DNA of 64,000 bases from Argopecten irradians (Eukaryota; Mollusca; Bivalvia; Pectinida; Pectinidae). Below, one piece after another: positions 1-64,000 of this stretch. The notes below the pieces were generated by a model. That model searched no databases, had not been told where the DNA came from, and saw only the letters and a program-made list of their open reading frames with translations. Positions within the stretch are counted from its first letter, which is position 1. Each line of letters begins with the position of its first letter. Location: positions 26,086,452 to 26,150,451 of the forward strand of contig NC_091140.1 in NCBI RefSeq assembly GCF_041381155.1, in the 5' to 3' direction. The translations under genes and the position numbers were made by a program.

Positions 1-3000
1 CATCACTGTAAATATTCAAAGTCAAACTTAAGTTTCAAAAGATGAAAGTTTGTGTCAAAAGTGTCAAAATTACATTCACCTTCCAGTAGAAACTAACCTC
101 TGTATCACAGTCCAAATTGGATGGTTGGGGTTTGGTATGGGCTTTTATTGTAGGAATGAATGAATTATATTACCAAGGTAATATTTAGAATGGGAGACAC
201 ACATTTAGTTAACAATATGTTTGGAGACAGTTTACGGGCACAAAGAGAAAATAATACAGTTAGATCTGATAACAATGACAATGTACTGGACACTGATGGC
301 CACTGGCTTATAACCAGCTGATTTAATGGAACACTTGAACATTAAGTATCCCCACTGGCTATCTGATTTTAACCCGAATGTAAGAGATTTATTGTTATAT
401 TCAACCTAAACACAGCCCAGACATGTTGTGAGATAGGGACCATGTCGGAGTTATCTAACAAATCCTCTGTTTGTTTAGTACTTAAAAAGATTTTTCAGTT
501 ATATGTTTTGTCGCAATCTTTAAGATTTACGAGTTCACACCACACCAAGAAAAACAAGTGTTGTATATCCGATACCGTAACTTTATACCCGTATCTGATA
601 GTCCATGTATGAATGGGAGACACTGAACTACATAACTGTAAGTCTACAATAAAATACCATATCTGATTCACGCCGGGTAGGTATACTGTTAGTTTGGCCA
701 ATTAAGCCATGTCTTCCCAAACAAACAATATTGAAGTGGTTTATACTACGCGATACCTGTTACATATTTAACCTATTATACTGGATTTGCATATTAAATT
801 TCATGCTGATATAAGTTTCAACAGGAATGGTTACCCAAAATGAAAGAAGCTGTTTAAGTTGATGGGTAATTAGTAAAGGAAGCGAATTCGACTCTATTTT
901 GATGAAGCCCTTATATTTTATTTTATGTCGCGATAATCATTTTAGCAGGATACTAGTTCACAATGATGTAATGTCACTGTATATACATAAGTCTATTGAA
1001 TCTAATGATTCACAAACCGTTAATTATACACTAAGTACAGTTGGCCTTTAAAAGACAGCGTACCGTTCGAGCACAATGCCGTTGCATTTATCGGCTGTAA
1101 AAATATTTTCGAAAAGCATTAGATGAATTTCACACCGCCTGAAAGATTTTTTTGTTTATATAACTATTTAAATTACACACGTGATAATGGATTTTAAGAT
1201 CAGGTCTCTAAATATTGTCGTGTTGTTGGGTACAATTAACAATACATACAGACAAAACATTTCAGCTTGTGAGGACATGTACGATCGACAGTGACAATCT
1301 GTTACACAAATACGGCAGAGAGAAGCATTGTTTACTTTCTACGATTTACAAAACTTCGCAGAAATGGTAAAATGATATATATATACGAAAATGACTAAAC
1401 ATAAATACTAAACAAGCGACACAAATATTAAGATAAATATATAAACGAAGAAATAAATTAACAAACAAATAAAAGAAAACGGATATATTTATGAAAGAAA
1501 GCACCGCTTATAACAAAGTTCACAGAAAAATATATTCTAAAGGAGGCAAATGTTATCAGCTGAGGTTCAATATTGTAGTACGATCGTGCTAAATAGAGAA
1601 TTCACCTGATGTTCTCAATAACCACCTCCTCCTTCCCCCAACGATATAAACTCCGACCATAAAATAATGTCTGCAGAAGACATTTTTATAGCACCATGCG
1701 TGGGTATTTAACATAAGGATTCACCAACCCAACTCGCGCTAGATACTACACGTGCATGTCTGTTTTCGATTATCAATTTATTCATCTTTTGAAGGTAAAT
1801 CTCTGTATAATTAAATTAGTCTCTCATTATTTCATGTTTACTCCCCTTTCTCCCCAAGATAACCTTCATGTTTATATTGCAAGCGTCTGAGTTACGCATA
1901 TTGCACGTGTGAGATACATAGACGTTATAATTACACGTGCATAGTAAACAAAACAGTCGGGATGCTTTCACATGAAACGTCCACGGAGAAGAATATATTC
2001 TGCGTATTACTAATGTATTTTAACAGACATCTTCACTGCATTTCTAACCAGATATGTTCATATGCATGTGATATTTTTCTTCTTCCAGCGCTTTGGGTAA
2101 ACGTAAGACATCAAGACAGATATTTTAGGTTCACAGAAAGGTTTCTTTACCGTGGGATATGAGAGGACATATTAATGAATGACGACATAATTCGCCCGAG
2201 AGAAAGAGAAACTTCCGAAGTTACAGGTCACCCCTTAAATAGTATATCGGGCTATCTATCATCATACTGTACTGTCGAGAAATTGAAACTAAACACCATG
2301 AAAAACCTGGTATATTATCTTACCTATATCGACCAGATGTGACGCACTATATACACTAATAGTAGGGGAATTTAGCCACGTAATACACGACTCGTCTCAT
2401 TACCTCGGACTAATGATGGAGACCTGTCGATAAGGTTAAAGCCCGTGGGTCATCCGAACGTAAACTGAACCGAAATACCACATAGATTTTGTACAAATGT
2501 TTACTGTGATATTTATGCCACCGCCAGGACATCAAAGCCATAGTTTAATTAATACATTGTACTCATCCCGTCGAACCAAGATCCGATTGTAAATCTTGCA
2601 GAGATTTCAAGTTTTTATTAATTAAGTAAGTATTTCACAAAGTATTCCAAACTTAAAATAAAAGAAACAGGATAAGCCGGATTAGGACTGGGAATGTACG
2701 CCCTTAATTACTACATATCGGTAACCTTATCAGTCTATTTATAGATAAAAATTGACCAAGAAACAAAAAATAGGATGTTTAACAAGTTGTATCATGATCA
2801 TTGGTGTTTTATAAAAAAAAATGGTATCTAGGTTTAAACTATTGTCAAGTTGACAGGTGTTGATATATGTTGTAAGTGTTTTTTGTAAATCATATGTTGC
2901 ATAATATTTCAGGTGTATACGCATTCCGGGTCAAGGTTTTTTTCTCTCTCTCTCTGGCGGGCGAAAGTTGATATGTAAGAAAATCTCTTACCTGTCACAT

Positions 3001-3189
3001 ATACTTTTCTTGGCAATGATCAGTGAGTCATAAAAGTTGTTTTTTAAAGTGAAGATCGAGCTTGATTATGTTATTTAAATATGGCCAGTTTTATTATCGG
3101 ATTACCACTATTATTTTTAAGATATCTTACATTTACTATTAATTTTGTTGATAGTAAATAATGCATTTTCGAAATAATTATCTCAATTG
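1..3189. other. Gene-free AT-rich stretch
   Basis: No supported coding exon, RNA gene or clear repeat was found on either strand. Open frames here are short (under 70 codons), start and stop at random and match no family I recognise. There is a short CT-rich run near 2942-2955. It may be intergenic or intronic DNA. Confidence 0.6.
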
Positions 3190-3407
3190 GTTTGGTTTGT
3201 ATAGTTTTACGTCCTATTAACAGCCAGGGTCATGTAAGGACGTGCCAGGTTTGTTGGTGGAGGAAAGCCGGAGTACCCGGAGAAAAACCACCGGTCAACG
3301 GTCAGTACCTGGCAACTGCCCCACATGGGATTCGAACCCGCATCCCAGAGGTGGAGGGCTTGTGGTAATATGTCGGGACATCTTAACCACTCGGCCACCG
3401 CGGCCCC
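3190..3407 (-). mobile_element. tRNA-derived SINE with Meta-domain-like core
   Basis: On the minus strand the element opens with a tRNA-Leu-like head. A Pol III box A (TGGCCGAGTGG, 3388-3398) and a box B (GGTTCGAATCC, 3328-3338) are both intact. The head is followed by a conserved-looking body, with the stretch around 3226-3250 reading as the CCTGGCACGTCCTTACATGA core. The tail is AC/AAACC-rich near 3190-3215. This order matches the bivalve Meta-domain SINEs (BivaMD type). The short frames over it in both directions are shadows, not genes. Confidence 0.85.
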
Positions 3408-3674
3408 AGTATTTTATTATCTCAATGTTGCGACGATTAAAATACGTGTATATTCATTACCAGTTCACAATCTATAAAACACTTTGTGATAATATTGCAT
3501 TCGGTGAAACCCCATCAGAAAAAACAGACTATGCGGATAAAATGGTTGTACAATATATTTGGCTAGGACAAACCAGGGATAATGCTATAATGCTCTTTGA
3601 GAACCCTCGATAACTGCTACAAGTCCCACCGAACCAATGACTGATTATAAGTCCAGCTGTAATGATCCTTGAAA

Positions 3675-3681
3675 TATATCA

Positions 3682-3716
<35 letters not shown>
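3675..3716. repeat. (AT)n microsatellite
   Basis: A nearly uninterrupted run of alternating A and T, broken once by TGTATAT. Confidence 0.95.
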
Positions 3717-5689
3717 CCATTCGCGTTGTTTCCACTGCTGGAAATTTCATAACATGACTGTTGTTGAGATATCTAATGTGAGAACATTTTTTCCCATCAA
3801 AATATAACTGGGAAATATCTGGTGTTGGAATCATTCAACCATAAAAATTAATTTTGTTGCCGATCAATAATTTAACATGGGACATCGTTTTTATTCTGTG
3901 ATATTACTGGTTTTATTTTCGCTTTCGCAAGGATTTTATTTTGTCTCGTGATGATATGTTGGAATACAATTCCGAAGCATCTATGTACATATTTAAGTGG
4001 TTTGACATTTGCAGCTCAATCTCACGATGACGCGCGGAGAAAGTGACACCACTGAGAGTGGTTAATAAAACATTCCTCGCATACCAACAACAAACAATAA
4101 AGTATTTTGGAAAACCAACAAATTAAAGCCGGACTACTAAATAGCTTAGGAGTTAGTTATGTCTTATCATTTCTTATCTGTCTAAACGGTTCAGCTGATG
4201 AAAAGGCTTTTTGTATGCAAGTTTTGAGCATGCGCAGCCAGATGAGATATGAAGAAGACGACAGGAATGTTAATCGGAATTCTGATCCAGCCCCAATATC
4301 TAAATCATAATAATATCAAAACATCTCAGTGACCCTGATACCATGTAAAAATATTAAAAACGAAAGACAAAGAGGTTTTCGACACACACTTTTCTACACG
4401 TGCATATTTAACGATTCAACAATATACCCGTTACAAGTATACTTTCGATGTCAATAAAACACACAGGACAAACACATTTAATCCTATCAATGCATTTTGC
4501 ACATATTTTAAACGTCGTTTTCTTAATGTCGACAGAATTTGAATAGCTTAATAAATATAAATGCAGTAGCCAATATTGCAGAATCTCACAGAAACGTAAC
4601 ATAGCTTCCACAACCTAGAACAGAAAATGGCGACGCTGGAATTTTTTGCCCGGGATAAATTATAAATGTAAATATTTTTGTGTTGACTTTACCACGAAAA
4701 AGGTTTAACTCACAAAGCAGAACATGACAATAACTTAATAATAATGAAACTTAAATCCCTACATAAGTTATTATATCAATGGCTTTAGAAATTGGTAAAA
4801 ATAAACAATAAATAAATATAAAGGTGTGTCCCTTACCTTTTCAGTAAATTATTATTCCAAGTATTATGTTCACAAAGCCTGTAATACACAATTCACAGGC
4901 AAAATAAACGTCCTGATTAAAATGAACTATCAACGAATATTTTCCAGGTTTTTTTTTTGTTCAACTCGTCCGTCAAACTATACGCTAGTGCCTTCTACCA
5001 GGGCCGAGTGCTTTACGCACAGCTTGTTGCCGCACTAAATGTATTCAGACACGTGATTCGGCTCCCAGATAGCAATGCGCTCTGATTGGCTAAAGCTCTA
5101 CCTCCAAAGCGCATTCCACATACAGTATCGATACCAGGTTTATGTGAACAGTATATTGCTTTTCTGAAATACAATAATTATGTATTGTGTTGTTTTAAAA
5201 ATGGCGAACATATAGGTACATTTAAAACATTGTTGTTAATAGCCAGCAGAATTATATCATAGCATTGTTAAAACAACCGAACAGGAAAATGACATTTCAA
5301 CAACAATTTGCTGGGGGTCATCTAGATCATATTGCAGATAAATGTAGCAAGATTGTACACGACATTCCGAGTCGCCTGTTATCTATCATAATAACTAACC
5401 AGGCCTAGCGTCACCAATCTTACCAACACGTGCGGTGATCGAACATCCAACAGATTCATTAATGTCAACTAATTGTCACGCGCACGTGTAATAGGCATTG
5501 TTTTGAGATGGATTTCACGTGTTCTGTATTCAACACGGCGTCAAGATTCGCGTTTTTGAATCCAAGTTTGTCTGTGACACCTGACATAAAATTGATTGTA
5601 AAATGAAATCAATACAGACGTATTGTTACTGCACGTGTTCCTAACACACGCGCATTACTGTATGCTTTATGTTTTATTTAGATACACAA
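3717..5689. other. No gene recognised
   Basis: AT-rich DNA without a supported gene. Around 5040-5110 there is a more GC-balanced patch with an inverted CCAAT motif (CTGATTGGCT, 5082-5091) and CACGTG motifs. This could be a promoter, but no transcript start or downstream exon can be tied to it. Confidence 0.5.
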
Positions 5690-6395
5690 GGATATTGTAT
5701 ATACACAACTGGTGGAAAGTTCAAAATCACCATTCATAGTTAATAACAGGAAATAAAACTTTATATTTGGAATTCCATTATCTAGGACGTGTGAAAAAGT
5801 GATACGACCCCCGGCAATCTATATAGGGACACAGAGGTGAAGTTTCGACGAATATTGTCTTATTTCAAAGTTTACTGGTTTACTGGTGCTGTTATACGCC
5901 AATTACTTAGTTCTCCACAAAGCTTGTTGTCGACATATTTAAATGTATTCAGTAACGTACGTAATAAGTGTAAAGTAACACAATGAAAACGATTGGAAAC
6001 TGAATATATGTCAATACAATGTAACAACACATTGTCAATGTCAATGTATTGAAAATAATAGGAATCAGAACTAAATAGTGTTATTATTGTGACCAATAGA
6101 CTGTCGCATGTTTACCTGTCGTCATATCTCGGCCGTTTCATTCTCAAGTTTGTGTAAAAGTGTTACTTAGTGTATATTAATTATGAACGTTACCCCTACA
6201 CATCATAATTTCCATCAAAATTCTAAAGCAAACACAAGAATGAACAATACACTAGTCTAACGCATTCAAATTTCGTAAATTTTGTAATTTTACACTGCTA
6301 GATATTTAAAATATTTCTGTATCCCTAGTATATTGTTCCAACTGTTACATAAAACGTTACAGGATATCTTGGTAATCCATCTATTAATACTCAAG

Positions 6396-6980
6396 GTCTA
6401 ATACTGATTGTTCATATTTTAGTTGGTTGCTACGCTATGTCAAAAAATGATTGTTCATATTTAGTTTGTTGCTACGCTATGTCTAATATTGATTGTTCAT
6501 ATTTCAGTTGGTTGCTACGCTATATCTAATACTGATTATTCATATTTTAGTTGGTTGCTACGCTATGTCTAATACTGATTGTTCATATTTGAGTTGGTTG
6601 CTACGCTATGTCTAATACTGATTGTTCATATTTGAGTTGGTTGCTACGCTATGTCTAATACTGATTGTTCATATTTGAGTTGGTTGCTACGCTATGTCTA
6701 ATACTGATTGTTCATATTTTAGTTGGTTGCTACGCTATGTCTAATACTGATTATTCATATTTTAGTTGGTTGCTACGTTATATCTAAAACTGATTATTCA
6801 TATTTTAGTTGGTTGCTACGCTATGTCTAATACTGATTGTTCATATTTTAGTTTGTTGCTACGCTATGTCTAATACTGATTGTTCATATTTCAGTTGGTT
6901 GCTACGCTATGTCTAATACTGATTGTAATATTTAGTTGGTTGCTACGCTACGTCTTATACTGATTGTTCATATGTTAGTT
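6396..6980. repeat. 43-bp minisatellite, about 13 copies
   Basis: A unit containing GATTGTTCATATTT and TTGGTTGCTACGCTATG repeats head to tail about every 43 bp, with a few substitutions per copy. No spacer/repeat alternation is present. Confidence 0.95.
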
Positions 6981-7914
6981 GACAATGGTTTCAAGGATTA
7001 GATCCCTCTCAGCAAACAGAATAGGACATTCAATCAGATCGTTTTATCATATAATTTGCAAACAACAGAAACAGCTTCCCAGACAAATGATAGGTGTATG
7101 AGGCCACTTTCCATGTATCTTCACACTTAATTTAGAGATCTCCCACAGAGGATGTGTATTCAGCTTAGTAGTAATAGCTTAAAGGTACGATTACATTGAT
7201 TTTCGAAGGGACTATTTTTCGAAATCATTATGCAATGTCATTTTCGGGTTATCTAGTCGTTCTCGGATTTTTTCTTTGTAGAGGTATGAAGAAAAAGAAT
7301 TGGTCAATCACAAAGTCGAATTTAGTATGAAAACAAATTATTCAATAAAAATCAAGGTGTACAAGTGAGTTAGACTATATGTTTGTTATGAACAAAAAGA
7401 AAACTTGAATTAATTCCATGAAAAGATCTATATTTGATTTATAACATTAAGAAAAACGCAGATTTTTTCAATATTTCCAGATCTTATATATTCATATTTC
7501 GGCGTTCCAATCACGATACCCATAATTGTTTACATTGTCTATTATCAGTATTTACCCTAGGCTAGTACTGTAAGCAATACAATGATGTTGCGAGCGAGAT
7601 GTTACAAGATGATTTCTCGTGACTTTATTCTTTATTCCAGTAATTAAATTCATCCTCCAGTAAACGAAAGAATTAAATGTTCTATGCAGACATTCGCCAT
7701 AAACCTTGTAATGTGTAAAGAAGTAGATGGGTGTTTGATTTTCGGGAGGTGTTTTATACGCTGTCAAATACAGCAAGATACGAGACCTTCTATATGATCT
7801 TTTGTTATTGGATATATACACGACTATTTGAAAGTTTAAACTCACAATTCATTGTTAATGACAGGAAATAAAACTTTACAATAGTAATTCGATTATCTAG
7901 GACGTGTGAAAAGA

Positions 7915-8475
7915 CAACATATTCCGCCCTACAATTTCTATAACTAGGACTCCCTACGATTATTGGAAGGCAATAAAGGGCGATACAAAGGGGGACTACA
8001 GACCTACACGGCCCGTACTTCTAATTTACATTTGCCCATAGAAACGGGACGATGGGCTAATATACCACGCAATGAAAGAATTTGTCCCCTTTGTTTCAAC
8101 GGTATTGGTGACGAATTTCATTACTTATTTAATTGTACTCACATATCAGTTCATCAAATTAGGCAAATACATATACCAAAATATTATTTTACGAACCCTA
8201 ATCTAACAAAAATGAAAGGTCTAATCTCACTGTGTAACGTACGTATTCTTTCGCAACTTAGCAGGTTTATTGAGAAATTAGAGAAATTGATTTATAATAA
8301 TTAGATCAATTAAGTCCATTATATTCTGTATTATACTTGTGTCGTGTTGATTGTATTATACTAATGCTAAGTTGATTGTGTTCCGTCATGTCAAAATGTA
8401 ATACACTGATTTGACCTCTTGTTACACACGTAAGTGTGTCAGAGCGTAATAAAGAAATCTGAATCTGACAAAATA
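7915..8475 (+). mobile_element. LINE 3'-end fragment (ORF2 C-terminus plus tail)
   Basis: An open frame from about 7963 to 8304 encodes a short peptide with LPIETGRW, then RICPLCFNGIGDEFHYLFNC. The last stretch has the Cys-x2-Cys...His-x4-Cys pattern found at the C-terminus of many molluscan non-LTR retrotransposon ORF2 proteins. It is followed by a non-coding tail ending around 8450-8470 in AATAAAGAAATCTGAATCTG, a typical LINE 3' terminus. No reverse transcriptase core is present, so the copy is strongly 5'-truncated. It sits inside the middle copy of the segmental duplication, where the sister copy lacks it. Confidence 0.8.
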
Positions 8476-10293
8476 GGTGATCAATATCAACAGGTAGGCA
8501 GCATAACAATGATTGGAAACTTACTATATGTCAACACATCATAGCAATACAAGACTATTTGATCAATAAACACTACATAGTGTTATAATTGTGACAAACA
8601 ATATGTCATTCATTTTGTTTATCGCATGTTTTAAAAAACCTTTCGCATATCCCGGTCACTTCATTCTCAAGTTTAGTGTAAATGTATCAGGGTGTATTTA
8701 CGGAGTGAATTACCTTGCTAGTCTATCTGGTACATTCTACAGTTCTGCTAAAAAAGTGATGAGTCAAATGGATTTAATAAAAGAACTTGACCAAACTATG
8801 ATTTCTTTCAATCAAATATCAATTGCAAATGTTCTAAACCTCTTTATCCTTTTATTCAAGACAATATGTTGTTCCGACCGTAACCTGATTTCACTATTCT
8901 TAATTTTACTCACTAAAGTAACATACATGTGAAAAGATCATAAAAAGAAATCATAAAAGGAAAATGCTGGGTAAAGTGTAAAGAAAACAACGACTACCTG
9001 ACAGAAAATACTGGCATCAATATTTACGTACACAGTCACGTAAATAAGTTATTCATTTATCAATCTAATTATGCATACACATCATATTTACTTGATAATC
9101 TCATCACATATTTATAACATATGGCTTAACGCTGTTTGTGATGATATATGAAATGTAACACCACTTCACACTTATTTAGATGGCAATTTAGTACCATAAC
9201 AGGCACGTGTGAAGCCTGTCCTTCCTCGACAATCAATAATCCTCAGATCGTTCTACATATCCTCGTTAGGTCGTGTTGTAATGGGTCCATGATAATACTG
9301 TTGATGGTGTAAAACTTAGTTATGGTATTTGTTTGTTATCAACATAAATAAGCTTGTTTTAATTCAATAGAAAAATATCAATATTTTGTTTGTAAAATAA
9401 TGACAAACGTTGATTTTTTTTTCGTTCTTACAATACGTTATATTTCGGCGTTCAAATCACGATATCCATAATTGTTTACATTTTTTATTAGTAATATTTA
9501 CCTAGGCTAGTACTGCAAGCAATACAATGATATCATACACATGTACAAATTATAAAACTACTATGGTTGTAATAGGCACAATTCACTTTCACGAATAGCG
9601 CATTTAAAGTTAATCCCCCAAAGTATACCTCGACGAATATATATTAGTACATGTGTTTATATATGAATTTATTGAAAGGAGATCATATTACAAATCCGCA
9701 GATGGGTTTTTGAGGCAGAGGTCTTCATTCAGTCTTATCATTATTATTATTGTTATCTCGATATGTGGAAGCTACGGAAGAAACTTTGTATGATAGCGAA
9801 CTAATACTCTGTTACACAATCATTATACTTGTGTCGATTTTAGTTATTCCACTCATCAAATCCAGTCTTCACTAAACGAGAAAAAAAGATGTTATATGCA
9901 GACATTCGCCCTAATTCTGGAAATTTATAAAGAAGAGTGTGGGGGTCTTATTTGCGAGAGGTGTCTTATTCGCTGTCAAAGTGCGCAGGTTAGACGGTCA
10001 AGTGTTTCTATATGAAAGTTTGTCTATTTTGCAGGTTCCCAGCATCATTGTTAATCAACTTGGTTTTTTTTGTCAGTTATATGTTGAATTCAATATCTAT
10101 TACCGAGGATGGTACTATTTGATGTATAACTTCCCACTGATTTGTGTTTTTTGTAATTTACTTATCACACTATGTTTCTTATTTCCCCATATACTACTTC
10201 CGTATCGAAGCATAACTATTTAATTAAAGTACGGTGGTACACAGAGTAGGTAAATTCTCTACATGCTATAGATTTTCAACAGTATTCCTTAGT

Positions 10294-10375
10294 GCCATCC
10301 TCGGTATTCCAGGGGTTACTATTATTTTTGTTAATATAACGATAATGATAGTAACCCCTGAAACACCGAAGATGC
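10294..10375. repeat. Imperfect stem-loop around GGGGTTACTAT
   Basis: The arm 10294-10324 (GCCATCCTCGG then CCAGGGGTTACTAT) is the reverse complement, with few mismatches, of 10345-10375 (ATAGTAACCCCTG then CCGAAGATG). The loop is about 20 bases. It is probably a small foldback element. Confidence 0.75.
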
Positions 10376-10636
10376 TAGGGCTCGACCTGCCAATTTAGTT
10401 ATTTCTAATGGGTTAGATTCTCGTTTATTCACAAAACAATTTTTCCATATGATATGAAAACCTGTAATTAATGAAGATAGTGATTAACAGAGGTTGACAA
10501 TGAACCTCTGGTTTTTCATGATTTGCAGTTTTCATTTTTGACACCGTACTATATAGAGTATAACCCTTACTCTTTGTAATTGACATGCAAGTCGCTTGTA
10601 TTATAGTTTAATTCTAATACATCTTGTAGTTTTAAT

Positions 10637-10715
10637 AGTCTAGTTCGTGAAGTAACGATAAAGTGTTTATATGTATACATTGCAAATACTATATCGTTCT
10701 TTCACGAACTAGACT
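10637..10715. repeat. 24-bp inverted repeat hairpin
   Basis: AGTCTAGTTCGTGAA..AACGATA (10637-10660) pairs with TATCGTT..TTCACGAACTAGACT (10692-10715). The arms differ at two central bases and enclose a 31-base loop. It is a small foldback or MITE remnant. Confidence 0.8.
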
Positions 10716-11095
10716 ACTCGTAATTAGCACTGGTATGCGACGCTTCCTATTTCTATATTCATCATATTATCTCGGCAGCCCACAGTGTCCTGGTGAAACA
10801 ACGCTATCTGTGGTATTATATCAAATGTCACACACTTTCGCAAAATTGAATGTCAATTGCTAACATAACAAGCATGTGCTATGTCTGTACTAACTCCACA
10901 ATCAATAATCTCAGGATATTTTCTATGAATTCCTGTAGGATCATGTGAATTAATAGAACAAATTAATGCCAAATAAGCCATAGTATTTGTTCGTCAAACT
11001 GACCGATATAAGCGTTCTTGTGAAATAGAGTGCAAGAGGCAAATGATATGACCTATTTTTAACCCTTAACTCGGTGTAGGCGACTATAAGCAAAG

Positions 11096-12933
11096 GGGTG
11101 TATCTCTGAACGCCAACATTTTGGATTTAACTGTAGGGTAGTTTGTTGTGACAGTGGTTATAGTCTTTTTCCTAAAAGGAGTCCCAATGCCAACAGGTAA
11201 ATTTACCTGTAAAAGTTACCTGTGTTGATACTTATCTAAATGTATATTGATTAATTTTTATTTCAATAAGTGTTCAGATTTAATATCAGATACATATATA
11301 CATAATATATGTTTCTGTTAATATCTATGAAAATATAACAATAGAATCTATGAATGAAATTATATTAAATTCACAGTGATTTTATTTCAAGAATTTTAAA
11401 GATTTCCTTGATATTATATCTAAAATCTCTGGTATAAATTTCATTAGACTTTCAATAGAATGATACTAAAATCAAGCACAATTCTTTGAAACCTATTTCA
11501 CGTGGAAGTAAACTTTCCCATTCAGTCATATCAACGAAAAAAACCCAAAAAGAAATTGTCTTATTTCAACTTAGTGTAACACCAATTCGACTAAAAGTTT
11601 GAAATGATATAAGCCTTTTGCCTGTTGAAACGTGATATTTTTCCACAAGGTCTTCCATACATGTCTGTTAAATGACCTTATATACATATATAGTACATGT
11701 AACATCTGCATTAATTACCTAAAGAGTAAGTGAATTTATGTCAAATATGATTTCCAAACTTTAAAAATGTATTACTTGCACTTGACTGACCTTTTTAAGT
11801 TAACAGAACATATACTATATTTTGAAAGCTGCATTAGGATGCATCATTTATCACAATTACAGCGCAGTAAAATGATATGTTTTTGTGCATGTTAGAAATA
11901 ACATATACATTTCTCGCCTATGGTTGATTTTCGGTCAAACATTGTTATTAGATACAAATCGGTATATGTACTATAATTTTTAAACAGAAAAGAGACGAAA
12001 ACTGTTAATTTGGTATTCTGAGCACTAAAAGTTTGCAACATTTTGAGAACTACAAAACCTACAACATATGGACTTGAAATAATTTTGCCAGTATTGCAAC
12101 ATTATATTAAAATCTATAATGTGTATTAAAATGAATATACATGGTTAAGACCCAAAGTAACAGTCTTCAATCTCATTTCATATAGTATTTTTTCATTGTT
12201 AAGTGACGTCTAAAAATATTTTGCATCTAAAATACATATAGAGCATTTAAAACCAATGATATATTATTACCAATGTTTATAAAACATCATATATGTGTGT
12301 TTGTGTCGGCTTCAATAGATTACCAACTTAAACTATAATCAACAGGTCAAAATTTCCGACAAAATTAATTTAAACTTTTATGATATTGTTTTTCTCCACT
12401 CATTTTCTAACTAAATTAAATACTTAACGGTGTACGTCTATGCGAAAACAGAAATCAACTATGCACAGTCACAAGAAAAGAAAGTTGGCTAAGAATAATG
12501 TAGCCCTGGAGAACTCTTATGTCAATACAGAATACAGTTTCATTAGAATATACATTGATTGAGAAACCTGTTTTTCTGATAAAATTGAGATATAATTTGT
12601 AAAAAATGCATTGTTCTTAATATAAATCTGCATGTAGCTCCTTATTAATTCTTAGCATTTATAATGTTTATGATTTTATGTAAATTAAAGCACCGATTAT
12701 CTTTAATTAATAATTTACATTGTATTGTAAGATATATATTGAAGGAATTATTTTCCAAAACCCACCAATATTACCTATGATACTGATTGAAATACAGGTA
12801 AATCTCAGGTGACTATACAGGTGAAAATATAAAGACAGCTTATATGAAACAGTATATAATTGCCTTCCTATTGTTTCCTAAAACAACACCTACCTATTGT
12901 TGATACATATATGTTGGCGTTCAGAGAACACCC
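11096..12933. mobile_element. Candidate non-autonomous DNA transposon with ~22-bp TIRs
   Basis: The ends 11096-11118 and 12912-12933 are inverted repeats (GGGTGT..TCTCTGAACGCCAACA). The interior is very AT-rich and has no coding capacity. ACAGGTAAA/TTTACCTGT motifs recur just inside both ends (11198-11224 and 12795-12840), as subterminal transposase sites often do. The flanks both contain AGCAAAG but offset by two bases, so the target duplication is not resolved. Confidence 0.55.
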
Positions 12934-13246
12934 AAAGCAAAGTACGAGCGCCGGATATGCTTTAACTGCAGCCTGCATGGGTTGGGTGGCAGTATTACAT
13001 AAACCGGAAGAGGGTACATGTTATAGGTGAAGAACCGGTGTTGAGCACACAATATTCGTCCGCATTTGCAACTTGGTGTAACTGTGAAGTACAAGAGCCG
13101 GAAGAAGATCTAGTAATTACCAAAATCTATATTTACAATTATAAATATGTATTATAGAATAAGCAATTTTGGGGTATAGGGAATTAATAATTCAACTTTT
13201 GAATAATTAATGATTGACTGTCATAACTCAGATTATTATCACTTTT

Positions 13247-15040
13247 TGTGTCGCCAGCAACGCAAGTGCGACTCATAGGTATCACTATGTCGGCGTCGTC
13301 GGCGTCGGCGTAGCGTCCGGAAAACGGTTTCCGTGCGATAACTTAGTATTTGTTGTCCGATTTCAACCAAACTTGGTGTATTGCTTTATATCAATGAGAT
13401 CTCGGATGAGTTTGATATTTGCAAGGGTTACGGGACTTAAAAATCGTCAAAACAGATAAATCATGGTTTTCGCTCGAAAACATTAGTATTTATAGTTCGA
13501 TTTCAACCAAATTTTATTTATTGCTTTATATCAATGAGATCACAACTTGGTTTGGTACTGGTCAAAATTCGTTGATATTTCCGAGAGTTACGGGACCTTA
13601 AAATCGTTAAAACAGACATTTTCTTGGTTTCCGTGCGACAACTTTAATATTCATTATCCGATTTTAGCCGAATGTTTTATATTGCTTGATATCAATGAGA
13701 TCTAGGATGCGTTTGATACTGGTCAAAATCGATCAATATTTGCAAGAGTACGGGACATTAAAATTATCAAAACAAACAATTTCTTGGTTACTGCTCAATA
13801 ACTTTTGAATTTATTATGCGATTTCGTCCAAATTATGTTTATTACTTTATATCAATGTAACTTAGCCGAGCAATTGCCACACAGGTAACCCAAATAATAA
13901 CAAATTCAGGAAATACATATTTACAATATACCTATTACCTAAATACAACTAAAATTAACCTAACAGCCCTACAGTCTTTGTAGCATCACAAATATCACAT
14001 CCGGGTTCAATGTCTTCAATCCTGATACTGATGATGTAATATCGGTCTCCTTGAGACCAGGAACTGTCTGATTAACTCCGTCGAAGCTGTTGTCCTCGAC
14101 GCCGCCGGCTTCAGTTCCAAGGCCCAATATAAGTATAACAACCACTCTCAGGTTGTACTAGCCGTAAAGGCTACAACAGAGCACACACTCCATCGTGTCC
14201 TCCTCTTTACCTCCCACAATCAGGTAATCGTGGAACGCCGCTTACATAGCGAATAAGTACAGCATCTATGATATATGTGTATATCCGACCAATCCGGTCT
14301 TTCCCGGCTTCCGTATTTTTCTGTACTGGACAGCGAGTCCTTGCACGTGAAGCTACAACATACGATAATAATCCCTAAACTTACTATTTACACAATTAGT
14401 ACAATTGATATCATAAATAAACACGTATATAGGCATTAACTAACCATATAATTACCCTAGTATGCCTATACTGCTAACGTAAACAGTACTCGCGCACGTG
14501 CTAAAGCGTACTCGGTTAACACAATAACAACTATTTCATACCCGTTTAAAATGACCTTTCAACAAATACATTCAAAATCATCAACTATATACACACTCAG
14601 AAAGATAAGAAAGATAGATTAAACTTACCGTGACTGTATTTTCACGCATTCTGCGAACATACAGGCATCAGCATTTCCATGCCCTTACTTGCTACGTTCT
14701 CCATTATAACGCCGGGTGGATTACTCACTACGGCAGCCCAAACGACCCAGCCGTATAGTCGCGTATAGCGTAAACGCACATACTTACCCGTCGTACCATC
14801 GTACTGTACACATACTAAACTATTCTACCTACCTTTCCAATAATGAAATAGAGTCGGATTGTGACAATCAATAAGATCTCATATATGTTGTATACTGGTC
14901 AAACTCCGTCAATATTTGCAAGAGTTTCGGGGCTTGATAACTTCACTTAGTTATTAACAATATTTTGAACTGTAAATAACTATTTTTTGTAATGTTCAAA
15001 CTGCTTTGCAGGCGACACATCCACTTTCGCGGAATTCTAG
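13247..15040. mobile_element. Satellite-cored repeat bounded by TGTGTCGCC / GGCGACACA
   Basis: The left end carries TGTGTCGCC (13247-13255), followed by GTCGGCGTC repeats near 13290-13312. The right end carries the inverse GGCGACACA (15011-15019) before CTTTCGCGGAATTCTAG. The core is about four units of ~155 bp, recognisable by ATTGCTTTATATCAATGAGA and GGTTACGGGAC, at 13320-13855. It resumes at 14867-14945 after an LTR insertion. Short frames inside are products of the repeat. Confidence 0.75.
13856..14866. mobile_element. Solo LTR (1,011 bp) with 5-bp target duplication
   Basis: The inserted segment begins TGTAACTTAGCC and ends GGATTGTGACA, the TG...CA ends of a long terminal repeat. It is flanked by an exact direct ATCAA at 13851-13855 and 14867-14871. 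Across the insertion the host satellite reads continuously once one ATCAA is removed. No gag or pol coding is present, so this is a solo LTR left by LTR-LTR recombination. A 5-bp duplication fits Gypsy or BEL/Pao; which family it is cannot be settled from the LTR alone. Confidence 0.85.
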
Positions 15041-15045
15041 TATTT

Positions 15046-16226
15046 GGAATGTTCTGATTGGATTAAACATGATCACATGACATTGAATACGTTAGATATT
15101 TCGCCGGAATAGGAAGGTGAGGAAAATTACCCACTGGGAAATAACACATCGGAAGTTCAGCACGTGACCGGAAGTGATGGTCGTCTGCAACGTCAATCAA
15201 CAATATGACAACACTGTTGCTCAATTGTTTTTACAACAAAGATGCTAAAAACAACTTAACAAACTCAAAAATGTGCCGTAAAGTCATCATTGTGTCACGA
15301 TATGATATTGAAATCTCATTGATCTCGGCTGTTGGGAAATGTCTTAAGGAGTTCGTTATAAGATTACTGAATCGACTGTAATGACTTTTATGTTTTCTAA
15401 TTTGTAGCTGTAGTTGTCATGGCAACCATCCAGAATATGCTTTGATTATGAAAATGTAATAATGTGAACGATTTTGCCCAAGTTTTTGTCTAAGAAATCA
15501 AAGATTGCATCCATTATAGATTAAAGATGCTCCACCGCAGACAAATGGTATTTTTTCACTACCAAAAACAGGAGCAGACGAATTAGTATTTACTTTATAC
15601 CATTACCACCATTGAAAAGTTTGAGCTTCTTATTTTATTTCCACCATTGAAAAGTTTGAGCTTCTTATTTTATTTCAAGTTAAAAATATGGAAAAATAAT
15701 TAATTGCATCCCGAAAAAATTCCGTTGCACTATATCCTATATGGAATAAAGTACAGATTGCGCATGCACCAAAGGCAAAGTCAATTTTTTATATTACTTT
15801 TTGTGTTAATTAAACATGTATATACACGATTAAACACCAATTATTTTTCAAATGGTGATTATCATTTATGTTCTGTCGGCGATGGAGCATCTGTAATGTT
15901 AATTTTCAGTATAATAAAAATATTATGACCACGTGTCTCGGGGTATATCTATAATTGTCTCCCTGGCATCGCTTTGGCATCGCTCTCCAGAAAATAACTC
16001 GTTCAAGAATGATAATATTATAACTGTATATTATTATATTATTATCACTTTCATTCAGAATGTTCTGATTAAACTTGATCACATTGCATTGAATAATTCA
16101 GATATTTCACCGAAATTATAGGTGCACAAAAATAACCAATGTGGGAAAACATATAACCCCAAGGAAACTAACCCGCAGGTTAGTGGAAGTGAACGTCGTC
16201 TGCAACTTCAACCAAAAATGGTAACG
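15046..16226. repeat. Diverged direct duplication (about 165 bp, 1 kb apart)
   Basis: 15046-15210 and 16057-16226 share GAATGTTCTGATT, TTGAATA..TTAGATATTTC-like and GTCGTCTGCAAC..TCAACCAA blocks in the same order. They are probably two copies of an old dispersed repeat. Confidence 0.65.
15606..15675. repeat. 35-bp perfect tandem duplication
   Basis: The 35-base unit starting CCACCATTGAAAAGTTTGAG occurs at 15606-15640 and again directly at 15641-15675 without a mismatch. Confidence 0.95.
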
Positions 16227-17502
16227 CAAAAAATAACTCTTTCCAGGGAGACAATTCTAGATGTATCTCTCCACATAGGGCCTCGATTGTATAAGGGAAG
16301 AAAAGAGTAAGCCGAGTGCCCCAGAATTGAAAATATGATATAGGTAGACAGTTGTGACATTGTTGCCCTCAAGAAAACATATAAACAAAATCAGACATTA
16401 AAATTGAAGCCTAAATATGTAGCCAGTTGGTGGTGAATTTATAGAAATCATGAACTCTTTGAAGCAGGACAAATGTATGTCACGTACAGTACGGATGAAT
16501 AGAATACACAGAATGGAAAGCATGACAGTGCATATTAGATGTGTAAAACCGCGTCTCCTCTTTAGCTAGTATTCCATACTTAGAAATAAATAGATATCGT
16601 GCATAATACGATTCACCCAAAATATCGATATTCTATACAGGAATTTGTCCTTTCACCCTAAATAATTATGACAGTGTATTGGACGAAACAAAATCATGAT
16701 ATTCAAACTATATTATACAATATATTGGAGATGAGATAGAAGTATACGAGATAGTAGGATATTTGATATGTAATACTTTATTCTCCACTTAAAACTAATA
16801 TACTCACGGTATGCAGGTGCCCCGTATAGGGAGCTGTTTATATGTGCAATGTCTTTCTGATATTGTAATTATCTAAAGTAATACCGGTATAACGTATCCA
16901 CAACACTAGCTAAGTACATGTGTTGTACAAGGCTCAACACCAACAAATATCTCCTTTGATTGTATCATCGGAGACAGATAAGTTAATGTAACACACTGAA
17001 ATCCATGGCGATAGATAATATCGTACACATCCTCGTACTATTACAAATAAATGGAATGAATTAAATAATGACTACGTGGAAACGTAGACAGGAAATAAAG
17101 GAAGCTGAAGATTCTGTACCAGTATGTGTATCAGTATGTATATACGTCTGGTGTAAGTGACCACGGAATGGTTAAAATGACACACAAGGTCAGAAAACAA
17201 AGGAAAAATCTTCCTTAATTTTTTCCATATATTTTGTATTTACATATTACAGAGTCCGCTCTTCCAGGTTGTTAATGACTGTGACGCCATGTGTCAGTTG
17301 TGAGTGTACCGTCACAGCCAAATTCCAATTAGAAACTTCTCATAATTGTATAATTACACTGTAATTATAGGTGAAATGCAATAATAATGAATGTCTCGTT
17401 TAGAATGTCTTCATAATGAAACCATTCAACCAATAAGATTAATCATGATAGTAAAAAATCTAGGAAAATCACAAAAGTTTGAAATAAGATTTCTCGTCCA
17501 AC
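16227..17502. other. No gene seen downstream of the zinc-finger exons
   Basis: AT-rich DNA without a supported coding exon. For the minus-strand exon ending at 17503 this is where the 3' UTR and poly(A) site should lie. A minus-strand AATAAA (TTTATT on plus) occurs near 16780, but nothing fixes its use. Confidence 0.5.
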
Positions 17503-17882
17503 CTATCGTGTCGAAGTCTTACGTGAACTATCACACCTCAGCACACGTGCGTGTTGTGATAATATGTGATTATTTAGACGTTCATCCGACGGAAACACAG
17601 CTCCACACTGGTCACACTTGACCACCTGACCACCATGACGTAACCGTACGTGAGCCAGCAGTCGACATGGTTCAGTGAAGCGAGAAGGACAATGTTGACA
17701 ATAAATAAAATCCTGGTTGTGTATCTTCTGATGTCGCTGCATTCTGTATTTGACCTGAGTTATGTAGTCACACCTGTCACATTCGAATAGCTGCTGTGTT
17801 GGGTTATGTACAGAGGAACCTCCTAGTAACCTTCGGCTCTTCGGCTTCCCTCTTTTGTTAACCGAGCCTCTAAATCGTCTGC
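17503..17882 (-). CDS. Alternative 3'-terminal exon, three C2H2 zinc fingers (exon A)
   Basis: The exon encodes 125 residues up to its stop. It has three C2H2 fingers at residues ~34-54, 61-82 and 89-110 (first motif C-x2-C-x12-H-x3-H, the others with H-x4-H), after a basic leader rich in Arg and Lys. It should be a DNA-binding end of a nuclear transcription factor. There is no convincing start codon. A pyrimidine-rich tract and CAG at 17883-17885 mark the splice acceptor, and the exon opens with GC completing a split codon (phase 1), like the five sister exons upstream on this strand. It is clearly paralogous to the exon at 20380-20753; both have the finger start ECDRCDY and the second-finger end LLAHVRLRH. 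C2H2 identity is certain. Membership of one alternatively spliced gene is inferred. Confidence 0.9.
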
Positions 17883-20379
17883 CTGAAAAGTACACGCAAT
17901 GCCAATGACATTACACATTTCCGGTATTGTTACCAATTCCAATCAACAGAATTTAATCGTACACTGTATATTGTAAACATTCGATTGATTTGATAACAAC
18001 ATGCCTCATAACTTATATGCAACTCAACCACAGACTAAGTATTTAGCATCAGTAATTATACAAATATTCTGGCAGACTTAATTGTTTCTCAGATACGAAC
18101 GCTATGTAGCTTGTATATATTGTGGTGGATAGAACTATAATATATCATATATTATAATGATTTAAGAATCACAACACTCACAAAAGCTTGGATTTATATA
18201 TGCCACGTCGTTACATAATTGATATTTTGCACTAATTGCAATTCTGATTAACGTTAAACTTTTTTAATGGTATGAACTGGCCAATAGGTGAATGCACATC
18301 ACATTCATCCAACTCTGAGTTATATGTATAGCCATTAGTAAGTATTGTCATTCTACCGTTCGTCCAGGACACATCATCCTCGCTCCCACGTACAAATCGC
18401 ACTGGCTTTTATTCACCTCTGCGAAAATAGGATTCATTTGATGCGGAATCATAACTATTTTTTGTTTATCTTATTACAAACAGTATTTTTGTTTTGATAA
18501 AGTATCGACATTATATACATTTTATAGTTTTGCTCGCTAACCTACATGCATGCATTTTTACATTGCCGTGAGAAAACCGCAGCAAATGTGTGGCCTTTGA
18601 CAATGCGATTTTACCAGGGACCAAGGTTGTGGATACATATGAAGTTATCGGTCCACGTCGCAGGTTGGTGGTATTCTTCAAGTATCCGAAACTCTTCATC
18701 CTTGAATGGTTACATTACTGTCAATAAGACTTTTTAAGTGTTTTGGTGACATATACCTTAAAACTTCAGTACCTCCAAAACTTTGATTTGGTTTTATCTA
18801 GAATGATATCCTGAATAGATTGTATTACAAAGGAAGCGGAATCTACAAGTATCTTTAATGAGTCTCTTGTGGACCTGTGGACCATTAATAATTCTAGAGC
18901 CCTTCTGATCAACTGCTATTCATCCCTTATTGTACTGCTTTATATTCAGTAACTAAGACATACACATAAATATTCAATATAACACTATAAAACATTTTAT
19001 TTTTTATTTGTTTTATTGAATCATAGACAGTTTATGTCCGTACATGGATGGTGATTAAGCCAATTTTATATACGACATAGACGAGTCTTATAAATATATC
19101 ATAGTCGCATGGGGAAATCAAATACATTTTCCATTCATTTTTAATGTTCTTAATCTGTTCTGTCTTCTTTTTTAACAATTAATGAACTGGGATAATTTTG
19201 TAGACTTCCACTTATAGATGTACATTAAAACTGCATCTGGTACTTTGGCCTGCAACAACCAACTTCATATTAGAATTATTATCATAATTATGCTCATAGA
19301 AAACGAATGCAGTATATCTTTTTAGTGTATTAGTTCTCAAAGTATTACTAAAAATCGACAACAACAGTTAATTAGGATAACAAATACGGCATATAATAAT
19401 AAAAGAAATTTGTAAAACGAACGATATACATTATCATATGATTAGACAAAGGTTTTGCAAAACCTTTAAAAAACTAAAATCAATATCTCGGGACCTTGGA
19501 AACACATGAATAGTTATAATTAAAACATTTCGAAAAATGAAAAACATTCCTTGACATCTATGAATTAATTTACTATCATTTACTGTTCGTTATAAAATAA
19601 ATGCATTTTAGTGGATTAGTAGAATAGTATCGTATAGTTATCTTTAAATGGTTCAGACCCGTGTTAATGCCAACACCAACTACATATTTTCAGTAGTTCG
19701 ATAGTTTCCAGAAACAAAAAAACCCTGATGACCTAAAGTACAATATAAAATCGTTATCTCCACATTCCAAGACCCGTCGAAAGTATTTCGACTTATCCGA
19801 AATGCGACTCAAGGGAAATTAATGACATGGAATCCGGAGATCCTCAACAAACCTATTAGCAAATTCAAAAGTCACGCGAAAATTAATATTTGGAATCGTG
19901 TTTGTCCCTCTGTAGAGCTTCTAAACATGTATTGAGCTATCCAATCGTATACCATATATTAAACATCACGTACTGTGAACTAATCATATTGGCTTTGGTT
20001 TTATTTTCGTGTCCTATTTTTTTAACATAAAATTAATGAACTTTCATCCAAATGATATATGATATTTTGATCCCCGCGAAATACTACCTTTTGTTAAATG
20101 TATGCAGGTATTCGTTGTGTTCGTAATCTAAACTCTCCGAAAGTTAAAATTTGTATAATATGTAATAAGCCTGCCAAAAAAACCCCAAAAAACTGAAAAT
20201 ACACAGCTTTACAACCATAACAAAAGGACACATACTCTATGAACACCTTGCCATCATACAAGTCGGGCGACGTTCCTAATCTCTTCAAGACATGATGAAA
20301 ACGACAGACTACCACTCACACGTCCTTTAATAATGTATTGGTTCTCTTGAAACTATCTTCACTTCATTCTGGAATGAAA
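17883..20379. other. Intron or intergenic DNA between zinc-finger exons A and B
   Basis: No coding exon is supported. The short frames on both strands at 18511-18737 and minus 20094-20315 lack splice context and family resemblance. For exon B this interval must also hold its 3' UTR. Confidence 0.55.
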
Positions 20380-20753
20380 CTAGAATTGTGGAAATGTTTG
20401 TGGAATATTCAATGACAAAACACGCGAGTGTTGTGTAGCCATGTGGTCGTTCATAGCTTCATCCGACGGGAACACGGCCCCACACAAGTCACACTTAACC
20501 ACTCGTCCACCGTGACGTAACCGCACGTGCGCCAGAAGTCGACACATTTCAGTGAACCGTGAAGGGCACGCGCTACAGTAGATGAAATCCTCATTGTGGA
20601 TCCGTTGATGGCGTCTCATTCTGTACTTTAGCTGAGTTTTGTAGTCGCACCTGTCACATTCGTACTTAGGCTTCTCTGTGGCAGGGGAATGTGATATTCT
20701 TTGGTTCTTTACATTGCCTGGTCGCTTTAGGGTCTGCTTTCCTAGCCGCCTAC
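20380..20753 (-). CDS. Alternative 3'-terminal exon, three C2H2 zinc fingers (exon B)
   Basis: It encodes 123 residues to the stop. Three C2H2 fingers lie at residues ~32-52, 59-80 and 87-108, after a basic leader that begins RRLGKQ. The acceptor is TTTACAG (AG at 20754-20755), and the first two bases (GT) complete a split codon in the same phase as the other five exons. It is closely related to exon A in finger number, spacing and sequence, so one arose from the other by local duplication. It is probably the DNA-binding C-terminus of one isoform of a multi-exon transcription factor whose shared N-terminus lies upstream on the minus strand. No start codon of its own is convincing. Confidence 0.9.
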
Positions 20754-23315
20754 CTGTAAACCAAATAAGTACTGCAATACATGGACATGTAAATCTATCT
20801 GTCACTTCATTAAGACTAAAATGTCGATATTATTATAACATTCAGGATGAACTATAGGTGACAACAATCAATAAAGCATGGATCCATTCTTAACAGCAAA
20901 AACATGACGTATTTTCAGAACGTAATTAAAGTGCAACCTTATTTTCTTTCCTGATTCGCATACTAAAAACGTTATAAGTTCTTATCATTCATATATTAAA
21001 TCATAATTGTAACTAAAATGATATTTTACAACCAAGTAGTTATCAGAAACACCCGGAAAGAGTTGGTAAAATTGATCGAAAGTCTGGACCTAAATGAACA
21101 GATTTGTAATCCGTAGCGACTTGAACCTGGGTTCTTTCTCTAGGAATTTAGTTATCTTTCATTTCGTGTACAGAGTATGGAATGAAAAAAGGGCAAAATC
21201 ATATAGAAATATATATTTATGCGTATCAATAGAACTCTTCCCTTTGTAACATCCTCTTGTTGACTATTATTATATTATTTTCTGGTCTCCTAGACAGAAA
21301 ACCGGAGTATTTGATGTTGATAGTATTGTAATATCATCATGACAGATATTATATCAATACATTTAGAACCATTTTATCCAATAACTATGAAACTTAATTT
21401 ACAGTGAAAACATAGTTTAATAGCCAGTAAACTTTTTTTAAAAAGCAAACTAAAAATGTAATTTCACATACATCTTTTCACGTTTTTACGTGCTTTTGAT
21501 TATTTTATGTTAATTTGCTCTGAAATTTGTATCCTATGTGTGGAAATAAATAAACGGGAAATAAATCAAGTGTGGTAAATAGGCAGATTGAAACACATGT
21601 ACTACTTTCAGTAGGCCTAGTCCAGACATAGGACAGAGACGTAAAGATGTAATAACTATAATGTTCCTTCTTTCTTGATAAATATACATTTCATCTCGTA
21701 AGGTTGGAACTTTTTATATTTGCGATCGTGCTTCGCACTCTTAAAAAATATCAAACTTTCCATCGATGAAATATAACTGTTATTCATCCAGAAAGAAATA
21801 ATATCCTCTATACATGTTTTGATCGTTTTAAGAAAAGAATATCGCTGTTACCTTCCAAATCTTTTGAACATCACAATAAAGTATTCTAGGTTGCATTAGA
21901 AAACTTCGAATACACTCGTACTAATTTGGGTGCAAAATTGATTTTTAACAGATTAGCGCAGTGAAGAATTTGCACATTCGTAATACAAATGTAATTATTG
22001 TACTAACGTTATGTAATATCTTAACGCAAAACGTCTAGCGCGATAGCTCTACAATATTGTTAGTGCTATTAACAGTATTTTGTGTTCTGGCATCATTTTT
22101 CTAAAGGTTATAAAGAGATACTATTGTACAAAGATCAGAACATCAGATTATTAAGTGAAGTAGACCATACAGCTATATCGTCCTTTATTGACTCATCTTT
22201 GGCGATGAAAGCTAATTCATAATAGTATTTTTTGTAAAAAAGTTCGAAATTACATGTCAGTGGAATATATGTCAATCACGAAACAGAAGATCCTGCCTAC
22301 AGATATATATCATATGGACTTCATTAAACGTCAATAAAGACAAATCGTACATCGAGTATAATGGATTGATTTATTTCAATTTCTTATTTTAAAGTCAGTG
22401 TAAGATATGATTTCAGATGTCAGGTCAAAAGCTATTTCATAATTAGACGTCAAAATATAAATGAGCTAAGGAAAATACAAGAAAATTCAATATGATTTTC
22501 TAGATGTATTGGAATACAAAATTGAAGGAGAACGAAGCAGGATGAAACTTGTCTGGTAAGTAACTGAAAATGCAAATTCACAAACAATTCTTGGTATAAT
22601 AGTCTTCCTGTCGACGCAAGTTTATTCAGTTTATATATTCGTTTAGTAAGCTCATCACATTAGTACGTGACTAGCATGACATCATATTTGTTCATTTGAA
22701 CTCAGTGTATAATCTATAAATAACTAAATTGTAACTTGATCTGCCAAGATGTCCTAGTTATTAAACCCAACTTCCGATAGAAAGGCATTTCAAAGGAGCT
22801 AAAGCGCACTTTTTGTATATGCAATCCGGATATATATGAAGGGTTGTTCAAGGATATTTAATCCATCGTTAACATAAGACCCTTGATGTGTTTTTAATGA
22901 TTGAGTTTTTTTTTAAATTATTATTTAGAATAATAACCAATAATTATCACAACATACATAAAGTTGGACGTAGTTATTCATTAGCATCCGATTTCAAGAA
23001 TCAGTTGTAAAAGACTAAAACTAAATGTAGAATTCATTGAAGAAATAAAAGTGGAAAAGAGATTCCAGCTGTGCTTTCCAAGAGCAAAGAGTATTTTCCT
23101 TCAACAATGAAAGTAATTGTTATGATTCTGGACATGATGCGTGTGACGTGTTGAAGAAAATAAAGTAAAAATTCGACATGAAAAGTATTTGTTATGAACT
23201 GAAAAATGGCTTTGCCTGATATTTCAGAACGTCATAATGAACATGCATGCTCCTTTTTGCAACTTTCTGAATTCTTTAGCACCGTAAGAAATTTGAACAC
23301 CACAACGTCATAATA
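20754..23315. other. Intron or intergenic DNA between exons B and C
   Basis: AT-rich, with no supported exon and no element recognised. Confidence 0.55.
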
Positions 23316-23746
23316 TCATAATTTATGAAAGACATCAATATGGTGCTGCAGATTCCCAAGTTTCACAAATGTTCGGTCTTTGCAGATAGTACAAGCGAAA
23401 CTCCTCTTAGGGTGTTCCTGGGCACGGTGATTCGATAATGAGTGTTTGGATGTAAACGATTTACCACACATTGGACAAACAACAAGTTTTCCTTCATGTC
23501 GAGATTGACGATGGGCTCTTAGCTCGCATGGCTCCGTAAACTTGGCTGAGCATAAGTCACACTTTATGTAATCCCCGCTGTGGATTTTCTGGTGCCGAGT
23601 CATCCTGTATTTTACGTTGGTTGCGTAAGTACAGATATTACACCGGAAAGCTTTTGACATTCCAACCGATGGCATTTTGGATAACATGCGTCCACTCGTT
23701 TTCCCCGGTCCATCCATGACTTTTCGGCAAATGTCGTGAAATCGGT
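23316..23746 (-). CDS. Alternative 3'-terminal exon, four C2H2 zinc fingers (exon C)
   Basis: It encodes 142 residues to the stop, ending FHKL. Four C2H2 fingers lie at ~35-55, 62-83, 90-111 and 118-140; the last has a widened Cys-His spacing (C-x2-C-x13-H-x4-H). The acceptor ATATTCCAG ends at 23747. The exon starts AC CGA TTT CAC, phase 1, reading (x)RFHDICRKV before an internal Met, which is therefore unlikely to be the real start. Its leader RFHD parallels RFND in exon D, and the finger block is the clear sister of exon D (shared LRAHRQSRHEG link). It is a nuclear DNA-binding terminus by family knowledge; the target is unknown. Confidence 0.9.
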
Positions 23747-24957
23747 CTGGAATATAAAAGTTTCAATAAACTTCCATATCCATCGTTACAATGAAGACAA
23801 CAAATGGTAACTTTGAGGGGTAAGGTTAGCATTGTCCATCAATCATTCAATATGAACAGAACAAACATTGAAATAAAACTATAGATAAAAACACAATAAA
23901 TTTAATTCTTTTCTTAAAATGGTTTTATACTTATCTAGTAACTACACTAATCAAGGTAAAACGATCATATTTTTCATTCATCTTTATTTCTAGGTATACA
24001 ATTGCAAACTAAAGTCTATGTTAAGATAACAACGAAAAGATACCTTTTAGTAACATGCATACACACTTTATCAAAATACACCAAGTCAATGTTCGAATCC
24101 ACTTTGTTTTCTCGTGATCGTGTTGTTGTTCATTTGTATAATCACCTCACAACATTTAGGATACAAAGCTATCAATATTCTTATTAAATTCAATTTAACG
24201 TTCCGTTCTTTGAAGCTGAAGGCGAAAAGTGTGTTTAAACTAAAACGTTTAATAAACTCAGAAATGAACTGTTATGAACTGATTTTGATACAACAATGGG
24301 CTAGTCCATAGACGATACCAATGGTAGGTCTGGATATAAACCATATACAAAGTCTCTATTGTTTAGTTATTTACAATGGAAACATAAGACCGGTCTATCA
24401 CCTACCCTTGGAAAACTCAAAAGTGTGCAATACTGTTGGCCTGGAGATAATATTTATTATTCTTACTTCTAAGGGTCGGCGAAAATTAACTTCGAAATAT
24501 CGTTTTTTAGTCCAGTTCCTTTGGCGAGATTGATCCCAGATAGTGTATTTAACTTATTCTTGTTATCTTCATGAATCATGCATCAATAGTAAATGTGATT
24601 CATGAAACTTTAATAATAAACAATGTTGTTGTTTATGAAAAGACACTGAACGTTCCTTTTAATCGCTGATTAAGAAATGTCTTTCTTCGTTTTCTCGAAT
24701 CATCTATACAATCATCTTCTAATTGAAGGCCTCGACCTTTCGAAAACCACATTCATCAATCACAAAACACACTTTTATCCTATTTGAAATCATTGATGCT
24801 TGGCCGATTACAATGCCCTTTGTTTGTAGTGAAACAATTCTTTATCTTTTTGGCAGAATTCACTCGCATCAATCCGAACTCCATTTCCGGACGATTGGAA
24901 GTTGCCTTGATTTGCCATTTGATGTTATGAATCTATGCAAGGCTGAGTTCCATAATT
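23747..24957. other. Intron or intergenic DNA between exons C and D
   Basis: No supported feature. Plus-strand frames around 24002-24965 have no family resemblance and no splice context. Confidence 0.5.
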
Positions 24958-25376
24958 CTACATGAAGACCTTATCCACATTATGGAAGGATTTTAAGTGG
25001 ATCATGAGCTTGCCCATGGTGACGAAGGTTTTATCGCAGTGATTGCAGAAGTAAGCCTTGTTGTGGTGGACTGTGGAGCGATGATGTGACAGGGCGTACT
25101 TGGAGGCAAATGAGCGGTCACACATCTCGCACTTGACCAACACCCCTTCGTGCCGGGACTGTCGATGAGCTCTTAACTCGCACATCTCCGTGAACTTATT
25201 GTTACACAGGTCACATTTAAAATAGTCTCCCTTGTGTATACGCTGGTGGCGCTTTATCCTGTACTTGTGCTCAGTTGTGTAGTTACATTGGTCGCATTTG
25301 AACCTTGCTCCTGTTTTCAATGACGTCACATTTGTCCTTCTCAATACCGACATAAGATGAGGATCGTTAAAACGTT
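24958..25376 (-). CDS. Alternative 3'-terminal exon, four C2H2 zinc fingers (exon D)
   Basis: It encodes 138 residues to the stop. Four canonical C2H2 fingers lie at residues ~27-47, 54-75, 82-103 and 110-131, with a short tail ending VDKVFM. The acceptor GTTTCAG (AG at 25377-25378) is followed by AA CGT TTT AAC, the same phase as the other terminal exons. An upstream in-frame ATG at ~25390 lies in the intron and would read through the acceptor, so I do not take it as the start. Fingers 1-3 align finger for finger with exon C and less closely with exons A and B. Confidence 0.9.
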
Positions 25377-25925
25377 CTGAAACACCAGACAAGGCAGTTC
25401 TTCAGTACATAATAAATAACCTATTTTTTCCTTTTTCATTTTCTTCATCGCGTCACAATGATTTTTTTTCCCCAAAAAAGATACATAGTCCTGATATTTT
25501 TTTTTCTAAAATGATCATGAATCCATCGGCAAGTTTATATATCTAGAATATTCCTGATTATATGACACAACTTTTCCCATATTATAAATTGAAGACAAAA
25601 TATAATATTATATAGTAATAGTCGAATTCATGAGAACATAAAACTTGGTAGACAGTCTTTAGACAAAGAACTTGTTTATTGAAACATTGTTCTACATTAC
25701 AGATGAATATAAAACATTTATAACTGTATACAGTGGATACCACATACCAGTCTCGAACTGCTGATGTAAAAGACATTCTGTGTATATCTTACAGAAAATA
25801 TGAACAGAATTAAAAATATCGCGTAATTCACGCTTACATATCAATTATATACATGTAAACGTCAATATTTATTTACTCATGAAAAAAGTTTCGTTTAAAA
25901 TCTATACAGCATACAATTAGCAATG

Positions 25926-26825
25926 AATAATTAAAGCTGACAACGCAAGTTAAAAAATGCAGTTGAAATGAAAAAAAAATATATATTAACGATTTTTTTT
26001 TCAAAAATTGTTTCTGAGACATCCCCTAGTTATGACAGTGTGGTATCTAATTATAAGGAAGCGGCAGCCATTTTTCTTTTGCTCTGCTTAGAAACCTTCA
26101 CTGGCCAGCCCCCTATATAAAGCACGGGACACTTGACACACGTGTATCATTCTAAACATGTCTTGTCTCAGATACACATGCCCCGATATTGCAAATAACA
26201 ATGTCAAATTGAAAATAAACACTGCACTCACCTGACAATATTTCATTGAAGTAATAGATGTGTTGTCAGCTATATCCCAACATATGTCCACTACGAATCA
26301 ATAAAACATTTCAATATACACTAAGTTTTACACGTACATGTACAACGACACACGTGTGTCCTTGATAGTTGTCGCTCGTTCGGGTCAGGTACGTAGTCAC
26401 GTGTATATGGTCAGTTGAGTGCATCGGGTACGATAACATACGTGGAGATATGTGGACGGATTATTGTTTGGATTTCTATTCATTTGCGTTGGAATTTTAT
26501 TTTGAGAAACATCTAAATGACAACTTAGAGGAGTTGACATGATTTCTTGCTAAAAAAAGTCCCATATAGTTTTACAGGTGAGGGTTTTGTTTACCTATTT
26601 GTAGGTGATATAACCTGTGGACTGCTAGGTGTATAGGTACATGAATGAGCGCACGTGTGTCGATTCACGCGCTTTATATAGGGGTCGGTGAGTCGTCGGA
26701 ATGTAAAACAAAAATGGCTGTCCTCAACCGGGGAATGTCTCATAAACGATTCTTGAAAAAACGAGTATACTTATTTAAAAAAAATCATTTTAATAATTTT
26801 AACTTGCATTGTCAGCTTTAATTAT
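25926..26825. mobile_element. ~0.9 kb element with long imperfect TIRs, each holding a TATA box
   Basis: The arm 25926-26151 is an imperfect inverse copy of 26641-26825. Both contain AATTAAAGCTGACAA, GAGACAT, GCCATTTTT and CCCCTATATAAAG or its inverse, then ACACACGTG. The TATA-like boxes are CTATATAAAG at 26113-26122 (plus) and at 26672-26681 (minus), so they point towards each other. No coding capacity and no clear target duplication were found. It lies between zinc-finger exons D and E. Confidence 0.65.
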
Positions 26826-27035
26826 AGTGATATAGGAAATATTATCCTGGTCCCCTGAATTGGAATCAACGGGGGAATATACAATATTTTCTTACAGAAA
26901 AGTTTGTTTCTGCGCATGCGACACAACAGACAAAGCAACAGATACAATTAAGAGATGACATGGATAAAACCTGTCGCAAACATATGTAACTGCCTTACAT
27001 CACTCTTATTGTAAACATATATAACCGCCTTCACT

Positions 27036-28745
27036 CTTAGTGTATTGGTAAATAATGCAAATAGAATGATAAGAACTAATCAGGTAAAAGGTTAACTTCA
27101 AGATTATATGTAAAACAGTATCCGTAGTAAGTCCCTATACACCAGCTTAAATTGATTATCAGCTTAAATTGATTATGATGATGATGATGATGATGATGAT
27201 GATAATGAAGATGACGACGACGACTATACAAAATTACGGGAATATTTGCATATGGCAAAAATAAATGGATTTACAATATTGAACACATTTACGACACTCC
27301 TCTATGTATGCATCATAGGGTTATTACCTGAATCACTTTTGAACCCTCTTAATTAAGTAATACAAAGAAATTTTTGCCGAGATTTAATAACAGTGATCGA
27401 ATTTTGATATAAATAGTTACCATTTCGATACCTGATCATTGATCAATGATATTGTACTTTTTACAAATATCATCAATTACTGTATTTTTATCAAACATTT
27501 TAATTTATCGCGTTTGTTTAAAAGTTAACAACTAGTATAAGAAAACAATACAAAAATAATATTAAATACAAAAGTATTTAAAGAAGTTATTCCAAACAAA
27601 TCCTCAGCATATGATTATGGCTTGACTAAATATCATCGCCCAAGGAAAGAACTGATAGAAAACGCTTATAATTATATGCTTTCTTTCTGGTAAATAATAT
27701 TGACATTGCAAATGAAATAATTCCTGTCATGAAGATTAAATTCATCATTAACAAACGAAGAAAGATAAAATAATTCAAGCATCATTGAATGTATAAAGCT
27801 CAATCCCATATATCCTCATAAACATTTGAGCACCTTTTATCATTTTTAGAAGATCTGACGCATTCACAAAATATTTGTTTTACTTGTCAGCAATTATTCT
27901 TAGTGTATTGGTAAATAATGCAAATAGAATGATAAGAACTAATCAGGTAAAAGGTTAACTTCAAGGATTATATGTAAAACAGTATCCGTAGTAAGTCCCT
28001 ATACACCAGCTTAAATTGATTATGATGATGATGATGATGATGATGATGATAATGAAGATGACGACGACGACTATACAAAATTACGGGAATATTTGCATAT
28101 GGCAAAAATAAATGGATTTACAATATTGAACACATTTACGACACTCCTCTATGTATGCATCATAGGGTTATTACCTGAATCACTTTTGAACCCTCTTAAT
28201 TAAGTAATACAAAGAAATTTTTGCCGAGATTTAATAACAGTGATCGAATTTTGATATAAATAGTTACCTCTTCGATACCTGATCATTGATCAATGATATT
28301 GTACTTTTTACAATTATCATCAATTACTGTATTTTTCATCAAACATTTTAATTTATCGCGTTTGTTTAAAAGTTAACAACTAGTATAAGAAAACAATACA
28401 AAAATAATATTAAATACAAAAGTATTTAAAGAAGTTATTCCAAACAAATACTCAGCATATGATTATGGCTTGACTAAATATCATCGCCCAAGGAAAGAAC
28501 TGATAGAAAACGCTTATAATTATATGCTTTCTTTCTGGTAAATAATATTGACATTGCAAATGAAATAATTCCTGTCATGAAGATTAAATTCATCATTAAC
28601 AAACGAAGAAAGATAAAATAATTCAAGCATCATTGAATGTATAAAGCTCAATCCCATATATCCTCATAAACATTTGAGCACCTTTTATCATTTTTAGAAG
28701 ATCTGACGCATTCACAAAATATTTGTTTTACTTGTCAGCAATTAC
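27036..28745. repeat. ~850-bp near-identical tandem duplication with (GAT)n tract
   Basis: 27036-27897 and 27898-28745 match almost base for base. Differences are a ~16-base internal duplication (TCAGCTTAAATTGATTA, ~27160-27177) in the first copy, a few single-base changes and small indels. Both contain a GATGATGAT...GACGACGAC microsatellite (27173-27221; 28020-28068). The high identity implies a recent event or an assembly artefact. Confidence 0.95.
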
Positions 28746-28995
28746 TACCTATTGCATGTAAACTATCAATTGAATGGATTGATGCATTGCGTTAGTATAT
28801 GTTGATAAGGTTTGTCGTGTTTCTGGTAAAACATTTAATGGATTCAAAATACATGTACATGTAAAATATTTCTGTATTCTAAAACTCTTGAAAATCATAC
28901 ATAATGTCACTTTAGTGCAATATTCACAATAGCATTCTTGTGTTGTATACCAACTTATTTTCCGGCGAAATAATTTCGATTTTTTTTTTTACTCC

Positions 28996-29067
28996 AATAC
29001 CATTTTTCGATTTACAATCATGAGATTTCTAAATACCATTTTTCGATTTACAATCATGAGATTTCTA
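28996..29067. repeat. 36-bp perfect tandem duplication
   Basis: The unit starting AATACCATTTTTCGATTTAC is present at 28996-29031 and 29032-29067. Confidence 0.95.
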
Positions 29068-29500
29068 AATATACATATATGTACATGTGATTAAAGCTAT
29101 TTCATAACAATCATTAATTTTCATTAAGTTTGTTTACAGATATTCGTATTTATACAAAAGTAAAATCATAACGAAAAGTACCACAGCAAATTCATGACAA
29201 CATTTCTCACGTTGAGCAAGCCAAATTTCCATCTGATGTAATAGATCGATTATAAATTTGATAGTCAATATAAAACACATAAAACATTCATTCCACATCA
29301 GAATTCCAGGTAAGCTAGGGAGCCAACATCAACTCTAGTCAAATATAGCCTATATCTAGACAGTCCGTGTTATTGGAATGCAAATGTAGTAATAAAACAT
29401 GAGAATGTTGTAATATGTACATGATGTATAGCTACAGTCTGGGTACGTGCCTATGTGAACTCTTGCAAGGCTGAGTAAATGACAATGTTAGTGTAAACAG

Positions 29501-29865
29501 CTATCCCGGTCCTCCACTGCTGAAAGACTGTGCAGCCAGAGATTGTGTGGTCGTTAGTGGCTGGACAAGTATCTCTGGTTGTTTATGGGTCATCTGTACA
29601 TGTTTCCTCAGCTTACAATTTTCGTTGAATCTTGCGCCACAGAGACTGCATACGTAATACTGTTGGTTGTGCATGATCATGTGACGTTTTAAACTGTAGT
29701 GGCGGTCCGTTACAAAGTCACACTCGGGGCAGGAATGGCGTTTTTTCATCTTGGGCGAAACTTCCGAGAAGCTCATGTCAAGGTGGTGACTAGATGAGTA
29801 CATCTGGGCGATACTTTCTTTGATGAGAAATGCATCTGATTGGCACGACTTCATAAACGTCACAT
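29501..29865 (-). CDS. Alternative 3'-terminal exon, two C2H2 zinc fingers (exon E)
   Basis: It encodes 120 residues. A ~44-residue Ser/His/Met-rich leader precedes two C2H2 fingers (~45-65 and 72-93), and a Gln/Thr/Ser-rich tail ends SSGGPG. The acceptor TTGGTTACAG ends at 29866. The exon starts AT GTG ACG TTT, the same phase 1 as all sister exons. It is the most divergent of the five zinc-finger ends (two fingers instead of three or four) but keeps the same spacing between fingers. The polar tail could be an activation or interaction segment; that is inference. Confidence 0.88.
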
Positions 29866-31931
29866 CTGTAACCAATAAAACAGCATTTACCAAATTATAT
29901 CGAATTACATTTACGCATTCATAATTATTGGATTCTTAAACCACCAAGCGACCATCTAATTTATTTGTATATAGTGTGCCTAAGTTAGTTCATGTGTTTA
30001 TGTTTTCAATTAAATGTCACGGTAAGTATTGGAAAATTCACATTCCATCTCAATTTCTATCAGATGATTAACATTTCTGATAAAAACTCGTAATCTTTAC
30101 AATCTACCACTAGTATTGCAACGCATCTGGTACTCTATCGACATATGTGTACACATGTATTTACAGAGAAAACGGCATGTAATAAAATCGTTATTCTCAA
30201 CAATATTGACAATGTCTTAATTTGAACAATTTGTGTTTGCGCACACATATACACTTTAAGTGGGAGTAGATCGTCACACGTTGCCACCTTCTACAAAAAC
30301 GTTGACCAGATTTACTCTAGTGTAAAGTTGTCCAAAGCAACTTATGTGAAATCTGATATCACTTGTTCGTAGCTTTTGAAGATTTCCTTTCTATAATGTC
30401 TCGCGGATTAAATTTTTTTTTTCAATGATATCTTAATGATAAAATTTCCTAATTTTCGTTTTAAATATGCAAATCTCCCATCTATTAAACAATTTTTCAG
30501 AACTGTATTTCTTTTATGTGCGCTTTTAGACAACATTGGATTAACCAAGCCAACTTTATAGCAAATGGGAACCAAAAGCAATCAATGAGAAACAAAGATA
30601 ACTATGTTCACATTCATATCGAAATACTAGAAAAAAGACACTATTGTCTAGTTTAGCTATTCCTATAAGAGACGTTTCCATGTTGACTGTGGGTGACGAC
30701 AGTCTGTAATATCTCTTGGCTTCTCACACATTTATGTTGATGATTATGTAGAAGGCATGCACACGTAATGCACTGGCAATTACATACATGTCTATATCAA
30801 AGCACACAAACCATCAAGATACTCGACACTTTTCAATAGACTTATCATAGATTTAATGGTTACTAGTAATTAATCTGTATCCACCACATTATCAATTACA
30901 ATACCATAAATCCATTATAACTATGATAAAAAACTCAAGAAATTGAGAGTTTGCACTATTTTATTAAACTTTTGTTAACAAAGGCTTACACGGATGGATT
31001 TTACAAACATTCTGATATAAAGATAGAGATATAAATTGATAACGGGTATGGGTCTGAAATCATTGCCACTATAATAGTCTTATATGACCCTGCACAAGAT
31101 GTCAAATATTTAACAACACCTATAAAAGGAACAAAAATATGTTTAAGGAACCGATAATAACAACATTAATGGGTATTGGGTCAATTTAAAAAAAATGAGT
31201 ATCTCATAATCGTTTTATCTGTAGTACTCGGTACTAAGATGCACTCCAGGAACAGTGAAATATAACCTCAAGGAAGCCGTAGCTAAATTCTAAGGACAGA
31301 CAGACACGTACGTTCACTCATTTTAAAAGGATTTTATCTTTTAACCTTTAAAATAGCAATGCAGTCTTTGGTGATTGATTCTACATAATTATACACATAA
31401 TTTCGAGAGGTAATATCCATTTAACATCAAATACGTTGCAATTTTTAAGTTTTCATAATGAGCCAAGAGGGCTGGCGACTTAAAATGGATGTCAATATTG
31501 ACTCATATTGCAACGCGGAACATATGTAACAACTGAAACAACATGTTTAGTCCCACCCATCACGGGACGTTATCCAGTATATACTAGTACGTGACCATAG
31601 CTTTGTGAAATCAATATTGCTTTGTCACAAATAAACAATTAGTACAACATATACAACCACACAACGGAATAACGTGATTTCAATTTGATAATTAAACTTC
31701 AGGTTATTTTAGTTTGAATTGACCGCACAATATCCGGTTAATATTCATCAGTAGGGAAGTTTTGGTGACAATATGTGTTGTTCATGAAGCTAAAACTGAT
31801 CTTATGCAGTTATCAAAACAAAATCCTCAAACGGTACATGTAGCTGTGATTAATCCAGGTCTTATCCAATCTGTGCATAGTTTTTTTTTTTCAATATGCA
31901 GATCATTATGAAGACCACCACGAAAACGAGA
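29866..31931. other. Intron DNA between exons E and F, no feature recognised
   Basis: AT-rich and without supported exons on either strand. I looked on the plus strand for the missing N-terminal calnexin exons and saw none. A minus-strand AATAAA (plus TTTATT near 30959) could serve exon F. Confidence 0.5.
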
Positions 31932-32932
31932 CTAATACACGTTTTCGGTAAAGCACTTGGCCGCGTCTTGGCCCGTTACAGAAAAGATCTGAGAAGCATC
32001 AAACATAATCTTGGAAAGAATGGCACATCCGGTGGTTCTGATAGAATAGTTGGTGTACACACACGATAACCCACAGGCTTTACTGAGCTCGGACATAAAC
32101 ACGCCCAGTTTCTTTTCCCCGACTGGACTGTTGTAGTACCAGATCTGGTACAGAGGACTTTCTTTGCTCGGTCTCTGCCACAAACGATCACACTGAGGAT
32201 TTAACCTTGCGAGGTAAGATTCGAAAGACGCAACCGGACAGAACGGCGAGCCAGGAGATTCTAGCATATAACGACCCAGCACGCCATCCCGATCGCACGA
32301 GTCTTTAATTTTTTTACCAGCTCTTTTGACGTACTTCAAACCTGTTCCAGTATCGGTCACAACCTCAAAAGTTGACTTGGTCATCTTGTGTATATTCTCT
32401 GTGCCTCCTTTACAGAAATACAAACGAATGTCAAACTGGACCTTGTTGTAAAGGCCAATAGGTGTACCGACATTCAGATGTTGTGAATGATACAAAACAT
32501 ACCGGTCCTCTGTAGTTATAACGGGGTGGTGCTCCGTCTCTCCTTTCCCTATTCGCTTCAGCTCGGTAATGGCAGCTTTAAAATTGGCGTTTGCTTCTGC
32601 AAATTCACAATCTCTGATAAGATCAAATTGTTTGTTGAATGGGGGACTCTGTAGGTACCTGTTTAGTGAATAGCGGAACTGATCCAGTGAAGAGGTTTTG
32701 TAATGTGTCCCGTCATGTTTACGAGCGTCCATGTAGAAGTGACCAAGGTGCTTGCAAAGGTCTGCAGTACTATACCGTTCAAAGTCGACGTCTTGCTCCT
32801 TTTCTCGCAAGTAGTCCCGGAAGATTACCGATGCCTTCCTATTGGCCTTTAACGTATTGTCCGTCTTGGTAACTCTCAGACGTTTGTCGGCTCTATCTCC
32901 AAATGTAGATTCTCCAAAGCGCTTCTGGGTTC
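31932..32932 (-). CDS. Alternative 3'-terminal exon encoding a DUF3504-like (Crypton-derived) domain (exon F)
   Basis: A single 1,001-bp exon encodes 332 residues to the stop. The acceptor is TTAATTATAG (AG at 32933-32934). The first two bases (GA) complete a split codon, followed by TQKRFGESTFGD, in exactly the same phase as the five zinc-finger exons. The body resembles the C-terminal DUF3504 domain of ZMYM2/3/4, QRICH1 and long KCTD1. That domain is thought to derive from Crypton tyrosine recombinases, and it includes blocks such as LRYVL-like HSQHLNVGTP, GSPFCPVASFESYLA and the C-terminal SIRTTGCAIL region. The recombinase His-x-x-Arg signature is degraded (YSIR), so it should be non-catalytic and probably mediates protein or DNA contacts. 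No clear Met start: the internal TTG/ATG codons lie well inside the domain. Confidence 0.8.
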
Positions 32933-33180
32933 CTATAATTAAACAGTAAACCTTTTACCATCTGTGTAAGTATGAAGTAAACAAAATAGAACGGACAATA
33001 ACCCGCATGGATAGAGAGACAGTTACGCCATACAAGTATTTCCAGCTTTGAAATGAAATTTTCATGAAGTTCAGGTAGTTTTGACCTATCAGTAATTCAA
33101 TGACAGATTTTGAAGTTCTTGTCATAATCCATCTGGTGTTTTGAAATCCTTTGTAACAAATGAAACTTAATTTTCTTTAG

Positions 33181-33216
33181 GATCCCAGATCCCACAGCAA
33201 GCAAACCTGACGACTG
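33181..33216 (+). CDS. CANX: Calnexin P-domain exon (type-1 repeat)
   Basis: A 36-base exon between TTTTCTTTAG and GTAAGT reads IPDPTASKPDDW, the type-1 proline-rich repeat of calnexin and calreticulin P-domains. The leading base belongs to the codon split with the missing upstream exon. The last two bases (TG) are completed by G of the exon at 34210. The arm domain recruits ERp57 and related partners in the ER lumen. No exon for the preceding lectin domain was found upstream. Confidence 0.88.
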
Positions 33217-34209
33217 GTAAGTTTACTTGGTATTTACACAATTTAGAAAAATGATACAATCAACAATTTTAGGTCACACATGTACGCTGTGTCAGAGTAA
33301 GGATTAGATTTTCAGGTGATATATCATTTAAGACGAGGTAGTTGCATAATGAAAACATTTCATATTTAAAAGGACTTCTATTATCGGATAAAACCATGTT
33401 TTCTGCTTAAAAATTACTACAGTCATACTATAAGATGAAATATGATTTATGTGTGTATGTGTGACTTTCACTAAGTGCATTATGATTCGTGTGTCAATAT
33501 ATGGCTGTCACTAATTGAATTATGTTTCTTGTGTCTATATGTGGCTGTCACTTTTAAAATGAAGTATGATTCATGTTTCTATATATAGCTGTCACTAAGT
33601 GAATTATGATTTATGTGTGTATATGTGACTGTCACTAAGTGAATTATGATTCATGTGTCTATATGGGCCTACCACTAAGTGAATTATGATTCATGTGTCT
33701 ATATGGGCCTGCCACTAAGTGAATTATATAATTATGGGCCTGTCACTAAGTGAATTATATAATTATGATTCATGTGTCTATATGGGCCTGTCACCCAGTG
33801 AATTATGATTCATGTGTCTATATGGGCCTGTCACTCAGTGAATTATGATTCATGTGTCTATATGGGTCTGTCACTCAGTGAATTATGATTCATGCGTCTA
33901 TATGGGCCTGTCACTCAGTGAATTATGATTCATGCGTCTATATGGGCCTGTCACTCAGTGAATTATGATTCATGCGTCTATATGGGCCTGTCACTCAGTG
34001 AATTATGATTCATGTGTCTATATGGGCCTGTCACTCAGTGAATTATGATTCATGTGTCTATATGGGCCTGTCACTCAGTGAATTATGATTCATGTGTCTA
34101 TATGGGCCTGTCACTCAGTGAATTATGATTCATGTGTCTATATGGGCCTGTCACTCAGTGAATTATGTTATATGTCTATCTGAGCCATTATTGTATTCTC
34201 TTCTTCCAG
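33217..34209 (+). repeat. Calnexin intron filled by a ~40-bp minisatellite (about 33440-34168)
   Basis: From about 33440 a ~40-base unit (GTGAATTATGATTCATGTGT, then CTATATGGGCCTGTCACTCA) repeats about 18 times. The copies are degenerate on the left and almost identical on the right. It occupies three quarters of the intron and stops about 40 bases before the next acceptor. Confidence 0.92.
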
Positions 34210-34323
34210 GGATGAGAGTGAGCCTGAGAAGATTGTTGATGAGGATGCCGTTATGCCCAGTGGCTGGTTAGAAGACGAAGTAGAGCTGATTCCCGATGCA
34301 GGAGCAGAGAAACCAGAAGATTG
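34210..34323 (+). CDS. CANX: Calnexin P-domain exon (type-1 repeats 2-3)
   Basis: A 114-base exon flanked by TTCTTCCAG and GTAAGC. After completing the split Trp it reads [19 protein letters not shown], then [19 protein letters not shown]. This matches two further type-1 repeats of the calnexin arm, here with V and M in place of the usual P and K of the second repeat. It ends again on a split Trp codon (TG). By phase it can join in frame both to a standard type-2 repeat exon, which I cannot find, and directly to the exon at 35699. Confidence 0.92.
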
Positions 34324-35698
34324 GTAAGCACACTAACATGTATAGTTTAAATACAGTAAAACCTTCCATCATACCTCTGTATAGAGACCACCTGCTTATG
34401 ACAACCTCTATCTTAGTATCCCAAATGGTCATTCATAGCACCATTTTACTTGTGTATAATTAAAGACCACTTGAAGACTACTTGGCTATAGAGACCACTT
34501 TTATTTTATCCCTTGGATAGTTTTTATCGACAGGTTTGACTATAGTTGAAATATTTCTTCATTCTATGCAAGAGAATATTGTAACACTTGTACATAAAGA
34601 TATTGTAAAAATTAGATAGTTTGAATGAAAGCATGGTTAAGTTTTTAATTGAAAATAAAAATTGCGTCAATGATTATGCAAACATCTTTCACAAAATTAG
34701 TTATCAAGTAGTTTACAGTGAACAGTGAACCCCAATAATCCAGACATCTTCGTTCCCAGCTGCCTGTATAAGGAGTTTTCTGGACTGCCAAAATTCTGTA
34801 TCTTAGTCAATATGTAACATTAGGTAATCCAATTCCCGATACTTCTGTTCAGACTGCAAGTTTTTCGGGCTACGGTGTCTGGTCTTTTTGTGTGGAGGAG
34901 GCGGGCAGCAGGGGGTCCACGGTTACATGTACGATTCTTGATGTGTTTACTAAAAATATGGTAATGAGATCCATATAACCGTGTGTAGAATATATTCAGA
35001 CATTATATGTTTTACACTATTATAGTTCCAACTTGTACTTTGATGAGAGGACGGTTGATATGGACTGGTGTTGGGGAGGGGTCTTTCATCAGTAAGTAAT
35101 TAGATAGAGATGTTGATTGGATAACAACGTAAGTACTTCTCACAACTTAGTATATAATAGTGGTAGAGCATAAACTACCAATTGTTGTTACCAATTCTGG
35201 ACTTATAGTATGCCTCCTGGTGTATGAAGTCTTTGTTTTGTTAGTGCTATGATATCTTCTATCTGTTATTGAAAATCCATGTTTGTATTCGCCTGCCTCT
35301 CTCACGTGTCAGAACGCGCGTGGATGGGGATTAATTGGGAAAAATACCAGAGAGTGAAGAATCCCAAAATTACAAGGGCAAATGGGTCAGCCTCCTATCA
35401 TTGATAAACCAGGACTACCAGGTGTGGAAGTGATAGGATTTTCACTCATTAGAAAAAAGTAGTATAAAGATTCCGTTATTTATGTTAGGTTTTACTGTTT
35501 GATTTTTGTATGTCATGTGTGTATATTTTTCCTTCATGTCTTGTAAGACTCTTTTGGATATATACTTCTGAAGTAATATTTAGATTTCAATATCTCATCA
35601 CTTGTTTATTTTTTATATGTTGTATGGAAATTCACTAATTAATATGTTTATATTATTAGGGGACTATGAAAATTGCATATTAATCTGTTATTTTCTAG

Positions 35699-35774
35699 GG
35701 GAGGATGGAAGCCAGGAAAGATTGACAACCCAGCCTACTTTGAGGAACTTGAGCCATATAAAATGACATCCATT
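35699..35774 (+). CDS. CANX: Calnexin exon: last type-2 P repeat and return strand
   Basis: A 76-base exon between TTTTCTAG and GTAAGT. Its first G completes Trp, and it then reads GGWKPGKIDNPAYFEELEPY followed by KMTSI. This is the final type-2 repeat (GxWxPxxIxNPxY) and the segment leading back into the globular lectin fold. Calnexins normally have several type-2 repeats before this point. Only this one is visible, so the arm encoded here would be shortened. Confidence 0.92.
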
Positions 35775-35963
35775 GTAAGTTCTTAATATCAACATTTTAA
35801 GAATATTGAATTCTTATATTCCTATTGCTTTTTTTTTTTTTTTCATTGAAGCAGAAAAACCAATGCCTTAAATGTTTGAAATAAATTTTCACATGATGAA
35901 AACCTATTGCTGGAATGTGGTAAAGTTGTAGAATATTGAAGTGAATGCTGATTTGTTTCACAG

Positions 35964-36108
35964 GGTGCTGTCGGACTTGAGTTATGGTCCATGAATGACG
36001 ACATTGTGCTTTTGACAACTTTCTGATCACAGACGACAAAGCTGTAGCTGAACAATGGGCAGTGGAGACTGGGAGATTAAAGCTACACAAGAAAAGGCCA
36101 AGTCAGGG
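35964..36108 (+). pseudogene. CANX: Calnexin C-terminal lectin-fold exon with two frameshifts
   Basis: A 145-base exon between TTTGTTTCACAG and GTGTGT. It starts in frame as GAVGLELWSMNDDIV, a hallmark calnexin block. Frame is then lost at 36010-36016, where CTTTTGAC has two bases more than family spacing allows (DNFLITDDKAVAEQW follows in the shifted frame). It shifts again at ~36068-36072, where ACTGGGAG lacks one base relative to the expected ETWEIK. The net change is +1, so the exon length is not a multiple of three although its neighbours require phase 0 to phase 0. Both sites lie at or beside short homopolymers, so assembly error is as likely as true inactivation. I describe the breaks only. 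Confidence 0.85.
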
Positions 36109-36360
36109 GTGTGTAATAATTGAAATCTAAGACAGCAAAACAACAGTGTGCGGTATTAAATGTTGATTTACAAGTGGATTATTTTTAAGAGCACACTCTT
36201 ACTAATTTGATTTATTGTACTTTTAGATCTCTTACGCTACAGAGAACATCAAGATTTGTTACCATATTGAAATTTAGAAAAAAAATCTTGGTTATACAAA
36301 TATTTGAGAAATTTCATCTATGATTTATCTATGATTAATGATGGAATCTTTAGTCAGTTA

Positions 36361-36450
36361 GATATTTTGATGGAATAGCTTGTACATACAAATATTTTGA
36401 TGGAATAGCTTGTACATACAAATATTTTGATGGAATAGCTTGTGCATACA
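36361..36450 (+). repeat. 30-bp tandem triplication in calnexin intron
   Basis: The unit ATATTTTGATGGAATAGCTT plus TGTACATACA occurs three times in a row; the third copy has a single change (TGTGCATACA). Confidence 0.95.
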
Positions 36451-36586
36451 AATCAATAGTGATATCAGAAATTATGTAAAAGATTTAAATCTTTCTTGAA
36501 ATACTCATATTCTTGGTCTGACAGCAAGTATTTGATGGATTTTAAAGAATTAACCCTGTGACTCAATCAGATAAATTCTATTACAT

Positions 36587-39226
36587 GTACTTGCAAAACT
36601 TATTTTTCAAATAGCGTATGTATTATCCTTCAGGTAAAACTTAGACTAATTTATTGTTTGATACATGATGTTAACTGTTTACCTCAAAATCTAGTTGGCT
36701 CCATACTGCTGAGAACAATCAATACACAAGAAATATCTATAATTTTTCAGAAAAATGGCATACTGCTTTTTAAAGTTCTGAACAATATATTTAGTCAATC
36801 TAATTAAATCAAGATGCCCAGTTTAATACTATTATAATTGTAATCGATTTTAATTGTTTAATAACAAAAAATAATCCAATATTAGATTCTTGTTTACGTT
36901 AGATCGACACGTGAATATTTGAGAAACAGCTAAACGATCGATCATATGCAATTATATTCTACTACTAAACAGGATTGGATTTGTGTCTACAATTCTAAAC
37001 CTAAATAATAAACAAATTTACGTACATTTGCCTGGCAAAATGAACTTACGATCGTGATTAAACTTCAAAGTGCCGATCAACTAGTAGTGTTGCTTTTACA
37101 CATGTGCATATGAATTCGAAAATGGCGGCAGGTGATGAAGCCATGCGTTCACTCTGACCTAAATGTCTTTTGAGAATTCTCCCTGTATTGTTGATCTATA
37201 CGGCGAATAGCTTGATAACATTTCAGAAATTAATGCATATTCAAGTAGCAATGAAACAATTAACGTAGCAGGTATCTTTTGTATCCTAAGCTTACATACT
37301 GTGCGAAACTTGCGGTAGTCATTGCACGCCGACTTTGCATGCTTTTATGTCTCGTTCAACGAGACGCTTGATACGCACATGTCTGTCGTAGTCAACAAGA
37401 CTCTGGTTGAACGAGACTACTCATGAATGGCGATTGTTGTAAGGAAGCATGGTTTCTCCAACCGATCGCGAACTAAGGTACGTTACGTTAATAAATAAAC
37501 ATATTTCAAAGTGCAAATGCTTTAATTAGATGTTTGAGTCAGTGAATATACTAAAGTTATGATCAACCGCTGCTGATGTAAATCGTAACAGCGTCGAATA
37601 ACTTTGCAGATTCATGCATAAAATAACAAGCCATACGATAACGTTTAATCTGTCACCATGTGATGATTTCTAGTAAAAGCGAAGTATTTTGAAACATATA
37701 TCGGCGAATTTCACTAAAAATATATTGCAAAATTGAAAAATATTCGATTTTATTTTTAGAATTTCCCAAATATTTTATTATCCCCCGCCCAACGAAGTTG
37801 GCGGGGGATATACAAATGGGTTCCGTCCGTCCGTCCGTCCGTCCGTCCGTCCGTCCGTCCGTCCGTCCGTCCGTCCGTCCGTCCGTCCGTCTGTCCGTCC
37901 GTCCGTACGAATGGTTTCCGGAGCATAACTCTAAAACCAGTAGAGATATTTCCACGAAACTTCATACACACATTGGTCTTATGGTCTAGTAGTGCCTTTT
38001 GCTATTTTAAGGTTTTCACGTTTTGTACTTTTTTCTGTAACCATAGAAACATTGCTGAAAATAGCAGATTTTTGTACCAGGTTCGTTTCCGGAGCATAAC
38101 TCTAAAACCAGAAGAGATATTTCCACGAAACTTCATAGACACATTTGTCTTATGGTCTAGTTGTGCCTTTTGCTATTTTAAAGTTTTCACTTTTTGTACT
38201 TTTTTCTGTAACCATGGAAACATTGCTGAAAAATGGCAGATTTTTGTGTAGAATCGTTTCCGGAGCACAACTCTAAAACCAGCAGAGATATTTCCATGAA
38301 ACTTCATAGACACATTGTTCTTATGGTCTAGTAGTGCCTTTTGCTATTTTTAGGTTTTCACTTTTTGTGCTTTTTTCTGTAACCATAGAAACATTGCTGA
38401 AAATATCATCATATTTTTGTAGTAGGTTCATTTCCGGAGCATAACTCTAAAACCAGCAGAGATATTTCCACGAAACTTCATAGACACTTTCTTTTTATGG
38501 TCTAGTAGTACCTTTTGCTATTTTCATTTTTTGCACTTTTTCCGTTACCATGGAAACATTGCTGAAAATATCATGGTAAATGGTAAGTGGTACTTTGCAA
38601 AACTCCACCCATCTTTGTGTATATAGTCTAATATAAATTAATGTCAAGGCTGTATACCTGATTCAACAATTGCAGCCCCACTCTACTTGAATTATACTCC
38701 ATCTTTCTTTAGCTCAACTTCCTTTTTCCTGTTTTCTTTCCATACACATAAGTCTCTACAATCAAACTTACTTCAGCTTTGATATCTCCATTGGCGGGGG
38801 GATCTGAATGACTATGTCCTTGTTCAAATAACCGGAGGTCATGTAAAAGTCTATGCAAATACACGGAGTTGAAAAACAAAGATAAAGAAGGAAAAAATCG
38901 GGACCGCAGAATTTTATGCAAATAACCGAAATATTCGAATAACCGTTATGCGAATATGTGGAGTCCTCTGTACTTGCAAAACTTATTTTTCAAATAGCGT
39001 ATGTATTATCCTTCAGGTAAAACTTAGACTAATTTATTGTTTGATACATGATGTTAACTGTTTACCTCAAAATCTAGTTGGCTCCATACTGCTGAGAACA
39101 ATCAATACACAAGAAATATCTATAATTTTTCAGAAAAATGGCATACTGCTTTTTAAAGTTCTGAACAATATATTTAGTCAATCTAATTAAATCAAGATGC
39201 CCAGTTTAATACTATTATAATTGTAA
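36587..39226 (+). repeat. 257-bp direct repeats flanking a 2.1 kb insertion in one intron
   Basis: 36587-36843 and 38970-39226 are the same length and read identically (start GTACTTGCAAAACTTATTTT, end ACTATTATAATTGTAA). They bracket 36844-38969, which contains a tandem-unit element and other non-coding DNA. All lie in the intron before the first transmembrane exon. Confidence 0.93.
37776..38640. mobile_element. Tandem-unit element: GC hairpin head, (CCGT)n, four ~170-bp units
   Basis: It starts with a hairpin (ATCCCCCGCCCAACGAAGTT at 37780-37799, closing with GGCGGGGGAT). A (CCGT)n tract at 37823-37905 follows, then about four units of ~170 bp beginning GTTTCCGGAGCATAACTCTA (37914, 38084, 38249, 38429). 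The architecture resembles bivalve pearl-type elements. The Ser-Val-Arg-Pro repeat frames over the CCGT tract are not genes. Confidence 0.8.
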
Positions 39227-39292
39227 ATATCTATTGGTCAAGTCTGATGAATATATTAACATGAACTGACGATTTGTGCCCTGACTTTTCAG

Positions 39293-39418
39293 AGAAGTGT
39301 TGTTGATGCAGTATTAGATGCTACCAAGGATAGGCCTTGGCTATGGGCAGTCATACTCGTAGTTGTTGTACTGCCCATTGTTCTGATCATAGCTTATTGC
39401 TGTATGTCTAAGTCTGAG
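39293..39418 (+). CDS. CANX: Calnexin transmembrane exon, version 1
   Basis: A 126-base, phase-0/0 exon (acceptor CTGACTTTTCAG, donor GTAAGC) encodes 42 residues: RSVVDAVLDATKDRPWLW, a hydrophobic stretch (AVILVVVVLPIVLIIAY), then CCMSKSE. The RPWLW entry, the Pro in mid-membrane and the juxtamembrane Cys-Cys match type I membrane calnexin. In vertebrates that Cys pair is palmitoylated. It anchors the chaperone in the ER with its tail in the cytosol. Confidence 0.93.
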
Positions 39419-39947
39419 GTAAGCCTGATAGGTTAAACATAGGATTGGATATGTAATGATGGAACTCACAGCATCAGTGTGCTCTACCTGATTTGTGGCA
39501 CCAGATTCTCTCTAAACTGGTAACGATACAACATATCCATGTGCTTAAGTATGACTGGTAAAGACGGCTGGGTGTTCTGATGCTGAGAGTTGGTGTTGTA
39601 CAGCTTGCTTTCACCAGGAGAGGAATGTTTAAACCAAGGTTTACAAGGTCTATTCTCATTTCACCACTATTCAATTAAAATCAGTTGCTTAAAAAAGTAA
39701 TAAAAAATTATCTCAATAGTTTTTAGACCAAAATAAAAATATTCTAGTAAAATCAGTTGCATAAAAACGTAGAGAAATGATTTTCTAGTAAAAAAAATTT
39801 GCCCAACATAATAAGAATATGTTGACTGTGTTGATAGTGAAAATGCAGCAGATTTGAGAATGGACCTGTAAATCTATGGTTGATATCAGCCTGTCTGGTG
39901 AATTTTATGTAACGCATGTTGACATGTTGGTTTTGTTATGGATACAG

Positions 39948-40079
39948 AAGAGCATCTGGAAGACCCTGCACTCGGCAGCTGACCAGTATCCATGGCTCTG
40001 GGCCATTTATATAGTAGTTCTTTTACTGCCAGTACTCCTGCTCTCCATCTGTCTGTGCCCACGGACCGGACCCATCACG
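39948..40079 (+). CDS. CANX: Calnexin transmembrane exon, version 2 (tandem alternative)
   Basis: A 132-base, phase-0/0 exon (acceptor GGATACAG, weak donor GTACTG) encodes 44 residues: KSIWKTLHSAADQYPWLW, then a hydrophobic AIYIVVLLLPVLLLSI and CLCPRTGPIT. It is a second complete copy of the transmembrane unit, with PWLW and the mid-membrane Pro kept, but with CLC instead of Cys-Cys. Equal phases allow either exon to be used alone. If the donor is skipped the frame reads on to VLTPSHDVF and a stop at ~40108, giving a tail without the basic ER-retention end. Use by the transcript is inferred, not shown. Confidence 0.82.
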
Positions 40080-41214
40080 GTACTGACGCCTTCTCATGAT
40101 GTTTTCTAACACATCAGATTTATAGCTGACTGCTGCTTCTCAAGTCTTAGTATGGACTTTTGTAGTCATGTGCATGACTTTGTCAATCATTTCTAACATT
40201 TATATAGTGATAGTTAATAGCTATATAGTAAAACTTGAATATATACAGATGTACTGAAAACTGAAACATAATACCATAATGAAACCCACTCAGATCAACA
40301 TGTAAAACAAATTATTTTTAAAATCATAAGTGTACTGTTTTTGGTTTTGATTTACAAAGTGTTTTAGTAGTACTGATGTTATTCTGGAAACTGTTAGAGC
40401 TAGAATATCCTATTTCAATTACAAGTTGGATTTGGTTGGTATAACAGCTGCAGCATGTCTGTAGTTCTTTCATAAACAGCTTATTGAAATTTTATCATTG
40501 TAATCATAAACTCTTGATTTTAATTGTCTTGTCCCGCAGTAAGTGTACATACACCAACATTTTGAAAACAACTAAAATCTGTGATAAGAATAACATCAAC
40601 TAGCAATCGATGTGAGGAAGATTAAAACTTGGTTCCAAAAAGAGTATAAAATATAGCACAAAGATGACACTTCTCTTTACTGCATGTTTTAATGAGTGAG
40701 AAACATCTGTCTAAATATGTATTATTATTATGTATACATGCAGTAAAGTTTGATGTTGTAAATGCTGTACAGCTAATGTATTTTTATACAGTATTTGTCC
40801 AGCTTCGTAGTGTAGTAATCTCAATAACAATTAATACTAGATTGAGAATTGGTCTTTTCATATTGCTGCTTCTATTGGTTCATTATATCATAAACAATAT
40901 TTTTCCCGTTCTAATTGTTTGTGCATTTGATATAGCTGCAAACACACATGCGACAAGCAGTAGATGTTTTATATATCTTGGCAAATTTTCTTCTTGTTTT
41001 TTAAGTAACTAACATCATCACTTTTTTTTTGTTTCTTTGTTTAAATTGTAAGAGAAAAAAGAAGGGGAAAAAAGACAATATTTGAACCTATTTGTGATCA
41101 TTTATCAGTACATTAAGATGTTAATATGATTATAGTGATAATGTGAGTTTACACAAGTATTGATCACTCTCCAGAAGTGTTAAATTGTGTTCTAATGCTA
41201 AATGGGTTTTACAG

Positions 41215-41379
41215 CCTGAGAAGATCCAGAGTCACAAGAAGAAGACTGATGAAGCTTCTCCAGACGAGACAGAGGAGAAGGAAAATGGAGAGGAAGAGGA
41301 GGAGGAGGAAGATGTTGGACCAGGGGGAGACAACCCTCCACAAACCAAGAAGTCCAAGGCAGATCTAGAGGCAGATGAG
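41215..41379 (+). CDS. CANX: Calnexin cytosolic tail exon, acidic
   Basis: A 165-base, phase-0/0 exon between GGTTTTACAG and GTATAT encodes 55 residues: PEKIQSHKKKTDEA, an acidic run of Glu and Asp at mid-exon, and KKSKADLEADE. Basic residues next to the membrane followed by an acidic tail are typical of calnexin, where this tail binds ribosomes and calcium and is phosphorylated. Confidence 0.92.
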
Positions 41380-41898
41380 GTATATATACCGAATATTTCA
41401 TTGACATTTTTTTATGTCAACTTTCCTTATATATAGGTAAAAACAACAACAGTATTTTGCATTCAGTTACTTTCCGTTGGCAGTTATCGAAGAATTAATG
41501 ATAACTAGACAATAGCTAATTCCGGCATAACTACCTACTGTAAGCAGGTTAATGTTTACATCAGAATTATTCTGATAAGGATTCTTGAAAACATCTCAAG
41601 ATATTTTTCTCCTATTAGATGATCATTGATGAATAAACAATGCTTTATCTTTGGAGAAAGAACAGCAATTTCAATAGCCATATATATATCTTATTTGCTG
41701 TGGTGACAGTTGTGACATCAAGTCATAACATAACAAAAATGCTAGCAGCCATTCACTTAAGACAGCCAACTGTATTTGGTAAGGCTGCAGTGTTAATATT
41801 TTGACTTGTAATTTTATGTTGATAGAATTCAGTGAACTTTATTAATGTCATCTTTTCTTTATAGACAGAAAGTGATTTAAAATTGCTTTTACTTACAG

Positions 41899-41966
41899 AC
41901 AAATGATGCGGATGAGGAAGAGGAAGAGGAAACAGAAGAGAACACAGCTAAAAAAGATTCACCTAG
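41899..41966 (+). CDS. CANX: Calnexin cytosolic tail exon, acidic (second)
   Basis: A 68-base exon (acceptor TTTACTTACAG, donor GTTAGT) reads TNDADEEEEEETEENTAKKD then SPR, ending on the first two bases of an Arg codon completed by the last exon. Confidence 0.9.
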
Positions 41967-42326
41967 GTTAGTTTTGTCCTTGTATATATCACATATTTCA
42001 TCGAGACTAAAATGGATGGAAACCATATACATGAAATGGAAGAAGCATAAAGTGCGAGTCCATTATGTCCTGTTCTGATCTGAGATTAAGGCATTTATTG
42101 TCTTAAAAACAGTTCTAGTTCATTCAGATTTTACCATTCTTGTATGACATAAAATAACAATGATAGCCAAGTTAGGTTTTTGTTGAAGAAAAATCAATTC
42201 TGTAAAAACATTGATTAGACAGTGTACAAACTTAAATATGTTAAAATTTAAAGAGGAATTTTCATTATCCGTCTAAATATATTATCATGTAATTATTAAA
42301 TGTGTTTGATGTTTATATAATTCCAG

Positions 42327-42366
42327 GAGATCATCACCGAGAAAGAGGAAGCCAAGGAAAGATTAA
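42327..42366 (+). CDS. CANX: Calnexin last coding exon with RKPRKD ER-retention end
   Basis: After TATAATTCCAG the exon completes Arg and reads RSSPRKRKPRKD, then TAA at 42364-42366. This matches the conserved SPR-x-RKPR-(basic)-acidic end of calnexins (RKPRRE in mammals), the cytosolic ER-retention signal with the adjacent Ser-Pro phosphorylation site. The intact tail argues that at least the 3' part of the gene is under constraint. Confidence 0.93.
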
Positions 42367-45300
42367 TCCAACATAGCTGTAGGTTAAGATGAAATGATGC
42401 AGTGATATGTTGTGGGTGTGTGTACGAGTCGTTCAGGGAGGATTGATAGCAGTGAGAGAGATGTACGCTCCTGTACTAGTGGCCCCCGTTAATTGGAATG
42501 GTCGACTGGTCGGTGATAAGATTAGGGGCATAGCATCTCCAGGGATCAATTGATAAGCTTTAATAACCAGTAGTATAATTAGTTATGTAAGACAGATAGT
42601 TGGTTTGTGACTACCAACATAGGACTGCATGATAGAAACCATAACCAGTCATGTCATAATCCCACCACAGTTCAATGAAAGTGACAGAATAGGGGAGTAA
42701 CATGTCGCTTCTCTTTTCTGTACCATAATTTCACATGGAGACTAGATTCTGTCTTAGCAGATTACAGAGTTAGCTCCCTTGCGGACTGGTATCCATTGTG
42801 ACATCATTATTTTGTGAGTGCAATTCACGTCATTTTCTCCGAAAAGTATGATGTTACGCAATGTTACACTCACATACACATGATGTCTCAATCAATACCT
42901 ATCCGCAAGGATAGGTAACTCTGCAATAATTGTGTTTTGTCGTATTTGGGTTGTTGTGTTAGGAAACTGCTATCAAACTATTTTCTATTTAAACTATTTT
43001 ACACCAGTTGTATTTATAGAGTAAGAGCTGTTATAATGGTCTAAAAAAATTGTTGAGCTATTTGTTTATGGAAAGCGATTTTTCAGAATTGCCAGCAAAT
43101 TGCTTTATAATGAATGACGATGTGTGAGTGAGCATATTTATTTACACCAATATGTAAGCTGTTAATAGGGTATATACACAAGTATGGCCACTGACACAAT
43201 AGAAAGATTTTCTGTGACTGTTGTTTTCATGTGTTGACAGTCTATGTGAATTGAGATATGCATGCAGAGGTGTTTTCTAGTGTGTGTAGCTTGAAAAGCT
43301 ATTGTCATCAAACCAGATTCCTGTCCATGTCTATCTAGACATTTGGCTGTATGCAGAATGTTTTCATTAATAATATACTAGTACATTGTACCCAGTTATT
43401 CATAATTTGCTCATTTGTCATCACCAATATGTTTACATATGTGTGTGTGTATGTGTGTGTGTATGTCCTTGGTATGATCTCATTCACATTTAGCTCTTCA
43501 TATGTCCAAGAGTGTACGGTAAACAAACATACATGTTTGTTATTTTATGCTGTGATGAGTAGTGTATATTTCATCCTTGCCCTGTACCACACCTATTCCA
43601 TCATACACCATATACATGTACAACTATCTCCATAGTGAAAAGTGAACGTGTGATATATGGGACTTGCTCATTTACGGTGTAGATTTTGTTGAAGTCAGGT
43701 ACTGATTTTTTTTTACCTTTATATGTTCTGTATGTAGTTAGATTTCACAATGTAATTTAAACATTGTATAGATACCTAGGATTCCAACTGCAAGTGTAAT
43801 CTATACTATACAATAACGTTGTCCAAACTGGTTTCCATCTTTTTATTTCGAAAAAATATCACTATCTAAAACTAACCTTCACATCACATGAATAGTTTGT
43901 TAGTGACCAATTTTGAAAGAAGAAAATGTGTAGATGGCTTCTTGTGTGTGACCATCTGATGGTATATGGTAAAATATTAACATGAGCATGCAGTTTTGTT
44001 TTACTTTGTCCCTACAAAAGTATCAAAGTATGAAAATGATATACCTGAATGACTTTGCCCTTGAAGACATCTAGTCGACCACGTTCATTCCCATTTTGGT
44101 GTGTTTATTGTGTGTTCCGGATGTTTTGGATGATTTGCTTTTAAAGATTTGTTCATTAAGTGGTGAATGTAAGAATTGTTAATTTTTTTTACTTGGTGTT
44201 TTCATCTGTTATATAATGATTTTTAGAAACTGTTCATGTAATCAGAAATGTTTGTCATTTGTTCCATTGGATAGAATTCCCTTGTTGATATGACGACTTG
44301 TATGCCTATGTATCCATTTAAAATCTGTTCTTACCTTATTGTTAAGTATGTCTGCTCTAAGTAAACGAGAAGACCTCTTATCAAAATATTTAAAAAGTAT
44401 CTGGGTACTTTGGAAAATGTCATGGAATATGAATACTATAGATATGTATATGATTGGCTAATAGTCGGTAAACATTTCTAAGAATGTGAAGCATCATGTC
44501 AACTTAATGGGCTTTGTTTTTGATGAAGTGCCTTTTTAATGTGATTTAGGAGTACAGATTCGCCAGAATTAGTGGAACTGTCAGGGACTGTAAACCAACA
44601 GTCTTTTGTGTGCTATTTACAACTCCAATTTCGTCTTTGAAATAATTTTGCAAATGTTTATCTCCACTGATTTATATAAACATCACTTATATTGAAAGGA
44701 ATTTTTCAGAATTTCCATTCAACATTTAAATCTGTGAATGTTAATCTTCATGAAATGTGTATTGCAACAGAAATTGCTAAATTTAATAGCTGAGAAAGGA
44801 AGTTGGTTTACATCTTCTTTGAGCCAATTAAATACGCTGGAGGTATTTACAGCAAGCCTTACATTTTTCTTGACATATTCCAAGGACACAAAGAGAGAGT
44901 TTGTAAATCTTAAAAACTAAATTATTTACAACTTAATAGACCTGTGTAATAATGACTCATGATTTAGTATAATGTTTTTGTAATTTGGAGATTTTGTTGT
45001 CCCTAAGGTCTAGTGGTGAATAGATGATGGTAAAACAAAGAGAGCGTGTTAATCAGTTAACTGTGTATTGCAATAGTATAGTATATATATCTAATCTGAT
45101 AAATATAGGATCGGTATATTGTAAATGTAATGATGATTTATATCAATACCATTAACTTGTGTTTTATAGTTTTAAGTTAAATATTCCGTTAATGTGACCA
45201 CCTTCAATGATTTTCTTGTTTGATAGGTAAACATAGGGTGACAGACTGGGGTCATACCAAACCATATTGATCCCATATCGTTCTTGGGTCAAGGTTTGTT

Positions 45301-45541
45301 CAAGTGTTTTGGAGTTAATTGGTATAAAATATTGATTTGAAAAAATTACGACTATCTGTATCAGGACTTTTGAATTATTTCAAATCATGTTCCATTTGCA
45401 TTCTTCAATGTTAATTTTAAATTGTATTATTAAAATTTTAATCTAAGAAATTTTTCACTTGGAATCAGAACAGGATATTTGTTGAAATAATTGTTCGTTT
45501 AGAACTTTTCACAAATTGTATGAATACCAGTCTTAATAAAA
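42367..45541 (+). other. CANX: Probable calnexin 3' UTR
   Basis: No coding exon, repeat array or transposon end interrupts this 3.2 kb. An AATAAA lies at 45535-45540, just before the repeat-rich region starts. It contains a short (GT)n-like run at 43439-43465. Its extent as a UTR is inferred from the signal position; earlier poly(A) sites are possible. Confidence 0.45.
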
Positions 45542-46120
45542 CTCATTTCTTTTCTTAACACAGCTTTCATTTATCTATTGAAATTGTACTGACAAATAAT
45601 TTTGGAATTAAGCAATGTTTAAAACACACCACAACCTTATAGCTGGTTACTTTGCAGGTCCAGTTATAAGGAATTTTTGACCTGAAATAGGAAAATTAAA
45701 TTTTCTTTGATTTCTCAACAATATTTGGTGTATCAAATTTATGTAACCATAGTAATGTTTAATACCACAGAATTGCTAATGTGAAAATAACTGACTACAT
45801 GGTAAACCATAAATTGCGTAATTGACCTTTTATCATTGGAGTAAAACTGCTTCTTTGTTAACACATCTTACAAATGATGTCATACTACAATGTACATCTC
45901 ATGACATTTGTATATTGATACTGAAAATCTTCCTGAATGTGGTTTTTCAGTAGTGAGAGCATCGTGTATTGGTAATATTAGGATTTATGTCCTATAAACA
46001 GCTACAGTAGCTTAGGTCATACAAGGCAAACCACTGTCCCACTCCCTGTACTAAGTGCTAAGCATGAGCAGAAACTACCACTTTGACAGACCATTGTGTG
46101 TCCTGGTAAGGGAAAAAATA

Positions 46121-47367
46121 TGGCACGCCGTTTTGTCATAAAATACATATAATACTTAAGGTCAAATCTTTTGCCCTCAAGGTAAAAAGATTTGCTGTTA
46201 AGGTCAAATTTTTTTACCTTAAGGTTACATGTAGATCTTTTGACTGTACATAATGGCAAAAACTTTTGCCCTTAAAGTCAAAAGATTTGTCCTTAAGGTT
46301 AAAAAATCGGATAGGTAACATAATGGCAAAAACGATAATTTGACATTATGTCCATATTTTTTAACCTTAAGTTGTAAACAAATCTTTACATAATGGCAAA
46401 TCTTTTGACCTTAACGTATGTGTGATGTCTTAAATGTTGACATACCACTTGCTGGGAATGGAATCATCCAATTGTTTGTTGGTCAGAATTAGTATTCATT
46501 TCATTAAGGGGAAGGGGGAGTTATTTTGAGATCAGGCGTTTCTTCAATTTACAGTATCAGCGATGGACAATGTTTCAATAAATCAAGAATCTCGTATTAT
46601 TTTTCATTTTTTGAAAGGGAATGGTAAAATTTTTATAATAGCCTAAACTATAAAATAGTCCAAACAGTTATTTGACCTTAAGGTTAAAAGATTTTTTGAC
46701 CTTAAGGGCAAAAGATTTATTTACCTTAAGGTTAGAAGTTATTTGACCTTTAGGTTAAAAAAGTTTTTTGACCTTCAAGGCAAAAGATTTATTAACCTTA
46801 AGGGCAAAAGATTCATTTAGCTTATGGTTAAAAGATGTATCAACCTTAAGGCTAAAAGTTATTATTATTAAGCAAGGGCTTAAGATTTCTTGACCATAAA
46901 GTTAAAACTGTTTTATTATAATTGTAGCAATATAAATGAATTAGTACTAGATAGATTTTAGTGTCAAAAATAAATGAACAATTTTGTAAACAATTTTGTT
47001 AAATTATACATGTATTTGAGGATTTTTAATTTCGTCAGTTGTTTGGTGTTTTCATTTTCTTTTTTGAAAGGACTTGAAATTTCATTTCACTAAGTGTTTC
47101 ATGTTGTTCAGTATGTGGACAAGTCCATTGCTTGATTAGGGGTATGAATAGCATTGTGACTTCTATACATCAATTATTTGCCATTATGTACATTTCACCT
47201 TAAGAGCAAAAGATTTGACATTTAGGACAAAAAGGTTTTTGACCTTAGGTCAAATCTTTTGCCCTTAATGTGAAATGTACATCATGGCAAAAAAACATTT
47301 TTTGCCCTTAAGGTAAAAAGATTTGACCTTAAGTATTATGTGTATTTTATGACAAAACGGCGTGCCA
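46121..47367. mobile_element. 1.25 kb TIR element with TA target duplication
   Basis: The left end 46121-46172 and right end 47318-47367 are inverted copies. The outermost bases are TGGCACGCCGTTTTGTCATA on the left and its complement on the right, flanked by TA at 46119-46120 and 47368-47369. Inside, CCTTAAGG and short alternating direct/inverted blocks of the type AAGGTCAAAAGATTT recur more than a dozen times. No transposase is present, so this is a MITE-like, Tc1/mariner-type non-autonomous element. Confidence 0.85.
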
Positions 47368-47604
47368 TAAAAAAATACAGTTTTCAAGTGCTCAAATCAA
47401 GGCCAAAAGTTGGGCAGTACCAAAGGAGACGTTTGGAAGAATAATCATTAGAAAGAGAAGAAATCTAAGGACCATGCAACCGCCGCAAAAAGTACTTTTC
47501 TAACTGCAAGGCAGCAAAGCATCAATAGAGCATCTCAATTTACATGTTTTATATTAACTATTGCGTTATTTCGGGAAAGACAAAATGTTATGTTATGCCT
47601 GCAG

Positions 47605-47729
47605 CTAGTCCGCTAAACCTGCCTATATTATTAGGCTTTTTTAATATATTATTTTTTTTTTGCCTAATATATATTAGGCAAAAAAAAAATTAAAAAAGCC
47701 TAATAATATAGGCAGGTTTAGCGGACTAG
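47605..47729. mobile_element. 125-bp near-perfect foldback element with 7-bp target duplication
   Basis: The whole element is one palindrome. CTAGTCCGCTAAACCTGCC at the left end is mirrored by GGCAGGTTTAGCGGACTAG at the right end, with A/T-rich inner arms and a second TATTAGGC/GCCTAATA stem at the centre. CCTGCAG occurs directly on both sides (47598-47604 and 47730-47736). There is no coding capacity. Confidence 0.9.
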
Positions 47730-48199
47730 CCTGCAGCATGTCCGAATGAATGATCTCGACTTTCAGATATACTGTTATTTCTTTTTAATAAAATGTCCCA
47801 AACATTTATCAGTGCGCGAATGATATAAATTGAACATTCGACAAAAACAGATGATGAAAGGACATCGGCGTATTTTGTTGAATAATGACGTCAGACGGGT
47901 ATAGGGAAGTTTTTTATGAAGATAGATATGTTTTCACGTGACTAAATGAACAGTAATTACACTAAGTAGCAGCAAAAGTTATAAAATTTTGTTTGTTGCC
48001 GTTTACAGAAACTTGTAAGATATACGAATAATGTTCGAAAATAATTTTATTGTCTTCTTGATCGACATGCACGTGCACGTGGCCCACAATAAAAAATGCA
48101 TTCATGATTGGTAGAAGCGTCGACAAAAACAAAAGCTCGCTCAAAACTTTGTTGTTCTTTTAAGAAGCTGATGATTGAAATTTCCGTCGCCCTTGGACC

Positions 48200-48765
48200 T
48201 TCTCGTGTGTCTTATAACAAAGATCGGCGGTGGGAAAAGAAATTTTAGTCTGGTGCAGAGTCCTTCAAAATGCACCAAAATCAGATAGGCCAAAATCTGC
48301 ATCAGGAAATCCTTGAAGGAGATGCTAGATTTACAGTTCGTTATATAGCACTAAAGGTAGGCATATGACTATCAACGGTTTACCTATTTTTAGGAAGCAT
48401 TTGAAAGTCCGCAAAATTTCTGCTAGATGGGTGCCACATCTAAATATTGACTGACGAGAAAAATAGGCAACGGGATATATAAAGTGAAAAAAGCTGCTTC
48501 AAGATGTAACTAAAAGGAATTTGCCAATGTCGTCACAGACAATGAAACCTACATATTGTACAATGTAGGTCCATCATTTTGAGTCCGTTGTATGAACAAT
48601 CTTTGACTGCAAAGGGGGTTTTACATGCAATCTTAATCTCTCGTGAGGGAGTCGCAAATAAACGTGCCGGTGAAAACGCACAAAAGCATCAACGGAAAGT
48701 ACTACAAAGACGTAGTACTGATGAAACTGAAAAAAAAGGTATTATCAGAAATAACGCCCCACTCA
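48200..48765 (+). pseudogene. Mariner-type transposase fossil
   Basis: Fragments in all three plus frames line up in order with mariner transposases. A piece of the N-terminal HTH region (KSDRPKSAS near 48278-48305) is followed by DARFTVRYIA (~48322-48352) and KHLKVRKISARWVPHL (~48395-48443). Next comes the catalytic-domain start VVTDNETYILY (~48528-48561), where the first Asp of the usual TGDETW motif is shifted, then PVKTHKSINGKYYKDVVL (~48664-48720). Several stops and frameshifts separate them, so the gene is dead. No terminal repeats were located. Confidence 0.8.
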
Positions 48766-49293
48766 TACATCTACCTCGCAATTAGTTATTGTATAACAAT
48801 TCATCAATTTGTTGATTTCTTGAATAGTTGACCTGAAGTACAATGTAATTGAAATTAGACTTGTAATTCCGAAGTTCTACGATATTTAGTACTTAAACTA
48901 TAGAATTTTAATGAAAACTGTCAGCCTGGAAATAAAAGTAACTTTTCTGCTGAATTCCGCCAGTCGATATATATTTTAGGTCGCCTCACCTGAGACGAAG
49001 TCTGAAGTGACCTATTCTAATCGCCTTTTGTCCGTCGTCCGTCGTATGGCGATAAACAATTTAGTTTTTCGACTTCTTCTCCAAAAAAACGGAACCAAAA
49101 TTGTTGAAATTTTGCAGAAACCTTCCATAGCCAAAGGCCAACCAAATTTGTGAATTATATGGTCCCAGCCCCCCCCCCCCCCCAGGGGCCCGAAAGGTGG
49201 GGCCAAAAGGGGTCAAATAGGCTAAAACTTCAAAAATCTTCTGAATTCCTGAAATGTTTGAATCAAATACTCTTCATAGATTGAAAGGTCTTG

Positions 49294-52200
49294 CATTGAT
49301 ATATTTTATGTAAACAATCCTAACATTATACAGAGTTCTGAAATATTATCACCATTGTAGTGACTATTGTCCAATTGAATATTCCCGAGGTGTGATAATT
49401 TAGAAAGTTGTTAAAACAGAGATAAGATCTCTAGTTAAATGTACCAGAAACATAAATAACGTATACATGTTTCCGCTAATCTACATATGTATTTAGCCTA
49501 ATTTCAGTTGTAATATTTCCTATTATATATATATAATTAAATCGTCAACATAACTGTATACTGTATATATATTTGTTAATTTCTCGTAACCCCATTTCAG
49601 GAATACATATATGTCCCCCTTTGTGCTATAACCCCACTACCAAACACTTCACTGCCGTTGTCCTCGTGACGTCACATCCGGTTATTCCCCAAATCAGCGT
49701 GAGCGGCCGATTCCCTGATTAGCAGTCGATATACAGGTAAAAATCGATCACTTCGGAGGGCTGTATCTCGGTACTGAAGCGGCTGATTTTGATGCGGTTT
49801 TCAACATTCTTGTCAGGAGATCAAACAGAATAACATATTTAAATATTATTTTCCGTTCCGTGTACACTTTAATGTTTGTTTTAAAACTTTTAAAGAGAAG
49901 TCGTTATAAACGTATTATTCATAAGTTCAATGAAGCTAATTGGACTGAAATGAATCGCTCTCTTTCGTCAGTTGACTGGTAGGCTCTTATTGACCCTAAT
50001 TATAATGTTGATGATATTAATTATCTTATAATTGATAAAATCCTTAGTTTAGCTGCCTTGCATATTCCTGTCAAAGTAATTAGAATTCGTCCTAATGATA
50101 AACCATGGATGACCCAGGAAATAAGAAGAAATTTGAGGGTTAAAAATAGATTACATAAGAAAGCAAGATCTACTAATAGGAAGAATGACTGGCTCAGATT
50201 TAGGATTTCACGTAATGATGTTATTGATCTGATAAGACAGGCAAAACAAAACTATTTAAATAAATTACAAAATACCCTATCTGACAAGTCAATTCCGCCT
50301 GGTAAATGGTGGCGTATTGCCAAGTCTATTAGTAACTTCTCTAATAAGTCTTCTTCTTCACAACCTTTTAAAATTGGTGGTAATATAATTATTCATCCTA
50401 TGGACAAAGCAGAGGCATTAAATAACTTCTTCTGTTCTATTTCAAATTCCACAGCTGAAGTTGATTCTGATCCTGACTTACCTCCCCTTAGTCACCTTAA
50501 TTTTTCCAATATCAACATTACTGATCAAGATGTCTTAGATCAAATTAACCTAATAAAACTTAACAAGCCTGCTGGACCTGATAATGTTTCTCCTACAATA
50601 ATAAAAAATCTTGCACCTTCTATACTTACACCTCTGAAATTACTTTTTCAGAGAACTATTTTAACTGGTAAGGTACCACACTCTTGGAAATCCTCAAATG
50701 TTACTGCTATTTATAAAGGTAAATGTTCTGTTGATGATCCCAGTAACTACAGACCTATTGCTATTACTTCCTGTCTAAGTAAATTATTAGAAAAAAATGT
50801 ATTTAACTTTGTAACGAAACATCATATCATAAGTGAGAATCAGTCTGGATTTCAATGTAGGGATTCAACTGTCAATCAACTTATTTCTATTTATGATGTT
50901 ATTTCCAAAAACTTAGATAATGGTAAAAATATTAAATTAGTCTTTTGCGATATTAGTAAGGCTTTTGATAGGGTATGGCACAAAGGACTTCTTTATAAAC
51001 TTAAAAAATATGGTATTTCTGGCAATCTTTACAAATGGTTTGAGAGCTATTTATCTGACAGGAAACAACGAGTTATCTTTGAAGGCTATATGTCCAATTT
51101 TAAATCCATTTCTGCTGGTGTTCCCCAAGGCTCTGTTCTTGGTCCTTTCCTTTTTCTTCTTTTTATTAATGACATCACTCATGAAATTAATACTAATATA
51201 AAACTTTTTGCTGATGATACATCACTTTATGTTATAGTTGATGAAGATGTTATTACCCCAACTAATGATCTCAACGATGACTTAGAATCCATTTATAATT
51301 AGGCTAAACTTTGGAAAATTCATTTTAATCCACAGAAAACTGTTGCTTTATCTGTTTCAAGGAAAAAGAGATACCATCCACCACTTATCTTTAATAATCA
51401 AATAATTAATGAACATGTTTTCCACAAACATCTTGGTGTTATTTTTAATTCAAATGGAAGCTGGGGTGATCATATTAAATATATATATGATACTTCTCGT
51501 AAAAAACTAAATATCTTGCACATGCTTAAACACAAAATTGACAGGAAATCGTTGGAATCTTTATATCTCTCTTTCATCCGCCCCATCTTAGAATATGCCT
51601 CTTCTGTGTGGGATAACTGTAATATTGGAGACGAAAAACTTCTTGAATCTGTCCAAATTGATGCAATAAAAATTATTACTGGCCTCAGAAGTGGAACCTC
51701 TCATCAAATACTATATCATGAATCTGGGTTTGAAAAATTAAAAGATAGACGTAATAGACATAAACTGATTTTAATGTACAAAATAATTAATCACTTAACA
51801 GCTGACTATCTATATCACACTATTGAACCCTATATTACTAATAATGTTACTCACCGACTTCGCACTAATAGATTCTTTAATATTCCTCCATCCAGAACAT
51901 GCACCTATGACCGTAGTTTCTTTCCCGATACAATGCGCCTATGGAATAATCTTGACCATTCTATTACCTCATCCCCTACTCTTAGTACTTTTAAAAAGAA
52001 TTTAAATAAAACTCAAACACACTCTAATAGTAATGCTGTTAACTTCACCTCCTGTAATCCAAGAAAACTTAATATAATACGACAATATTGACAAATATAA
52101 AGACCACCTTATTGATGACCCTGCTTGTTCCTGTGGCGCTGCTTGTGAAAATGCTGATCACTATTTTTTCTTCTGTCCTCTTTTTACTGACTCCAGACAC

Positions 52201-52683
52201 TTTATTACTAACATTGCTAATCATTTCAATTATATCTCTTCTAAACTATTAACATCTGGTGATATCCAATTACCTATTGAAGAGAATCAATTCATCCTTT
52301 CTAATGTGAATAATTATATCTCTGCCACTAACAGATTCAATTAATCCTAGCTTTTCTGTAAATTTGTTATTTAGTCATATACTTACTATAAATATACTTA
52401 TTTATGAATATCATATCATCTTCTTGATGTAATTTTAATCTTATATCTTTAATCGATGAATCTGAGTAAAGCTACATTATGTGTGTATGTGTGTGAGAGA
52501 GGGGTATGTATGTGATTGTTTATATGTATATATTCACTTACATTAATCCTGTAATATTGTCTATTTATGTATGTAAATATGTATGCAATGTAACCTCCGG
52601 GACGGGAGATGACTTATATAGGCTTGCCTGTTGTCAGATCATTTCAATATTTGTTATTAATAAAATATGTTGAAATGAAATGA
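49294..52683 (+). mobile_element. Non-LTR retrotransposon insertion, dead copy
   Basis: The insertion is bounded by a direct AAAGGTCTTG at 49284-49293 and 52684-52693, inside a host repeat unit that reads continuously without it (compare 52990-53015). The 3' end is a short GAAAT repeat tail after TAATAAAATATGTTGAAATG. Reverse transcriptase coding starts near 49881. The first ~580 bases (49294-49880) have no recognised coding capacity and do not look like LINE endonuclease, so the 5' end is either truncated with a foreign filler or a UTR of unknown type. Confidence 0.85.
49881..52344 (+). pseudogene. LINE ORF2 reverse transcriptase, interrupted
   Basis: One reading frame runs from about 49881 to 52091 with two in-frame TAG stops, at 49980-49982 and 51300-51302. 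It contains the pre-RT linker (KPWMTQEIRR), RT blocks NYRPIAITS, FCDISKAFDRVWH (from 50943), AGVPQGSVLGPF and the catalytic FADD (51207-51218), then the thumb region. Past the stop at 52089-52091 the C-terminal Cys/His motif (CSCGAACENADHYFFFC) continues in another frame to 52344, so there is also a frameshift. The type is jockey/CR1-like; the exact clade needs a tree. The endonuclease domain is absent. The copy cannot be active. Confidence 0.88.
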
Positions 52684-53590
52684 AAAGGTCTTGAGGTCCT
52701 TTACAAAAATGTGAATTATATGACCCTGGGGTCTTGAGTTCCCCCCTGAGGAAAGGGTCAAGTTTACTATAGTTATGTAAGGAAGGACATTTTTGAGCAT
52801 AATTTGGTCATTTATGATAAGAAATAAGTCAAAAGTTATCAGAATTATCAGTATGAGATGGCCATTGAATCCTATTTGCAATATTTCCACGACTGACCTC
52901 CAGGAGCCTGAGGGGTGGGGCCAAAAGGGGTCAAATAGGCTAAAACTTCAAAAATCTTCTTCTGAAATTGCAGAAATGGTAGAATTAAATACTCTTCATA
53001 GATTGGAGGGTCTTGAGGTCCTTTACAAAAATTGTGAACTATATGACCATGGGGTCTCGCGTCCCCCCCCCCCCCTATGGGAGTGGGGTCAAGTTTACTA
53101 TAGTTTATATAGGGAAAAGACATTTTGAGCATTATTTGGTCATTTGAAATAAGAAATAAGTCAAAAATTGTCAGAATTATCAGTATGAGATGACCATTGA
53201 ATCCTATTAGCAATTTTTCTACGACTGACCCCCAGGGGCCTGAGGGGTGGGGCCAAAAGGGGTCAAATCGGCTAAAACTTAAAAAAGCTTCTTCTGAAAT
53301 TCCAGAAATGGCAGAATCCTCTTTCATAGATTAAAAAATGAAATTTATAAAATCACTGACAATGACTGACTTCTAGTTTGGTTTTGTTAACATTGGCAAA
53401 TGAAATTGGAATTTAAAGTATAAGGTTTGGTAACATAATACACTAGTTAACTTTCAAAAATAAAAACAAAAAATAAAAATACTAATAGATCTATGAAGGT
53501 TCAACTATTGGTAAATACTTTTTACAGATTTAAACCAACTTTGCAATGAGCACTCAGGTGACCGTCAAGGCCTCTTGGGCCTCTTGTTAA

Positions 53591-55136
53591 TATTTAGACT
53601 CATCAAAGTGTATTTAAGCGTAAATCTACCCAATCATAATCCACCTATCCAGTGTTCGATACTTACGTCACATACATGTATAGAAATTGCCGTTATATTT
53701 CAACGCATAATAAGCTTAGACCAGGCAAACGGTTCACTATCGCGTAATATCATGATTTTTTTCTTCTACAAATCTTTGGTTACGATGTACTGTAAATAGT
53801 ACAACAGAAACATATTTTTATATAGGCCTACATGTAATAATCTTGGTGCTCCCCTGATGGTTATTCATCGCGGTCAAAGTGCCCTTTTCGAAACACAGCA
53901 TGCCCTTTTTTCCTTAGGGAAACACTATGTATATAGTTTGTGCGTATAGTATCTATTTAAATTAATTTTGTATTATAAAACACATGAACAGTTAATGTAT
54001 TTATGTAACGTCAAACTCCGCCTGGAAATGCTACTAGTAATTCCGGATTTGACTTTAATACGCGTTAGATGGCCATGGTTTATTAGTAACCAGAATTTAT
54101 TTCCGGCGTGATGACAGGCGACAACAAACCACAAAGTGCGTGGACTGCCGGTTGGCCGTGACGGGGAAAAAGGTATTTTCTCAAAGATATTTGAACCGAT
54201 CATTACCTAATTATTTCAACTACATGTCAACTATAGAATCTCAAGTGAGCTGTAGTTTCAATTCGTACGATATGTCAATTTTACGAGATCTATAGGAACA
54301 CAAGTCATGAGCACGTGACATGTACAGTACACCGACAGTCACATCTGAGCACTTCCGTGTAACAGTTGATTTAGTGTTTTTATCAGTTGTTTTGGTAAAT
54401 GTGTACTTATGGATCGAGTATTAAATGACATTATAACATTCTCAGTAGAAAACTTCACATGTTTATTGCGTTGGTTCTTAAAAGTACATAATGTAGATGT
54501 CAGTCAGAAGCTGGTACTGTAACGTCATCTCTTCCGCTACAACATTGTCAACAGTAGCTAAGCCAATTTCTCATAGGACGTTGTTTTGTTAGTTTCAAAT
54601 ATGTCTCATCGTGTTATAGTTCTAACATTGTCGGAGTGTAACTGTATGTAAAACTTATGATGATGATAGTAATAAAAGTGACTCTTCACACAAGTGTTGA
54701 TTAATTTCAGGGAAATTCGATTTGGTGGCTGAGCCAAAAGCCAAATCGATTTGCCCTCATCTTTGATAAACTTCCTGTCACTTGATTTGTTGCTCTTCAG
54801 CTCCTTGATGGTACTACTCCAAATGTGTTAGAGGTATATCACGACAAGACGGTTTTGAGCAAATTTTTCATAAATGTCCAATTGTTTAGCACAGGAGCCT
54901 GTTCCGGACTTGTTCCGGTCAGCTCTGGCTACAATGGCTAAACACAATCTCCTATAATGTACTCGGTCTGTTTTTATCTATATAGTCTATTTAAAAAAAA
55001 GGAAAAACATATATTGATGCCACCTCGTGGGGACAAATGCACTCCAACCTTTGAGTCTGACCCTTCACTTGGAAGAAAAAGAATTTAACTTGACTGACTA
55101 GTGGAGTTCTCATGTTATGGCAATAAGAATTGATGG
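53591..55136. other. Possible promoter/first-exon region, no gene established
   Basis: Non-repetitive DNA. 54084-54170 is more GC-rich and contains an ATG (54110) in a short frame (MTGDNKPQSAWTAGWP, then stop), with possible GT donors at 54150 and 54170. This could be a 5' exon of a plus-strand gene, but nothing confirms it. An imperfect hairpin sits at 54711-54763 (GATTTGGTGGCT / AGCCAAATCGATTT). Confidence 0.3.
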
Positions 55137-56803
55137 TACAGTCGTGGGACATAAGTATTTGTCACTGATGTTTTTTTGCTATATATTCTATGTATTTTCA
55201 TTTTTGTCTTTGAATTTTCTTGATCTCATTTATTGATAGATTTTCACCAAATTTGACATACTTATAGAGAATTGTCTACACTTTCAGCTCATAGTTCAAA
55301 ATTTTCTGATGATTCATTTTCAAAATATAATTATTTTGGTGCACCGTTTAGTTTTTATGATGTCATTTCCTTCTGTTTTCTTAAAAAGTAGATAACAGAT
55401 AATTATGCAAATGTTATGAGCTGAGAATGAAGCCAATTTTCTATAAGTAAGCCAAATTTGGTAGAATTCCATCGATAAATGAGATCAAGAAAATTCAAAG
55501 AAAAAAGGTAAAAATAGAATATACGGTAAACCTTCGGTTAGTTTGAACAAAATTAAATAAATATTGATGGACCAGTTCGAATTATCCGAAATTAAGCTTC
55601 AGGAAAAAATTGTGAGTTCGAACTATCCGAGTTGAAATCGGTAAAAATCAGTTTTGAGTACCGATGTACCTAGCATAAGCAATGTAAGGCAGAAAATCTA
55701 TAGGAAAAGTATTTAGTTTCCTGAAGATAATGTTTTCAATCATTTTCTCGTAAACATTAGCATTTAATTTGTGATTTTATAATTAATTGCGTAGCAGAAG
55801 CCGCATGCATATATGTGCACGTGGACAAGGCCACACACAGCACTATTCACGATCGCGGCCTAGAATTTACAAAGACTTCCGTTAACTGAGATTGAAACTT
55901 TATTTAAACCACAGAAAATCTAGTTAGACCTTGTAATATTTCGAAAATATTTGTTTACATTCAGTTCGTAAAAGTAGGTCACAATCGCACTGTGACTGTC
56001 AGATTGTCCAAAACCCGATTGCATATTGTCTGCTTCTAAAATTCTAGTTTTAACCTGATGAAAAGCTACGTATTCATTGTTTAAGTACCCAATACGTGGG
56101 TTGTTTTGGCTGGAGCTGAATATGTAATCGCACCCACTTGCTGTGACCCAGCGGCTGGCTTTTGATGCTCGCTGTGACACCTCGTAACTGGCCTGTCCAA
56201 GCCAGCGTGTGGCACATGTTTACAGAAAATTAACACCTTGATCGGCTGACTAAAGATAGACTGAATGCATATTTTAATGTCGACTTAAACTGATATCTGT
56301 ATCTAGATTGGACTTAACAAACATTGGCGATTTCTTCCACGTGTTTCCATCAGGTACAGCGAATTTTAATATACATTGTCGGGGCCTAAGATTAAACATT
56401 TGGCCTTGCTGTGTGTACGATATATCAGCATAAATAATTTTTATTCATGACTTAAAATGTTCATTACTTATCTGTCTAATGGTCATTAAAATGATCATTT
56501 ATACAATCTATATTTCAAACATCAAAACTGTTGCAATATGCAAAATATATCACCATATTTTGGGACCCCATTGCGCCGATTTGCCGACAAAAAACTTACT
56601 TTTACCTTCATAATTTGACGTGTTCGAACTATCCGAAATAGGATTTATTATAAAAAGTCAGTTTTCAAACTATCACTAGCTAAAAAATTATTGGTTTTCT
56701 GGAAAAAATTGCGTGTTCGAACTATCCGGCGGTTCGAATTAACCGGAGGTTAATCGTATAGGGAAAAAACAACAGTGACAAATTCTTATGTCCCATGACT
56801 GTA
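55137..56803. mobile_element. Palindromic TIR element (outer), TA-flanked
   Basis: The ends are CAGTCGTGGGACATAAGTAT at 55139-55158 and its inverse at 56782-56801, flanked by TA. The pairing extends through the arm 55139-55290 against 55415-55520 plus 56760-56801, so the original element was a ~430-bp palindrome. It was later split by the inner element at 55522-56759. Confidence 0.8.
55522..56759. mobile_element. Pogo/Tigger-like TIR element nested inside the outer one
   Basis: Left end TACGGTAAACCTTCGGTTAG (55522-55541) and the inverse of the right end (TACGATTAACCTCCGGTTAA) match imperfectly. TTCGAATTATCCGA/TTCGAACTATCCG motifs recur near both ends. It inserted at a TATA in the arm of the outer palindrome. 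A minus-strand frame of 86 codons at 55920-56180 has no recognisable transposase motif. Confidence 0.75.
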
Positions 56804-57244
56804 CATGTAGATCTACCCTTTATGGGGCAGGTATTCCTTCTGAGAAGAAGGCAAATAAAAAATAAAATAATTGACCTCTGTATAAAGGACCTTTACGAAC
56901 ACCTGACATTTTGTCTATATCCATTTGGTTTCCTTTATGAACAGGTTTGATTGTGCATGTTAGAGGCTAATGTTTGGATTGGTATATCTCTGGTAAGATG
57001 ATGAAACACTGCCTTTTGCTGCCTGCTACATAGTTAATTTTGTTTTGTTGAAGGTGCAGGATATGGTTTAATTCTGGATGCTGAAGCCAGGAACTGTTAC
57101 TGTTAAGAAACACCCATGTATTTCACAAACGACGTTGCTTTAATTTTGTCGGTAAGATTTTTTACAAATAATGTAAAATTTCAAATTTGTTTCATAACAC
57201 AAAGTCCTTTCTCTTTGATGTGTGGTGATGATGATATGTGATAT

Positions 57245-59702
57245 GTGCTTTACTGCCGTTCTATCATAAGATTGCACGATTGTGTAACAGTACTAGTGTA
57301 TCGACTCATTCATCGCTACATGTTACATGTGAAGTGTTTATGTAACAGGCATTGTGATTGGCTGAGTTGATTTAAAAATAGAAGAGAAAAATGTGTGTGC
57401 ACAATAAAGCTGTTTAGCCTGCCATTCGTTTTGACTTATTCAAATTGCTTTTTGTCCGTGGTCCGTCCGTCCGTCCGTCCGTCCGTCCTTCCGTCCGTCC
57501 GTTAACAATTCTTGTTATCGCTATTTCTCAGAAAGTACTGAAGGGATCTGTCTCAAAATTCATATGAAGGTTCCCCTAGGGCCCTAGTTGTGCATATTGC
57601 ATTTTGGGACGGATCAGTCAACAAGATGGCCACCAGGCAGCCATCTTGGAATTTGATAGTTAAAGTTTGTTATCACTATTTCTCAGAAAGTACTGAAGGG
57701 ATCTGTCTCAAATTTCATATGTAGATTCTCCAAGGGACCTAGTTGTGCATATTGCCTTTTGGGACCGATCGGTCAACAAGATTGCCGCCAGGCAGCCATC
57801 TTGGATTTTGATAGTTAAAGTTTGTTATCGCTATTTCTCAGAAAGTACTGAAGGGATCTGTCTCAAATTTCATATGTAGGTTCCCCTAGGGACCTAGTTG
57901 TGCATATTGCGTTTTGGGACCGATCGATGAACAAGATGGCCGCCAGGCAGCCATATTTGATATCTAAAGTTTGTTATCGCTATTTCTCAGAAAGTACTGA
58001 AGGGATCATTCTCAAATTTCATATATAGGTTCTCCTAGGGACCTAGTCGTGCATATTGTGTTTTGGGACCGATCGATGAACAAGATGGCCGCCAGGCAGC
58101 CATCATTGATTTTGATAGCTAAAGTTTGTTATCGCTATTTCTCAGAAAGTACTTGAGGGATCTGTCTCAAATTTCATATATAGGTTCCCCTAGGGACCTA
58201 GTTGTGCATGTTGTGTTTTGGGACCGACAAGTCAACAAGATGGCTGCCAGGCAGCCATCTTGGATTTTGATATTTAAAGTTTGTTATCGCTATTTCTCAG
58301 AAAGTATTGAATGGATCATTCTCAAATTTCACATGTAGGTTCCCCTAGGGCCCTAGATGTGCATATTGCGATTTGGGACCGAACATCAACAAGATGACCG
58401 CCAAGGAACCATCTTGGATTTTGATAGTTGAAGTTTGTTACTTCTATTTCTCAGAAAGTACTGAAGCGATCTGTCTCAAATTTTATGTGTAGTATATGTT
58501 TGAAAAAGTTTAAAAAGTAGAGAAAAGATCCATCTTTCCATTGTCAGACATAGATCATTCTTTGGTGGGCGCCAAGATCCCTCTGGGATCTCTTGTTATG
58601 GTAAACAGAACACTTTATTTCCAGTGAAATACGTAATATAGTCTGATATTCAACGAATTTAACAACTTCTTCACTGACCTTTGTTGGTGTCTTGATAGGC
58701 CGAACACGTGGAAGCAGAGAACCATGCTGTTCCTCGTACATTTACAAACGCCGACCGCTTTAGATATATATTTCCATATGACACCCTATTATTGTATATT
58801 TTCACTACCCTTTCGCGTACTTTTAGATTGGTTCGTGGCTTTGACACATTGACATATGATCGGTTGAGGACTGCTTGTAATTTTGGCGCAATTTTAGCGA
58901 GAGATTAAAATAGTAACATACACATGTGCAAACACACATGTACCGGTAACTTATAATATGCATGCGTTGACAGCTTGGCGATTGACGATTTTTGGTACTT
59001 CCACACTTTATTATTCAGTATAAAGTTCAAATTAAGAGTTAAATTAACATTTTAGATATACCTTACCATAATTATGAAACTGAACAGTTATGTTTTAGCA
59101 GATACTTTCTTCTTGACCTTCATATTTATTCATTACCAGTATTATTATATTTAAATCAATATCATGTATTCTTCTACAGCTAGTATAACCTGATTGTGTG
59201 TTATCTCTTTCTATGTTTGATTTTTTCCCCAATCATATTATTTATATATTTACAACAGCTATTTCAGGAAACTCGGTCCGTCAAGTTCGTCACATGTACT
59301 AGGTGTACCACGGAAAAAACACCCAGGATCAAAACAGTCATGCATATTTTTACAGCGCGAATTCTATATATCAGTGTTATTTATTTGTACGGCGTAATAC
59401 TTTTATTTTACAAATGTTAATTTTTCATATGTTTATCTATTTGAACATTTGAAATTGTTTCGACGTACTTACAACGTCCCTAAATGCACAAATAGGGGCC
59501 ATTTTAAACTGGGGTGTTTTCCCGCCGATGTACAATTAGGTTGTGTAACGTTTATTTATATATGTACACTCAGCCAATCACAATGCGTGTTACATAGACG
59601 CTTCACCTGTAACATGTAGCGATGTAATCTACTACAGTGAGTCGATACACTAGTACTGTAACACAATCGTGCAGTCTTATGATAGAACGGCAGTAACAGC
59701 AC
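57245..59702. mobile_element. ~2.4 kb structure with ~130-bp inverted repeats
   Basis: 57245-57366 is the inverse, at roughly 90% match by eye, of 59569-59702. Shared blocks include GCCGTTCTATCATAAGA, ACAGTACTAGTGTATCGACT and CATTGTGATTGGCTGAG. The interior contains one tandem-unit element and unrelated AT-rich DNA, with no transposase. It is either a transposon with long TIRs or an inverted duplication. Confidence 0.75.
57430..58600. mobile_element. Tandem-unit element, about seven ~155-bp units
   Basis: A (CCGT)n tract (57465-57502) leads into units starting TTATCGCTATTTCTCAGAAA, at 57514, 57668, 57824, 57974, 58127, 58283 and a diverged copy at 58438. Each unit carries CAAGATGGCCGCCAGGCAGC followed by CATCTTG, an internal inverted pair. 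The end at ~58575-58597 reads AAGATCCCTCTGGGATCTCT. Confidence 0.85.
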
Positions 59703-59726
59703 TTGATACAAATCAAATGAAATCAA

Positions 59727-60990
59727 CCTTATTAGCTCACCTGGTCCGAAGGACCAAGGTGAGCTTATGCTATACCGTGGGGACCGTCGTCTGTCCTTCT
59801 GTCAACAATCGACTTCTTCTCCATAACCGCTGGTCTGATTTCAACAAAATTTGACTGGTAGCATCCTTATGGGCTACTAACTGAAAATTGTACAAATGAC
59901 GGGGCTGAACCCCCCAGCGGCCTGAGGGGCGGGGCCAAAAGGGGTCAATTTGGCTATTTCCATATAAACGACTTCTTCTCTGAAACTAAGCATGGGATAA
60001 CACCCATAATGCAATGGTAGCATCCTTATAGACTGAGGATTCAAAATTGTACAAATGATAAGGCTGACCCCCAGGGGCCTGAGGGGTGGGGCCAAAAGGG
60101 GTCAATTTGGCTATTTTCATATAAACGACTTCTCTGAAACTAAGCATGGGATAGCAATAATAATGCAATTGTTGCATCATTATAAGGTGGGGATTCAAAA
60201 TTGTGCAAATGATAGGGCTGACCCCCCCGGGGGCCTGAGGGGCAGGGTCAAAATGTCTTCATCTCTGCAACTAAGCATGGGATAGCATCAATAATGCAAT
60301 AGTAGCATTCTTATAGGGTGGGGATTCAAAGTTGTGCAAATGATAGGGCTGACCTCCTGGGGGCCTGAGGGGCGGGGTCAAAAGAGGTCAATTTGACTAT
60401 TTCTATATTAACGACTTCTTTGCAACTAAACACGGTATTGCGCTCATAATGCAATGGTAGCATTCTTATAGGGTGGGGATTCAAAACTGTTCAAATGATG
60501 GGACTGACCAGGGGGTTGAGGAGCAAGGTGGAAAGGGATCAATTTGGCTGTTACCATATAAACAACTTCTTCTCTGCAAGTTAGCATGGGAGAGCACTCA
60601 TAATGCAATAGTAGCTTCCTTATAGGGGGGGATTCAAAATTGTATAAATGATGGGATAGACCCTCCCAGAGGTTGAGGTCGGGGTCAAAAGGGATTAATT
60701 TGGCTGTTATCATATAAACGACTTCTTCTCTGCAACCAAGCATGGAAGAGCACTCATAATGCAATGGTAGCATCCTTTTAGGGTGGGAATTTGAAATTGT
60801 ACAAATGATAGGGCTGACCCCCGGGGCCTTAGATGTGGGGCCAAAAATGTCAATTAGGCTACTATTTTCATATAAATTACTTCCTCTCTGAACCTATGTA
60901 TTGGATAGCATATTTGTATGGTATCTATAGCATCATTATAATTATGGTTGTGATTTAAAATTAACAAATTGAGTCAGTTTTGCTAATTTT
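59727..60990. mobile_element. Tandem-unit element, about seven ~155-bp units
   Basis: Head hairpin AGCTCACCTGGTCCGAAGGA, then CCAAGGTGAGC (59731-59762). The units are marked by GGGGCCAAAAGGGGTCAATT and ACGACTTCTTCTCTG. Frames on either strand (Gly/Pro/Leu-rich) repeat with the unit and are not genes. Confidence 0.85.
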
Positions 60991-62512
60991 TAGCTTACCT
61001 CTCCCGAATCGCTACTAGTCATAGAGTTTTGCATGGATTATAACCAAATTTGGCCACAAACATCTTTGGAGAAGGGGAACAGAACTTGTATAAATTTTGG
61101 CTCTGACCCCCAGGGGGCAGGAGAGACGGGGCTCAATAGGGAAAAAAGAGGGAAATCCTATAAATCGCTATTTGTCCTAGAGTTCTGCATGGATTGTAAC
61201 CAAAATTGGCTACAAATATCCTTGGGGGAAGGGGAACAGAACTTGTATAAATTTTGGCTCTGACTCCCAGGGCCAGGAGAGGCAGGGGTCTAATAAAGAA
61301 AATAAGAGGTAAATCCTATTAATCGCTACTTGTTGTAGAGTTCTGCATGGATTGTAACCAAATTTGGCCACAAATATCCATGGAAAAAGGGGAACAGAAC
61401 TTGTATGAATTTTGGCTCTGACCCGCTGGGGGCAGGAGGGTCGGGGCCCAAAAGGGGGAATAGAGGTAAATCCTATAAATCGCTACTTGTCCTAGAGTTC
61501 TCACATGGATTGTAACCAAATTTGGCCACAAACATCCATGGGAAAAGGGGAACAGAACTTGTATGAATTTTGGCTCTGACCCGCTGGGGGCAGGAGGGTC
61601 GGGGCCCAATAGGGGAAATAGAGGTAAATCCTATAAATCGCTACTTGTCCTAGAGTTCTCACATGGATTGTAACCAAATTTGGCCACAAACATCCATGGG
61701 AAAAGGGGAACAGAACTTGTATAAATTTTGGCTCTGACCCCACGGGGGCAGGAGAGACGGGGCTCAATAGGGGAATTTGAGCTAAGTCCTATAAATCGCT
61801 ACTTGTCCTAGAGTTCTGCATGGATTGTAACCAAAATTGGCCACAAATATCCTTGGGGGAAGGGGAATAGAACTTTTATAAATTTTAGCTCTGACCAACA
61901 GGGGCCAGGAGGGGCGGGGTCCAATAAAGAAAATAAGAAGTAAATCCTATAAATCGCTACTTGTCGTAGAGTTCTGCATGGATTGTAACCAAATTTGGTC
62001 ACAAACATCCATGGGGGAAGGGAAATAGAGCTTGTATAAATTTTGGCTCTGACCCCCCCGGGGGCAGGAGAGGTGGGGTCCAATAAGGGAAAATAGCGAT
62101 AAATCCTATAAATCGCTATTGTAGAGTTCTGCATGAATTGTAACCAAATTTGGCCACAAACATCCTTGGGAGAAGGGGAATACAACTTTTATAAATTTTG
62201 ACTCCGACTCCCCAGGGGCAGGAGGGGTGGGACCCAATAAGGGAAATAGAGGTACACCCTATAAATCACTGTTTGTCCTATAGAGTTCTGCATGGATTGT
62301 AACCAAATTTGGCCACAAACATCCATGGGAAAAGGGGAACAGAACTTGTATAAATTTTGGCTCTGACCCCATGGGGGCAGGACGGACGGGGTCAATAGGA
62401 GAATTAGAGGTAAATATTCAAATAACTTCAGAAAAGAAACAATGAACCTGTATTCAGAACATTATTTGGCATTACAAACCAGGTGAGCGATACAGGCCCT
62501 CTGGGCCTCTTG
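60991..62512. mobile_element. Tandem-unit element, about nine ~158-bp units
   Basis: Units are marked by GGATTGTAACCAAATTTGGC and CCTATAAATCGCTACTTGTC, and repeat from 61031 to ~62410. The end is AGGTGAGCGATACAGGCCCT, then CTGGGCCTCTTG (to 62512). Related end motifs repeat at 62553-62587. Confidence 0.88.
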
Positions 62513-62589
62513 TTCTAATTGTAAGAGTTTTTGTGAGAATTACAAAAAAAAACAGGTGAGAGATACAGGCCCTCTGAGCCTCTTGTTAA

Positions 62590-63225
62590 TTGAACACCTT
62601 GTAAGGTTTTAACACATTTATTTGACAAAGACACAAATGATCCTGACATGGTCCCGAGAAAGTGTTGTTATTTTTCGGGTTGATCCAAAATCCAAGATGG
62701 CCGCCACAGCCGCCATCTTGAAAACACATTTTGAACTTCTTCTCAAGTTCTACTCGTGCGATATGGCTGAAACTTGCATGAAATGGTCCTGACATGGTCA
62801 CGACAAAGTGTTGTTATTTTTCGGGTCGATCTGAAATCCAAGATGGCCCCCACCTTGAAAACACATTTTGAACTTCTTCTCGAGTTCTACAAGTGTGATT
62901 TGGCTGAAACTGGCATGAAATGATCATGACATGGTCCCGACAAAGTGTTGCTATTTTTCGGGTTGATCCAAAATCCAAGATGGCCACCACAACCGCCATT
63001 TTGAAAACATATTTTGAACTTCTTCTCAAGTTCTACAGATGCAATTTGGCTGAAACTTGCATGAAATTACCCTGACATGATCCCGACAAAGTGTTGTTAC
63101 ATCTCTGGGTGATCACAAATCGAAGATGGCTACCATAACACTAAGCTTACATCTAATTAATTTCCTATATGATTATTGCCAAGGTAGTCAGATGACCGTT
63201 AAGGCCCTTTTGCCTCATGTTCTTA
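62590..63225. mobile_element. Tandem-unit element, four ~150-bp units
   Basis: Units are marked by CCTGACATGGTC, TTATTTTTCGGGTTGATC and CCAAGATGGCCGCCAC..GCCATCTTGAAAAC. The last copy (63070-63130) decays. The end is GATGACCGTTAAGGCCCTTT. Confidence 0.82.
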
Positions 63226-63682
63226 AGTTCTTCGGGATATGACAAAAAAAAAAAAAATTGGTCGCAAACTACATGTAAATCAACATAGCAGATTCTCACA
63301 AAAGTTTGCATACAAATTTTTTCATAACCTAATTAAATTAAAGAATAGTGACATCAAAGCTCATAATTAATTTTTTGGACTATTGGTACTTGATGAAATT
63401 TATTTTCCAAATCTAAATGCACCGTCAATGTCGCTCTATTGTGAAGTCACAATAATGTCTGGTTTTCGTGTCATTCTCAGATTTTTTCTTCGTAGAGGCT
63501 AGTGTTTCCTGTTTTGACTATTCAAACAAAGGGATTTATATTTCAAAAAGTGTTGACATGTCAATAGAAAAATTCATGTAGATTTTATAGTGAGATAAAG
63601 GTAAACAATATAATTTACATTTTGAAATTGATATGAATTAATCACTAGATGGTTATCTAACTATATGTTGTTCTACTTTCAG

Positions 63683-63783
63683 GTCCTGGTTTTCCAATAC
63701 CAATTTTCTAATGTGTATAACAAGCCAGAGGAGGATCAGTGCAGCATCATACTGGATGGAGAGGACAAATATCATAAGAGATT
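63683..63783 (+). CDS. Probable internal exon of an unidentified gene
   Basis: A 101-base open segment lies between a good acceptor (TTGTTCTACTTTCAG, AG at 63681-63682) and a consensus donor (GTGAGT at 63784). In phase 0 it reads VLVFQYQFSNVYNKPEEDQ, then CSIILDGEDKYHKR, with the polar/hydrophobic balance of a real protein, and it would end in phase 2. I do not recognise the family. A second frame is also open, so the call rests on splice signals and composition only. Confidence 0.4.
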
Positions 63784-63971
63784 GTGAGTAACTAGAAGAG
63801 AATACTTGAACTATTTTGAATACAGTATGAAAGAAGATAGGTGTCGGCTGCTGAATACACCGCATATATATGTTATACATCAACATATTAGTTTATACGA
63901 TAGCATTATTATAATATGTACATAATGATCATCTATCTATTTTCAAATATTGCTAAGCCCTGTTGAATTTT

Positions 63972-64000
63972 TAGCTCACCTGGCCCGAAGGGCCGGTGAG
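63972..64000 (+). mobile_element. Head of another tandem-unit element, cut by the window edge
   Basis: TTTTTAGCTCACCTGGCCCG, then AAGGGCCGGTGAG: the same hairpin head as at 59727, continuing beyond the window. Confidence 0.8.

What the first reader, a model, noticed from the sequence alone, without database searches (positions are those of the whole stretch)
17503..29865. Five C2H2 terminal exons, all in one phase: a lola-like alternative 3'-end array in a mollusc
Seen: five minus-strand exons (17503-17882, 20380-20753, 23316-23746, 24958-25376, 29501-29865). Each starts right after an AG with two bases completing a split codon, ends in a stop, and encodes 2, 3 or 4 fingers without a credible start codon. 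A shared phase in five out of five has a chance of about 1 in 81. Established: insect lola, broad, fruitless and tramtrack use one BTB N-terminus with many alternative zinc-finger ends. Inference: this locus uses the same logic, with DNA specificity swapped by choice of last exon.
Basis: partly seen in the sequence, partly recalled or inferred. Interest (0 to 1): 0.75.

Follow-up and report, generated by a model that had tools for sequence, protein, structure and literature searches.

The report
Scallop gene with swappable DNA-binding ends
This stretch of a scallop-like genome holds six alternative last exons; in scallops, matching exons are predicted to be joined one at a time to a single shared front part, a layout like that of the fly genes lola and mod(mdg4) but with an apparently unrelated front part.

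Summary
In detail: five minus-strand C2H2 exons at the stated coordinates, each with an AG acceptor, two bases finishing a split codon, and a stop. A sixth of the same layout was missed: 31932-32932, a DUF3504-like exon.

In scallops, predicted isoforms share a front part of about 370 residues and differ after one junction. The 17 such proteins found carry ten kinds of end by my grouping, all starting with G, D, E or V, which GNN codons encode. Exons 24958, 23316, 20380 and 31932 match four of these ends (72-80%). The front part shows no BTB domain and is not in the window.

So this is part of a lola/mod(mdg4)-like alternative-last-exon locus, not a lola relative. Helix contact residues agree with other scallops at 95 of 96 positions and differ between exons mostly in fingers 3-4, so specificity is partly swapped. 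The 1-in-81 argument fails because the finger exons are paralogues. No transcript data were seen; the own-genome search did not complete.

The parts
31932..32932 (-).
   Evidence: Acceptor and same phase; Pfam DUF3504 E 1.6e-4, below cut-off; 73% identical over 328 columns to the end of Mizuhopecten isoform X2, P0128, whose own DUF3504 match passes the Pfam cut-off (34.8 bits against 29.7). Ends about 30 residues earlier than P0128.
29501..29865 (-). Terminal exon, two C2H2 fingers
   Evidence: 72% identical to the start of Ylistrum model P0001. No isoform with the shared N-terminus was found for it, so its membership rests on strand, position, phase and finger homology.
24958..25376 (-). Terminal exon, four C2H2 fingers
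   Evidence: 80% identical to the end of Pecten isoform X6 (P0002) and 76% to Mizuhopecten X7 (P0004).
23316..23746 (-). Terminal exon, four C2H2 fingers
   Evidence: 72% identical to the end of Pecten isoform X7 (P0003).
20380..20753 (-). Terminal exon, three C2H2 fingers
   Evidence: 74% identical to the end of Mizuhopecten isoform X10 (P0005).
17503..17882 (-). Terminal exon, three C2H2 fingers; paralogue of 20380
   Evidence: 65% identical to P0005, which matches 20380 better; dN/dS against 20380 is 0.19 with dS 1.2.
23142..23240 (+). Inverted near-copy of the splice-acceptor region of exon 24958 (minus 25457-25364); possible pairing partner in the RNA, function unknown
   Evidence: blastn E 1.8e-10, 72% over 100 columns; duplex -54.8 kcal/mol against -41.9 for the best of 15 shuffles; 43/55 ungapped matches against at most 32 in 60 first-order random sequences.

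Best explanation
The six minus-strand exons are alternative last exons of one transcription-factor gene of a scallop or close kin. Upstream exons, outside this window, encode a shared front part of about 370 residues in which no BTB domain is detected. The last shared exon ends after the first base (G) of a codon. It is spliced to one of at least ten last exons (eleven if 29501 belongs), each supplying the two remaining codon bases, a different end domain, a stop codon and presumably its own poly-A site. The shared part would set a common regulatory behaviour; the chosen end sets the target. Shown: exon anatomy, phase, homology to the ends of predicted isoforms, the shared front part in relatives, and conservation of contact residues. 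Inferred: that this species makes the same joins, where its front part lies, DNA binding, separate poly-A sites, and how the choice is made.
For: Predicted isoforms X1-X7 of Pecten maximus are 100% identical over the 368-residue query and have seven different ends. Three more scallop genera have the same N-terminus (87-92% identical); in Mizuhopecten and Argopecten it is joined to four different ends each, in Ylistrum one was found. 17 of 17 N-terminus-bearing proteins have G (10), D (4), E (2) or V (1) right after the junction, residues of GNN codons. A donor ending in G gives E for 24958 and G for 31932 and 20380, as in the matching isoforms P0002, P0128 and P0005. Four window exons match four of those ends. 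Contact positions agree with orthologues at 95 of 96, the other positions between second Cys and first His at 167 of 192 (seven pairs). dN/dS of 17503 against 20380 is 0.19.
Against: The shared front part is not in the window (tblastn to E 10 gave only chance matches), and neither are six of the ten end kinds. A plus-strand gene with calreticulin-family matches lies just upstream, so the front part is distant or separate here. The isoforms are predicted models; their transcript support was not examined. 29501 and 17503 have no directly matching isoform with the shared front part. The first residue of 23316 would be D where Pecten has G. In Ylistrum the 29501-, 24958- and 23316-like exons are modelled as one separate protein that chains all three (P0001).
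Confidence: 0.85

Rival explanations
1. A variant of the best explanation: the exons are last exons of the same gene but in this species are reached by trans-splicing from a separate precursor, as at mod(mdg4), because the front part lies far away beyond an opposite-strand gene.
For: The front part is absent from the window; plus-strand calreticulin-family exons lie upstream; in Ylistrum the front part and the finger exons are listed with different longest contigs (549,959 and 397,234). mod(mdg4) and lola use trans-splicing (PMC4667647 passages; PMC11426971 passages).
Against: In Pecten, Mizuhopecten and Argopecten the isoforms carry one contig length per species and run in one isoform series, as expected of one locus annotated in cis. 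A large intron with a nested gene would look the same in this window.
Confidence: 0.12
2. The exons form a separate tandem gene or genes: one multi-finger protein made by chaining several exons, as in Ylistrum model P0001.
For: P0001 chains homologues of 29501, 24958 and 23316 and starts at the ATG that is codon 4 of the 29501-type exon or next to it. That ATG exists in the window.
Against: Every window exon runs to a stop; chaining needs internal donors before the stops. In Pecten and Mizuhopecten the 24958-, 23316- and 20380-type ends are each joined singly to the shared front part.
Confidence: 0.06
3. The exons are pseudogenes or transposon debris; the DUF3504 exon is a stray Crypton copy whose phase matches by chance.
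For: The surroundings hold repeats and, by eye, reverse-transcriptase frames. The DUF3504 exon lacks about 30 C-terminal residues of its Mizuhopecten relative.
Against: Open frames, 72-80% protein identity to isoform ends in other genera, contact residues conserved at 95 of 96 positions, dN/dS 0.19 for the one pair where it is readable. Mizuhopecten isoform X2 has the same DUF3504 end at the same junction.
Confidence: 0.03

Closest known systems
Drosophila lola
   Same: One shared N-terminus and many alternative last exons, mostly encoding different C2H2 fingers (17 of 20 isoforms; PMC11426971 passages).
   Different: lola has a TTK-type BTB N-terminus; here no BTB is detected. Ends here also include a DUF3504 domain and ends without a Pfam match above cut-off.
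Drosophila mod(mdg4)
   Same: Shared N-terminal region of 402 residues and at least 30 ends supplied by alternative 3' exons (PMC5666082 and PMC11426971 passages); a front part that is not next to the ends recalls its split layout.
   Different: BTB plus FLYWCH ends and demonstrated trans-splicing; neither is shown here.
Crypton-derived DUF3504 genes (WOC, ZMYM2/3/4, QRICH1, KCTD1, KIAA1958)
   Same: The 31932 exon matches the same domain, which in animals is a domesticated tyrosine recombinase, often in transcriptional regulators (PMC3212892 abstract).
   Different: The abstract names genes that contain the domain and says nothing of it as one of several alternative ends; the body was not read.
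Scallop gene LOC117328731 (Pecten maximus) / LOC110455972 (Mizuhopecten yessoensis)
   Same: Window exons are homologues of its alternative ends.
   Different: The window has two exons like one end type (17503 beside 20380); six of the ten end kinds and the front part are outside the window.

Membership tests
lola/tramtrack-type BTB zinc-finger genes | BTB domain in the shared N-terminus | tested here: not met
   Tested on scallop relatives: no Pfam match to the shared part at E up to 1 in P0002-P0005 and no BTB match in the other isoforms scanned (ten proteins at E 0.01; five at E 10). The AlphaFold model was too poor to use (mean pLDDT 35.8). TTK-type BTB is reported absent from Mollusca (PMC11426971 passage).
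lola/tramtrack-type BTB zinc-finger genes | One N-terminus joined to many alternative terminal exons | tested here: met
   Met in scallop relatives by predicted isoforms; in the window species only the ends could be seen.
lola/tramtrack-type BTB zinc-finger genes | Ends in one splice phase | tested here: met
   Six of six window exons; 17 of 17 proteins with G, D, E or V after the junction.
lola/tramtrack-type BTB zinc-finger genes | Transcripts of the alternative ends | not testable with these tools
   No RNA data for this species; the search of the window's own genome did not complete.
Scallop LOC117328731/LOC110455972 gene | Homologous ends at the same junction | tested here: met
   Exons 24958, 23316, 20380 and 31932 match P0002/P0004, P0003, P0005 and P0128.
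Scallop LOC117328731/LOC110455972 gene | The shared N-terminus upstream on the same strand | tested here: inconclusive
   Not found within the window; it may lie beyond the window, which could not be searched.
DUF3504 (Crypton-derived) domain, exon 31932 | Pfam PF12012 match above cut-off | tested here: inconclusive
   Window exon 22.2 bits against a cut-off of 29.7; its relative P0128 scores 34.8.
DUF3504 (Crypton-derived) domain, exon 31932 | Loss of most of the recombinase catalytic tetrad | not tested
   No alignment to active Cryptons was made; the AlphaFold model was poor (mean pLDDT 34.0).
mod(mdg4) | Trans-splicing of ends from separate precursors | not testable with these tools
   Needs allele-marked or strand-specific cDNA.

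The most novel reading that the evidence does not exclude
Scallops evolved, independently of insects and without a BTB domain, a lola/mod(mdg4)-style gene. It swaps whole classes of end module on one front part so far found only in scallops and one unnamed sequence: several zinc-finger sets, a Crypton-recombinase-derived domain and ends without a recognised domain. In this species one choice (exon 24958 or 23316) may be steered by an RNA hairpin that pairs the 24958 acceptor with the 3' flank of 23316.
Probability: 0.6. Interest if true: 0.75.

Novelty: new variant of a known kind. Interest (0 to 1): 0.62.

Why it matters
Genes that join one regulatory front part to dozens of interchangeable ends are known best from insect BTB genes. 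A BTB-free case in molluscs would suggest that the architecture, not the BTB domain, is what evolution returns to. It would offer a second, independent system for asking how one splice donor chooses among many distant acceptors, and it would show a domesticated transposon recombinase used as one interchangeable end. The relatives are annotated under scattered names ('zinc finger Y-chromosomal protein-like', 'zinc finger and SCAN domain-containing protein 5B-like', 'transcription factor Ken-like'), which hides that they are one gene.

Tried and rejected
BTB N-terminus: rejected. Separate zinc-finger genes: disfavoured by the shared N-terminus in Pecten and Mizuhopecten. Phase coincidence as evidence: rejected as stated, since the finger exons are paralogues. 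Poly-A signals as support: uninformative. AlphaFold of the full Pecten X6 isoform and of the DUF3504 exon: both too poor (mean pLDDT 35.8 and 34.0), so no fold search was made. Solved-structure search with exon 24958: only general zinc-finger proteins such as CTCF among the 60 of 99 shown. Other minus-strand coding exons above 33 kb: a codon-usage scan found none above its threshold except a simple repeat at 37.8 kb; the scan was trained on these few exons, and no domain scan of the minus strand there was made. Calreticulin-family exons on the plus strand among the finger exons: none at E 0.01 in 24.0-33.3 kb; 0-24 kb was not scanned with Pfam, and a pattern search with recalled calnexin motifs added nothing there. 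BEN domain in the P0124/P0127/P0132 ends: a source names P0127 so, but Pfam gave no BEN match up to E 10, only sub-cut-off CopK matches (E 0.011-0.059). General RNA pairing at acceptors: only 24958 beat its best shuffle; 17503 nearly equalled its own (-45.2 against -45.3), the other four fell well short. Papers: no such mollusc gene seen in the listings (searches returned nothing); the four gene identifiers tried are in no held paper. Searches were on splicing in general. A paper on cephalopod C2H2 expansions (PMC12513265, listing) was not opened.

Full report
Observation. A scan for C2H2 motifs in all six frames found them at 17503, 20380, 23316, 24958 and 29501 on the minus strand, with 3, 3, 4, 4 and 2 fingers, plus one plus-strand match at 9145 that I take for chance. 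Reading the sequence shows, for each, a splice acceptor AG, two bases that finish a codon, and an open frame to a stop.

A sixth exon was missed. The 340-residue frame at 31932-32954 contains an acceptor AATTATAG, after which it reads GA ACC CAG AAG CGC TTT, the same phase. It matches DUF3504 weakly (22.2 bits, below the cut-off of 29.7). Its relative in Mizuhopecten, P0128, passes that cut-off (34.8 bits) and is 73% identical over 328 columns. DUF3504 is described as a domesticated Crypton recombinase (PMC3212892, abstract only). The window copy ends about 30 residues earlier than P0128.

The phase argument. One in 81 would be right for independent exons. These are not: the five finger exons align with 15 invariant columns, and two share 77% of 243 bases. 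Stronger evidence comes from relatives.

Relatives. A search with four exon translations joined as one query gave 773 proteins at E up to 1e-8, of which 120 were listed. The first five are scallop proteins and stand apart in score (189-466 bits, against 159 for the sixth); general zinc-finger proteins follow. Two Pecten maximus isoforms are identical up to residue 369 and then differ; two Mizuhopecten isoforms do the same. A search with residues 1-368 of P0002 gave 17 proteins at E up to 0.001: seven Pecten isoforms (X1-X7), four Mizuhopecten, four Argopecten, one Ylistrum, and one unnamed ENA protein at 30% identity. A profile search of four N-termini gave 15, all among those 17. These searches need shared exact words and limit length, so more distant relatives may exist.

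Ends. Cut at the junction, the 17 proteins carry ten kinds of end by my grouping of pairwise matches: P0002/P0004, P0003 and P0005 (finger ends related to each other); P0121/P0129, P0122/P0130, P0125 and P0126/P0133 (other ends with one to three C2H2 motifs by pattern); P0128 (DUF3504); and P0123/P0131 and P0124/P0127/P0132 (no C2H2 motif, no Pfam match above cut-off). The first residue after the junction is G in 10, D in 4, E in 2 and V in 1, residues of GNN codons. The LOC number is shown for only some isoforms; I take the rest to be the same gene because the N-termini are identical and the contig length and isoform series agree. Because annotated isoforms of one gene share a donor by construction, this shows how the annotators joined them, not that each join was seen in RNA.

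Matching the window. By tblastn the best matches are 24958 to P0002 (80%) and P0004 (76%), 23316 to P0003 (72%), 20380 to P0005 (74%), 17503 to P0005 (65%), 29501 to Ylistrum P0001 (72%), and 31932 to P0128 (73%). If the donor ends in G, 24958 begins with E and 31932 and 20380 with G, as in the matching isoforms; 23316 would begin with D where Pecten has G. The other six end kinds gave only finger cross-matches or chance matches, and the N-terminus gave only chance matches at E up to 10. Pecten and Mizuhopecten differ from each other at the 24958-type end by about as much (80%), so the window comes from a scallop or near relative. That is inference.

The shared part. It has no Pfam match at E up to 1 in P0002-P0005. 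Ten further proteins at E 0.01 and five isoforms at E 10 add only a sub-cut-off DUF2204 match (E 0.26) in two Argopecten isoforms. So it is not a BTB protein by this test; TTK-type BTB domains are reported absent from Mollusca (PMC11426971, passages). Conserved down to P0133 are a short N-terminal block (WEVDG..C.S.P...EQH.VKI), SYRNVSVIDLEH and VKAEPDD. The last reads like a SUMO-attachment site followed by acidic residues, which I recall and did not test. AlphaFold gave no usable model.

Specificity. Taking helix positions -1, 2, 3 and 6 (recalled convention), the exons read HYRR-ECEA-SYAH-TGKI (24958), VYRR-ECEA-SHSN-VLGQ (23316), LYRR-ECRA-SEAD (20380), VYRR-ECRA-SERN (17503) and RYSR-ECKK (29501). 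Against orthologues in three genera, contact positions agree at 95 of 96 and the other positions between second Cys and first His at 167 of 192 (seven pairs, three of them from the chained model P0001; 17503 not included). Each finger set is therefore kept. Between the first four exons, fingers 1 and 2 differ at one contact position each and fingers 3-4 at three or all four. The choice of end would shift the site, not replace it outright, among these exons; ends of other classes would change it more.

Selection. dN/dS for 17503 against 20380 is 0.19 over 92 codons, with dS 1.2. Of the other nine pairs, seven are saturated; the two that gave a value (0.18 and 0.55) rest on dS above 1.5.

Surroundings. 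A plus-strand gene lies upstream: a calreticulin-family match above cut-off at about 34.2 kb and one below it at about 35.7 kb, with exons at 33.2 kb and 41.2 kb that I assign by eye. The front part must lie beyond it, within a very long arrangement, or elsewhere. mod(mdg4) and lola are the precedents for trans-splicing (PMC4667647, passages). I cannot decide between cis and trans here. A search of the whole genome was attempted ten times and never answered.

A possible switch. The acceptor region of 24958 has an inverted near-copy 76-174 bases past the stop of 23316: 72% over 100 columns, E 1.8e-10, predicted duplex -54.8 kcal/mol against -41.9 for the best of 15 shuffles; none of the other five acceptors beat its best shuffle. 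It may hide that acceptor in transcripts reaching the 3' flank of 23316, or be debris of an inverted duplication. There is no second genome to test it.

Verdict. The exon array is real and, most likely, belongs to a gene organised like lola and mod(mdg4), in an animal group for which I saw no such report in the listings. Passages of PMC12111275 describe oyster transcription-factor splicing, including two genes with alternative terminators that change C-terminal residues, but no many-ended locus in what I saw. It is not a member of the insect BTB family. New variant of a known kind.

Noticed in passing
23142-23240 (+) and 25364-25457 (-): Inverted near-copy of the 24958 exon's acceptor region, able to pair with it in the minus-strand transcript; cause and function unknown.
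   Followed up: partly
about 33180-41400 (+): Calreticulin-family matches at about 34.2 and 35.7 kb, and exons at 33.2 kb and 41.2 kb that look calnexin-like by eye; the N-terminal lectin part was not found in 24.0-33.3 kb.
   Followed up: partly
27035-28632: Tandem duplication with spacing of about 850 bases and 99-100% identity between exons 24958 and 29501, so recent.
   Followed up: no
about 33480-34200: Array of about 60-base repeats beside the calreticulin-family exons, seen by eye.
   Followed up: no
49983-52091 (+): Two adjoining frames that look like a non-LTR reverse transcriptase by eye, separated by a stop at 51300-51302.
   Followed up: no
31932-31965 (-): The DUF3504 exon diverges from the Mizuhopecten end in about its last dozen codons and stops about 30 residues earlier.
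   Followed up: partly
P0001 (Ylistrum): A gene model that chains three homologues of these terminal exons without the shared N-terminus; either a prediction artefact or a real chained isoform.
   Followed up: no
36652-36756 and 39035-39139: Identical spurious translated matches 2,383 bases apart, suggesting another duplication near the calreticulin-family exons.
   Followed up: no
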